Below, one piece after another: positions 1 through 45,874 of a stretch of 45,874 nt of DNA. A model generated the notes under the pieces. That model was not told the origin of the DNA. It saw only the letters and a list, made by a program, of their open reading frames with translations, and did no database searches. The DNA comes from Acholeplasmataceae bacterium. Its GTDB lineage: Bacteria > Bacillota_I > Bacilli_A > ML615J-28 > CAG-313. Each line of letters starts with the position of its first letter. Position 1 is the first letter of the stretch. The position numbers and the translations under genes were made by a program. The stretch spans positions 1 to 45,874 of the forward strand of contig DUPC01000048.1 of assembly GCA_012838545.1 (NCBI GenBank), in the 5' to 3' direction.

Positions 1-37
1 AGCTTTATAACACTCAAATTTCACAGCATCCTAAAAC
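1..37 (-). CRISPR. First (leader-proximal) CRISPR repeat of a type II-A array, cut by the window edge
   Basis: Read on the minus strand from 37, the sequence starts GTTTTAGGATG, a typical type II repeat 5' end, and continues through the core CTGTGAAATTTGAGTGTTAT (26-7) to AAAGC. A 36-nt repeat would span 37-2. The core is perfectly complementary to the anti-repeat of the tracrRNA at 2336-2317. It lies just downstream of csn2 and directly after a TTTTGAG leader end. The spacers lie outside the window, so repeat length and the exact 3' end cannot be confirmed from a second copy. Confidence 0.85.
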
Positions 38-130
38 CTCAAAATCCGGTTGCTGTGCCTTGTTTAGCGTCCCAAACAGGCTCTTTTAGTGTTATATATT
101 GATTATATCATAATCAATTTGTAATTTCAA
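38..130 (-). promoter_or_regulatory. CRISPR leader with array promoter
   Basis: On the minus strand a near-consensus promoter is visible: TTGAAA (130-125), a 17-nt spacer and TATAAT (107-102). The -35 lies inside the 3' end of csn2. Transcription would start near 95, about 58 nt before the first repeat. The leader ends in TTTTGAG (44-38), close to the ATTTGAG leader-anchoring sequence known for Streptococcus thermophilus type II-A arrays, which guides spacer integration. A stem-loop, GCCTGTTT/AAACAAGGC with one bulged A, occupies 81-57. The -10 sits in an inverted repeat TTGATTAT/ATAATCAA. Confidence 0.75.
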
Positions 131-1007
131 TGCTTTTAATATACTCGCGATATGGCTCAGCTATTTCTAATAAATTACCTTTAAACATTAATTTCCTATC
201 AATGTGCATAACTTTATTGAATAAAACCCCTGCTATATACATTTCTATATCGTAAATTTCTGTTAATTTGTTTGCGTGAAAAACACCAATGTACCTGTCT
301 ACTATTTCATTAATCTTTTGCCTTTCCAAATCAATTGGCCAGTTTAGTTTTATATGGTTATAAACAACATGAAAATCAAAATTTAGAACCTGTTCATCAA
401 TAAAAACATTATAACCACTTTTGGCATACATATTAAAGATAATAATACTGTCCATATCATCTAAAACAGTGCCAATAATATTTTCATTCGTTAATACTAT
501 CATTGTTTTATTTTTGTTTTTTTCTATGAAAGATTGGAGTAAAACCTTGATTACTTTTAGATATTCTCGAGAATCAATTTTATTCTCAAACTCTCCAAAT
601 TGTGTTGCTAATTTGACCACATCAATATCAAATGTCAAATTATAATTAATAACTGAATTACTGACGGTTTCGCTAAAAATTCTGTCAAGAAATTGATTTA
701 TTTGATCATTTGCCTCATCAAGTTTATCCTCAATTTCCTTAATTACATAATCATAAATAAGTGATCCTTTTTTTAAACTTGTTTGAAGAAACAAACTTTC
801 ATAATCAAGCAAATTTAATACATATGCTTTTTTGGAATCAATTTTTTTATTACCTATTTCAATTGAATTGTTAGGGTTGTTAATATCAAAGAAAACCGAA
901 AGAAAGTTTTGTAGGACATGGTAATTCTCAACAATTATATTATTCTTTTTTTCGAGAAATAAGGAATCAACTTTTACTTTATCTGAAATAATATTCAACT
1001 CAATCAA
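114..1007 (-). CDS. csn2: Csn2, type II-A CRISPR adaptation protein (long variant)
   Basis: Csn2 forms rings that bind double-stranded DNA ends and helps Cas1-Cas2 and Cas9 acquire spacers. The protein is about 297 aa, longer than the classical ~220-aa Csn2 and closer to the long form found with S. thermophilus CRISPR1. Assignment rests on position (last cas gene, between cas2 and the leader), length and the mixed helical, acidic sequence; I see no diagnostic catalytic motif, as expected for this non-enzymatic family. The frame is open from a GTG at 1016, but that codon overlaps the Shine-Dalgarno GGAGG (1020-1016). A TTG at 1007-1005, eight bases downstream, is the better start. It overlaps the end of cas2 by 8 nt, implying translational coupling. 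Confidence 0.75.
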   Translation of the reverse strand: MIELNIISDKVKVDSLFLEKKNNIIVENYHVLQNFLSVFFDINNPNNSIEIGNKKIDSKKAYVLNLLDYESLFLQTSLKKGSLIYDYVIKEIEDKLDEANDQINQFLDRIFSETVSNSVINYNLTFDIDVVKLATQFGEFENKIDSREYLKVIKVLLQSFIEKNKNKTMIVLTNENIIGTVLDDMDSIIIFNMYAKSGYNVFIDEQVLNFDFHVVYNHIKLNWPIDLERQKINEIVDRYIGVFHANKLTEIYDIEMYIAGVLFNKVMHIDRKLMFKGNLLEIAEPYREYIKSIEITN

Positions 1008-1347
1008 GGGCGTCACCTCCGAAAAAAACTATTTCTTTAGAACCAACTATCATGTCATGACGGTTCTTTTCGCCACTTAAATAAATCATATCGTTATATT
1101 GCTTTTCTGTAAGCTTTAGAATGATTATATTTCCTCTTTTTGGCAATATATTAATAACTTTAACGCCAACCTTATCAAAATCAGAAGCATTTGTTAGTGA
1201 TTTAACATAGACAGAATATTGAAGCATATAAAACCCAATCTTTTTTAACTGCCTTACAAAAATACGATAACTCCTCAAATCATCTTCCTCTGTAACCGGC
1301 AAATCAAACAACAAAATCATTCTCATCTTTCGATAATCACTTTTCAT
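1000..1347 (-). CDS. cas2: CRISPR-associated endonuclease Cas2
   Basis: Cas2 dimerises and bridges two Cas1 dimers in the spacer-integration complex. The protein (115 aa) has the ferredoxin-fold signature start RMILLFDLP near residue 9 with the conserved Asp, then the YRIFVRQL helix, the QYSVYVKS strand and GNIIILKLTEKQY, all typical of type II Cas2. The ATG at 1347 is chosen because MKSDYRKMRMILLFDLP aligns with the usual N-terminus of type II Cas2; an upstream TTG at 1353 would add two residues. It overlaps the 3' end of cas1 by 11 nt and csn2 by 8 nt, so cas1-cas2-csn2 are one tight operon. Confidence 0.95.
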   Translation of the reverse strand: MKSDYRKMRMILLFDLPVTEEDDLRSYRIFVRQLKKIGFYMLQYSVYVKSLTNASDFDKVGVKVINILPKRGNIIILKLTEKQYNDMIYLSGEKNRHDMIVGSKEIVFFGGDALD

Positions 1348-2239
1348 AAACAAATAAGGGAAATTGAAGTGTATCCAGTTTTTGACTGGTTAAAGCATCT
1401 GTAACTGAACGAACAAATATTTTAATTGCTTCTGATATCTTTTGCTTGGTACCTCTTATCTCAACTTTTTCAAGCAAAATACCAACCAATTTTTCTTTAA
1501 AAATTGGTGACATAAACTTAACATCCTCCTTTTGCAAAAGTTTCATAACATAATGATCGCATATTGGTCTAAATACTTCTATCAAGTCATCTGCAAACCC
1601 AAAATAATTATATTCGCTGATATGAAAAATACCTAAACTCGGAATATATCCATGCCCAACAATTACTTGAGCAATCTTTGATCTGACAATTTGATAAATG
1701 TAATTTAACGATGAGTTTATGATTCCTTCGTCTCTTCTTTCTCGCGAAAAACCTTCACCAAACAATTCGCGAAAATATACTTTTGCAGCCAAACCCTCAC
1801 GATTGGTTGGATCTCCGTCTTCAACTTCCATTAAATATTGCGTTAACAACGGAAGTTTATTTGTTCTACCCCACTTTTGAAGGACTGCACTCTGTAAAGC
1901 TATCTTATTCTTTACAATTTCTTTCCAAACTGTTTTTTTGATTGCAATTGACCATTCCAATTGGCATTTATTATATTTTGAACTACGGCTATGATTTTGA
2001 AAAGGTAAAAATAAACCTACTGGCATGTGGTTATTTGAACATATAATCACGCTAATTCCTTTTTCCACTAACTCTTGTAAAAGCTTTATTGATGTATTAC
2101 AACGAGAATCGGTAATAATAACAGTATCTATTTCATCAAGATTAATCCAAATCGTTTCATCTTTATAAACTATACCAATATTATTAAGACGGTAATTTAT
2201 TCGACTTGCTTCATCAATACAAACATATCTCCAACCCAT
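1337..2239 (-). CDS. cas1: CRISPR-associated integrase Cas1
   Basis: Cas1 is the metal-dependent integrase that inserts new spacers at the leader end of the array. The protein is 300 aa, normal for type II Cas1. Visible family features are the N-terminal beta-rich domain and the catalytic helical domain with the metal-binding Glu in AAKVYFRELFG, the His of PSLGIFH, and the acidic ADDLIEVFRP segment. The start is the ATG at 2239 (MGWRYVCID), preceded by TTTGGAGGAAAT. A longer open frame running to 2296 reads through the tracrRNA terminator and is not coding. The gene follows the tracrRNA terminator by only 16 nt, so its transcript probably comes from read-through or from the tracrRNA promoter. 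Confidence 0.96.
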   Translation of the reverse strand: MGWRYVCIDEASRINYRLNNIGIVYKDETIWINLDEIDTVIITDSRCNTSIKLLQELVEKGISVIICSNNHMPVGLFLPFQNHSRSSKYNKCQLEWSIAIKKTVWKEIVKNKIALQSAVLQKWGRTNKLPLLTQYLMEVEDGDPTNREGLAAKVYFRELFGEGFSRERRDEGIINSSLNYIYQIVRSKIAQVIVGHGYIPSLGIFHISEYNYFGFADDLIEVFRPICDHYVMKLLQKEDVKFMSPIFKEKLVGILLEKVEIRGTKQKISEAIKIFVRSVTDALTSQKLDTLQFPLFVYEK

Positions 2240-2255
2240 ATTTCCTCCAAAGAAC

Positions 2256-2354
2256 AAAAAAAGAGAGGATTTGACTCCTCTCCCTGGGTTCCACATTCGT
2301 GTTATAATAGGAACGACTGTGAAATTTGAGTGTTATACGCTACGTCTAGCGCAC
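2256..2354 (-). ncRNA. tracrRNA for the type II-A Cas9
   Basis: The cas9-cas1 gap encodes an RNA on the minus strand. It begins near 2354-2352, a proper distance below TATAAT at 2364-2359. The anti-repeat (2336-2317) is perfectly complementary to 20 nt of the CRISPR repeat; further TCCTA and UAAC segments can pair with the repeat's TAGGA and GTT, leaving a tracr-side bulge as in known repeat:anti-repeat duplexes. Short stems such as TGG-AAC-CCA could form a nexus. The 3' end is a strong terminator hairpin, GAGAGGA/TCCTCTC (2282-2263), followed by seven Ts (2262-2256). Predicted length is about 99 nt. Placement between cas9 and cas1 resembles S. thermophilus CRISPR1. Confidence 0.88.
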
Positions 2355-2358
2355 TTTT

Positions 2359-2387
2359 ATTATACTATATGATGTCATTCGAGTCAA
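2359..2387 (-). promoter_or_regulatory. SigA-type promoter of the tracrRNA, inside the 3' end of cas9
   Basis: TTGACT (2387-2382), exactly 17 nt, then TATAAT (2364-2359) on the minus strand. The -35 lies in the last codons of cas9 and the -10 overlaps its stop codon at 2367-2365. Expected transcription start is at about 2354-2352, just upstream of the anti-repeat. Confidence 0.85.
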
Positions 2388-5300
2388 GTATTTTGTACTT
2401 TTTTCCCAAAATATTAAAACCATAAATTATTATACGTTTATCATTGGGTGACATATATAATGGCGCAGAACTTGAATATTCTCCATCTTTTCCAAAGGTA
2501 AGTAAATTATTGGTTTTATGATACCCAATATATCGGCCTTCAGCGGTTTGATTATTTTTCTTAGTTATCTCGCACCAACTACCGTTGTATAAGGTTGCAA
2601 TATATTTTGGTTTTTTATTTCCAATCAACCTTTCATAAGTTTCCTTAAAATAATGTTCATCCCGGTTAATTTTCTTAGAGTTTACATCTACACTGACCAT
2701 GAAAATAGGTAAAAAGATAAATTTCTGCGTTTCATAATTATAATAGATTTCTGTGCAATATTGGCTTAATTGATCCAAACCATAGATTGTTTTTTCCTTA
2801 ACTTTGGGTGTAACAAATTCTCCTAATTCATTTTTCTTTCGGTTTGGGTAATCCTTCTTAATAATGTAAGGGCTAGTTCTTTTTTCTAGATAACGTAATC
2901 TTTTTACTATTGGGCTTTTTGGGTTTTTGGGTGATTTTTTTATTCCGTGAATTAAATAATTAAACGAATTTGGAGTTGATTCAATTCCGTGTTCAAATAA
3001 ACAATATTCCAAAAAAGGGTTTTTATTAGCTTTTAAATTAGAGAAAAAGATTTCTTTCAATCGTTTGAATAATTTTGGATCCTCAAGTTCACATAACAAA
3101 ATCATTTTTTTGTCATTTTCGTCAAATAATTTAATAAAGTTATCATTTTTCTTTTCTTCATAAATGTTGTTGATTTGTTGGACTTTATAGTAATCGTTTC
3201 CTAACCAAACTAACTTAATTGGATTTTGGTTAGATATTTGTTGGTTGATGCTTTTACGCACTTCAAAGGAACGTTTAATATTGGATTCATTTATTTTTCT
3301 AATATTTTCAATATTTTTTAACGTTATTTTCGGCAGCATTCCACCAAGTTCAATTCTTTTTTCTTTATTTTCAAACCAGAATTTCGCATCATTTTGACCT
3401 TTAATTAACAATTCCCCAAATGGGGTATTTGCTATACTGGCAACAATTGTTGCATCTATTGCATGATGATACAATTGAGTACGATCTTTTTCTTCTAATT
3501 CATGTTTTTTCCTAATCCTTGAAGTCAATTGACCAGGAATTGTTACCAAGTTAATGTAACGATTTGCTCTCCTCTCCAAAAAAACATTAAATTTTCTTAA
3601 TTCTTCAACTAAAGCCATCGAACCATAAGCAGTATCCCGTAAATTGCGATTAATGAACTTCAACTCATACTTTGAAATATCTCCTTCAAAAAGCAAATTG
3701 CTTTTTTTCTTGTCGGAGATTGGTAATTCAATGACTCGCTCTTTAAACGGTTCGTATGAATTAATACTTGTTAAAAATTCGTATGGTGTCTTTTTTGATT
3801 TTTCTTTATTACATTTTAAACAAGCAACTGTAAGATTATCAAAGGAATCATCGTAAGATTGAGAAATAGGAAGGATATGTTCGATTTCAAGAGTAGTTAA
3901 TTGGGATGCTTGAATTGGATTGTTACAATACATACAGTGGCCATTTGTTTCCTTATAACACATGGTTTTGAGAATATTAGCTTCATTTACCTTAATATCA
4001 TTTTCCTCTAAAAAAGTTATTGCGTCTTTTCGTAATTTCTCAAGTTTCGCCTGTTCTTTTACAATAGCATCCTTTTTTGCTTTGCTATTCATTTCTCTTG
4101 TGGATTCAATAGCAATTATTGTCGGGTATTCCTTATACCTTTTTATAATTGCATTAATAACGCTTATGGCTTTTCTGAGAGTTTTTTTAACTTGAGGATT
4201 TGCGATTAAATCATCAATGTATTTCTTTTCAATAAAATATGGAGCAACTGTTCGGTTGGTATAGTTTGCTTCAAAGAACTCCTTGGCTTCTTTCTCGTAA
4301 TCTAATTTCTTCATTAGTTGCATGTAATTTAATTGGTACTGTGTTTTTTTCATATCAGATAAAGCTCTTTTCAGCACTTTTACGCTTAATGAATGATACA
4401 GCGATGTATTGTTTGTGAGCTTCTTTGTTTTGATTTCTTTAAGTACCTTAATCTCCTCTGGGGAGAACGAGTATTCAGAAACTCTTTCACTTAGCATCTC
4501 TTCAATTTGCACACTAGAAGGGACTACTGTTAAAACATACATTGTTTTATTGTAAATGACTTTTTCCTTGTCAAATAACCAAATTGGGTTCAAACCATTT
4601 TGAGCAAATTGCTTTCTTACATATTTGTAAAAGTTATATAATGAAACTTCCGGTTTTTTATTTTTATCAATGCGATAGCCTTCAATATTATCAATACCAA
4701 TTCCTAGGATTTGTTTAAACATCTTATCAAGCCGAATTGTTTCATTACTTAAAACATAATCTCTAATTTCTAATATCGTTTCTTCTATGAATTTTCCTTT
4801 TTCGTCAACTTTATATGAATATATTTGAGGAAGTAAAGAGACTTCTTTTACCCTCATATTAATAAAATCGTTAAAGAAATTAAACTCTTCTGCAAAATAA
4901 TTTATCCTTGGCGCACAAGTTTCGCCTAAAGCTATCTTGCATTTTGCTATTAGTTTTTCATATAAATACTTGAATTTGTTTGGATTAACTTTATATTGTT
5001 CCAAATCGGCAACTGTTCTAAAGAGGCCGTAAGGAGTCAATTGATTAATTCTTGCTCCTCCAGGACCTTCATAAAATTTCCGTTTACTTGTAATAATCTC
5101 GATAATTTTATCCGTTAATTCGATTGTAAACTTTGGGTGATATTTTCTTTGAGTTTCCAAAAGCTTTTTAATCTCGCGAATATTATCCGAACATTTTATT
5201 AACTTTTCGGAGTTTCGGTATTTTCCATTTTTTTTATATTCGCTAAAAATATATTCACATGGAAATTGACCATCCTCTAAATTAACCACTTCCCTATCCA

Positions 5301-5658
5301 ATTTCTCATCATCAAATGGAATATACCCGCGATGAACTGCAAAATAATAAATAATATTAATAATATCCTGAACAAAAATTTCTTCTTTTAGTCCTTTTGT
5401 TCTTTTAAGTAATAGTTCAGGCTCAATGGTTCTTTGAGTTGGAATCCCATTCTCCTTAAATAGCAATGCTAATCTTTCAACACGATGCAATCGGCGATTA
5501 CGTAATCTTCGGGCTGCTCGAAGTCTACGGCGCTCTTGCGCATCACTACTCTCTTGATAGCGCACTACACCATAATCCTCAATTTCATTTGTTTCCTGGT
5601 TAATAATGGACCATCCCACATTATTTATACCAAGATCTAATCCAATAATATACTTCAT
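2365..5658 (-). CDS. cas9: CRISPR-associated endonuclease Cas9 (compact, type II-A)
   Basis: RNA-guided double-strand DNA nuclease of 1097 aa, in the small-Cas9 size class (S. aureus Cas9 is 1053 aa). The RuvC-I motif IIGLDLGINNVGWS carries the catalytic Asp at residue 8. An arginine-rich bridge helix (RRRLRAARRLRNRRL) follows. RuvC-II is TIIAIESTRE with Glu near 517, HNH is LEIEHILPISQSYDDSFDNL with His near 593, and RuvC-III is YHHAIDAT with Asp near 735, so both nuclease sites look intact. The HNH is flanked by CMYC and CLKC, a likely zinc site. The C-terminal ~300 residues should be wedge and PAM-interacting. The ATG at 5658, preceded by a G-rich SD and matching the RuvC-I start, is preferred over an upstream ATG at 5691. 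PAM is unknown. Confidence 0.98.
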   Translation of the reverse strand: MKYIIGLDLGINNVGWSIINQETNEIEDYGVVRYQESSDAQERRRLRAARRLRNRRLHRVERLALLFKENGIPTQRTIEPELLLKRTKGLKEEIFVQDIINIIYYFAVHRGYIPFDDEKLDREVVNLEDGQFPCEYIFSEYKKNGKYRNSEKLIKCSDNIREIKKLLETQRKYHPKFTIELTDKIIEIITSKRKFYEGPGGARINQLTPYGLFRTVADLEQYKVNPNKFKYLYEKLIAKCKIALGETCAPRINYFAEEFNFFNDFINMRVKEVSLLPQIYSYKVDEKGKFIEETILEIRDYVLSNETIRLDKMFKQILGIGIDNIEGYRIDKNKKPEVSLYNFYKYVRKQFAQNGLNPIWLFDKEKVIYNKTMYVLTVVPSSVQIEEMLSERVSEYSFSPEEIKVLKEIKTKKLTNNTSLYHSLSVKVLKRALSDMKKTQYQLNYMQLMKKLDYEKEAKEFFEANYTNRTVAPYFIEKKYIDDLIANPQVKKTLRKAISVINAIIKRYKEYPTIIAIESTREMNSKAKKDAIVKEQAKLEKLRKDAITFLEENDIKVNEANILKTMCYKETNGHCMYCNNPIQASQLTTLEIEHILPISQSYDDSFDNLTVACLKCNKEKSKKTPYEFLTSINSYEPFKERVIELPISDKKKSNLLFEGDISKYELKFINRNLRDTAYGSMALVEELRKFNVFLERRANRYINLVTIPGQLTSRIRKKHELEEKDRTQLYHHAIDATIVASIANTPFGELLIKGQNDAKFWFENKEKRIELGGMLPKITLKNIENIRKINESNIKRSFEVRKSINQQISNQNPIKLVWLGNDYYKVQQINNIYEEKKNDNFIKLFDENDKKMILLCELEDPKLFKRLKEIFFSNLKANKNPFLEYCLFEHGIESTPNSFNYLIHGIKKSPKNPKSPIVKRLRYLEKRTSPYIIKKDYPNRKKNELGEFVTPKVKEKTIYGLDQLSQYCTEIYYNYETQKFIFLPIFMVSVDVNSKKINRDEHYFKETYERLIGNKKPKYIATLYNGSWCEITKKNNQTAEGRYIGYHKTNNLLTFGKDGEYSSSAPLYMSPNDKRIIIYGFNILGKKYKILDSNDII

Positions 5659-5682
5659 TTTACCCCCCCTAGTATTTTTTTC

Positions 5683-5711
5683 ATTATACAATTATTTCCA
5701 AAATATGTCCA
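5683..5711 (-). promoter_or_regulatory. SigA-type promoter of cas9
   Basis: TGGACA (5711-5706), a 17-nt spacer and TATAAT (5688-5683) on the minus strand, about 25 nt upstream of the cas9 start codon. One mismatch to the -35 consensus. It overlaps the upstream alternative ATG at 5691, which supports the downstream start at 5658. Confidence 0.7.
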
Positions 5712-5720
5712 TTTTTATAT

Positions 5721-5757
5721 AAAAAAACTAAAAAATTTGTTTGAAAATTTTTTAGTT
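5721..5757 (-). terminator. AU-only hairpin with T tract upstream of cas9
   Basis: A perfect 13-bp inverted repeat, AACTAAAAAATTT/AAATTTTTTAGTT (5757-5745 and 5738-5726), with loop TCAAAC on the minus strand, followed by a T run to 5721. It would insulate the cas9 promoter from transcripts arriving from upstream. The stem contains only two G-C pairs, so termination strength is uncertain. Confidence 0.5.
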
Positions 5758-6046
5758 CCATTTGTTTTTTAAACACCAAAAAGCAAAAATGATTCTATCA
5801 CTAACACAATCGCAAAAATAACGCTATATCAAAGTTTTTCGGTCGATCTAATCGAGATTTTTATGATACTGCTGCAATACTGCAACCGTTAAAAATCTTT
5901 TTACAGAGCACCTCAGTGAGTACAATAATTTTTATTGTTGCCTTAATTATTCTTTAATTATTTTTAGCTTTTTGACAGATTTATAAAAATGTTTAAATTT
6001 TATAAATTAAGCTATAAGATAAAAGGGGCAACAAAAATCAAACCCT
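5758..6046. other. AT-rich intergenic stretch without a recognisable gene
   Basis: No open frame of credible length or composition occurs on either strand. It holds several dyads: TCGAT/ATCGA near 5843-5855, AGATTTTT/AAAAATCT near 5855-5902 followed by Ts on the plus strand, and CAATAA/TTATTG near 5930-5944. I could not match these to a known RNA family. The CRISPR repeat core is absent here, so it is not a second tracrRNA. Confidence 0.4.
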
Positions 6047-6310
6047 AAATTAAAAGAATAACCAAAAGCCCAAAAGCGATTAAGCATAAAATGAATAATA
6101 CTTTTGTTGAAACTTAGGCTCCTTGTCCTAGTGCTCTAGCCCTTTGGGGATATTCTTTTTTCCAAACCAACCAAAGAACAAGGAAACCTAAAATGGTATA
6201 TTTAATGTTTGACGAATCCCCTACTTTTGTTTCTTTTTAAACATTTTTGTTATTTAAAAAACCATCGCAGTTTGTGCAACCCGCAGCTTGGTCGCTAACT
6301 CGACTTTCAC
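6047..6310 (-). pseudogene. Possible decayed small membrane-protein gene downstream of trmFO
   Basis: On the minus strand an AGGAG eight bases before a GTG (6310) starts an 18-codon frame that stops at 6254. One frame over, after a stop, codons to 6114 read a hydrophobic stretch (YTILGFLVLWLVWKK) and a basic tail. After a further TAA the same frame continues with a second hydrophobic stretch (VLFILCLIAFGLLVILLI) to a stop at 6047. Neither hydrophobic piece has its own plausible start. The pattern fits an old two- or three-helix membrane protein broken by a frameshift and stops. I do not recognise the family, and chance hydrophobic reading of T-rich DNA remains possible. Confidence 0.35.
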
Positions 6311-6326
6311 ATTAAAAACTCCTTGA

Positions 6327-7637
6327 TTAAATTTTTTCTTTATCTATTATTTCCTTAAGCGTTTCTAAGGCTCTTTGGCCATAAGCTATTTTACGAAATT
6401 TTTTCGGCATTTTTTCGTTTAACGGACTAAACAAACCAAAGTTTACATTCATCGGTTCAAATTTCTTAATAGCAGAGGTAGTGACATAAAGCGATAAAGA
6501 GCCGATAGCGCAATTTGAACTTAAACTCATAAAGGGTCTGCCTTCCAACATCCGAGCCATATTGATTCCTGCCACAAGGCCGCTGGAAGCAGATTCCACA
6601 TAGCCTTCCACGCCGGTCATCTGCCCCGCAAAAAACACTTTGTGATTATTTTTATATTGAAACCCTGGGTTTAATAGTTTCGGCGAATTGATATAGGTAT
6701 TGAGATGCATTACTCCGTACCGCACAATTTCCGCTTTTTCCAAACCCGGGATAAGGGAAATCAGTTTCTTTTGATCCGGGAATTTCAAATGGGTTTGAAA
6801 ACCGACAATATTGTATAAACTGCCAATCGCATTATCTTTTCGGAGTTGTACCACCGCAAACGCCCGTTTTCCGGTTTTTGGATCAATTAAACCAACCGGT
6901 TTCATCGGACCAAACAATAAAGTATCTTTGCCTCGTTTGGCCATTTCTTCAATCGGCATACAGGCTTCAAACACTTTGATTTCAAAGTCTTTGGTTTCCA
7001 CGGTGGAAGCGGAAAGCAAAAATTCATAAAAACGAGTAAATTCTTCTTCGCTCATGGGGGCGTTGAGGTAGGCAGCTTCGCCTTTATTGTAACGGGAAGC
7101 TTCAAAAACGATGGCGCGATCGATTGATTCCGCTGTTACAATCGGCGCCGTCGCATCAAAAAAGAACAAATCTTCTTCACCCAGCATTAGCGAGATTTCT
7201 TTGCTTAAGGCATCGCTGGTTAGGGGTCCTGTTGCTATAATGACATACTCTTTGGGGATACGCGTTACTTCTTCGTTGACGATTTCGATATTGGGGTGGT
7301 TTCTTAAAGTTTCGGTAATGTAGGAAGCAAACTTTTCTCTATCCACTGCTAAAGCTCCGCCCGCTTCCACTCTCGTGGCATCGGCTGCTTTCATGATTAA
7401 GGAATCTAGCAGGCGCATCTCTTCCTTCAACACCCCAACCGCATTCTCCAGGGAACTCGCTCTAAGGGAGTTGCTGCAGACGAGTTCGGAAAAAAGTCCC
7501 GTTTGGTGGGCGGGAGTCATTTTTTTCGGACGCATTTCATATAGTTTTACTTTAAATCCCCGCTTAGCCAGTTGATAACTTGCTTCGCTCCCTGCCAGCC
7601 CCGCACCGATAACGGTTACTATTTCTTTATTTTCCAT
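6327..7637 (-). CDS. trmFO: TrmFO (Gid), folate/FAD-dependent tRNA m5U54 methyltransferase
   Basis: TrmFO makes 5-methyluridine at position 54 of the tRNA T-loop using methylenetetrahydrofolate and reduced FAD. The 436-aa protein has the N-terminal FAD-binding motif [12 protein letters not shown] (residues about 9-20), the YEMRP segment, ELVCSNSLR with the family's conserved cysteine, and [12 protein letters not shown] and [12 protein letters not shown] further on. Length and motifs match Bacillus TrmFO. The start is the ATG at 7637; an upstream in-frame TTG at 7643 would add two residues and neither has a strong SD. It stands alone, ahead of the intergenic region that separates it from cas9. 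Confidence 0.96.
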
Positions 7638-7726
7638 AAACAAATCACTTACTTTCTAATCATCGAGTATTTATGTATATTATATCATATTTTCCTTGAA
7701 ACCATTGTCTATTATACGCCAAAGAA

Positions 7727-7750
7727 AAAAAAGGCCCAAAAGCCTTTTTT
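7727..7750 (-). terminator. Rho-independent terminator after the three-LysM gene
   Basis: AAAAAAGGC (7727-7735) and GCCTTTTTT (7742-7750) flank a six-base loop. On the minus strand the GC core is followed by a run of eight Ts, 18 nt below the stop of the LysM gene. The A and T flanks make it potentially bidirectional. Confidence 0.8.
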
Positions 7751-7767
7751 GGCGGTTTCCCCCTTGA

Positions 7768-8247
7768 TTAAGTGATACGAATCGTTGCGCCTTTTTTCAA
7801 CCAGTTGCTGGCATTTAATTCCAACAACTCCTGGGCGGTTTTGCCGGTTTGATTAATAATTCTGCTAACCGTATCTCCTTCCACAATTTGGTAAGTACTG
7901 CCGCGGCGCGGGATTTTGACGACTTGGTTTTTCTCTAACTTCAATGCACCAAAATCATTATATGTTCCGAGCAGCGCCGGAGTAGTGCCGGTCTTTTGAG
8001 CAATTCCCACAATCGTATCTCCTTCTACAGTTCGATAATCCTCAAAAACGGTGAATTGTTGCATCCCGGCTTTTGGTATTAATAAGACTTGCCCAGGATA
8101 AATCGTGGAACTCGTCAACATATTGGCATCGCTGATATCGGCTACGGTCGTATTGAACAATTTGGCAATTTGATACAATGAGTCGCCTTGTTTTACAACA
8201 TACTCATCATACCCATTCATGAAGCGTTTGGTTTGATGTCTATTCAT
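7768..8247 (-). CDS. Three-LysM-domain protein, probably spore-coat or cortex associated
   Basis: The 159-aa protein is almost wholly three LysM modules, which bind peptidoglycan or chitin-like glycans. Module 1 (about residues 15-58) is YVVKQGDSLYQIAKLFN ending YPGQVLLIP; module 2 (about 64-108) is a divergent TVEGDTIVGIAQKTG; module 3 (about 113-159) is YQIVEGDTVSRIINQTG ending IRIT. There is no signal peptide or membrane segment, which argues against secretion and suits spore proteins made in the mother cell. A strong SD (AAGGAAGGGG) precedes the ATG. Upstream, CATATAAT reads as either a SigA -10 or a SigE/K-like -10. The spore role is inference from the lack of a signal peptide and the sporulation genes elsewhere. 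Confidence 0.75.
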   Translation of the reverse strand: MNRHQTKRFMNGYDEYVVKQGDSLYQIAKLFNTTVADISDANMLTSSTIYPGQVLLIPKAGMQQFTVFEDYRTVEGDTIVGIAQKTGTTPALLGTYNDFGALKLEKNQVVKIPRRGSTYQIVEGDTVSRIINQTGKTAQELLELNASNWLKKGATIRIT

Positions 8248-8308
8248 ATGCCCCTTCCTTTCAAACCCATTATATGATTAACCGCCCTTAAGGGTATAGG
8301 CATATGCA

Positions 8309-8360
8309 AAAAAGACTATATTTTCACCTTTTTTAAGCTTTAGGGAAAAATAGTCTTTTT
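8309..8360 (-). terminator. Terminator after thrS
   Basis: AAAAAGACTAT (8309-8319) pairs with ATAGTCTTTTT (8350-8360) around a long loop that holds a further weak stem. On the minus strand the stem is followed by six Ts. It lies about 100 nt past the thrS stop and is the only hairpin there. Confidence 0.65.
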
Positions 8361-8459
8361 GTTTCGATTGATTATCTTTTTGACAAAATAAACTAGGGCA
8401 GTTCCAAAATAAACGTTTCACTTCTAAAACAATGAATGCCTTAACGTGAAAATAACCGA

Positions 8460-10373
8460 TTATTCTTTGCTTTTCCCGAAGGTTTTTACCTCATTTGTTA
8501 GTTTTGCGATGAATTCCTCGATTTGAAGGGTCTGCGATTCATTCGTTCCATAAGGGCGATAAGTAATTAATTCTTCGTTTTTCTCTTTATCGCCTACCAC
8601 AATCGTATACGGAATTTTCTTTGTTTGCGCTTCTCTAATCTTATAATTCATCTTTTCGTCCCGCAAATCGACTTCAACTCTAAATCCTTGCTCAGCCAAA
8701 ATTTCCTTTAGTTTATTGGCATAATCGCCGTGGGAAGCGTTATTTACCGGTACAACAACAATTTGTCTAGGTGAAAGCCATAGCGGGAATGCCCCTGCAT
8801 AATGCTCTATCAAGATACCGATAAAGCGCTCAAGCGAACCAAAGAGCGCACGGTGCAACATGATTGGCCGAACCTTTTCGCCTTGATCGTTGATATAATG
8901 GAGGTCAAAACGTTCCGGCAAATTCATATCTAACTGAATCGTGCCACATTGCCAAATCCGCCCCATCGAGTCGCGAAGTTTAAAGTCAAGTTTTGGGCCG
9001 TAGAAAGCCCCGTCACCCGGGTTAACCTTGAACGCATGTCCCGCTTTGGTGCAGGCATCCGATAGCGCTTCTTCGGCTTTGTTCCAAACTTCAATCGAAC
9101 CGATGTATTTTTCTTCCGGACGCGTAGATAGTTCTATATTGTAACTTAAGTTGAAAATGTCGTATACATAGTCAAATAAATCGATTAAACGCGCGACTTC
9201 GTCAACGATTTGATCAAATCGCAAATAGATATGCGCATCGTCCTGGGTAAAGTTTCGCACTCTAAAGAGACCCGTTAAAGCACCGCTTGCTTCATGGCGA
9301 TGAACTAACCCCAGTTCTCCCACGCGAAGCGGAAAATCTTTATAGGAATGAATATCGCGTTTATACACCAAGATTCCCCCTGGGCAGTTCATCGGTTTAA
9401 TCGCAAATTCCCGGTCATCAATTTCGGAAACATACATGTTTTCGCGGTAATTATACCAATGTCCCGAAATTTCCCACAGGCTCTTGTCAAGCATAATTGG
9501 CGTTTGAATCAATTGATAACCAGCTTTGGTATGAATTTTATACCAAAACTCTTCCAAATTCCGCCGTAAAATCATGCCATTCGGTAGCCAGAACGGGAAT
9601 CCCGGACCATATTCGCTCATCATAAATAAATCAAGTTCTTTTCCGAGTTTGCGATGGTCACGTTTTTTACGTTCTTCCACCAATTGTAAATACGCCACAA
9701 GTTCTTCTTTCGTAAAGAAAGCAATTCCGTAGATTCGTTGCAGTTGTTCGCGTTTACTGTCACCCCTAAAATATGCGCCGCTTACATTTAATAATTTAAA
9801 ATGACGGAGCCATTTTGTGGAAGGCAAGTGCGGACCGCGACATAAATCCGTAAACGACCCTTGTGAATAAGTTGTTATAACCTCGTCTTCCGGTAAATCG
9901 TTGATTAATTCAATCTTGTATTTGTCGTTTTTAAAGTAATCCAAGGCTTCACCCCGCAAAAGTTCTTTACGAACAATCGGAATGTTTTGTTCGGCCAACT
10001 TCAACATTTTGCGTTCGATTTCCTTAAAATCTTCTTCGCTGATTTTGACGTCGCCTAAATCCATGTCGTAATAAAAACCTTCTTCAATGGTTGGTCCAAC
10101 GCCAAAAAGTGCCTGAGGATACATTTCTTTAATCGCATGAGCCAATAAATGCGCACAAGAATGATTCAACAAATTAAACAATTCTTTTGTGTCGGTTACA
10201 ATTTCCAAATGAGCATCATGATTGATTGGTCGATGCAAATCATAGAGTTCGCCGTCTACTTTGGCTGCGATAGCATTTTTGGCTAAACTTACCGAAATAG
10301 ACTGAGCTATTTCATAAGCACTTGCGCTTTGCGCAAATTCTTTACTGTTCCCGTCTGGAAAAATAATTTTCAT
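8460..10373 (-). CDS. thrS: Threonyl-tRNA synthetase
   Basis: Class II synthetase that charges tRNA-Thr. The 637-aa protein has the N-terminal TGS domain (about 1-60), the editing/SAD domain with NHSCAHLLAHAI and the HxxxC-type pair near FTDLCRGPHL (about 70-230), the catalytic core with motif 2 (FRVRNFTQDDAHIY), the zinc-ligand cysteine in KPMNCPGG, motif 3 near PIMLHRALFGSLERFIGIL, and a C-terminal anticodon-binding domain. An SD AGGAGG lies six bases before the ATG. The gene is preceded by a T-box leader and its own promoter, so it responds to uncharged tRNA-Thr. It follows dnaB-dnaI as in Bacillus. Confidence 0.98.
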   Translation of the reverse strand: MKIIFPDGNSKEFAQSASAYEIAQSISVSLAKNAIAAKVDGELYDLHRPINHDAHLEIVTDTKELFNLLNHSCAHLLAHAIKEMYPQALFGVGPTIEEGFYYDMDLGDVKISEEDFKEIERKMLKLAEQNIPIVRKELLRGEALDYFKNDKYKIELINDLPEDEVITTYSQGSFTDLCRGPHLPSTKWLRHFKLLNVSGAYFRGDSKREQLQRIYGIAFFTKEELVAYLQLVEERKKRDHRKLGKELDLFMMSEYGPGFPFWLPNGMILRRNLEEFWYKIHTKAGYQLIQTPIMLDKSLWEISGHWYNYRENMYVSEIDDREFAIKPMNCPGGILVYKRDIHSYKDFPLRVGELGLVHRHEASGALTGLFRVRNFTQDDAHIYLRFDQIVDEVARLIDLFDYVYDIFNLSYNIELSTRPEEKYIGSIEVWNKAEEALSDACTKAGHAFKVNPGDGAFYGPKLDFKLRDSMGRIWQCGTIQLDMNLPERFDLHYINDQGEKVRPIMLHRALFGSLERFIGILIEHYAGAFPLWLSPRQIVVVPVNNASHGDYANKLKEILAEQGFRVEVDLRDEKMNYKIREAQTKKIPYTIVVGDKEKNEELITYRPYGTNESQTLQIEEFIAKLTNEVKTFGKSKE

Positions 10374-10389
10374 GATTTTCCTCCTATCG

Positions 10390-10660
10390 TTAAATAAAAA
10401 AACTCATCCTTAGGATAAGGACGAGCGTTGTTCGTGGTACCACCTTAATTCGCAAAAATACGCTAAAATTTAACAAAGGACATGTTAATTCACGGGTATT
10501 TTTGCCTCAAAAAGCATAACGGGCTTAATCCGGCTCAATTTCGATTGAGCTGCTCCTGGGTGGTAATAAAAGGGCTTTTTTGGTAGCTTGCACCATACCT
10601 ACCTCGCTGGAAAAAAGGAATCCTCTTATCTTGTCCCATTCGTCGCAGTTTTTGATATTT
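10390..10660 (-). promoter_or_regulatory. T-box riboswitch controlling thrS (threonine specific)
   Basis: On the minus strand the T-box sequence AAGGTGGTACCACG sits at 10446-10433. It is followed by the terminator CTCGTCCTTA/TAAGGATGAG (10425-10403) with seven Ts (10402-10396). Upstream lie an AGCGAG/GGTAG stem I apical region and a Thr codon ACC followed by A at 10564-10562, a good specifier candidate, then a hairpin TCAAT/ATTGA. Uncharged tRNA-Thr would stabilise the antiterminator and let thrS be transcribed. An open frame of 90 codons on this strand overlaps the leader and is not considered coding. Confidence 0.9.
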
Positions 10661-10666
10661 TGCTTA

Positions 10667-10695
10667 ATTATATTCATTTTATACCTGTTTGTCAA
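10667..10695 (-). promoter_or_regulatory. Consensus SigA promoter of the thrS T-box leader
   Basis: TTGACA (10695-10690), 17 nt and TATAAT (10672-10667) on the minus strand match the consensus at every position. Start of transcription is expected near 10660, giving a leader of about 285 nt before the thrS start codon. Confidence 0.9.
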
Positions 10696-10710
10696 CCATT
10701 TGGTCTCATA

Positions 10711-10730
10711 AAACGCTTTCTGGAGCGTTT
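10711..10730 (-). terminator. Hairpin after dnaI
   Basis: AAACGCT (10730-10724) pairs with AGCGTTT (10717-10711) around a six-base loop on the minus strand, followed by a short T stretch. It lies between the dnaI stop and the thrS promoter and probably ends the polA-dnaI transcript. The T run is short. Confidence 0.5.
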
Positions 10731-10777
10731 GAGTACCAAAACAACCTATTTTTGCCAATTCAAAGGCTTTTAGGTTT

Positions 10778-11683
10778 CTAGCGGTAATTTTGGTCATTCA
10801 GGGGGGTAAAATCCATTAAAGTTCTCATTCTCTCTACGATTCTTTCGGCTTTGACGATGTCGGAATTTTTTCCGGTATCGCGCAAGTGTTCCGTTAAAAG
10901 ATCTTTGCTTAAATTGGAAGTTACAAACATCGGTTTTCTTTGCAACATCCTTTCTTGCAAAATCGGACTTAAAACTTCATCACGAATGTATGCAGAGGAC
11001 ATTTCTCCGCCCAAATCATCCAAAATTAAGATATCCGCTTCTTTTAGTTGGTTAATCATATCGTCAAACATCTCGCTGTCGCGCCCGATAGTGCTTTTGA
11101 TTAGCCTTACAAATTCGGGATAATAAACAAATAGAACGTTTGCCCCAAGTTCGGTCAATTGGTGGGCTAAATGCAACATCAGGTATGATTTTCCACAACC
11201 ATAAGGGCCATAAAGATAAATGCCTTTTTGAGGGTTGGGATAGTTTTCGATGAATCTATTTATTAGGGATAGTATCACTCTTCTTTTGGGGTTCAAATAA
11301 ATGTCTTCCGGATTGTACCCCGCCAGAGCGGGACCGATAAATTCCAAGCGTTCCAAGCGGGTAAGCTGATCGTTGACTTGCTGTTGGTACTTACAATCTC
11401 TAGTATTTAAGACCAAATAACCTTCATCATTGTCGAGGAATGGTTCTTTTCCTTTGATTGGTTGACCACAACTGTTTAAACCCGGACAATTTTGACATAT
11501 TTCATGGCGATATTGAAAAGCCATAAAAAGCGATAAATTGTTTTGGATATCTTCTTTGGTTAACTTAGTGGCTTTTACAAAACGAGATACTTCGGGGTTC
11601 TTTAATACCCCGTTTACTTTTTGATGAAGAGTTAATTGATCATTTGGCATAACTGAATCATTGTTTTCTTTTGCTTTATTCAT
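10778..11683 (-). CDS. dnaI: DnaI, primosomal helicase loader (AAA+ ATPase)
   Basis: DnaI loads the replicative helicase onto DNA at the origin and at restarting forks. The protein (about 301 aa) has an N-terminal helicase-binding domain with a zinc-binding cysteine cluster (CQNCPGLNSCG, about 60-70), then a AAA+ domain with Walker A GPYGCGKSY (about 165), Walker B ILILDDLGGE, and a sensor region FVTSNLS. The ATG at 11683 is seven bases after GAGG; the ATG at 11689 is too close to the SD. It follows dnaB by 14 nt and precedes thrS, as in B. subtilis. Confidence 0.95.
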   Translation of the reverse strand: MNKAKENNDSVMPNDQLTLHQKVNGVLKNPEVSRFVKATKLTKEDIQNNLSLFMAFQYRHEICQNCPGLNSCGQPIKGKEPFLDNDEGYLVLNTRDCKYQQQVNDQLTRLERLEFIGPALAGYNPEDIYLNPKRRVILSLINRFIENYPNPQKGIYLYGPYGCGKSYLMLHLAHQLTELGANVLFVYYPEFVRLIKSTIGRDSEMFDDMINQLKEADILILDDLGGEMSSAYIRDEVLSPILQERMLQRKPMFVTSNLSKDLLTEHLRDTGKNSDIVKAERIVERMRTLMDFTPLNDQNYR

Positions 11684-11697
11684 AAACATACCTCGTT

Positions 11698-13011
11698 TTA
11701 CTTTGCCTTTTTCTTGGGTTTAAAAATTTTCTCCAGTTCTTCCATGGAAAGCATATTTTCCTCGGATTCCCGTTTTTGGCGTTCTTCTTCTTCGCGTTTC
11801 TTTGCTTCCTCCATATGTTTATCAAACCAATCTGGAACTGGTTTTTCCTTTCGGGAAGGTTTTTGAGAAAGCGGAGATGAATTAATATATTTTAACGCAT
11901 CTTCGGTGGTTTTGATGCCTTTTCGAATCCAAGTATTAAGAATTTTCAAGAAATAATTGTACCCAGGGATTTCTCCGCCTTTTTGTTCCAAAACATAAAT
12001 CATCAAAACATTGATAATCCCGACGCTGACGCCGGTTTTTCTTTGCAACTGCTCGAAAATTTGGATTTCGTTTGGTAACAGTTCCGTTCCTGTTTTGCTT
12101 TCAAAAATCTTGGCGGGAGAAATAGTTTCCAATTGTTGAATCAGCTTGGAACTAGGTTTTGAGGGAACCTTCGCAATCTTTTTCACGGTAACAGCTTGCT
12201 TTTTATTGCCATATACCGCTTTAACCGCTTCAGGAAGTTTTTCGTAATCGATTTTATAATCGGAGGTTGTGGCCAATAAAATTGCCTCTACCATTTCTTC
12301 TGCTGTCAAACAATAGAAAAAGCAATACCGATTGACTTCGGTTTTTAACCTTTGGTCAAGAATTACTTCCGGAGCCCATTTTCCCAGCGCATCCAATTGC
12401 ACTTGGACAATCTCAAATTGACATTGGGCGTTTTTGACTCTTACCCCTTTGTTTATTCCGTCAACCCACCAAGCGGAAAAATCAATTGGGGATAAATCAT
12501 TGGTTACGATAAACACTTCATCAAAAGCTTTGGAGACATTTTGATATTTACTGATATCAAAATTACGGACCAATAATTCCGCCATTATTTTTTCATAGGC
12601 TTCGTCACCAATTTTGGTTCTTAAAATATGAGATAGGTTGACATCATTGGCAAAAGCATATGGGTTCATAACTCTTTTCAATAAATAGACGTAACGATTA
12701 GGTTCACCAATTTTGGTTTCATAATAATAAGTTTCCAATAAGCCCAAGGCTTCCAAAGTTACCCGGTCATCCAAAAACTTTTCCGGTTTTTTGATTTGGG
12801 TAATATTGAAAAAAGCCGAATGACTCATCAATTCCGATTCGGTTTCCCCCGGCTTTACCAAACTGTAAAAAGTGGTATATAAGGCTTGGGCTTGAGGACC
12901 CAAAAGCGGTGCATAAAGAAAGGTTAAAATTTTTTGTTCATAGGGTGTAATAATATCGGGAATAACCACCACAAAATGATCCGCAAGAAGATATTCTTCT
13001 TTTTTCTTCAT
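11698..13011 (-). CDS. dnaB: DnaB (Firmicutes helicase-loading and membrane attachment protein)
   Basis: In Firmicutes DnaB acts with DnaD and DnaI to load the replicative helicase and links the origin to the membrane. The 437-aa protein has an N-terminal winged-helix-like region (about 1-110), a central region and a C-terminal DnaB_2/DnaD-like domain (ELLPNEIQIFEQ to YFLKILNTWIRKGIKT, about 315-385). A charged Lys/Glu-rich tail ends it. The ATG overlaps the stop of the preceding gene by 4 nt (ATGA), so the two are coupled; an AAAGGA lies eight bases upstream. It is the loader DnaB, not the hexameric helicase (no Walker motif). Confidence 0.9.
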   Translation of the reverse strand: MKKKEEYLLADHFVVVIPDIITPYEQKILTFLYAPLLGPQAQALYTTFYSLVKPGETESELMSHSAFFNITQIKKPEKFLDDRVTLEALGLLETYYYETKIGEPNRYVYLLKRVMNPYAFANDVNLSHILRTKIGDEAYEKIMAELLVRNFDISKYQNVSKAFDEVFIVTNDLSPIDFSAWWVDGINKGVRVKNAQCQFEIVQVQLDALGKWAPEVILDQRLKTEVNRYCFFYCLTAEEMVEAILLATTSDYKIDYEKLPEAVKAVYGNKKQAVTVKKIAKVPSKPSSKLIQQLETISPAKIFESKTGTELLPNEIQIFEQLQRKTGVSVGIINVLMIYVLEQKGGEIPGYNYFLKILNTWIRKGIKTTEDALKYINSSPLSQKPSRKEKPVPDWFDKHMEEAKKREEEERQKRESEENMLSMEELEKIFKPKKKAK

Positions 13012-13373
13012 CTAGTTAATCCTTTCCCTTTAAAATTAAGTTTGCGATCGCAGCGCGTGTAAAAATCCTCAACAATTTTTAAAGCTTTTTTCTTGGTTAA
13101 GGACCAATAAGTGTAAACAGTCATATCTAAAGCTGTTTCATAGTAAGTGATGTTGACCAAGGTGACTATAATATGACTTTTGGCGCCTTGCAAGAAAATT
13201 TCTTTATAGCGGTCGTCGATTGTTTCTACATTATAATTCATTTGTTTGGCAACTTCCAAAACACAATTTTTCACCGTATTGTAATCATTACGATAATAAT
13301 GGGTTAATAGTTCCGGGTTGGCGGTATCCGAGGTTGCCACGCTTTTCACTAAAAATTCACCGCTCAAAGTCAC
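13008..13373 (-). CDS. Protein of unknown function between coaE and dnaB
   Basis: The 121-aa soluble, mixed alpha/beta protein has no signal peptide, membrane segment, zinc ribbon or nucleotide-binding motif that I can see. In B. subtilis the nrdR gene lies near this slot, but this protein lacks NrdR's CxxC zinc finger and ATP-cone, so it is not NrdR. Its GTG start (13373) directly follows the TGA of the mutM-coaE gene with AAGGAG four bases before, and its own stop overlaps the dnaB start, so it is an integral part of this replication operon. I do not recognise the family. Confidence 0.75.
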   Translation of the reverse strand: MTLSGEFLVKSVATSDTANPELLTHYYRNDYNTVKNCVLEVAKQMNYNVETIDDRYKEIFLQGAKSHIIVTLVNITYYETALDMTVYTYWSLTKKKALKIVEDFYTRCDRKLNFKGKGLTR

Positions 13374-14783
13374 TCATCTCCTTATCTTTTGTAATATTTT
13401 ATTTAATTGTTGGGCTGTATCGACAATCGATCCAGCATTATCTATCACATAGTCCGCTTTTGCCGCTTTTTCTGGAAGGGGCATTTGGACTATGATTTTT
13501 TTCATTGCATATTGTTCATCGATCCCGTCGCGCGCCATCAAGCGTTTGACATTGATGTCTAAAGGAACCGAAACCACGATTACTTCGTCAAAAGACTTTT
13601 CCCGATTGGTTTCGTACAATAACGGAATATCGACAAAAACAAATTTTTCTTTTTGTTGTTCTTTAATCCATTCATCCAGCGCTTCATATACAAATGGATG
13701 AATGATGGCTTCCAAGTCTTTGCGAGCTTGAGGATCGGTAAAAATGATTTTGCCCAAACCCTTACGGTTAATAATTCCGTCAACGCAAACTTCCGGGAAA
13801 CGCCTAGCCACTTCTTCGATAACCGCGGGTTTTTGATATAAAAGGTCCACTTCTTCGTCAGCTGCCCATACTTGTAAGCCCGCTTCCCGCAAAAGTTGCA
13901 CAATGGTACTTTTCCCGGTGGCAATCCCGCCGGTAATCGCAACTACTTTTGGTTTTAAAATTTGACAATTCGGGCAAATATATGTTCCGCGGCCACTAAC
14001 CTTTAACTTAATGATTTCGGTGCTGCACACCGAACATTCTTCTCCAGCTTTTCCGTGCACGTGCAAAAACTGTTGAAAGCGTCCGGTTACGCCCAGACTG
14101 CTGGTATAAGAACGAATGGTTGTTCCCCCGTAAAAAATTGCCTCATCCAATACTTTTTTGGCATAAAAACTGAGTTTGTTAGCTTCTTCTTTGGATATCG
14201 ACGAAGCTAATCGCAGCGGATGGACTTTCGCCAAATAGCACACTTCATTAACATAGATATTGCCGAGACCCGCGATGATGCTTTGATCCAACAAAACCGC
14301 TTTAATGGGAGCTTTTTTGTCATGAATTAGCTTATACAATTCGTCTTCTTCCCAATTCTCATTGGCATCTTTTCCGAGTTTTCCCAGCATGGGGTAAGCA
14401 GAAATGGCTTCGAATTCGTTGGTTGAAAGATAAGTAAACGTTCCGAATTTTCTAACATCGTGATAGTGGAGGGATTTTTCGCTTTCAAAGTCTATTATTA
14501 TATGCACATGTTTTTCAACCTGGGCATCTTTGGGCAAAATATAAAATTTGCCTTCCATGCGTAAATGAACAATCAAACTTCCTTTCGATAAAAGGAAGAT
14601 AAGGTATTTTCCCATCCGTCTAAACCCTTTAATGACTTGGTGGGGCAATTCCTGTTCCAATGTTGCAACGGTTGTGTCGTGTAAAATCCCCGGATATAAT
14701 ACTCTTACGCCGCTTATTGTTTCGTTAGTTATATTGTCTTGCAATATGTTGATAACGGTTTGAACTTCAGGAAGTTCAGGCAT
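13374..14783 (-). CDS. mutM-coaE: Fused MutM (formamidopyrimidine-DNA glycosylase) and CoaE (dephospho-CoA kinase)
   Basis: One uninterrupted 469-aa frame joins two enzymes normally encoded separately. Residues 1 to ~275 are MutM: the catalytic N-terminus PELPEVQTV (Pro2 nucleophile), the GLGNIYVNEV helix-turn-helix and the zinc finger CSVC...CPNC, which ends at CPNCQ. About four residues later CoaE begins with the P-loop AITGGIATGKST, continuing through the CoaE lid and VDIPLLYE to the end. MutM removes 8-oxoguanine; CoaE makes coenzyme A from dephospho-CoA. No ATG, GTG or TTG and no SD occurs at the junction, so CoaE cannot easily be made alone. The same two genes are adjacent in B. subtilis, so the fusion probably arose by stop-codon loss. 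A sequencing error removing a stop is possible but would have to be a precise one. Confidence 0.93.
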   Translation of the reverse strand: MPELPEVQTVINILQDNITNETISGVRVLYPGILHDTTVATLEQELPHQVIKGFRRMGKYLIFLLSKGSLIVHLRMEGKFYILPKDAQVEKHVHIIIDFESEKSLHYHDVRKFGTFTYLSTNEFEAISAYPMLGKLGKDANENWEEDELYKLIHDKKAPIKAVLLDQSIIAGLGNIYVNEVCYLAKVHPLRLASSISKEEANKLSFYAKKVLDEAIFYGGTTIRSYTSSLGVTGRFQQFLHVHGKAGEECSVCSTEIIKLKVSGRGTYICPNCQILKPKVVAITGGIATGKSTIVQLLREAGLQVWAADEEVDLLYQKPAVIEEVARRFPEVCVDGIINRKGLGKIIFTDPQARKDLEAIIHPFVYEALDEWIKEQQKEKFVFVDIPLLYETNREKSFDEVIVVSVPLDINVKRLMARDGIDEQYAMKKIIVQMPLPEKAAKADYVIDNAGSIVDTAQQLNKILQKIRR

Positions 14784-14784
14784 A

Positions 14785-15306
14785 TTACCACCGGTTGTAA
14801 TGCACTACCTCGGGTTGATAACGGTCAATAGGTTTTAACGCATTAGGGTCTTCTGGTTGACCGATGGCAATCACCGAGAACGGAACAATATGTTCCGGTA
14901 AAGCAAGCGTATCGATTAAGGATTTTGCGCGATCATCATGAGTATGTATGCCTAACCAGCAGCTACCTAAATTGAGGGCGGTTGCGGCTAGGAGAATATT
15001 TTGGGTAGCAGCAGCCAAATCTTGAGGATAAAGCGCGCTTTTTACTTTTTGAGTATTTCCGACCACCACGATAGCTAAGGGAGCGGTAGCCAATACCCGA
15101 CCATAAGGATGGCTTGCAGCAAGCATATCAAGCAAAGCACGCTTATTTATGACCATAAACTCCCAAGCTTGTTCGTTTTTGGCACTCGGTGCCTGCATGG
15201 CGCACTTCAAAATGTATTCAATTTCGGCTTGCGAAACAGGATTATCCTTTTTAAATTGGCGAACGCTGCGCCGAACCAACATATTTTGATAAATCACTTC
15301 TTTCAT
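14785..15306 (-). CDS. Nitroreductase family FMN oxidoreductase
   Basis: A small flavoprotein of 173 aa that should use NAD(P)H to reduce nitro groups, quinones or similar acceptors; the physiological substrate is unknown. The FMN-binding start RRSVRQFKKD (about residues 12-21), MQAPSAKNEQAWEF (about 38-51) and the LGSCWLGIHT segment are typical. It has the shorter, ferredoxin-like nitroreductase length. The ATG at 15306 is six bases after GAGGTG; an upstream in-frame GTG at 15315 lies within the SD. It sits one base before mutM and 26 bases after polA, so it is probably co-transcribed with them. Confidence 0.88.
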   Translation of the reverse strand: MKEVIYQNMLVRRSVRQFKKDNPVSQAEIEYILKCAMQAPSAKNEQAWEFMVINKRALLDMLAASHPYGRVLATAPLAIVVVGNTQKVKSALYPQDLAAATQNILLAATALNLGSCWLGIHTHDDRAKSLIDTLALPEHIVPFSVIAIGQPEDPNALKPIDRYQPEVVHYNRW

Positions 15307-15332
15307 TATCTTCACCTCTTAATTCTTTTCCC

Positions 15333-17978
15333 TTACATATTCCAATTTGAACCGCTTTTTACGTCAACGGTTAGTTTAACACCAATCTCCGTCGCCTTTT
15401 CCATCTTCTCTTTTACAATTTTTTTCACGGTTTCCAGTTCTTCTTGCTTTACATCCAGAACCAATTCATCGTGAACTTGGGCAATAAGTTTGCTTTTTAA
15501 GTTAGCCTCTTTTAAAGCTTGATTCAACAAAACCATCGCCTTTTTAATGATGTCGGCGGCTGTTCCTTGAATCGGCGCATTCAAAGCGGTTCGTTCACCG
15601 AATTTGCGCAGTGCAAAGTTCGGACTGGAAAGTTCCGGAATATAGCGTCTACGGTTAAAGAGCGTGGTGGTATAACCTTTTTGTTTGGCTTCCTCCACGA
15701 TTTTTTCGAGGAAAACTTTGATTTCCGGATAAATCGCAAAGTATTTATCGATAAAACGGGCAGCCTCACCTGGCGAAATGTGCAAGGTTTCCGAAAGCCC
15801 CCAATCGCTCATCCCGTAGATAATACCGAAATTAACCGCTTTGGCATATCTGCGCATGTCTTTGGTGACTTCTTCAAGCGGAACGTCGTGGATTTTGCTG
15901 GCAGTGGAAGCATGAAGGTCTAGGCCATGATTGAAATCATCAATCATGTGGGCGCTTTTCGCCATCGAAGCCAGTATCCGCAATTCTATCTGCGAATAGT
16001 CGGCGCTCAACAAAACATCCAGACTTGGCACAAAGGCGCTGCGAATAAGGCGTCCGTCCTCGGTTTTGACCGGAATGTTTTGAATATTCGGTTCTGTCGA
16101 GGAGAGCCGACCCGTTAAAGTCAATGCTTGTTTAAAAATGGTGTGGACTTTGCCATCGGGATGAATTTCTTCAATTAAACCCGTAACATAAGTATTGTAC
16201 AGTTTAACGTATTTCCGGTATTCCAACACCAAGCGCGGCACATCATGTTTTTCCGCCAATGATTTCAATACATCGGCAGCGGTGGAATAACCAGTTTTGT
16301 TTTTCCGTCCGGTGCTTAAGCCCAATTTTTCAAACAAAACTTGTCCCAATTGTTTTGGAGAATCGATATTAAATTCCGTGCCGGACTTGGCGAATATTTC
16401 TTCCCTCAAGCGCTCAATTTCTTGTTTAAAGGTTTCGCCAATTGCGACCAAACGTTTTTTGTCAATCGCAAAACCGTTGGTTTCCATCTCAGCCAATACC
16501 TTGGCAAGCGGAATTTCCATCTCAGTTAACAAGGATAATTGATCGGTTGAAGTCAATGCTTCGATAAGCGGTTGTTTAATTCTCTTGGCATAAAAACATT
16601 TATCCAAACTATATTGGGCATAAACCGTTAAATCGGGAACATGGTATTTTGCTTTTTTCCCGTAAATAGCATCAATTTCCGGCAAATCGCACGGAATCAT
16701 CCGACTAAACATTGTTGGCAAGGAATTGGATACATGACTTGGATTAACGCAATATACTCCCAAGGTTACGTCAAAATCGATTCCTTGGACATCAATTCCC
16801 AGTTTAGCAAGCGATGCGATTAACCTTTTACTGTCAAGCGTGCCTTTTTTGATTGAGGAATCCTCCAAATATTGCATCACTTTTTCGTCAAACAATCTTT
16901 CTTTTTCCAAGAAAAAACCTTTTTCCTCAAAGAGCAACGATATTCCGAGCACGTTAGCCCGGTGGTAATTGGCATGGTCGAGTTCAACTTCAATGAATGA
17001 CGGTTGCTTAAAGCATTTACATGCTTCTTCAAAGGAATAATCTACTTCGATCTTTGGCGAATTAACAACAGATTCTTCCTGGATAAAAGTCTCTTCGACA
17101 TTAGGAATCGCATCGATTTTGCCAATCATATGGTTAAACTCATAGCGTTCAAAAAATTGCCTAAGTTCCAATTTATAAAAAGTCTGGCGTTTTAAGGCAG
17201 GTATATCTTCTTCCAAAGCAACATCGCAGTTAATGGTCGCGAGTCTTTTGGTTCTAATGGCTATTTCTTTATCTTCGATAATATTTTGTTGGATTTTCCC
17301 TTTGACTTGGTCGACATTGGAAAACATATTTTCAATTGTTTCAAATTGAGACAACAATTGATAAGCCGTTTTAGGTCCAACCCCGCGAATGCCGGGCAAA
17401 TTGTCCGAGTTATCCCCGGTTAAAGCTTTAAAATCGACAATTTGCTTAGGAGATATTTGCATTTTGTCATAGAAATTATCGATATTGAAAACTTCGAGGT
17501 CCGATACCCCGTGACGCGTCAAAAAGACTTGCACATGGTCATCGACCAGTTGCAACATGTCTTTATCGCCACTTAGGATAATGACATCATGATTATTTCT
17601 TTTTGCCTTTTTGGCAAATGTGCCGATAATATCATCGCCTTCAAAACCTTCGATTTCTAAGCGTTTAATACCCATTACATCAAGAAAGTCTTTGATGGCA
17701 GGAATTTGCATCGCCAGTTCTTCCGGCATAGGTTTGCGTTGGGCTTTATAATCGTCAAATTCTTCGTGGCGGAAGGTTTTTGCTTTGGTATCAAAAGCCA
17801 CCAAAATATGCGTCGGTTTGATGTTACTGATGCTTTTTATCAACATGCCGACGAAACCATAAAGCGCATTGGTATATAACCCGCTCTTGGTTTGCATGAT
17901 GCTGCGACCGGGAATACCTGCCGTCGCATAGTAAGCCCTAAAAAGAATACTGTTACCATCAATTAATAAAACTGTCAT
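15333..17978 (-). CDS. polA: DNA polymerase I
   Basis: Repair and Okazaki-fragment polymerase of 881 aa. The N-terminal 5'-3' exonuclease (1-~290) begins LLIDGNSILFRAYYA and includes GDKDMLQLVD and the GVGPKTAYQLL helix-hairpin-helix. The middle domain aligns with the 3'-5' exonuclease but lacks the DxE motif (EVELDHANYH instead), so proofreading is probably absent, as in Bacillus Pol I. The polymerase domain shows SADYSQIELRILA (motif A), the O-helix RYAKAVNFGIIYGMS and QVHDELVLDV (motif C). The ATG at 17978 has AAGGA eight bases upstream and gives the standard N-terminus; the longer open frame is not used. Confidence 0.97.
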   Translation of the reverse strand: MTVLLIDGNSILFRAYYATAGIPGRSIMQTKSGLYTNALYGFVGMLIKSISNIKPTHILVAFDTKAKTFRHEEFDDYKAQRKPMPEELAMQIPAIKDFLDVMGIKRLEIEGFEGDDIIGTFAKKAKRNNHDVIILSGDKDMLQLVDDHVQVFLTRHGVSDLEVFNIDNFYDKMQISPKQIVDFKALTGDNSDNLPGIRGVGPKTAYQLLSQFETIENMFSNVDQVKGKIQQNIIEDKEIAIRTKRLATINCDVALEEDIPALKRQTFYKLELRQFFERYEFNHMIGKIDAIPNVEETFIQEESVVNSPKIEVDYSFEEACKCFKQPSFIEVELDHANYHRANVLGISLLFEEKGFFLEKERLFDEKVMQYLEDSSIKKGTLDSKRLIASLAKLGIDVQGIDFDVTLGVYCVNPSHVSNSLPTMFSRMIPCDLPEIDAIYGKKAKYHVPDLTVYAQYSLDKCFYAKRIKQPLIEALTSTDQLSLLTEMEIPLAKVLAEMETNGFAIDKKRLVAIGETFKQEIERLREEIFAKSGTEFNIDSPKQLGQVLFEKLGLSTGRKNKTGYSTAADVLKSLAEKHDVPRLVLEYRKYVKLYNTYVTGLIEEIHPDGKVHTIFKQALTLTGRLSSTEPNIQNIPVKTEDGRLIRSAFVPSLDVLLSADYSQIELRILASMAKSAHMIDDFNHGLDLHASTASKIHDVPLEEVTKDMRRYAKAVNFGIIYGMSDWGLSETLHISPGEAARFIDKYFAIYPEIKVFLEKIVEEAKQKGYTTTLFNRRRYIPELSSPNFALRKFGERTALNAPIQGTAADIIKKAMVLLNQALKEANLKSKLIAQVHDELVLDVKQEELETVKKIVKEKMEKATEIGVKLTVDVKSGSNWNM

Positions 17979-18117
17979 TAAAATCATCCTTTCTTGCGTA
18001 AGGCTTTTAATCATTTTATCATATTTTGCGAAAAAAAGATAATATTACGTATAACTTTTTATGCATTTCTTTTTTTAGGGGAAAATACTTTTGAATTGAA
18101 TAACGAGGTGAAAAAGT

Positions 18118-19014
18118 TTGAAAAAAATTATTAGGGTTTGCCAGTTAATCGTAATTCTTCTGCTTATGGTTTCTTGTTTTTCGGAAGAATTTCCCCATGA
18201 ACTAAAAGAATTGGGCTATACCGTTGAAGATCTAAAATCTTTCAAACACTTGGAAAAAACAATTCTGGCGGGAAAAATTCCCAAAGTATTTTTTGAGGAA
18301 GTTAGGCAATATTCGGTGTTTCAACCCCAAAATTTATTGGATTATTATTTTCTCCACCTTCAAGGCTATTCAATCATCCAATCTCTAAATCGCATCAATC
18401 ACCCCAACTTTTTAAGTTGGGAAGACAAAACTTACCCCGCAATCACGGTTGAAGGAATTATTCTCGTCAATTCCAAGTACGGTTTATCTTGGGGTTTTTT
18501 TCCCACCGAGTTAGTAAACCTTCAAGGCGTGGGTTTCATCAAACGTCCTAACGAAACCATGCAAATTAAAAAAAGCGCTCTTAGCGCCTATTCATTGCTT
18601 TATCAAGCCATGCAAAGTCAGCAATTGGAACCCCTTGTTTTTTCGGCTTATCGTCCTTACGAAAAGCAAAAAACGCTTTGGGAAGAAGCGGACCCTTTAA
18701 ATCGAATGTATTTGGCCAAACCCGGTCACTCCGAACACCAAACAGGACTAGCCCTCGATATCGCCAGTATGGAAAGCGGTTTAACCGATTACTTTGAAAA
18801 CACTATCGTTTTTCACTTTTTGTCCAAACATGCCCACGAGTTCGGCTTTATCCTTAGATACCCCAAAAATAAAGAACACATTACCGGCTATCCTTATGAA
18901 GCATGGCATTACCGTTATGTGGGGATTTTTCACGCTCAAAGAATGCATGAACAAAATCTTTGTTTGGAGGAGTATCTATATTTCAACTATCCGCTTCCCT
19001 TAAATCCCAATTAA
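18118..19014 (+). CDS. VanY-type D-alanyl-D-alanine carboxypeptidase, lipoprotein
   Basis: Peptidase M15B family enzyme, predicted to trim the terminal D-Ala from peptidoglycan stem peptides outside the membrane. The 298-aa protein starts with a lipoprotein signal (KKIIRVCQLIVILLLMVSC; lipid-modified Cys near residue 20). The catalytic zinc motifs are in the C-terminal half: SAYRPYEKQ (about 181), GHSEHQTGLALDI (first His/Asp ligands, about 203-215) and EAWHYRYVG (about 260). The start is a TTG eight bases after GAGGTG. It is divergent from polA, and its last 32 nt overlap the 3' end of dapH on the other strand. Confidence 0.88.
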   Translation: MKKIIRVCQLIVILLLMVSCFSEEFPHELKELGYTVEDLKSFKHLEKTILAGKIPKVFFEEVRQYSVFQPQNLLDYYFLHLQGYSIIQSLNRINHPNFLSWEDKTYPAITVEGIILVNSKYGLSWGFFPTELVNLQGVGFIKRPNETMQIKKSALSAYSLLYQAMQSQQLEPLVFSAYRPYEKQKTLWEEADPLNRMYLAKPGHSEHQTGLALDIASMESGLTDYFENTIVFHFLSKHAHEFGFILRYPKNKEHITGYPYEAWHYRYVGIFHAQRMHEQNLCLEEYLYFNYPLPLNPN

Positions 19015-19642
19015 GGGCGGTCTTTTGTCTTAACTCTTCATTTACTTTAGCTATCAACCGCGCAGGATTTCCGTAAACCAAGGTATTGGGCATGACATCT
19101 TTAGTGACGATGCTGCCGGCACCGACGATTGCGCCTTTGCCAATATGTATACCGCTTAAGATGACGCTCCCTGCGCCAATAAAACAATCGTCTTCAATCA
19201 CAACCGGACTGCTTGCCAACGGTTCCAACACCCCCGCAATCACCACCCCGGCGGACACATGAACATTATCGCCAATAATGGCGTTACTTCCCACCACCGC
19301 ATTCATATCCACCATGGTATTTTGGCCGATTGTTGCGCCTTTGTTGACGGTTGCGTTCATTAAAATAATCGCGCCTTTTTTTAGAGTAACCCCTTCCCTA
19401 ACCACCGCACCTTTCTCAATACGGACATCCGGGTTTAAATAATGAGGATAAGCAAACAGCGCATTATAATAATCAACTTCCAAATAATAATCAGTAATGT
19501 TCATTTCTTTTAACAGTATATTTATCTTTGAGTACTCCCCGATTAATAAACTACCGTTTTGAAACCGAAAGCAATGTATTTTATCCATTTCCACTTCAAT
19601 TGGTTGGTTGGTATAACATTTAACCCATGTTGATTTTTTCAA
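18983..19642 (-). CDS. dapH: Tetrahydrodipicolinate N-acetyltransferase
   Basis: DapH acetylates tetrahydrodipicolinate in the acetylated branch of the diaminopimelate/lysine pathway, which supplies cell-wall cross-links and the precursor of spore dipicolinic acid. The 219-aa protein has a short alpha/beta N-domain and a left-handed beta-helix of hexapeptide repeats from about residue 75, with NTMVDMNAVVG, AGVVIAGVLEP and VVIEDDCFIGAGSVIL close to Bacillus DapH. It is slightly shorter than the ~236-aa homologues because of a reduced N-domain. The start is a TTG with a GAGGG SD. A generic hexapeptide acyltransferase is the alternative, but the VLEP segment favours DapH. Confidence 0.85.
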   Translation of the reverse strand: MKKSTWVKCYTNQPIEVEMDKIHCFRFQNGSLLIGEYSKINILLKEMNITDYYLEVDYYNALFAYPHYLNPDVRIEKGAVVREGVTLKKGAIILMNATVNKGATIGQNTMVDMNAVVGSNAIIGDNVHVSAGVVIAGVLEPLASSPVVIEDDCFIGAGSVILSGIHIGKGAIVGAGSIVTKDVMPNTLVYGNPARLIAKVNEELRQKTALNWDLREADS

Positions 19643-19711
19643 TTTAATTTCACCCTCTTATAAATTTATGCATAGGCAAGCAAATAATATGCAAGCAAGA
19701 TGATTGCCCAG

Positions 19712-19739
19712 CACAACTTTGGCTTCTAGGCATAAATTA
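19712..19739 (+). promoter_or_regulatory. SigK-like (late mother-cell) promoter of the Pro/Tyr-rich protein
   Basis: CACA (19712-19715), 15 nt, then CATAAATTA (19731-19739) fit the SigK pattern mACm...CATAnnnTA. No good SigA -35 is placed correctly for the overlapping TATAAT. The strong SD GGAGG follows by about 10 nt, so the leader would be short. Match is by eye and SigE and SigK motifs overlap. Confidence 0.45.
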
Positions 19740-19757
19740 TAATGAAGGAGGTAACCA

Positions 19758-20021
19758 ATGCAATATCAAGAAATCGTAAATGAACAAGGCGAACGGTTTT
19801 TACTGCCTTTGCTAGCGGTGGGAGCTGCAATAACCTTACCGTTTTGGCTCGCACGCAGGCCTTGTTGCATCGTGCCATATCCGGTAGCATATCCGACATA
19901 TTTCCCAATGCCTTACCCATATCCTTATCCCATGCCTAAGCCCTATCCCTATCCTCTTCCTCCGGACAATCAACAAACTCCCATTCCTCAAGGGACGTTG
20001 CGGGGAGCAGTTCGTCCTTAA
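19758..20021 (+). CDS. Small Pro/Tyr-rich protein, candidate spore-coat protein
   Basis: This 87-aa protein has a short polar N-terminus, a hydrophobic stretch (FLLPLLAVGAAITLPFWLA, about residues 14-32), a CC pair, and a tail of repeated PYP/PYPYP units before a short basic end. Tyr/Pro-rich low-complexity tails of this kind are common in coat and exosporium proteins that are cross-linked through tyrosine. An excellent SD (AAGGAGG) lies seven bases before the ATG, and a terminator directly follows the stop. The possible SigK promoter and the neighbouring cotE support a spore role. I do not recognise a named family. Confidence 0.7.
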   Translation: MQYQEIVNEQGERFLLPLLAVGAAITLPFWLARRPCCIVPYPVAYPTYFPMPYPYPYPMPKPYPYPLPPDNQQTPIPQGTLRGAVRP

Positions 20022-20053
20022 AACCAAAGAACGCCAGGTCTTTGGTTTTTTAT
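20021..20053 (+). terminator. Terminator after the Pro/Tyr-rich gene
   Basis: AAACCAAAGA (20021-20030) pairs with TCTTTGGTTT (20039-20048) around an eight-base loop and is followed by Ts. It starts at the last base of the stop codon and also lies at the 3' end of the converging patatin gene. Confidence 0.85.
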
Positions 20054-20867
20054 TTGGCAATCAATGCTCTTAATTCTTCTAAATAATCCGTAGCTTTGAT
20101 CGTATCGGCATAACCTTGTCTGATCATGCTTTCGATTTTTTTGGCGCTAAAGTTTAAAGTTCCGGTGCGGAAGTCGCCAAGGGTTTCGGAAGGATAAAGG
20201 TTAATCAAAGTACAACCGGGAAAAGAATCAGGATGATAAAAGCCATGTTGATTCAAATAAACCACAATGATGGTTTCATATCCCGCTACGTACAACGTTT
20301 GATTGGTGTATTGTCGCTTAAACCGCCGTCATTGTATTTCTTCCCATTGATGGAGACACTGCTGAAAATAAAAGGAATCGAAGCAGAAGACAATACAATT
20401 TTTACTTGTTCGGCTTTACTGTATTCTTTCAAATTAAAATAGTTGGGAATGTTGTTTTTAATGTCATGGGAAGCCACAAAACAATCCCCGGGAAACTTTT
20501 TTAATTTGTCGGGATTTAAATATTTGCTGATACCCGCTTTTAGGTTTTCGGTTTTTAAGATTTCTGCTTTGGTAATATTGTAAACTGCGGTCATATTGGG
20601 TTCGCCAAGCACTTTATATAATAAGCGTTGTCGCTTATTTAAATCTTTGACCTTAATGGCGTCAACTTTCGCTTTTTCCCAAATCTCATACCCCACTTTT
20701 ATATCGCCTTGAGCAAACAAGACTCCGTTGATGGCGCCGACACTTGTACCGGAAACACCGGTGATTAAAGGAGCAATCCCGAGATCAAGCAAAGCTTGCC
20801 ATACACCAATTTGATAGGCGCCTTTGGCACCCCCGCCGCTCAATACTAATCCGATTTTTTTATTCAT
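20050..20867 (-). pseudogene. Patatin-like phospholipase, interrupted by a single frameshift
   Basis: Two adjoining minus-strand frames together make a full ~270-aa patatin domain. The 5' part (20867-20286) has the oxyanion motif GGGAKGAY, the nucleophile motif GTSVG and the catalytic Asp in NDGGLSDNTPIK, then derails into RCT and a stop. The 3' part (20295-20050) picks up LYVAGYETIIVVYL in another frame and runs to a normal C-terminus. Restoring one C in AAACGTTG near 20296 would give the expected Thr-Pro-Ile-Lys-Pro-Leu-Tyr sequence. So this is either a recent one-base deletion or a sequencing error; no other damage is seen. Intact homologues are lipid acyl hydrolases of unknown physiological role. 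An SD-like AAGGA lies upstream of the ATG. Confidence 0.85.
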
Positions 20868-20936
20868 TGCTAACTCAATCCTTTTTCGTATATTTTAACG
20901 CGTTTTCATATTTTTTGCAAGTCATATTTGACAACA

Positions 20937-20959
20937 AAAAAGCCATCTTACGATGGTCT
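20937..20959 (-). terminator. Terminator overlapping the stop codon of the LysM/Tyr-rich gene
   Basis: CCATC-GTAA-GATGG on the minus strand followed by CTTTTTT. The TAA stop of the gene (20950-20948) lies within the hairpin, so termination and translation end together. Confidence 0.8.
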
Positions 20960-21424
20960 TTGTGGCTTTTGTTTGTTGCCTGAACGAATCAATTGCGGCC
21001 TATGATAAGCGGAATAATAATAGGCATATGGGTTTGGATAATAACCGTAAGGGTTAAAAAAATACGGTGGATACGTTGGCCCTTTTTCTTCTTTCGCTTC
21101 CTCGGCAGAACTTTTCTTTACTTCTTGGGAAACCGGAATCGCTTCTTCTTCTGCTGGAGTCCTTGGAACTTCCTCATGTTCTTCGGTATTTACAATTGCT
21201 TCTTTGTTGATTTTCGGATAATAATCTTCAATAAAAGGTTCCACATCGGTTAACTCAAGATTTACGCTTTCCGGAATTTCCGGTAAACGAAGTTTAGTTC
21301 CGGGAATCAAATTATGCCAGGCCGAAATGTGTTGATTGATGCTTTTTATTTCGGTTACCGATAAATTATAGAGTAGCGCAATCTTTTCAATTGTTTCGTT
21401 GGTTCGAACAATATGATAATTCAT
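20948..21424 (-). CDS. LysM protein with Tyr/Pro-rich tail, SafA-like candidate spore-coat protein
   Basis: The 158-aa protein has one N-terminal LysM domain (YHIVRTNETIEKIALLYN to IPGTKLRLP, residues 3-48), an acidic Glu/Ala-rich linker (about 50-115) and a Tyr/Pro/Asn-rich tail (PPYFFNPYGYYPNPYAYYY, about 119-140) with a basic end. There is no signal peptide. LysM plus a Tyr-rich tail without a secretion signal resembles SafA-type proteins that anchor the inner coat to the cortex. It starts 22 nt after cotE on the same strand, so both are probably one mother-cell transcript. Orthology to SafA is not established. Confidence 0.75.
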   Translation of the reverse strand: MNYHIVRTNETIEKIALLYNLSVTEIKSINQHISAWHNLIPGTKLRLPEIPESVNLELTDVEPFIEDYYPKINKEAIVNTEEHEEVPRTPAEEEAIPVSQEVKKSSAEEAKEEKGPTYPPYFFNPYGYYPNPYAYYYSAYHRPQLIRSGNKQKPQRPS

Positions 21425-21445
21425 TATACCCCCTAAGCTTAATTA

Positions 21446-21970
21446 CTACTCTTCGATGGGACGATCATTTAAAAAATCTTCATTAATTTCGTTTTCAAAG
21501 TCATCTATCGGTTCATAATGTGGTGAATTGGTAAAGACGGTAACCATCATCTTGGTTTCGCCAATTACTTCCACTAAAATTTCAAAAATGACTTCAACTT
21601 CAATGCCCTCATCGACGATACGCGCATTTGTACAAGTTGGTTGTTGCAAGACGCGCGCGATTACATCACAATGATCGCCGATATTTTCGCTGACGATTTC
21701 TCTTACTTTGATGGAATCTTCATATGTTGCGATGCCTCTTGCGACCTCAGTGCGGCTGTTGTTGTCATAGGCATACCAAATATCGATTTCAAAGTTACCG
21801 GAAACATCGACCCGTTTGCCATTTAACTTTGCTTCAAATTCATGATTTATGACCCAGCATCCTAAAACACTAAATGCGCTATGTTCGGGAGTAATGATTT
21901 GGCGAACACGGAATAATTTTTTGCCTTTCGCTAGTACTGCTCTCGTTACTATCTCGCGAATTTCGTTCAT
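21446..21970 (-). CDS. cotE: CotE, outer spore-coat morphogenetic protein
   Basis: CotE is the mother-cell protein that directs outer coat assembly. The 174-aa protein matches B. subtilis CotE closely in layout: REIVTRAVLAKGKK at the start, SVLGCWVINHEFEA, DIWYAYDNNSRTEVA, CDVIARVLQQPTC near residue 105 and VEVIGETKMMV before an acidic C-terminal tail. A GGAGG lies six bases before the ATG. Upstream, CATATAATA (22033-22025) fits a SigE/SigK -10 and also contains a SigA TATAAT. In B. subtilis cotE follows miaB and ricA; here ricA is absent. Its presence is strong evidence that the organism forms endospores. Confidence 0.93.
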   Translation of the reverse strand: MNEIREIVTRAVLAKGKKLFRVRQIITPEHSAFSVLGCWVINHEFEAKLNGKRVDVSGNFEIDIWYAYDNNSRTEVARGIATYEDSIKVREIVSENIGDHCDVIARVLQQPTCTNARIVDEGIEVEVIFEILVEVIGETKMMVTVFTNSPHYEPIDDFENEINEDFLNDRPIEE

Positions 21971-22056
21971 AAATATCCCTCCTCAGTAACAATATATTCT
22001 AAATATCGGTGACTTGTGACACCTTATTATATGTCTGAGGATGGGTAAATAGCACT

Positions 22057-23493
22057 TTAGACCAAAACACCCCGCAAGTGCCAACTAAAGGCTTTTTCAA
22101 TTTTGACCTTTACAATTGTACCGATTAACGATTCATCTCCGACAAAATTAACCAGTTTATTGTGGGGAGTGTAACCAGTCAACACGTCCGGCTTGTTTTT
22201 GCTGAAACCTTCAACCAAAACTTCCACGATTGCTCCTTCGAAGCGTTTGTTTCCGAGGAGACTGTACTGGTTGACCACTTGGTTAAGCCTATGCAGACGG
22301 TCTTTCTTTTCCGCTGCGGTTAAGGTGTTGGGGTAGGTTGCGGCAGGAGTTCCGGCTCGCGGCGAAAAGATAAAAGTAAAGGCGCCGTCAAATTGAATTT
22401 CATGCACAAGCGTTAGGGTATCACCAAATTCTTCTTCGGTTTCGCTTGGGAAAGCTACGATAAAATCGGTCGTAATGCTGATGCCAGGCACAGCTTCTTT
22501 CAATTTTTTCATTTTGGTAATATACTCATCACGCGTGTATTTGCGATTCATTTTTTTCAATACCCTGTCATTGCCCGATTGAACCGGCAAGTGCAAATGA
22601 GGCATGATATTACCACCTAATGCCATCGCTTCAATAGTTGCATCGTCAAAATCGCGCGGATGGCTCGTGGTGAAACGAATGCGCGGAATTGGAAGTTTGT
22701 TCAAATCTTTCAAAAGGTCTGCAAACCCATAGTTTCGGCCTTCCAAATCTTTTCCGTAAGCATTGACGTTTTGGCCAAGCAGCGTGACTTCCAAATAACC
22801 TTCCTCCGCCAATGATTTAACTTCTTTAATGATTTCTTCCGGAAAGCGCGAACGTTCTTTTCCCCTGGTATATGGGACGATGCAATAAGTACAAAACTCA
22901 TCACACCCATACATAATATTAACCCAAGCTTTTTTCGCGTGTTCTCGTTTAATAGGAATCTCTTCTGCAATATTCCCTTCAATCGACCACACATCCACCA
23001 CCGCTTGATGACGCACGAAGATATCAAAGATATAAGCAGGCAAATCAATGATGTTGTGGGTTCCGAAGATTAAATCAATATTGGGGAAACGTTTCTTTAA
23101 GGCGTTAACCGTTATTTCTTCTTGAGGCATGCACCCACAAACCCCAATAACCAATTCGGGCTTTTCTTTTTTATATTGTTGGATGCGTCCCAATTCTCCA
23201 AATACCCGGTTTTCCGCATTCTCTCTAATCGCGCAGGTATTGAATAAGATGAGATCAGCTTCCTTTTCATTCAAAGTTTCGCTGAAACCCATGGCTTCGA
23301 GAATCCCGGAAATCCGTTCGCTATCGGCTAGATTTCCTTGACAGCCAAAGGTTTTTAAATGATATTTTTTGTCCTCTCCCACAGCGCGGTATTTCTCGTC
23401 AAGCCTGAAGCGGATAATTTCCACTTTTTCACCACGTCTTTTCCGCGCTTGATTGAGGGAAGGAGTAAAGTATTTGCTGTAGTCTTTGGACAT
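22057..23493 (-). CDS. miaB: MiaB, tRNA-i6A37 methylthiotransferase
   Basis: Radical-SAM enzyme that converts i6A37 to ms2i6A37 in tRNAs reading UNN codons. The 478-aa protein has the N-terminal UPF0004 cluster domain (FGCQGNLADSE, FNTCAIRENAEN and CGCMPQEE supplying its three cysteines), the radical-SAM motif CDEFCTYCIVPYTRG and a C-terminal TRAM domain. The usual GCQMN is GCQGN here, a mild change that keeps the Cys. An SD AAAGGAAGATG precedes the start. It sits between cotE and the GNAT/spoVS genes; the RicA gene usually found after miaB is missing. Confidence 0.97.
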   Translation of the reverse strand: MSKDYSKYFTPSLNQARKRRGEKVEIIRFRLDEKYRAVGEDKKYHLKTFGCQGNLADSERISGILEAMGFSETLNEKEADLILFNTCAIRENAENRVFGELGRIQQYKKEKPELVIGVCGCMPQEEITVNALKKRFPNIDLIFGTHNIIDLPAYIFDIFVRHQAVVDVWSIEGNIAEEIPIKREHAKKAWVNIMYGCDEFCTYCIVPYTRGKERSRFPEEIIKEVKSLAEEGYLEVTLLGQNVNAYGKDLEGRNYGFADLLKDLNKLPIPRIRFTTSHPRDFDDATIEAMALGGNIMPHLHLPVQSGNDRVLKKMNRKYTRDEYITKMKKLKEAVPGISITTDFIVAFPSETEEEFGDTLTLVHEIQFDGAFTFIFSPRAGTPAATYPNTLTAAEKKDRLHRLNQVVNQYSLLGNKRFEGAIVEVLVEGFSKNKPDVLTGYTPHNKLVNFVGDESLIGTIVKVKIEKAFSWHLRGVLV

Positions 23494-23508
23494 TTATTAC
23501 ATCTTCCT

Positions 23509-24069
23509 TTATCTGTTTCCATTTAAATTTTCGTATTCCGTATCGGTTATACCGAAAATCACTTTATCAAAGATTTTTCCGTCATAGCGAAGATAACCGT
23601 TTCTGGCTACTCCTTCTCTGATAAAGCCCAACTTTTCGCAGACTCGTTGCGATTGATGATTGGTCAAAAAGGCGCTTGCTTCAATTCTTTTCAATTGAAG
23701 CACACGAAAACCATACTCAAGGACGCTTCGAGCAGCTTCTGGAATGATTCCCCTCCCCCAAAAATCAGGGTTAAGGGCATAACCAAGTTCGGCCTTAAAA
23801 CCGAATATGAGGTTAAATAATTCGATTGTTCCTATCATACGCCCGGTTTTACGTTCGATGATGGCAAACACGCCGGGTTCACCGCGTTTTTTGGCTTCCA
23901 AAAAAATTTGGATAACCCTTCGCGTTTCTTGAACGTTCGTATGAGGGGCCCATCCGGCATTAGGCCCCACAAGGGGATGCTGGGCATAAGAAAACATGTC
24001 CTCCGCATCCCCCAAACAAATCTCCCGTAAAATCAACCGGGGCGTATATAGAACAGGCAACTTTATCAT
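23509..24069 (-). CDS. GNAT-family N-acetyltransferase, RimJ/RimL-like
   Basis: The 186-aa protein has the RimJ/RimL layout: TPRLILREICLGDAEDMF at the start, IGTIELFN, the acetyl-CoA binding region ELGYALNPDFWGRGIIPEAA and the AFLTNHQSQRVCEKLGFIREG segment near residue 145. Members acetylate protein N-termini, small molecules or antibiotics; the substrate cannot be inferred. An SD AGAGGAGAG precedes the ATG. It lies 15 nt upstream of miaB on the same strand. Confidence 0.88.
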   Translation of the reverse strand: MIKLPVLYTPRLILREICLGDAEDMFSYAQHPLVGPNAGWAPHTNVQETRRVIQIFLEAKKRGEPGVFAIIERKTGRMIGTIELFNLIFGFKAELGYALNPDFWGRGIIPEAARSVLEYGFRVLQLKRIEASAFLTNHQSQRVCEKLGFIREGVARNGYLRYDGKIFDKVIFGITDTEYENLNGNR

Positions 24070-24116
24070 GTAACTCTCCTCTTAAGTAAAAAGTTGGCAA
24101 ATGCCAACTATGCCAA

Positions 24117-24380
24117 CTATTTACGAGCTTCTACAATTAACTTGATGGCTGTACGCTCTTCTCCATCAATAATAATGTCGCTAAAGGCTGGAATGCAAAT
24201 TAAATCTTTTCCACTTGGGGCAACATAACCACGGGCAATCGCTATGGCTTTAATTGCCTGATTTAGCGAACCAGCACCAATTGCTTGAATTTCCACAGTG
24301 GATCGCTCACGAAGGGCATTTGCAAGAGCTCCTGCAACTGAATTAGGTTTTGATTTTGATGAGACTTTTAATACTTCCAT
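24117..24380 (-). CDS. spoVS: SpoVS, stage V sporulation protein S
   Basis: SpoVS is a small Alba-like regulator needed for normal progress from septation to coat assembly in B. subtilis. The 87-aa sequence is nearly the family consensus: MEVLKVSSKSKPNSVAGALA at the start, VEIQAIGAGSLNQAIKAIAI in the middle and AIKLIVEARK at the end. The ATG at 24380 has GGAGG nine bases upstream; a longer frame to 24410 is not used. A SigH-like promoter lies about 40 nt upstream, agreeing with the known SigH control in Bacillus. Confidence 0.97.
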   Translation of the reverse strand: MEVLKVSSKSKPNSVAGALANALRERSTVEIQAIGAGSLNQAIKAIAIARGYVAPSGKDLICIPAFSDIIIDGEERTAIKLIVEARK

Positions 24381-24418
24381 TTTATTATTCCTCCTACTTA
24401 ATTGATGCATTTAATTAT

Positions 24419-24444
24419 ATTCCCCCAGCGACTTCAATATGCCT
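24419..24444 (-). promoter_or_regulatory. SigH-like promoter of spoVS
   Basis: AGGCATA (24444-24438), 12 nt, then GGGGAAT (24425-24419) on the minus strand fit the SigH pattern AGGAwww...RnnGAAT with one mismatch. No SigA -35 is correctly spaced for the TATAAT just downstream. SigH control of spoVS is established in B. subtilis. Confidence 0.5.
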
Positions 24445-24476
24445 AGTTGCATAAGGGCTGAATATACATGTGCATT

Positions 24477-25253
24477 TTATTCTATCACGTGTATAACCTC
24501 GAAGTTTGTCACTTTTTGTGTATGATCATCTAGTTCTACAAATAAGCCGTTAAATTGTGACCTTCCTTCTTCCATCGGATCATGCCTAGCTGGAAGTCCT
24601 GTGAGGAATTTCTTTATAATGTTTTGAGGTGTAACCCCAATAATACCGTCAAGCGAACCTGTCATCCCGAGATCCGTTATAAACATAGTTCCTTTCGGCA
24701 AAATGCGTGCATCATTGGTTTGAACGTGAGTATGCGTACCCACAACAATGTGCACCCGACCATCAAAATGATGGGCAAAAGCAGCTTTCTCGCTTGTTGC
24801 TTCACCATGAAAGTCACAAAAGTATAAATCACTTTTAACATTTTTCAATAACTGCTCCGTTAATTGAAACGGACAGTCAAGCGCGATATTTTCAAAAATT
24901 CGGCCCATGACTTGAAAAACAGTTATTTTTTTGCCATTGTAATTAACGGTTAAGAATCCTTGACCCGGAACTCCGGAAGGGAAGTTCAAGGGGCGGATTA
25001 AATTTCTCGCATCTTCGATAAAATTGAAAATATCGTGATTGCGAAATGCATGGTTGCCTAAAGTAACGACATTAACATTTTGTTCTAACAAAAAATGATA
25101 GTATTTCTCATTGATGCCATGACCGTGGGCAATGTTTTCGCCATTGACCACGATAAATTGAACACCTTTTTCTTGACGCAATTTTTTAAGTTGACGGGCG
25201 AGAATTTCGCGGCCTTTGACACTGAAAACATCACCGACAAATAAAATTCTCAT
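24477..25253 (-). CDS. ymdB: YmdB-family metallophosphoesterase (2',3'-cyclic nucleotide phosphodiesterase)
   Basis: In B. subtilis YmdB hydrolyses 2',3'-cyclic nucleotides and affects biofilm and motility decisions. The 258-aa protein carries the dinuclear metal motifs: ILFVGDVFSVKGRE (Asp8 region), VVNGENIAHG, LGNHAFRNHD, DFHGEATSEK and VVGTHTHVQTND, followed by ITDLGMTG. The ATG at 25253 begins the canonical MRILFVGD and has a GAGG close upstream that overlaps the last codons of rny. The longer open frame reaching 25295 lies inside rny. rny-ymdB is the conserved pair. Confidence 0.95.
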   Translation of the reverse strand: MRILFVGDVFSVKGREILARQLKKLRQEKGVQFIVVNGENIAHGHGINEKYYHFLLEQNVNVVTLGNHAFRNHDIFNFIEDARNLIRPLNFPSGVPGQGFLTVNYNGKKITVFQVMGRIFENIALDCPFQLTEQLLKNVKSDLYFCDFHGEATSEKAAFAHHFDGRVHIVVGTHTHVQTNDARILPKGTMFITDLGMTGSLDGIIGVTPQNIIKKFLTGLPARHDPMEEGRSQFNGLFVELDDHTQKVTNFEVIHVIE

Positions 25254-25263
25254 AAAACCTCTT

Positions 25264-26844
25264 CTAGCGAGCCACTTCTTGGACTCGTACCTCACGAATA
25301 ACCGTTACTTTGATTGTACCCGGATAATTCATAGTGCTTTCAATTTTCTTCTTAATATCGCGAGCTAATTTCATCGCTTCTAAATCCGTGATTTCTTCCG
25401 GTTTGACTAAGACGCGTATTTCGCGGCCGGCTTGCACCGCATAAGTCTTATCCACACCTTTAAATTCATTCGACAATTCTTCAAGCTGTTGAAGACGGCG
25501 GATGTAATTATCAAGCGATTCGCTCCGAGCACCCGGACGCGCTGCCGATAAGGTATCGGCCGCTGCCACAAGCACAGCGATTAATGTTTTAGGATCTTGG
25601 TCATCGTGATGTGAGGCAATCGAATCAACTACCTCAAGCGGTTCACGGAAACGTTTGGCAATCTCTAAGCCAATTTCCACGTGACTGCCTTCAGTTTCAT
25701 GGTCAATTGCTTTGCCGATATCATGAAGCATTCCTGCTCGACGAGCAAGGATTTCGTTTTCCCCAATTTCCGCGGCCATTTTACCGGCCAAAAATGCAAC
25801 TTCTTTGGCATGAGTTAAAGCATTTTGACCATAACTGGTTCTGAACTGTAGGCGTCCAATAAGTTTAACAAGTTCGGGATGGACTTTGCCGATTCCCGTT
25901 TCAAATACCGCTTTTTCGCCTTCTTCGCGAATCTCGTTTTCAAGTTCTTTTACGCATTTAGCATACACTTCTTCAATGCGCGGCGGTTGAATTCGGCCAT
26001 CGCTGACCAAAATTTCCAAGGTTCTTTTCGCAATTTCCCGGCGAATAGGGTCAAAACATGAAATGACGACTGAATCGGGAGTATCGTCAATAATTAAATC
26101 GACACCGGTTACTGCCTCTATGGCCCGGATATTTCTCCCTTCTCGACCGATGATGCGGCCTTTCATATCATCATTAGGTAAAGCGATAACGGAAACAGTT
26201 TTTTCTTGTACTGTTTCGTTAGCGTATTGTTGAATGGCATTTGCTAAAATCGTTTGGGCTTTGCGTTTTGCCTCGCTTTTAGCTTTTTCTTCTTGTTCTT
26301 TTAAGAATAAAGCAACATCCATTTGAATTTCGTTTTCAACGCGTTCAAACACAATGGTTCTTGCTTCATCCATGGTTAATGATGCAATTTCAAATAATTT
26401 GGTTTCTTGTTCTAGTATTAATTCCTCGACTCTATTGCTTCGTTTTTCAAGCGTTTCTCTTTGTTCTTCCAATTTTTGTTCTTTTTTGGCTAAACTGTCT
26501 TCACGCTTGTCAAGATTGATTGAACGATTATCAAGACGTGCATCTCTTTGATCCAATTTTTTTTCTAAATCTTGTAATTCTTGCTTGCGTTCTTTCACCT
26601 CTTTATCAAAGGCTTGGCGAAGTGCATTTATCTCCTTTTTAGTCTCCGCAATCAATTCTTTTTGACGGGCTTCAGCTAATCTCTGCGCGTCAATTAACAG
26701 ACGATCTGCTTCTTTTCCTAAGGCACGAAATTGTTCTTCGACAATATATTTTCCTTTTGCAAGGGCGATGTTCCAAGCGGTAATCGTTCCTGCAATTCCG
26801 GCAATAACAGCGAGAAATATTACTATCCAACCCCAAGGTTCCAT
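25264..26844 (-). CDS. rny: Ribonuclease Y
   Basis: Membrane-anchored endoribonuclease that starts mRNA decay in Firmicutes. The 526-aa protein has an N-terminal transmembrane helix ([19 protein letters not shown], about 5-23), a long charged coiled coil (about 30-205), a KH domain with [15 protein letters not shown] (about 230-245), and an HD domain with [12 protein letters not shown] (about 370) and ASHHDDQDP. Length and order match Bacillus RNase Y. An AAGGAGAAAG precedes the ATG. It has its own consensus promoter and is followed directly by ymdB. Confidence 0.98.
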
Positions 26845-26940
26845 AATAATCTTTCTCCTTTTTAAGTAATTTGTTCTGAGGTATAAATTATTGTCTTATT
26901 TGACATATTGTTTGAAAAATAGATAAATCTATACTTATGT

Positions 26941-26970
26941 ATTATACCATTACTGTTGCGATTTTGTCAA
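26941..26970 (-). promoter_or_regulatory. SigA promoter of rny
   Basis: TTGACA (26970-26965), 18 nt and TATAAT (26946-26941) on the minus strand. Predicted start near 26934 gives a 5' leader of about 90 nt for rny-ymdB. Confidence 0.8.
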
Positions 26971-27163
26971 ACGATTAAAATATATACTTCCTTTTTTATC
27001 CATTGGGAAAAACGATAGGGTTATTAAAAATACAAATTTTTTAAAAGTATCTCCCCATAGTATTATACCACAATAGAAGCGTTCGGATTAATTTTCCAAT
27101 TTATTTTTTTATTGACTCATACCCTTTATTTGTTTATGCATTTTCGTTTTTTCTATACCCATC
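26971..27163. other. Intergenic stretch upstream of rny
   Basis: No credible gene is seen on either strand in this AT-rich part of the 353-nt gap. An extended -10 (TGGTATAAT, minus strand, about 27071-27063) could be a second, upstream start for rny, but no convincing -35 accompanies it. Confidence 0.4.
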
Positions 27164-27195
27164 AAAAAAAAGCCAATTGAACAATTGGCTTTTTG
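27164..27195 (-). terminator. Terminator after the TIM-barrel epimerase gene
   Basis: A perfect inverted repeat AGCCAATT-GAAC-AATTGGCT on the plus strand (27171-27190), flanked by A and T tracts. On the minus strand it directly follows the gene's stop and ends in seven or more Ts. It can act in both directions. Confidence 0.85.
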
Positions 27196-27197
27196 TA

Positions 27198-27995
27198 TTA
27201 TTTTGTCAGTTCATCCAAAACAAAGGCCATCGGAACAAGTTCTTGCCCTTGTTTGTGAAGAATTTCCAAACACAACAATTCTTGATAGTTTATTTCTTTT
27301 AAAGCAGATAAAAAGAGGGAAAAATCAATGGTTCCCGTGCCAATCCCGCCATGCGCATCCCGAGTTTGATCGTTATCGCTTAAATGGGTATGGTATAAAT
27401 AGTCTTTTAGGGTTAAGACAAAATCTCGCAAATTTTGTTTTGCCACATGGGCATGGCCGGTATCCAGCGTAGCTTTTACATTGGGACGGTTGATTGCTTT
27501 TAAAAGGGTCACCATTTCTTCCGGGAAGACGCCTAATTCGGGTCTACCGTTCATGTTTTCCACCATTAAGTTCATTTGAAAAGGCGCGCAGTAATCCGCC
27601 AAATACTGAATATGTTTAACAGAATAGGCGGTAGCTTCTTCATAGGAAACCCCTGGTTCTATTTCTCCGGGATGAATGGTAAGTTTTTTTATACCAAACT
27701 TGTTGGCAAAATCAATTGCTTCCACCATTCGCTTTAAGGTATCATCAATATTATTTACAGTGGCAAGATTATTAGCTTTACCGTGGGGCAAATGCAAAAC
27801 TTTTTCCAAATCAGTCTTTTTAAACAATTGGGTTAAATATTTTTGATAATTATTCCTTCCTTCTTCGTTTAACTGATAGGGAAAAAAGATTTCCGTTCCT
27901 TGAAAAAAACCCGGTTTGACCAGTTTTTGGTAATAGTGTTCAATGTCGTCATCGGTGCGCGTATGATAAATCGTAAAACAATATTTGTTTTTCAT
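27198..27995 (-). CDS. Sugar phosphate isomerase/epimerase-type TIM-barrel protein
   Basis: The 265-aa protein belongs to the xylose isomerase-like / AP endonuclease 2 TIM-barrel superfamily. Putative metal ligands appear in order: His in LHLPHG (about 68), TIHPGEIE, Glu in LMVENMNG (about 150), Asp and His in LDTGHAHV (about 187), HTHLSDNDQTRDAHG (about 215) and Glu in LCLEIL. Families with this fold isomerise or epimerise sugars or act on abasic DNA; the substrate cannot be named. It is monocistronic between two terminators or promoters and is divergent from the unknown gene at 28109. Confidence 0.8.
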   Translation of the reverse strand: MKNKYCFTIYHTRTDDDIEHYYQKLVKPGFFQGTEIFFPYQLNEEGRNNYQKYLTQLFKKTDLEKVLHLPHGKANNLATVNNIDDTLKRMVEAIDFANKFGIKKLTIHPGEIEPGVSYEEATAYSVKHIQYLADYCAPFQMNLMVENMNGRPELGVFPEEMVTLLKAINRPNVKATLDTGHAHVAKQNLRDFVLTLKDYLYHTHLSDNDQTRDAHGGIGTGTIDFSLFLSALKEINYQELLCLEILHKQGQELVPMAFVLDELTK

Positions 27996-28108
27996 GCGTG
28001 TGTTTTCCTTTCTTACAGTTTAATTATACGAAAAACGAAAACGAAAAGCAAGCGAAATCTTGGCACCAAGAATATTTTTTGGGCGTATAATACGATGGGT
28101 GACTATTG

Positions 28109-28408
28109 GTGAGAAAAACATTGGCTTGGGAAAATATTATTGACGAAGAAACGATTAACTTGTTAAGTGAATATTGGGGAGTTCAAAACTCAGATGTCCC
28201 TATTCCCGCTTTAATTCAAGGGGTTATGATGGAATTAAGTTTGGCCTCCGACAAACAAACGGAAATAAATTTTGGGAGAGCCTTAAAAGAGGCATTTTTT
28301 CGCTTGTTGAACAATCCCCATTATTATGAGGGGTTAAATCTTTTATTAGATCTTTGGAAAAAAGGCTTATATAAAGAGTTTGTCAATTGGTATCGCAATA
28401 TTGTTTAA
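28109..28408 (+). CDS. Unknown 99-aa protein upstream of recU
   Basis: A small soluble, mostly helical and acidic protein with no signal peptide, membrane segment or motif that I recognise. The start is uncertain: the frame opens at TTG 28106, with GTG at 28109 just after and no clear SD. A TATAAT at 28086-28091 lies only about 18 nt upstream, so the mRNA leader could be almost absent. It precedes recU on the same strand, but recU has its own promoter. The protein-like composition and the conserved-looking length support a real gene. Confidence 0.6.
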   Translation: MRKTLAWENIIDEETINLLSEYWGVQNSDVPIPALIQGVMMELSLASDKQTEINFGRALKEAFFRLLNNPHYYEGLNLLLDLWKKGLYKEFVNWYRNIV

Positions 28409-28435
28409 AGGGTTTGTCGAAAAGCGCTAAAACCA

Positions 28436-28464
28436 TTGCATTAATTTAGGTTTTTTTGTATAAT
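28436..28464 (+). promoter_or_regulatory. SigA promoter of recU
   Basis: TTGCAT (28436-28441), 17 nt and TATAAT (28459-28464). Transcription would start near 28471, which is downstream of the first in-frame ATG of the recU frame (28456) and upstream of the ATG at 28486, deciding the recU start. Confidence 0.75.
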
Positions 28465-28485
28465 GTTTATAATGAGGTTGATAAT

Positions 28486-29082
28486 ATGATTAATTACCCC
28501 ACAGGCAAACCCGGCAAAAAAACCGAAAACACCTTTTTGAAAAATCCTAATTTAGCCAAATCACGCCTTGGCACCAGTTTCGAACAAGCGCTAAATGAAT
28601 CCAACCAATATTATTTGCAACACAATATTGCCATCATCCATAAAAAACCTACCCCGGTGCAAGTCGTAAAAGTTGATTTCCCTTCCCGAAACAAAGCCCG
28701 GATTGTGGAAGCATATTATAAGATTCCTTCCACCACCGACTATAACGGCATCTATCGAGGAAAATATATTGATTTCGAAGCCAAATCCTGTAATGCCGGG
28801 TCGTTTCCTTTTGCCCACTTGTTCAAACACCAAATCGAACATTTGCATAATGTGACAAATCACGGCGGAATCGCCTTTTTGTTGATTGAGTTTATCAATA
28901 AGCAAGAAGTCTATTTGTTGACAGTCGATAAATTGATTAGTTGTTATGAAGCATCCTTAAACGAGGGAAGAAAAAGCATCCCTTACGCTTATTTTAAAGA
29001 ACATGGAATTTTAATTAAGCCTTCATATGCCCCCAGGATACCATACCTTACCGCGGTTGATCAAGTATTCTTTGCCAAATAA
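28486..29082 (+). CDS. recU: RecU, Holliday junction resolvase
   Basis: RecU cuts four-way junctions during recombinational repair and chromosome segregation in Firmicutes. The protein is 198 aa, the usual size. It has MINYPTGK at the start, the GTSFEQALNESN helix, the PD-(D/E)XK active site spread over TTDYNGIYRGKYIDFEAK (Asp, Asp, Glu, Lys), HLFKHQIEHL and a C-terminal IPYLTAVD segment. The ATG at 28486 is eight bases after GAGG and lies downstream of the promoter; an upstream ATG at 28456 lies in the promoter. It converges on recA with a shared terminator. The penicillin-binding protein gene that follows recU in Bacillus is not here. Confidence 0.95.
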   Translation: MINYPTGKPGKKTENTFLKNPNLAKSRLGTSFEQALNESNQYYLQHNIAIIHKKPTPVQVVKVDFPSRNKARIVEAYYKIPSTTDYNGIYRGKYIDFEAKSCNAGSFPFAHLFKHQIEHLHNVTNHGGIAFLLIEFINKQEVYLLTVDKLISCYEASLNEGRKSIPYAYFKEHGILIKPSYAPRIPYLTAVDQVFFAK

Positions 29083-29089
29083 AACAAAA

Positions 29090-29138
29090 CCCGTTCGGAT
29101 ATCGTTTATAGTTCGATACCAAAACGGGATTTTTTTTA
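29090..29138 (+). terminator. Bidirectional terminator between recU and recA
   Basis: CCCGTT (29090-29095) pairs with AACGGG (29123-29128), with a nested TATCG/CGATA stem. On the plus strand it is followed by ATTTTTTTT, on the minus strand by TTTTGTTTTATT, so it can end both converging transcripts. The plus-strand T run overlaps the recA stop codon. Confidence 0.85.
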
Positions 29139-30158
29139 TTGTTCTTTAAGTTTTGCGCGAATTTGCGTTTCTAGTTCTTGGGCAAGGGTTGGATTATTCT
29201 TCAGCAATTCTTTGACGTTTTCTCTTCCTTGGCCTAAACGTTCACCGTTGTAAGAAAACCAGGAACCACTTTTTTGAACTATTTCGAAATTGGTTCCCAA
29301 ATCAACGATTTCTCCTTCGCGAGAGATTCCGCGACCGAAGATTAAATCGATTTCCGCTGTTTTGAACGGAGGAGCAACTTTATTCTTGACGACGCGAACT
29401 CTGACGAGGTTGCCGACAGCATCAGTCCCTTGCTTAATTTGGTCAATCCGGCGAATATCCAAACGAATGGTAGCATAAAACTTCAAAGCACGGCCCCCGG
29501 AAGTAGTTTCGGGACTGCCAAAAAGAACTCCCACTTTTTCGCGAATTTGGTTTATAAATATCGCCACGGTTTTGCTTTTATTAATAATTCCGGCAAGTTT
29601 GCGCATCGCTTGGCTCATCAAACGCGCTTGCAAACCGACATGACTGCTTCCCATGTCGCCTTCGATTTCTGCTTTCGGAACAAGGGCAGCTACCGAGTCG
29701 ATTACAATGATATCGATGGCATTACTGCGTACCAAAGCTTCTACGATTTCTAAAGCTTGTTCGCCATTGTCGGGTTGCGACAAAATTAAGTTATCGGTAT
29801 CGACACCCAAAGCTTTCGCATATGTTGGGTCTAAAGCGTGTTCCGCATCAATAAACGCCGCATAACCGCCTTTCTTCTGAGCTTCGGCAATAGCATGTAA
29901 AGCAAAAGTTGTTTTACCGCTGGATTCCGGGCCATAGATTTCAATAATCCGTCCCTTAGGATAGCCCCCCACTCCGAGCGCCGCATCAAGCGCAATCGAA
30001 CCGCTGGAGATAACTTCGATTTGTTCTTGGACCCTTTCGCCCAATTTCATGATGGAGCCTTTGCCATATTGCTTTTCAATGGATTTAAACGCTTCCTGAA
30101 GCGCTTTTTCTTTTAATTCTTTCGCGTCTTTTAAGCCTTTTTCTTTAGGATCTGCCAT
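29136..30158 (-). CDS. recA: RecA recombinase
   Basis: RecA pairs and exchanges homologous DNA strands and triggers LexA cleavage. The 340-aa protein has Walker [10 protein letters not shown] (about 73-81), the catalytic-Glu segment FIDAEHALD, Walker [11 protein letters not shown], loop L1/L2 regions ([25 protein letters not shown]) and NQIREKVGV. An AAAGGGG lies seven bases before the ATG. It follows pgsA by 22 nt and is probably co-transcribed; cinA, which lies between pgsA and recA in many Firmicutes, is absent. I see no obvious SOS box just upstream. Confidence 0.99.
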
Positions 30159-30180
30159 GATTTACCCCTTTCTTATCTTC

Positions 30181-30744
30181 TTATTTTAAGACGTGTTTAT
30201 TTTTCAGGATATATTCGGCACCGCTCACGATTGTTAAAAGGGCGGTTGCGTAAATAAGGATTTGTAAAAAAACTTGTATCCAAGGGATTGTCGTTCCCCC
30301 AAAAACCAAGAGCATTATCACCAACGCAAATTGAAAGTTGGTTTTGACTTTACCAAGAGTGCTTGCAGCAATAACAAGATTATGGCTGGCCGCCACGACC
30401 CGGAAACCGGTGACCGTCATTTCGCGTGCCAGGATAATAATCAGCACCCAAGGTTCCAAATAGTGTTCGGAAACCATTAATACCAAAACCGTCAAAACTA
30501 ACATTTTATCCGCTAAGGGATCGGCAAACTTTCCAAAATTGGTTATCAGGTTGCGCTTGCGGGCGATATGACCATCTAATAAATCGGAAAAAGCGCCTAT
30601 TAAAAAGATGATTAGAATAATTAGGCTTTGCAAATTTATCAAATTAAAGATGGTTACTTCTTTTAAAGATTGTATTAAGGATATAACGATAATAAGCGGA
30701 ATCAAACAAATCCGAAATAACGTTATGCGATTAGGCAAATTCAT
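30181..30744 (-). CDS. pgsA: CDP-diacylglycerol-glycerol-3-phosphate 3-phosphatidyltransferase
   Basis: Integral membrane enzyme of phosphatidylglycerol synthesis. The 187-aa protein begins NLPNRITLFRICLIPLIIV and has the CDP-alcohol phosphotransferase motif D-G-x2-A-R-x8-G-x3-D-x3-D as DLLDGHIARKRNLITNFGKF followed by ADPLADK, near residues 60-85. Four to five hydrophobic helices are visible. The ATG at 30744 is preceded by GAGGTG and gives the family N-terminus; a start at 30756 is upstream of the SD. It leads the pgsA-recA unit. Confidence 0.95.
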   Translation of the reverse strand: MNLPNRITLFRICLIPLIIVISLIQSLKEVTIFNLINLQSLIILIIFLIGAFSDLLDGHIARKRNLITNFGKFADPLADKMLVLTVLVLMVSEHYLEPWVLIIILAREMTVTGFRVVAASHNLVIAASTLGKVKTNFQFALVIMLLVFGGTTIPWIQVFLQILIYATALLTIVSGAEYILKNKHVLK

Positions 30745-30855
30745 ATTGCACCTCATAGATACAATTAGTATACCATATTTGTCAAAATAAATCTAATTAT
30801 ACGATATGGTTTTATTTGCAAAATTTGCATTTTGTTATGGGTTTAAAAACAAATT

Positions 30856-30893
30856 AAAAAGCATTAACCTTTTTAGTTTTCCGGTTAATGCTT
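30856..30893 (-). terminator. Terminator after the small membrane protein gene
   Basis: AAGCATTAACC (30893-30883) pairs with GGTTAATGCTT (30869-30859) on the minus strand and runs into five Ts. It separates the gpr-associated small genes from pgsA. Confidence 0.85.
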
Positions 30894-30909
30894 CATTTAA
30901 AAAATTTTT

Positions 30910-31185
30910 TTAATCTGTCAAAATACCTGCCAGCCTTCTAAAGATTCCGCCTACGATTTTTTCAATCGCATTATCAATCCGCAAGGCCACATCGCTGGAA
31001 AGATCCCCTTCCGGGGATAAAGGAATCGGTTCGTAATTACCGCTCGGATCGGTGATTTCATGTTCAAACTCTTCTTTGGCTTCTTCAAAGTAATTACTTG
31101 AACCAACCCGATATCTTCCCCCAATAATAATTCCCAAAATAAATAAACACAAAACCAGCAAAAACTTGCCCGCTCGTTTGGCCAT
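30910..31185 (-). CDS. Small single-pass membrane protein (YqxA-like position)
   Basis: The 91-aa protein has an N-terminal membrane helix (FLLVLCLFILGIIIGG, about residues 8-23), an acidic middle and an amphipathic end (AIEKIVGGIFRRLAGILTD). A strong SD (GGGAGG) precedes the ATG. B. subtilis has a small one-helix protein, YqxA, after gpr-spoIIP; layout and position here are similar but I cannot claim homology. Likely co-transcribed with gpr and so possibly forespore expressed. Confidence 0.65.
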   Translation of the reverse strand: MAKRAGKFLLVLCLFILGIIIGGRYRVGSSNYFEEAKEEFEHEITDPSGNYEPIPLSPEGDLSSDVALRIDNAIEKIVGGIFRRLAGILTD

Positions 31186-31201
31186 TAAAAATTTCCTCCC
31201 T

Positions 31202-31447
31202 TTAAGGATACAATTTTAAGATACTTCGCAAATCGGTAATATTAAAGAAATACAGGAAAAAAAGCAAATATTGCCCAAAGACTTTTGTTGCACTGGATTC
31301 TTTTTCAATCCTTGCATCCAGAGTAGAAACAAAAACCGTCATGTCCACGTTATTGGTCATAGTTTTTATTTCGTCAAAATGAATAATAAAATTGTTAAGA
31401 AACGCAAAAATGGTTAAACATATAATAATCACAATTTTAACTTTCAT
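31202..31447 (-). CDS. Small membrane protein of unknown function after gpr
   Basis: About 81 aa from the ATG at 31447. An N-terminal hydrophobic helix (IVIIICLTIFAFLNNFIIHF) and a second hydrophobic stretch (YLLFFLYFFNI) near the C-terminus flank a polar centre. No good SD is visible; the frame also opens at a TTG at 31456. It fills the place where spoIIP follows gpr in B. subtilis, but it is far too short for SpoIIP and lacks its amidase motifs. It could be a real small gene or an eroded remnant. Confidence 0.5.
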   Translation of the reverse strand: MKVKIVIIICLTIFAFLNNFIIHFDEIKTMTNNVDMTVFVSTLDARIEKESSATKVFGQYLLFFLYFFNITDLRSILKLYP

Positions 31448-31471
31448 ATTAATCAATATGAGAGAAACAAA

Positions 31472-32545
31472 CTAAATATGCTTTTCGCTTAGGTAGGTGT
31501 TGCGATAACTCTCGTGTAAGGTGATATCGATGGAGGTTGCGATTAATTTGGCTAAATCTTCCACGTCTGCATCCACTTCTTTCGGAGTGACCATCATATT
31601 ATACCCTTGTGGGGTGAGCACTTCTTTGATTAGACTACGTTTTTCGGCTTCTGTTAACAAACCAATTTTTCCCATCCATTGTTCCCGTAAATCTTCTTTG
31701 GGCAGCTCCAGTTCGGAAAAATCTTGCTTTAAAGGCGTGGAAGCCAGCGCTTCTGCCAGGCGTTTTTCGCCAAAAGCTTCTTGGTTTAAATACTTCAAAA
31801 TGAAGTCTATCGTATCGCTGGTAATTGTCACCGCATCCACCACGGTCGGAACGCCAATCGCAATCACAGGTACCCCCATCGTTTGGGAAGAAATTTCTTT
31901 GCGCTTATTGCCGACACCCGAACCGGGACTAATCCCCGCATCGGTAATTTGAATCGAGCGGTTGACTCTCGCGATTGACGCCGCCGCCAGCGCATCAATC
32001 ACAATCAGAAATTCGACTTCGACTTGTCCCCTGACCGCATTTATAATATCATAAGTCTCGATTCCCGTGGTTCCCATAACCCCCGGACTCATGCCACAAA
32101 CTTCGCTGTAGCCTTCGCTGACGGTTCCCAGTTCAAAAAGGTGTCTAGTTACAATGATATTATCCAAAACATAAGGTCCCAAACTATCAGGTGTCACATT
32201 GACATTACCCAGGCCTACCACCAAGGCGCGTTTCCCCTTGACACCCAGGTCTGTCAACATGTAGTCCAAAACTTCAGAAAGCGCTAGTTCAATTTTTCGA
32301 CAGGTCTTGCTGTCATGGTAATCACCGGGTTCCAATTCAATCAAAAAATAACTTCCGGCGCGTTTTTTCAACTTTTCTGCCGCGGTTTCCCCAATTACCG
32401 TCTTTTGTACCCTTAATCCCTGAACGTCCAACTCTTCTCTTTGAACATCGGGAAGTTCTTCCGGTTTTCTCCGGGAAACATCTTCATGGGCAAGGTCGGT
32501 GCGTAAGGTATAACGCATAAGTTCATTTTCTTGTTCCAATTTCAT
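31472..32545 (-). CDS. gpr: GPR, germination protease
   Basis: GPR degrades the small acid-soluble proteins that coat spore DNA when spores germinate; it is made as a zymogen in the forespore. The ~357-aa protein has the short propeptide ending near RYTLRTDLAHE, the nucleotide-like GLGNVNVTPDSLGPYV segment, CGMSPGVMGTTGIE and the active-site region FLIVIDALAAASI followed by QITDAGISPGSGVGNKRKE. The start is uncertain: ATG 32545 lies only two bases after GAGG, while TTG 32539 is eight bases after it. A SigF/SigG-like promoter lies upstream. gpr-rpsT-holA follows the Bacillus order. Confidence 0.96.
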   Translation of the reverse strand: MKLEQENELMRYTLRTDLAHEDVSRRKPEELPDVQREELDVQGLRVQKTVIGETAAEKLKKRAGSYFLIELEPGDYHDSKTCRKIELALSEVLDYMLTDLGVKGKRALVVGLGNVNVTPDSLGPYVLDNIIVTRHLFELGTVSEGYSEVCGMSPGVMGTTGIETYDIINAVRGQVEVEFLIVIDALAAASIARVNRSIQITDAGISPGSGVGNKRKEISSQTMGVPVIAIGVPTVVDAVTITSDTIDFILKYLNQEAFGEKRLAEALASTPLKQDFSELELPKEDLREQWMGKIGLLTEAEKRSLIKEVLTPQGYNMMVTPKEVDADVEDLAKLIATSIDITLHESYRNTYLSEKHI

Positions 32546-32555
32546 CACCTCAATT

Positions 32556-32584
32556 TATTTTGCCCTTTTCTTGCAAAAATATGA
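32556..32584 (-). promoter_or_regulatory. Forespore (SigF/SigG)-like promoter of gpr
   Basis: TCATA (32584-32580), 14 nt, then GGGCAAAATA (32565-32556) on the minus strand. The -10 fits the SigF pattern GGnnAnAhTr; the -35 differs from GYATA at one base. In B. subtilis gpr is transcribed by SigF and SigG. The distance to the start codon is only about 10-16 nt, so the call is tentative. Confidence 0.4.
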
Positions 32585-32677
32585 ATTGACAAGTTTATTC
32601 CCAGGCAAAAAATCCCCCCAAAAAAGGGCATTCTTTTAAAAATATTATTGTAATTCTTCCCCATTTTTTAAAAAATA

Positions 32678-32692
32678 TGGTATAATAATACC
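32678..32692 (+). promoter_or_regulatory. Extended -10 promoter of rpsT
   Basis: TGGTATAAT (32678-32686) is an extended -10 with no convincing -35. It overlaps a small dyad GGTAT/ATACC (32679-32692). The SD GGAGGTGA follows at about 32703, so the leader is short. Confidence 0.6.
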
Positions 32693-32714
32693 GTTAATCT
32701 TCGGAGGTGAAATA

Positions 32715-32978
32715 ATGGCTAATATCAAACAACAAAAGAAACGTAATCTTACTAATGATAAGAAAAGATTATTAAACGCTTCCTTCAATTCTTCCATGAA
32801 GACAGCTATCAAAAAGTTCCAGGAAGCGGTGGCTCAAGGCAATAAAGAACAGGCAATTGAAGCCTTTAACTTAGCAAATAAGAAAATTGATAAAGCAGTT
32901 GCTAAGGGCATCCATCATAAAAACTATGCCGCTCGCCAAAAATCCAGTTTAGCTAAAGCCTTAAATTCTTTAGCATAA
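32715..32978 (+). CDS. rpsT: 30S ribosomal protein S20
   Basis: S20 binds 16S rRNA early in 30S assembly. The 87-aa, highly basic helical protein begins MANIKQQKKRNLTNDKKRL and ends with the typical KNYAARQKSSLAKALNSL. GGAGGTGA lies five bases before the ATG and a strong terminator follows at once, so it is monocistronic. It is the one plus-strand gene in this stretch, divergent from gpr and convergent with holA, as in Bacillus. Confidence 0.98.
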   Translation: MANIKQQKKRNLTNDKKRLLNASFNSSMKTAIKKFQEAVAQGNKEQAIEAFNLANKKIDKAVAKGIHHKNYAARQKSSLAKALNSLA

Positions 32979-33003
32979 AAAAAGACCTTCAAGGTCTTTT
33001 TTT
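32977..33003 (+). terminator. Terminator between rpsT and holA
   Basis: A near-perfect palindrome with core AGACC-TTCAA-GGTCT, flanked by seven As and seven Ts, begins at the rpsT stop. The flanking A and T runs make it bidirectional, serving holA on the minus strand too. Confidence 0.9.
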
Positions 33004-33010
33004 GTTTGCT

Positions 33011-33997
33011 TTAGAAATGATACAATAATCTTTCCAAGCCGATTTTTTTTTCTATTTGGCCGCTTTTGATATGATAATCAAGGTCGGCCATTTTTTTAAC
33101 ATAATTCACCAAATCCGTTTCATCAAACATCTTGGCATCCTTAACCATGTAATAAGCCCTGCCATCACTCACATTATAAAATTGAGCAATGTCGTGTTGT
33201 TTATAACCGGCTTTCAATAGTTTTAAGGTGGTAAGCAGATTTCGGAAGGTTCTACTTATCATGGCGATTATTCCCATCAGGTCCTGAGTGGAATTGGTAA
33301 AAGCTTGATGAAGTTCAATGACCTTTTTGGTGTCTTTCGTCACTATCGCTTTGATGAAATTAAAGATTTCGCCTTCCAAATCGCGACTAACCAAATTTTG
33401 TACATCCTTTGAAGTAACGGTTCCGTTCGCCCCCACAAATGTAGCAAGTTTTTTAACCTCATGTTCCATTCGAACATAATTTTGTTTCACCAACTCCACA
33501 AGAAGTTCCAAGGCATCATCTTTAATCGTAACTTGCTCGTCGCGAAAGAGTCTGATGACCCAGCCTTTATATTCTACTTCATCCAGCAGTTGGGTATCTT
33601 TGATGTAAGCCACCTTTTGAAGCAGTTGATAGATTTCATTGGTGGAATCAGGTTCCAAACCAATCGCATTGATAATTAAAACCGTGTGATCCGAAGGATT
33701 TTTCAAATACTTAATTAAATTGTTGAGGTCTTGTGCTTTGCCTTGTTTCTTTTTCGTGATAAAGTAGGGGTTTTTTACAATAATTACTTTATAATCTACC
33801 AGAAACGGCACCGTAATCGCATCAATAATCACTTCGCTTAAAGGAGAAATATCTAAATCGTATTTGGTAATGTTAAAGGTTGCGGGGGGGATGGTTTGAA
33901 TGATTTGATCGATTTTAGCATTTCCCCGCACCTCTTCGGTACCGGTAAAGAGATAAACATTTTCTACTGCTATTTTATTGACATTGATATTGCGCAT
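33011..33997 (-). CDS. holA: DNA polymerase III delta subunit
   Basis: HolA opens the sliding clamp within the clamp-loader complex. The 328-aa protein has the N-terminal AAA+-like domain starting VENVYLFTGTEE, DYKVIIVKNPYF and HTVLIINAIGLEPDSTNEIY, and the C-terminal helical collar with GEIFNFIKAIVTKD and AQFYNVSDGRAYYMVKDAK. As usual for delta it lacks a functional Walker A. AAGGGAGAA precedes the ATG. It lies after comEC and before rpsT in the order seen in Bacillus. Confidence 0.93.
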   Translation of the reverse strand: MRNINVNKIAVENVYLFTGTEEVRGNAKIDQIIQTIPPATFNITKYDLDISPLSEVIIDAITVPFLVDYKVIIVKNPYFITKKKQGKAQDLNNLIKYLKNPSDHTVLIINAIGLEPDSTNEIYQLLQKVAYIKDTQLLDEVEYKGWVIRLFRDEQVTIKDDALELLVELVKQNYVRMEHEVKKLATFVGANGTVTSKDVQNLVSRDLEGEIFNFIKAIVTKDTKKVIELHQAFTNSTQDLMGIIAMISRTFRNLLTTLKLLKAGYKQHDIAQFYNVSDGRAYYMVKDAKMFDETDLVNYVKKMADLDYHIKSGQIEKKIGLERLLYHF

Positions 33998-34029
33998 AGT
34001 GCATTTTCTCCCTTAACAATTAATAAATA

Positions 34030-34077
34030 AACCTTTTATCGATAAAAGGTTATTTTAGACAAAAGACTAAAATAACC
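34030..34077 (-). terminator. Terminator and overlapping palindrome between the exported-protein gene and holA
   Basis: On the minus strand GGTTATTTTAG/CTAAAATAACC (34077-34067 and 34058-34048) is followed by TTTT, a terminator for the gene ending at 34084. Its last four bases are shared with a second perfect palindrome, AACCTTTTATC/GATAAAAGGTT (34051-34030), so the two hairpins cannot both form fully. A double terminator or an alternative-fold switch before holA are both possible. Confidence 0.65.
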
Positions 34078-34083
34078 CCTTTT

Positions 34084-34836
34084 TTATTTTCTTCTTATCA
34101 ACATTATTGCAAGCAAACCAATAACGAGGAGTGATAAAGCACGTTGATAAACACCGGTAAAACAACCGCAGGCTATTGGTCCGACCCCGATTACCAAATG
34201 AGTTACGCAATTTTCGTAAATAATTTCGACTTCATCGTGGAAGATATCGGTTAATTCCGTATCGCCGACGGTAAAATCATCGGTCAAATAACTGGTGTCG
34301 TCTTCCAATTGAGCTTCGATTATCATGCCCGAAAAATCACGGGTTTCGTTTGCGGAAAAGGCCATTTTGTCCGGTTCTTTATAGATGCTAATCGATACCG
34401 CTTTTAAATCCACAAGCGCATAGTATCCTGGCTGCTTAGGCTTAAAGGTTATTTCGGTTTCCAAGATCGTAACTTCGTTCACTTTTTCAATTACACTTTC
34501 ATTCTCATCTGACTCCAAGGACAAATACCACAAGCGAAGCGATTTGCGCTGTTGATAAATGGCAGGTATGTTTAAACTGAACGTTTCTTCATCTCCCGGT
34601 TCAGTCACTTTAAATAACCCAATTAGATGAAATTTATTTAATTGGGTTTGGAGTCTGCCATACTGTTTCAAGTATTCGCCATCGTCATTGTCTATCTCAA
34701 CCAATTGGTATTGATTTAAAATCGAGAGTCCCCTGGATTGGGCATATGCTTTGAGGGGTGTAGTAAAAACAAAAGTGAAGAGAACAGTCAAAGCCAACGA
34801 TAATCGACAAAACAATTGAAACCGATGTTTGCTCAT
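34084..34836 (-). CDS. Exported, membrane-anchored protein of unknown function
   Basis: The 250-aa protein has a signal peptide (hydrophobic LSLALTVLFTFVFTTPLKAYAQ, cleavage probably after AYA near residue 32), an extracytoplasmic beta-rich domain of about 170 aa, and a C-terminal membrane helix (ALSLLVIGLLAIMLI) ending RRK. A Gly/Cys pair (ACGC) sits just before the helix. The layout resembles surface proteins with an NEAr- or NPQTN-like anchor but I see no sortase motif. It has its own promoter and terminator, inserted between comEC and holA. I do not recognise a family. Confidence 0.8.
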   Translation of the reverse strand: MSKHRFQLFCRLSLALTVLFTFVFTTPLKAYAQSRGLSILNQYQLVEIDNDDGEYLKQYGRLQTQLNKFHLIGLFKVTEPGDEETFSLNIPAIYQQRKSLRLWYLSLESDENESVIEKVNEVTILETEITFKPKQPGYYALVDLKAVSISIYKEPDKMAFSANETRDFSGMIIEAQLEDDTSYLTDDFTVGDTELTDIFHDEVEIIYENCVTHLVIGVGPIACGCFTGVYQRALSLLVIGLLAIMLIRRK

Positions 34837-34876
34837 AATATATCACTCCATTAAAAAACTACTTTAATCTAATTAT

Positions 34877-34904
34877 ATTATATCACAAAACCCCCAATTA
34901 GCAA
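34877..34904 (-). promoter_or_regulatory. Promoter of the exported-protein gene
   Basis: TTGCTA (34904-34899), 16 nt and TATAAT (34882-34877) on the minus strand, with a TGA before the -10 that makes it an extended -10. About 40 nt upstream of the start codon. Confidence 0.65.
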
Positions 34905-34959
34905 TAATAACGTTAACAAAAATACGTAGGTTTGTTTGATAATCAAACTATTTTTATAT

Positions 34960-37170
34960 TTACTTTTTGTTTTTCGCCGGTTTTAAGATTTTCTTGAAGG
35001 GAGGCCTATGCAAAACCAGCGTTTGCTTTGCTTTGGTATCCCAAACCGGAACGGTTATTTTTTTCAGCGTAAGGGGGTGCGGGAACCCAAAAGTGTTACG
35101 GTAACCGCTCATGATAACAGCTTCACTAAATTTAGCCGTTTTTAAAAAGGCCACAGACGTGGAAGTTAAAGAACCGTGATGCGCAACCTTTAAATAGTCA
35201 ACTTCAATATGGGGGAATCTATCAACCAAATCGCTTTCGGCTTCCTTTTCAATATCGCCGGTAAAAAGAAAACTTTTGCCAAACAGATTGGCAAATAAGA
35301 CAAGGCTATTATTGTTGGATGAAGAATAGGGTTTTTCGGGATGAAGGACTTGAAAAAAAAGGTTTTTTACCCTAAGGTAGTCACCCGCTTCCAAAAAGAA
35401 AGTGTTCTTTCGTTTTCCGGACAAAGCTTTTTGAATGCCTATGCTATCATCGTATTTACTTACCACTAGCGTTTTTACCATAAAACGGTTCATGATATTC
35501 CAAGCCTCACCTGCATGGTCGCTATCGCCATGAGAAAGTATTAAATAATCAATTCGTTTTATTCCCAATTTCATTAACAATTGGTGGACATCTTCATAGC
35601 CCGCTTCTCCTGTATCGATTAAGATATTCATTTGGTTAAAACGACTGACAATCAAAGTAGCTTCCCCCATAGGCAAATCCAAAAACAAGACTTTATCAAA
35701 GGGATTAAACCAAGCCATGTTTAACCAAAACACGCAAACACCAAAAAAAGATAAAAAAGCGTTTCTTGCTTTTTTAAATTCGTTCCTTTCGCAACTTGAA
35801 AGCAAGTAAATTAGGAAACCGTAATAAAGGGCGATGATTAACCAATTGGGGTGGGGAAAGCGTATAACCCCAAATTTTATGGTGCTTAACAATTTCGTAA
35901 TCCATAAAAAAGGTCTTACTACCCCTAGATACACCCCGTCGAAAATTGGCAAAAACGTTACAACCAAAGATAAAGGCAAAAGCACGAACGATACAAACGG
36001 AATATAAACCAAGTTAAAGAGCGCACTTAATAAATTAACCTCGGGACTTAGCCAAGCCACAACCGGAATAGATACCAACAGACTGATAAAACACATGATT
36101 AAACCAGACCGAAACTTTTGCTTGTGAAACCGGCCAAGCAATCGCGAAGAAACGATTAAAGAACCAGAAATAAGGTAACTTAAAATAAACCCCATTTGAA
36201 ACAAATAGTTTGGGTTGATAATTAACACGATGATTATATTTAAACAAAAACGGTCAATAGTGGTTAGGTTCAAACGATATTGTTGATTAACCCTTTTCAA
36301 GACTTCGCTTAAAAACACCCGAATAATGGAAACCATAAAATGCATGATGATTAAATAACCAAAAAGAATCGGGGTTAAAATATAGAAATGGTGCTTCTCT
36401 TTAACCTTGAAGATTTTTAAAAGTTTCGTCAAGATTAAAACAAAAACCGATACATGGAGTCCGGAAACAACAAACAAATGGCTGATGCCGATTTGGTTAA
36501 TTTGTGTTTTCAAATCTTTGGAAAAAGCGTCTTCCGACCCCATGATTAAAGCTTTTAAAATCGTGGAAGATTCTTTCGAAAAGGAGCGGTCATAATAGTT
36601 TTCGATTTTTGCTTTTATTTCTTTTACGGTAAACTTGTGTTCGACAAAAGCAATTTCTTCTATTTCGATTTGACCGTAGATTGTTAGGTTTTTCAAATAT
36701 TTTTGGTAATCAAAACCATAGGGCAGATGTGCTCTTTCTGCATCCCTAAGAGTTCCTTTAAGTAAAACTCGATCGCCAATCTTAAAGTCTCCTTGATCTT
36801 TTTTTAAGAAAAGCACATATTTACCCTGCCTAAGATTAACCACATATTGTTTTCCGTAGTCGTTTTGCTTGGCTTTTTCGATTATTCCATAACCATAATA
36901 ATCGCCCAGATGGCGGTTTTGGTATTTCCCTTCATAAATTAGCAATTTGCTTCCGATAATAATAAATAAAATCACCAATAGAACAACAAATCTTTTGTTC
37001 AGCTTTGATAAATAAAATAACAGAATTGCCAAACATAAACCCACAAAAAAAGACTTGGAATTTACCAGAATTAAAAAAAGCACAAGACTAAAACAAATAA
37101 AATGCCAGCCAGATAATAATTCGTTATATAGTGATGAATGTTTTAATCGTATTAAATATAGCTTGCCCAA
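34960..37170 (-). CDS. comEC: ComEC/Rec2 DNA-uptake channel
   Basis: ComEC passes single-stranded transforming DNA through the membrane. The ~736-aa protein has N-terminal membrane helices and an OB-like extracellular part (DUF4131, about 60-190), the Competence domain with ISHLFVVSGLHVSVFVLIL and many membrane helices (about 200-480), and a C-terminal metallo-beta-lactamase domain with LSHGDSDHAGE, LFTGDIEKEAE and LKVAHHGSLTS. The frame opens with TTG at 37170, overlapping comEA by 47 nt; no better start with an SD is visible, so the start is uncertain. It appears intact, suggesting natural competence is possible. Confidence 0.94.
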   Translation of the reverse strand: MGKLYLIRLKHSSLYNELLSGWHFICFSLVLFLILVNSKSFFVGLCLAILLFYLSKLNKRFVVLLVILFIIIGSKLLIYEGKYQNRHLGDYYGYGIIEKAKQNDYGKQYVVNLRQGKYVLFLKKDQGDFKIGDRVLLKGTLRDAERAHLPYGFDYQKYLKNLTIYGQIEIEEIAFVEHKFTVKEIKAKIENYYDRSFSKESSTILKALIMGSEDAFSKDLKTQINQIGISHLFVVSGLHVSVFVLILTKLLKIFKVKEKHHFYILTPILFGYLIIMHFMVSIIRVFLSEVLKRVNQQYRLNLTTIDRFCLNIIIVLIINPNYLFQMGFILSYLISGSLIVSSRLLGRFHKQKFRSGLIMCFISLLVSIPVVAWLSPEVNLLSALFNLVYIPFVSFVLLPLSLVVTFLPIFDGVYLGVVRPFLWITKLLSTIKFGVIRFPHPNWLIIALYYGFLIYLLSSCERNEFKKARNAFLSFFGVCVFWLNMAWFNPFDKVLFLDLPMGEATLIVSRFNQMNILIDTGEAGYEDVHQLLMKLGIKRIDYLILSHGDSDHAGEAWNIMNRFMVKTLVVSKYDDSIGIQKALSGKRKNTFFLEAGDYLRVKNLFFQVLHPEKPYSSSNNNSLVLFANLFGKSFLFTGDIEKEAESDLVDRFPHIEVDYLKVAHHGSLTSTSVAFLKTAKFSEAVIMSGYRNTFGFPHPLTLKKITVPVWDTKAKQTLVLHRPPFKKILKPAKNKK

Positions 37171-37630
37171 TTCCCTGCACCTGCATTATCTCTTCGATTT
37201 GGCGAAATCCTCCATTTTTGTTTCGATAAGTAACGATAGCTTCCGCCTTAGCTTGTCCAATTCCCGGAAGTTGCATTAACTCGTTCACCGTGGCTACATT
37301 AAGATTGATTTTAGCGGTTTTGCTTGATTGTTCCGGATTTTGGGAAGGAATGGTTATCGTTTGGTTTTGTGTAATTTCGGAAACCAAAGTGAGATCCTTG
37401 ATATTGGCACGGGAAGAAAAACCCCCACAAATCTCAATCAACTCAAAAAGCATCGTTCCTGGCTTAATCATGTAAAGGCCGGGGTTAATGACTTCTCCTC
37501 GAACTTCCACGGTTAGGAAATTGTTATTTTGGGGTTTTTCGCCAAAAGATATCGGCGCATTTTCTTGAGGGGCGCAACCAAAAAGCCCAAAAGCAAACAG
37601 AAAAATGATTAACCAATTTCTTTTTAACAT
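37124..37630 (-). CDS. comEA: ComEA, competence DNA receptor, as a lipoprotein
   Basis: ComEA binds incoming double-stranded DNA at the cell surface. The 168-aa protein has an SLBB-type domain (about 40-95: TVEVRGEVINPGLYMIKPG) and a C-terminal helix-hairpin-helix DNA-binding domain (LMQLPGIGQAKAEAI and MQVQGIGQAIFNTI, about 118-165). The N-terminus reads as a lipoprotein signal, LLIIF-like hydrophobic stretch then LFGCAPQ with the lipid Cys near residue 19, whereas B. subtilis ComEA is a one-helix membrane protein. It overlaps comEC; comEB is missing between them. Confidence 0.93.
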   Translation of the reverse strand: MLKRNWLIIFLFAFGLFGCAPQENAPISFGEKPQNNNFLTVEVRGEVINPGLYMIKPGTMLFELIEICGGFSSRANIKDLTLVSEITQNQTITIPSQNPEQSSKTAKINLNVATVNELMQLPGIGQAKAEAIVTYRNKNGGFRQIEEIMQVQGIGQAIFNTIKTFITI

Positions 37631-37713
37631 CTTCTATCCCTCCATCATGATATTGCGTATAAGGATAGACTTTTACTGGTTGCGAAAAACAGTTGTTTAG
37701 AACGCTTTCATTA

Positions 37714-37745
37714 GAAAAAGGTTTAATGAACGAATCATTAAACCT
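37714..37745 (-). terminator. Terminator after the 61-aa membrane protein gene
   Basis: On the minus strand AGGTTTAATGA (37745-37735) pairs with TCATTAAACCT (37729-37719) around TTCGT and ends in TTTTTC. Perfect 11-bp stem, just below the stop at 37760. Confidence 0.85.
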
Positions 37746-37759
37746 CATTCCTAAACGAG

Positions 37760-37945
37760 TTATGTTGTGGGATATTCATGCGGGTCGGTAGGTTTTACCT
37801 TCTCGACCATTTCTTTAGTTTTGGCGCGCAGTTTTGCCAAAAAGGTTTCAATTTGGTATTTGTTGGCGCGATATGCGCAAATACCAGCTACCATCAGCCC
37901 TCCCGCCAAAAAACTAAGTAAGCATAATTTGGTTGATTTACACAA
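37760..37945 (-). CDS. Small YtxH-like membrane protein
   Basis: The 61-aa protein has one N-terminal membrane helix (LCLLSFLAGGLMVAGICAY, about residues 7-25) and a charged helical tail (LAKLRAKTKEMVEKV), the layout of small YtxH-type proteins. A strong SD (AAGGGGTGA) precedes a TTG start, and a clear terminator follows. The function is unknown; it sits alone upstream of comEA. Confidence 0.65.
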   Translation of the reverse strand: MCKSTKLCLLSFLAGGLMVAGICAYRANKYQIETFLAKLRAKTKEMVEKVKPTDPHEYPTT

Positions 37946-38057
37946 GTTACTTCACCCCTTTTGCTCGTTTAGTTTTCGAAGCGCCGATTGGTGAATCAGA
38001 CAATCACCTTTAATAGTTCTGGATTGTAGTTAAACACCATTAAACTACACTCCCCCT

Positions 38058-38080
38058 AAAAAAGCTAGGATTAGCCTTTT
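38058..38080 (-). terminator. Terminator of the mnmA-recD2 operon
   Basis: AAGGCTA-ATCC-TAGCTTT on the minus strand, with one G-T pair, followed by Ts. About 110 nt below the recD2 stop. The following 110 nt hold only a short hairpin (GTAGTT/AACTAC) before the next gene. Confidence 0.65.
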
Positions 38081-38193
38081 ACCTTAACGCTTCAAAAAAT
38101 CGGCCAAAAAGCTGGAAAAATTGTCCTTTTTCGATAAATTGTTTCAACTAATTGGCGCCCATATTATGCGAGAAAAGAAGCAATATTATGCAC

Positions 38194-40512
38194 TTACGGT
38201 TCAAAATCGTATGGGTTATTATTTCCAAATGATTTTTCTCCCAAAGTGGAAAAAGCGCTTTGCGCATCGTCAATTAAAATTTTTTTATTTTGAATCGCTT
38301 CAACGATCTTTTGGGCAAGAATTGTTTGACGAGGATCTTCGATGCGATTGATACCATAATATAATCTTTGCAAATTACCCAGCATCACAAGATGTTTTTT
38401 TGCTCTGGTGACTGCCGTATAGATAAGTTTACGTCTCAACATAAAGCGGTGTTCCGTAACAAACGGCACAATCACGGTATCGAATTCGCTACCTTGGGAT
38501 TTATGGACGCTGATAGCATATGCCAATTTTAAATCTTCCATTTCTTCCCAAGTGTATTCCACAAATCCGGTATCAAACAAAACATTCACTCCGTTAATGG
38601 CTTTATCTTTATAAAGGTAATTCATTATAATACCGATATCGCCATTCATCACGTTTTTTTCGCTGCGATTGACTAATTGAATGACTTTGTCGTTGACGCG
38701 AAAGATTTGTCCGTTATATTTGATTTCTTCTTTTGAACCATGGGCAAGCGGGTTAACCAATGCTTGGATTTGATCATTTATCGCGTTAATTCCCACCTCA
38801 CCGCGGTACATCGGAATTAAAACTTGAATATCGCGGATGATATCCAGACCTTTAGACTTAGCCAATTCTACCTGTTTTATGATTTCCTGAGTTGCCAAAA
38901 CTTCCTCGCATTCCCAAAACACGCGGTCGTCTTTTGGTTCCAAGATATTTTCCACCAAACGACCGTCATTTAAAGCATGGGCAAAAAGAATGATATTAGA
39001 ACCTTCCGCCTGACGGTGAATGGTTCTTAAGCGAACCGTAGTAATTTCTTTGGTATCGATTAAATCTTTCAGGACTTGTCCGGGACCGACCGCCGGAAGT
39101 TGGTCGACATCGCCGACAATGATGACTCGGGCTCTTTCATCCAAGGAAACAAACAAGCGATAAGCAATCGGCAAATCCATCATCGACGCTTCGTCGACAA
39201 TGATTAATTGTTGATGAGTCGGATTATCCGGTCCTCTGGTGAAATGATTGTCGCCTTGATAGCCTAGGAATTTATGAATTGTTTGCGCATCGATGCCTGT
39301 GGTTTCTTTGAGGCGTTTTGCTGCGCGTCCGGTCGGAGCCACCAGGGCAATCTGATCGAGCCAAGTGGTATTGTTGTTTTGAAGTTTTAAGTATAAATAA
39401 ATAATCGCTCGGACAATCGTTGTTTTTCCGGTTCCCGGACCTCCGGTAATAATCGAGATTGGTTCCGAAAGCGCATGAATTATGGCTGTTCTTTGGTCAT
39501 TATCGAAATTTATGCCGCTTTCGGATTCGAAGTTATCCAGATAGCGTTTGATTTGAGCTGAATCAAAACTTTCAATTAGTTGTTGTTCGTTTTTGATGCG
39601 CATAGCCACTTGCTTGGCAAGCGTAATTTCTTGTTGATATAATTGGGCATCAAAAATCAAATTGTTCCGGTGATAAATGATTGACCCTTCTTTAGATAGT
39701 TCATCAATCATTTGTCGGTATAAATTATATTCCAATTCGCCGTTTAAGTACTTATTGACTAACCTAAACAGTTCCTGCGTTTCGATGTAACTGTTGCCGG
39801 AGTTGAAAATCCATTCGTTTAACACGTATTGAATAACCGCTTTTATGCGCACCGGCGCGGTTTTTTCCACGCCGATTCTTAAAGCGAAAGCATCATTTTT
39901 CTTAAAACCAAAGCGGGGAACAGCTTGCATTAAACAATAAGGCATCGCCTTGATTTTTTCTAAAGCATTACTGCCCAGAATAGCGATTATTTTATGTGCC
40001 ATATCGATGGTAATGCCATTATTCATTAAGAAAAGCATCATCGCTTGCGTGTTAGCATTGTTCTTGATGCCTTCAATGAGCGATCTTTTTTGAGCTTTGG
40101 ATAATTTCAAAGCGTCAAGGACAGTTTCGTCTTCTTGGATTTTCTCCACCACTTTTACCCCCAAAGCTTCGACGAGGGATTTTGCGGTTAGGAGACCGAT
40201 GCCCGGAAATAATTCGCTTGATAAATAATTGATTACTCCCTGTTCGTTGGTTTGTTCCAAACGGGAAAAAGAAGTAAACTGAAATTGCATTCCATAACGG
40301 GGAGAATTGACGAAATTGCCTTCGAATTGGTATTCTTCTTCGGGAAACACCGCGCGGTCAAACACCCCGACTACGGTAATATGATTGCCGATTAAGCGAC
40401 TCTTTTCCCGAACGATTTTATACTCGTCGGGGGCCAGTTCAATGATAGCCACCGTATAACCGTTGGCTTGGTTATGATACTGAATCCGGGAAATTGTACC
40501 TTTTATCGTCAC
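38194..40512 (-). CDS. recD2: RecD2-type 5'-3' DNA helicase
   Basis: Superfamily 1B helicase (YrrC) involved in replication-fork and mismatch repair. The 772-aa protein has the N-terminal OB and helix-hairpin-helix regions (IKGTISRIQYHNQANG, LFPGIGLLTAKSLVEALG), Walker A GGPGTGKTTIVRA (about 355), Walker B LIIVDEASMMD, DVDQLPAVGPGQVL and the C-terminal LAYAISVHKSQGSEFD and YTAVTRAKKHLVML motifs. A GTG start (40512) overlaps the last base of the mnmA stop and has GAGGAGG upstream, so it is coupled to mnmA. It is the RecBC-independent RecD2, as expected for a Firmicute. Confidence 0.96.
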   Translation of the reverse strand: MTIKGTISRIQYHNQANGYTVAIIELAPDEYKIVREKSRLIGNHITVVGVFDRAVFPEEEYQFEGNFVNSPRYGMQFQFTSFSRLEQTNEQGVINYLSSELFPGIGLLTAKSLVEALGVKVVEKIQEDETVLDALKLSKAQKRSLIEGIKNNANTQAMMLFLMNNGITIDMAHKIIAILGSNALEKIKAMPYCLMQAVPRFGFKKNDAFALRIGVEKTAPVRIKAVIQYVLNEWIFNSGNSYIETQELFRLVNKYLNGELEYNLYRQMIDELSKEGSIIYHRNNLIFDAQLYQQEITLAKQVAMRIKNEQQLIESFDSAQIKRYLDNFESESGINFDNDQRTAIIHALSEPISIITGGPGTGKTTIVRAIIYLYLKLQNNNTTWLDQIALVAPTGRAAKRLKETTGIDAQTIHKFLGYQGDNHFTRGPDNPTHQQLIIVDEASMMDLPIAYRLFVSLDERARVIIVGDVDQLPAVGPGQVLKDLIDTKEITTVRLRTIHRQAEGSNIILFAHALNDGRLVENILEPKDDRVFWECEEVLATQEIIKQVELAKSKGLDIIRDIQVLIPMYRGEVGINAINDQIQALVNPLAHGSKEEIKYNGQIFRVNDKVIQLVNRSEKNVMNGDIGIIMNYLYKDKAINGVNVLFDTGFVEYTWEEMEDLKLAYAISVHKSQGSEFDTVIVPFVTEHRFMLRRKLIYTAVTRAKKHLVMLGNLQRLYYGINRIEDPRQTILAQKIVEAIQNKKILIDDAQSAFSTLGEKSFGNNNPYDFEP

Positions 40513-41630
40513 TAGTACAACCTCCTCTCATCATTAAAATACACTTCCTCGATGGTTCCGCCCCCCAGGCAGTATTGCCCCTGGTAGAAGACACAAGCTT
40601 GTCCCGGGGTAATCGCTTTGACCGGTTGCAAGGTTCTTACTTCCAAGGTACCTTTATCCAACCACTTAACGATAACATCGACATCTTTTTGGCGATAGCG
40701 GAATTTTGCGGTCATCTTTTCGCCGTCAATAAACGGTTCATTGATAATATTGACCCCGCTTACTATAACGCGGTTGCCGTATAAAAGCGCTTGTTCTTTG
40801 CCCTGACCGACAAAAAGCGAGTTGGTTTTGATGTCTTTTCCCACCACAAACCAAGGGTCACCCGGTCCGCCGATATTAAGACCCTTGCGTTGACCGATGG
40901 TATAATACATCACGCCGTCGTGCTCACCAATAATTTTTCCCTCCATGGTTTTCATTGGACCTTTTTGGGCCGGCAGATAGTTTTGCAGGAATTGCTTAAA
41001 ATTACGTTCGCCGATAAAACATACCCCCGTAGAATCCTTCTTGGTTGATACCTCCAACCCATACTGTTTGGCTAGCGATCTGACTTCCGTTTTCAACATA
41101 TCGCCAATCGGAAAAAGCGTGTATTTTAATTGTTCGCTCGTTAATTGCGACAAAAAGTAAGTTTGGTCTTTGTTTTCGTCGATTCCCCTAAGCAAATAAT
41201 GCTTATCCTGATGTAGCACCCGAGCATAATGGCCCATCGCGATGAAATCGGCACCCAGTGAAAAAGCATGCTTTAAGAAAGAAGAAAACTTAATGTATTT
41301 GTTGCATAATATATCGGGATTGGGGGTTCGCCCCTTTTCGTATTCCGAGAGAAAATAAAGGAAAACATTATTCCAATATTGCTCGACAAAGTCGATTCGA
41401 TGGAGTTTAACACCAAGCTTATCCGCGACTTTTATCGCGTCTTGATAATCGACTTCTTGAGGACAAAGGGGATCTTCAATCGTCGGGTTGCCTAAGATAT
41501 CATTATTGGTAAAAGCATCCCAGTTGCGCATAAACATGGCTTCCACGTCATAGCCCGCTTCCAGTAATTTGATAATCGATACTGCACTGTCCACTCCGCC
41601 CGATAGGCCGACTATTACTTTTTCTTTCAA
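40512..41630 (-). CDS. mnmA: MnmA, tRNA-specific 2-thiouridylase
   Basis: MnmA thiolates U34 in tRNA-Lys, -Glu and -Gln. The 372-aa protein has the PP-loop VGLSGGVDSAVS (about 7-18), MFMRNWDA, the first catalytic Cys in NPDILCNKYIKF (about 107), the persulfide Cys in TGVCFIGERNFKQF (about 204) and the C-terminal beta-barrel with ARFRYRQ-like KFRYRQKDV and PGQACVFYQG. The start is a TTG seven bases after AAAGGAGG. It is followed by recD2 with a 1-nt overlap, as in Bacillus. Confidence 0.97.
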   Translation of the reverse strand: MKEKVIVGLSGGVDSAVSIIKLLEAGYDVEAMFMRNWDAFTNNDILGNPTIEDPLCPQEVDYQDAIKVADKLGVKLHRIDFVEQYWNNVFLYFLSEYEKGRTPNPDILCNKYIKFSSFLKHAFSLGADFIAMGHYARVLHQDKHYLLRGIDENKDQTYFLSQLTSEQLKYTLFPIGDMLKTEVRSLAKQYGLEVSTKKDSTGVCFIGERNFKQFLQNYLPAQKGPMKTMEGKIIGEHDGVMYYTIGQRKGLNIGGPGDPWFVVGKDIKTNSLFVGQGKEQALLYGNRVIVSGVNIINEPFIDGEKMTAKFRYRQKDVDVIVKWLDKGTLEVRTLQPVKAITPGQACVFYQGQYCLGGGTIEEVYFNDERRLY

Positions 41631-41654
41631 GGTGTCACCTCCTTTTGTTTTTAT

Positions 41655-43700
41655 TTATGTTATTTGATTTTTCGTTTTAATTTCCAAAATGGCGTCGCGA
41701 AGCATCATGGCATCTTCAAACCGGAGGTCTTTCGCCGCTTGTTTCATTTGTTTTTCGAGTTGGTTAATCAATTGTTGTTTTTCGATTCTGGTCATAGAGG
41801 TTAATTGATTGGTCTCAAAATCAATAACGGTATCAGTAACCGTACCGGTTGCTTCTTTGCTGATGGAGATTGATTCGCGAATATCTTTTTGAATAGTTTG
41901 TGGAGTAATGCCGTGCTCTTGATTGTATTTTTCTTGGATTCTTCTTCTTCGATAGGTTTCTTCGATAGCTTTGTACATCGAATCTGTTACCTTATCTGCA
42001 TAAAGCACAACTCGTCCGTTGGCGTTTCGGGCGGCTCGACCGATAGTTTGAATAAGCGAGCGTTCGCTACGCAAGAATCCTTCTTTGTCGGCGTCCAAAA
42101 TCACTATCAAACTTACTTCCGGAATATCCAAGCCTTCCCTTAACAAGTTAATTCCAACTATGCAGTCAAAAACACCCTGGCGGAGTTTGCGGATAATTTC
42201 CAGACGTTCCAAGGCCATGATTTCCGAATGCAAATATGCGACTTTAATACCAGCTTCTTTTAAGTAACTCGTCAAGTCTTCACTCATCTTGATGGTTAAG
42301 GTGGTAATCAAAGTCCTTTCGTTACGTTTGATTTGTTCTTTTAAGTCTTTAAGCAAATAGTCGATTTGGTTTTCCGTCGGTCTTACTTCGATTAGCGGAT
42401 CCAAAAGTCCCGTTGGTCGGATAATCTGTTCCACCACTTGATAAGACTTGCTTATTTCATAATCACCCGGGGTTGCGCTCGTGAAGATCACTTGACGAAT
42501 CTTATTTTCAAATTCTTCAAAATTGAGCGGCCGATTGTCCAAAGCGGAAGGCAAACGGAAACCGTAGTCAACAAGGGTTTGTTTTCGGCTGCGGTCGCCA
42601 TTGTACATCCCGCGGATTTGGGGGATGGTCACATGCGATTCATCGATAATCATCAAGTAATCGTCGCCAAAGAAGTCCAATAGTACATATGGTGTTTCGC
42701 CTTCGCCCCGTAAGGCCAAGTGGCGCGAATAGTTTTCGATGCCGCTGCAGATTCCAATCTCCCGCAACATTTCCAAATCATACTTGGTTCTTTGTTCAAT
42801 GCGTTGGGCTTCAAGCAACTGATTATTGGCTTTAAAGTAAACAACGCGTTCATTTAGTTCTTCTTCAATTCGTCTTAAGGCTTCTTCTTTCTTTTGATCA
42901 TTCATGACGAAATGGGTGGCCGGGAAAATGGAGACAACTTCAAGGTTCGATTTGATTTTTCCGGTAGTGACGTCGAAAAGAGAAATTTTTTCGATTTCGT
43001 CGTCAAAGAAAGTGATGCGTATGGCTTCATTTCGCTCATAGGTAGGAAGGATATCGACATTGTCGCCTTTTACCCGGAAAGTCCCGCGGGCAAATTCAAT
43101 ATTGTTTCGGACAAATTGGCGATGGATTAATTTATCGCACAAATCGTCGCGCTTGATTTTCTGGTTTTTCCTGAGGGTTAACATCGAGCCCTTATATTCT
43201 TCGGGGTCACCGATACCATAGATACAGGAAACCGAGGCAACAATAATCGTGTCTCTTCGTTCCAAAATACTCGCCGTCGCCGCATGCCTCATTTCATCAA
43301 TTTCATCGTTGATGCTGGAGTCTTTTTCGATGTATAAATCTTTACTGGGGACATACGCTTCCGGTTGATAATAATCATAATAAGAGATAAAATATTCCAC
43401 CCGGTTATGGGGAAAAAACGCCTTCAATTCAGCATAAAGCTGACCCGCCAAAGTTTTGTTGTGCACAATCACGATGGTAGGTTTATTGACTTGCTCAATT
43501 ACATTGGCTATCGTGAAGGTTTTTCCGGTTCCGGTTGCGCCCAGAAGAGTCTGATGTTGGGCTCCTTTTTGAATGTTTTCGACTAAGTTCGCTATCGCTT
43601 GGGGTTGATCGCCAGTCGGTTTAAAGGGGGAAACTAAAACAAATTTGTTTACAAATTTGTTTTCAAACTTGTTTTCAAATTTATATTCGCTGCTATTCAT
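41655..43700 (-). CDS. uvrB: UvrB, excinuclease ABC subunit B
   Basis: UvrB is the damage-verifying helicase of nucleotide excision repair. The 681-aa protein has Walker [11 protein letters not shown] (about 55), the beta-hairpin [29 protein letters not shown], helicase motifs [25 protein letters not shown] and QTIGRAARN, and a C-terminal UVR domain ([18 protein letters not shown]). Before the usual N-terminus lies an unusual ~20-residue Lys-Phe-Glu/Val-Asn extension encoded by a 12-nt tandem repeat. The ATG overlaps the stop of the upstream gene (ATGA). UvrA is not in the window. Confidence 0.97.
43639..43686 (-). repeat. Four-unit 12-nt tandem repeat in the 5' end of uvrB
   Basis: Plus-strand units are ACAAATTTGTTT (43639-43650), an identical copy (43651-43662), TCAAACTTGTTT (43663-43674) and TCAAATTTATAT (43675-43686). 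They encode repeated KFEN/KFVN tetrapeptides. Because the unit is 12 nt, copy-number change keeps the frame. Confidence 0.85.
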
Positions 43701-44533
43701 TGCTTCAAATAGACGACGTTCGTCACTTTCTTTGGATCGTAAATGATATTAATAAATTCTTCTTGGGTTTCGCTGTAAAGATAGGAATTAAGACGCGTTT
43801 TCACAAATTCGCCTTTCGAAGTATAATACTCGATTTCCATGCGCGATTCCCTAAGACCTTTGGCGTTTTTGGCTCCCCCAAATTTAAAAGTTTTGACGGT
43901 TGCGATGGCTTTGGTGCCGTATACTTTTAAATAATTGTAATTATGGGCAACCGGCATTGCAATCAAACTGTCGATTAAATACGATAACAACATCACATAA
44001 AGGAAGATAATTAACACAAGATACAAAGGCGAACCGAATACTTCGGTAAGCATAACGGTATTGTCAACCAAGGCATTGGCTTTGATTAAACTTATGAGAA
44101 CATTTATCGTATTAAAAGCCCCCAAGAAAATCAAGATGGCATTGGTAAAAAGCGGACCTTTTTCCAATTTGGCTTTTTGTCCTTCCAAGATTAGCGGAAA
44201 ACGATACACTTTTTTTAAGTTTGTCGGGTCGATATGAGATAAATTTACTTCTTGACCTCCATGGTACAATTCTTCCGCTTTGTCGGTTGGGACAAATTCA
44301 AAAGTGTTGTTGAAAAGAATCCGACTTTGAGGGCTGGTAAACTCCACCAAAACATGGGTTCTCCGTTTTGCTGAATGCACTTCTTTCACCACCGCGGGAA
44401 TTGTTTGGGGATTGGTCTTGAGCATTTTTTGCACTTTAAAATCCCGAAATAGATTTAAAGCAAAGTTAAAAAGATAAGCTAACAAAAATAAAACATTTAA
44501 GGCTAAAAATCCGGCACTCATAGCAATATTCAT
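43697..44533 (-). CDS. Membrane protein of unknown function, DUF3592-like
   Basis: The 278-aa protein has an N-terminal membrane helix ([20 protein letters not shown]), two central helices ([19 protein letters not shown] and [18 protein letters not shown]) and two beta-rich soluble parts, the second ending [15 protein letters not shown]. Duplicated beta segments with a YDP..N ending recall DUF3592 proteins, but I am not certain. GAGGTAAAA precedes the ATG. It lies between rlmH and uvrB, overlapping uvrB by 4 nt. Confidence 0.75.
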
Positions 44534-44549
44534 AATATTTTACCTCTTT

Positions 44550-45008
44550 CTATTTATGATAATCATGATTGTTGAAAATGGTATATACGCGGTATAATTG
44601 TTCCATTAACATTAAGCGTACCCATTGATGGGGAAAGGTTAAGCGGGAAAGCGATAAAGCAAGGTTGCTGCGAAGTTTGACTTTGTCGGACAAACCATTG
44701 GAACCGCCAATCACAAAAGCGATTCTTGAATTTCCGTAAGTTAACAGGGAACTGATTTTTTCCGAAAGTTCCTCACTTGTTAACATTTTGCCCTCAATTT
44801 CCAAAGTAATAACAAAATCATTGGAGGCGATTTTGCTTAAGATAGCTAGCCCTTCGTTTTCAATGTTTTGATTGATTGTTTTATTGGTTACTTCTTTGAT
44901 TTCGACGATTTCGATTGGGGTAAAAGCACTTAAGCGTTTAAGGTATTCTTTAATTCCTTCTTTTAAGGCTGCTTCTTTAATACTTCCAACTGCTATTACT
45001 CTAATCAC
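44550..45008 (-). CDS. rlmH: RlmH, 23S rRNA pseudouridine-1915 N3-methyltransferase
   Basis: SPOUT-class enzyme acting on assembled ribosomes. The 152-aa protein has the trefoil-knot SAM motif FVIGGSNGLSDKV (about 102-114), LSRLTFPHQWVRLMLMEQLYR and the invariant C-terminal YHK. Slightly shorter than the usual 155-160 aa. The GTG start overlaps the walJ stop by 4 nt, so the pair is translationally coupled. walJ and rlmH are also close neighbours in Bacillus. Confidence 0.96.
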   Translation of the reverse strand: MIRVIAVGSIKEAALKEGIKEYLKRLSAFTPIEIVEIKEVTNKTINQNIENEGLAILSKIASNDFVITLEIEGKMLTSEELSEKISSLLTYGNSRIAFVIGGSNGLSDKVKLRSNLALSLSRLTFPHQWVRLMLMEQLYRVYTIFNNHDYHK

Positions 45009-45793
45009 GCCACTTTATCCTCCAAATCAAATAAGATGGTTTCTTCATGTTGTTTGGCTACATACAAAGATATACCTTTGGGAACCGTTGCGTCGTAGTT
45101 TTCTTGATATGCCAGTTCATAAGTATTGCACTCTTCGCTGACATGGGCAAGGACCACGATTTTCGTTTGGTCGCTGACGATGCGGTTTAAGATATCTTTA
45201 CACATTTGGTTCGACAAATGTCCTTCATTGGAAAGAATCCGCTGTTTCAAATCCCATGTTCTGGTGCTGTTCAGTAACATTTCCACATCATGGTTTGATT
45301 CGATTATCAACATCTGAATTTGCTTCAAAATAGCGTCGTACTTTTCGGGCAAATGTCCCGTATCGGTAATGTAAGCTAAACTGGCGTCCTTGTTTTTCAA
45401 CAAAAACCCATAATTGTTCCGCGCATCATGCGATAAAGCAATCGGAACGAAAGTCAAATCGTTGATTTGGTACTTGACGTCGGGATTGATAAAGTTGATA
45501 TCGTGCAGATAGGGATTCGGTTGGTTTCTTTGACCGATGCCACGCAAACTCTTTTTGGCAATATAAAGTTTGGCCCGGGTTTTTTCCAGCAAAGACACCA
45601 AATGTCCGGTATGATCGATATGTTCATGGGTAATCAAAATCGCATTCAAGTGATTTAGTTCGATTCCTTGGCGGGCTAAGCGCAGTTTTACTTGTCGATG
45701 GCTTATCCCTGCATCAATCAATATTTTGGTTTGGTTCGTTTCGATATATGTGGCATTGCCTTTTGAACCACTTGCTAAAATTATTACTTTCAT
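45005..45793 (-). CDS. walJ: WalJ (YycJ), metallo-beta-lactamase fold exonuclease
   Basis: Member of the MBL-fold family found beside the WalRK system in Firmicutes, with proposed DNA exonuclease activity in mismatch repair and cell-division coordination. The 262-aa protein begins VIILASGSKGNATYIE and has the metal motif ITHEHIDHTGH (about 54-64), SHDARNNYGFLL, AYITDTGHLP and LAHVSEECN (about 215). A GAGGA lies before the ATG and a consensus-spaced promoter lies upstream. The walRKHI genes expected before it lie outside the window, and the promoter suggests it starts a separate unit here. Confidence 0.93.
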   Translation of the reverse strand: MKVIILASGSKGNATYIETNQTKILIDAGISHRQVKLRLARQGIELNHLNAILITHEHIDHTGHLVSLLEKTRAKLYIAKKSLRGIGQRNQPNPYLHDINFINPDVKYQINDLTFVPIALSHDARNNYGFLLKNKDASLAYITDTGHLPEKYDAILKQIQMLIIESNHDVEMLLNSTRTWDLKQRILSNEGHLSNQMCKDILNRIVSDQTKIVVLAHVSEECNTYELAYQENYDATVPKGISLYVAKQHEETILFDLEDKVA

Positions 45794-45819
45794 ATTTTTT
45801 CATCCTCATTATTTGCTAA

Positions 45820-45848
45820 TTATATCATATTTTTGCCAAAAATTCAAA
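45820..45848 (-). promoter_or_regulatory. SigA promoter of walJ-rlmH
   Basis: TTGAAT (45848-45843), 17 nt and TATAAT (45825-45820) on the minus strand, about 27 nt above the walJ start codon. It could drive walJ, rlmH, the membrane protein and uvrB. Confidence 0.7.
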
Positions 45849-45874
45849 CACTAAGAAAAAGAAAAAAACTTGCC

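What the first reader, a model, noticed from the sequence alone, without database searches (positions are those of the whole stretch)
1..5711. Complete type II-A CRISPR-Cas effector and adaptation set with a compact Cas9, its tracrRNA, leader and first repeat
Seen: cas9 (1097 aa with all RuvC and HNH catalytic residues), tracrRNA, cas1, cas2, long csn2, leader and repeat, all on one strand and apparently intact. Known: a long Csn2 and a tracrRNA between cas9 and cas1 are features of the S. thermophilus CRISPR1-like branch of type II-A, and compact Cas9s often have distinct PAMs. Inference: this is a working system and may represent a little-studied Cas9 lineage in a spore-former.
Basis: partly seen in the sequence, partly recalled or inferred. 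Interest (0 to 1): 0.85.

Follow-up and report, generated by a model that had tools for sequence, protein, structure and literature searches.

The report
Deep-branching compact type II-A CRISPR-Cas9 locus
This is a complete-looking bacterial CRISPR immune locus whose small Cas9 belongs to a separate, so far uncharacterised lineage, and whose helper RNA starts with a hairpin cap that also occurs, with different sequences, in many related systems.

Summary
Minus strand: cas9 (1097 aa), tracrRNA, cas1, cas2, a 300-aa csn2, leader and first repeat; all genes are open and the Cas9 catalytic residues are present. The window begins at a contig end inside the array. The distal array end (repeat, 30-nt spacer, terminal repeat) is on contig C34; trmFO-xerC synteny in relatives ties the two contigs together.

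The interpretation needs one correction. Csn2 is the long S. thermophilus CRISPR1 (Stu0660) kind and the gene order fits, but Cas9 is outside the St1Cas9/SaCas9 clade. With three relatives from the same GTDB family (50-55% identity) and one IMG/VR contig (41%) it forms a 100/100 clade, 25-30% identical to other compact Bacilli Cas9s. Its HNH keeps two CxxC pairs that all 19 St1/Sa-type Cas9s lack. Its last ~200 residues match no solved structure and no Pfam model above cut-off, so the PAM is unknown.

The predicted tracrRNA begins with a hairpin abutting the crRNA duplex. Hairpins of different sequence occupy this position in 14 of 21 compact II-A loci (combined p about 1e-12); my limited literature search found no description of it.

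Verdict: a probably functional new II-A variant, not a new type. Expression, cleavage and PAM are untested.

The parts
5683..5711 (-). promoter-like site of the cas operon (TGGACA-17-TATAAT)
   Evidence: 11 of 12 consensus positions, one of the three best in 7.7 kb
2365..5658 (-). cas9, 1097 aa, RuvC + zinc-type HNH (CxxC...CxxC), divergent C-terminal domain
   Evidence: structure model mean pLDDT 79 matches SaCas9/St1Cas9 structures
2359..2387 (-). tracrRNA promoter inside the 3' end of cas9 (TTGACT-17-TATAAT)
   Evidence: same -35/-10 arrangement at cas9 3' end in L011 and L012 (12 of 12)
2335..2354 (-). 5' hairpin of the tracrRNA (GUGCGCUA-GACG-UAGCGUAU)
   Evidence: stem varies with pairing kept among the family relatives
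2308..2337 (-). tracrRNA anti-repeat: upper part 2337-2317, internal loop, lower stem UCCUA 2312-2308
   Evidence: 21 exact complementary bases; RNAcofold duplex
2292..2301 (-). nexus-like hairpin CAC-GAAU-GUG
   Evidence: CAC-GUAU-GUG in L011
2254..2285 (-). tracrRNA intrinsic terminator
1337..2239 (-). cas1 (type II), 300 aa from ATG 2239
1000..1347 (-). cas2 (ORF opens at TTG 1353; ATG at 1347)
114..1016 (-). csn2, long form, 300 aa, GTG start
   Evidence: no direct family hit
102..130 (-). promoter of the CRISPR array (TTGAAA-17-TATAAT, extended TG), overlapping the csn2 end
38..113 (-). leader ending TTTTGAG at the repeat
   Evidence: Group 1 leader end is ATTTGAG in PMC5382924
57..81 (-). 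leader hairpin with apex GGGACGCT (GACG tetraloop)
   Evidence: the same apex on a different stem in relatives G005/G001
2..37 (-). first CRISPR repeat GTTTTAGGATGCTGTGAAATTTGAGTGTTATAAAGC; the contig ends one base into spacer 1
   Evidence: the array's distal end lies on contig C34 (L009:1-102)

Best explanation
It is a chromosomal type II-A CRISPR-Cas locus of a deep-branching compact Cas9 lineage, inserted between trmFO and xerC. Shown: gene content, catalytic residues, promoters by consensus, repeat:anti-repeat pairing, terminator, array ends, phylogenetic place. Inferred: Cas1-Cas2-Csn2, with Cas9, insert 30-bp spacers at the TTTTGAG|GTTTTAG junction. Pre-crRNA and a tracrRNA of about 100 nt are transcribed from their own promoters and pair, and host RNase III trims the duplex. 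Cas9 then cuts targets with HNH and RuvC at an unknown PAM read by a divergent C-terminal domain. The 5' hairpin of the tracrRNA ends where the crRNA duplex begins; most likely it caps the primary transcript (5'-end stability, or lengthening the helix offered to RNase III) and is cut off during maturation.
For: Intact genes and catalytic residues. Csn2 by fold and profile. Repeat:anti-repeat duplex with 5' hairpin, nexus and terminator. Three near-consensus promoters exactly in front of cas9, tracrRNA and array. A relative (G005) with the same gene order has 26 repeats and 25 different spacers. Cas9 clade of window, L010, L011, L012, L021 at 100/100, outside the St1/Sa clade (100/100 split; 93/95 with II-C added); Cas1 tree agrees. 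trmFO is followed by xerC in 13 relatives, while here trmFO and xerC sit at the outer sides of the locus on C22 and C34.
Against: The middle of the array is missing from the assembly; only one spacer of this genome was read. No protospacer in a phage was found, so no PAM. No expression data. The relationship among the St1/Sa clade, II-C and this clade is unresolved and joined by long branches. The Csn2 model has modest confidence (pLDDT 67, TM 0.36 to 3zth). Start sites and the RNA fold are predictions.
Confidence: 0.87

Rival explanations
1. An ordinary member of the S. thermophilus CRISPR1 / SaCas9 branch, merely diverged.
For: Long Csn2 closest to Stu0660; same gene order and tracrRNA place as most compact loci sampled; best solved-structure sequence hit is St1Cas9, 231 bits; leader end close to ATTTGAG.
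Against: All 19 other compact Cas9s of the class form one clade without it (93/95 with outgroups); real St1/Sa-type proteins score 440-680 bits to SaCas9/St1Cas9; the paired CxxC motifs of its HNH are absent in all 19.
Confidence: 0.1
2. A decayed or silent locus that only looks complete.
For: Only the array ends are seen; a relative (G002) carries what reads as a whole-locus deletion scar, and G005 carries a spacer matching its own dnaA, which suggests that activity can be lost or blocked in this family.
Against: All four ORFs, the tracrRNA, promoters and first repeat are intact here; the distal repeat differs by one base only.
Confidence: 0.08
3. On the 5' hairpin alone: it is not an RNA module but a DNA operator overlapping the tracrRNA start site.
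For: The core CTAGACGTAG is a near-palindrome, identical in the four relatives, next to the -10 box.
Against: In other lineages the sequence differs entirely while the hairpin is kept; the window's stem holds a G-U pair where the relatives have G-C, which pairs in RNA but not in DNA.
Confidence: 0.2

Closest known systems
S. thermophilus CRISPR1 type II-A system (St1Cas9, Csn2b/Stu0660)
   Same: Gene order, tracrRNA between cas9 and cas1, long Csn2, 36-nt repeat with GTTTT start, leader end close to ATTTGAG, Cas9 size about 1100 aa
   Different: Cas9 outside the St1/Sa clade (24% identity to 6m0w in the structural match); zinc-type HNH; unrelated C-terminal domain by sequence; different nexus (CAC-GAAU-GUG) and a short 5-bp lower stem
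S. aureus SaCas9
   Same: Overall fold (best Foldseek hit, E 1e-53, TM 0.61-0.66) and size
   Different: 24% identity; the SaCas9-type HNH domains sampled here lack the two CxxC pairs; different guide RNA
Compact type II-C Cas9s (GeoCas9, NmeCas9, ThermoCas9)
   Same: Size and general fold; a zinc-binding HNH is reported for the II-C AnaCas9 (from memory, a lead only)
   Different: This locus has csn2 and a II-A leader and array arrangement
Long-form tracrRNA (tracr-L) of S. pyogenes
   Same: A longer 5' end upstream of the anti-repeat
   Different: tracr-L has a separate promoter and acts as a single guide that represses Pcas (PMC11417352); here the short 5' part is a hairpin

Membership tests
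Type II CRISPR-Cas | Cas9 with RuvC and HNH, plus tracrRNA and repeat array | tested here: met
Subtype II-A | csn2 in the operon with cas1 and cas2 | tested here: met
   fold match to 3zth and to S. pyogenes Csn2; profile
Subtype II-A | array transcribed in the direction of the cas operon, downstream of csn2, with a GAG|GTTT leader-repeat junction | tested here: met
   junction TTTTGAG|GTTTTAG against ATTTGAG/GTTT
S. thermophilus CRISPR1 (Csn2b) branch | long Csn2 and tracrRNA between cas9 and cas1 | tested here: met
   300 aa, 3zth, tracrRNA position; Csn2b of about 350 aa in PMC3936727
S. thermophilus CRISPR1 (Csn2b) branch | Cas9 inside the St1Cas9/SaCas9 clade | tested here: not met
   100/100 split; 93/95
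Subtype II-C | no csn2 or cas4 (three-gene operon) | tested here: not met
   csn2 present
Cas9d (II-D) | short Cas9 (about 750 aa), model NF049971 | tested here: not met
   1097 aa; 123 bits against a cut-off of 375
Functional type II immunity | crRNA/tracrRNA expressed, target cleavage at a defined PAM | not testable with these tools
   protospacer searches gave no phage target

The most novel reading that the evidence does not exclude
A 5' hairpin that caps the crRNA:tracrRNA helix is a general, undescribed module of tracrRNAs in compact type II-A systems, kept as structure while its sequence turns over and absent where transcription starts directly at the anti-repeat. In this family a second hairpin with the same GACG loop sits in the leader of the array transcript.
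Probability: 0.45. Interest if true: 0.62.

Novelty: new variant of a known kind. Interest (0 to 1): 0.5.

Why it matters
A compact Cas9 (1097 aa, a size range of interest for delivery) of a lineage with no characterised member near it, an unfamiliar PAM-reading domain and its own guide scaffold would widen PAM choice and may be orthogonal to SaCas9 and St1Cas9. A II-A Cas9 with a zinc-type HNH bears on how II-A and II-C Cas9s are related. A recurrent 5' tracrRNA hairpin would be an overlooked step in guide RNA biogenesis that can be tested by deletion in a laboratory host.

Tried and rejected
PAM from spacers: 25 spacers of the relative G005 plus the one own spacer against 50,697 phage records gave no match; four 20-nt seeds against IMG/VR gave no match; hits in genomes of the order were the array itself, a perfect match in G005's own dnaA, a 93% match in a relative's dnaA (the same gene) and a 90% match in a chromosomal gene, so no PAM was called. 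Named relatives: the single genome-contig scan returned one weak HNH hit only; plasmid and phage collections hold only distant Cas9s, none covering 80% of the query. The genome's organism name could not be established. Repeat pattern in IMG/VR: three single copies with no second repeat near them, taken as chance. PF16595 (SpCas9 PI) search: uninformative, it rang in no control. C-terminal domain against PDB and Pfam: no significant match. G007's wider trmFO-xerC gap was read and shows no array. The core CTAGACGTAG in L032 lies inside the cas9 match and is taken as chance.

Full report
What is there. The first 5.7 kb of the window hold, on the minus strand, cas9, a tracrRNA, cas1, cas2, a 300-aa csn2, a leader and one CRISPR repeat. 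Cas9 is 1097 aa from the ATG at 5658. cas1 is better started at ATG 2239, because the upstream part of its ORF is the tracrRNA. The catalytic residues D8, E518, H594, N617, H731/H732 and D735 are conserved across the aligned Cas9s that cover them. The three best promoter-like sites in the first 7.7 kb lie exactly before cas9, the tracrRNA and the array; the number of such sites overall is no more than in shuffles, so it is their placement that counts.

The array and its place. The window starts at the end of contig C22, one base into spacer 1. Searching the assembly for the repeat found only two more copies, at C34:1-102, with one 30-nt spacer and a terminal repeat with one change. C34 continues with xerC, rpsB, tsf, pyrH and frr (names by my reading of the translations); C22 continues beyond cas9 with trmFO. 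In 13 relatives of the same family trmFO is followed by xerC, usually within about 150 bp. The locus is therefore an insertion between trmFO and xerC, and C22 and C34 flank the unassembled middle of one array. That join is an inference from synteny.

Csn2. The ORF matches no Pfam, NCBIfam or PADLOC model. An alignment with 19 csn2-position proteins gives a profile that hits only 3zth, the long Csn2 of S. thermophilus CRISPR1 (16 of the 20 members match PADLOC Csn2 models), and the predicted structure has 3zth as best match, E 6e-8. The model is of modest quality. The two family Csn2s against 17 others give only a weak profile match, so this is a divergent long Csn2.

Cas9 lineage. Relatives were found in three other genomes of the same GTDB family (L010 55%, L011 50%, L012 50%) and on one IMG/VR contig (L021, 41% over 610 aa). 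Searches of 395 genomes of the class and 392 of the phylum found nothing between these (about 2000 bits) and the ordinary compact Cas9s (337 bits or less). Trees put the five together at 100/100 and put all other compact Cas9s of the class in a separate clade (93/95 with II-C outgroups). The long branches warn against reading the order of the deep groups. The Cas1 tree agrees that window, L011 and L012 are apart. Three of the other compact Cas9s were tied to references by sequence: they score 440-680 bits to SaCas9/St1Cas9, while the window Cas9 scores 231. The fold is that of SaCas9/St1Cas9 at 23-24% identity. Two CxxC pairs in the HNH domain (C575/C578, C613/C616) are kept in the clade (L021 ends before the last Cys) and absent as pairs from all 19 others. 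The last 200 residues match no solved structure, and no Pfam model above cut-off.

tracrRNA. RNAcofold pairs the repeat with 19-21 bases of anti-repeat, then an internal loop, a 5-bp lower stem (UAGGA/UCCUA), a small nexus-like hairpin (CAC-GAAU-GUG) and the terminator. Between the inferred start site and the anti-repeat lies a hairpin, GUGCGCUA-GACG-UAGCGUAU; relatives have GCACUA-GACG-UAGUGC, so pairing is kept through changes. With the same rule applied to 20 compact loci with a tracrRNA in this place, and one family member added by hand, 14 of 21 have a hairpin that fills the 13-21 nt leader and abuts the anti-repeat. Six members of one clade and L067 start the tracrRNA about 6 nt before the anti-repeat and have none. 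Against random windows of the same loci the hairpins have p from 0.0003 to 0.027; one locus per clade, negatives included, gives a combined p near 7e-13. The sequences differ between lineages. Five literature searches on tracrRNA structure and processing found no description, but the library lacks many journals, including two papers on tracrRNA and type II families that I tried to open. Mechanism is inference: a cap on the primary transcript, either against 5' decay or to lengthen the helix given to RNase III.

Leader. It ends TTTTGAG|GTTTTAG, one base from the Group 1 motif ATTTGAG of PMC5382924, and that paper also links an early Group 1 branch to long Csn2. A hairpin with apex GGGACGCT is shared with G005/G001 on a different stem; only two independent leaders were available, so this is weak.

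Verdict. The locus is a new II-A variant of a known kind, probably functional. It works like the St CRISPR1 system but is not filed in that branch, because the Cas9 criterion was tested and not met.

Noticed in passing
L137 (G002:C23), about 2100-2520: Apparent scar of whole-locus loss: a cas9-like start (ATGAGTAAATATACAATAGGA, MSKYTIG) with an RBS is fused at TAGGA directly to a CRISPR repeat, spacer and last repeat; cas9 to most of the array are gone.
   Followed up: partly
L011 spacer 4 and L099:3124-3154 (G005:C14): A 31-nt spacer of relative G005 matches its own chromosomal dnaA perfectly (3' flank ATGTTGGATT): a self-targeting spacer in an essential gene.
   Followed up: partly
L011 (G005:C16) 10739-17300: A second type II system with its own 9-repeat array, cas1, cas2 and a large Cas9 (about 1370 aa) directly behind the compact one.
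   Followed up: partly
L021 (IMG/VR 3300006098_000197) 1-6156: A Cas9 of this lineage (41%) starts about 350 bp from divergent phage-type genes, including a tape measure protein; phage-borne, beside a prophage, or chimeric is not settled.
   Followed up: partly
window 13374-14783 (-): Formamidopyrimidine-DNA glycosylase (MutM) and dephospho-CoA kinase (CoaE) domains in one 469-aa reading frame.
   Followed up: partly
window 21446-21970 and 31472-32548 (-): CotE outer spore coat protein and germination protease genes in a 1.7-Mb genome support a spore-former with a small genome.
   Followed up: partly
window 10414-10652 (-): T-box leader upstream of the threonyl-tRNA synthetase gene.
   Followed up: no
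L066 (G200) about 6549-9867: Cas9 reading frame split in two (878 and 221 aa) beside an array of 47 repeats: a broken compact Cas9 or an assembly error.
   Followed up: no
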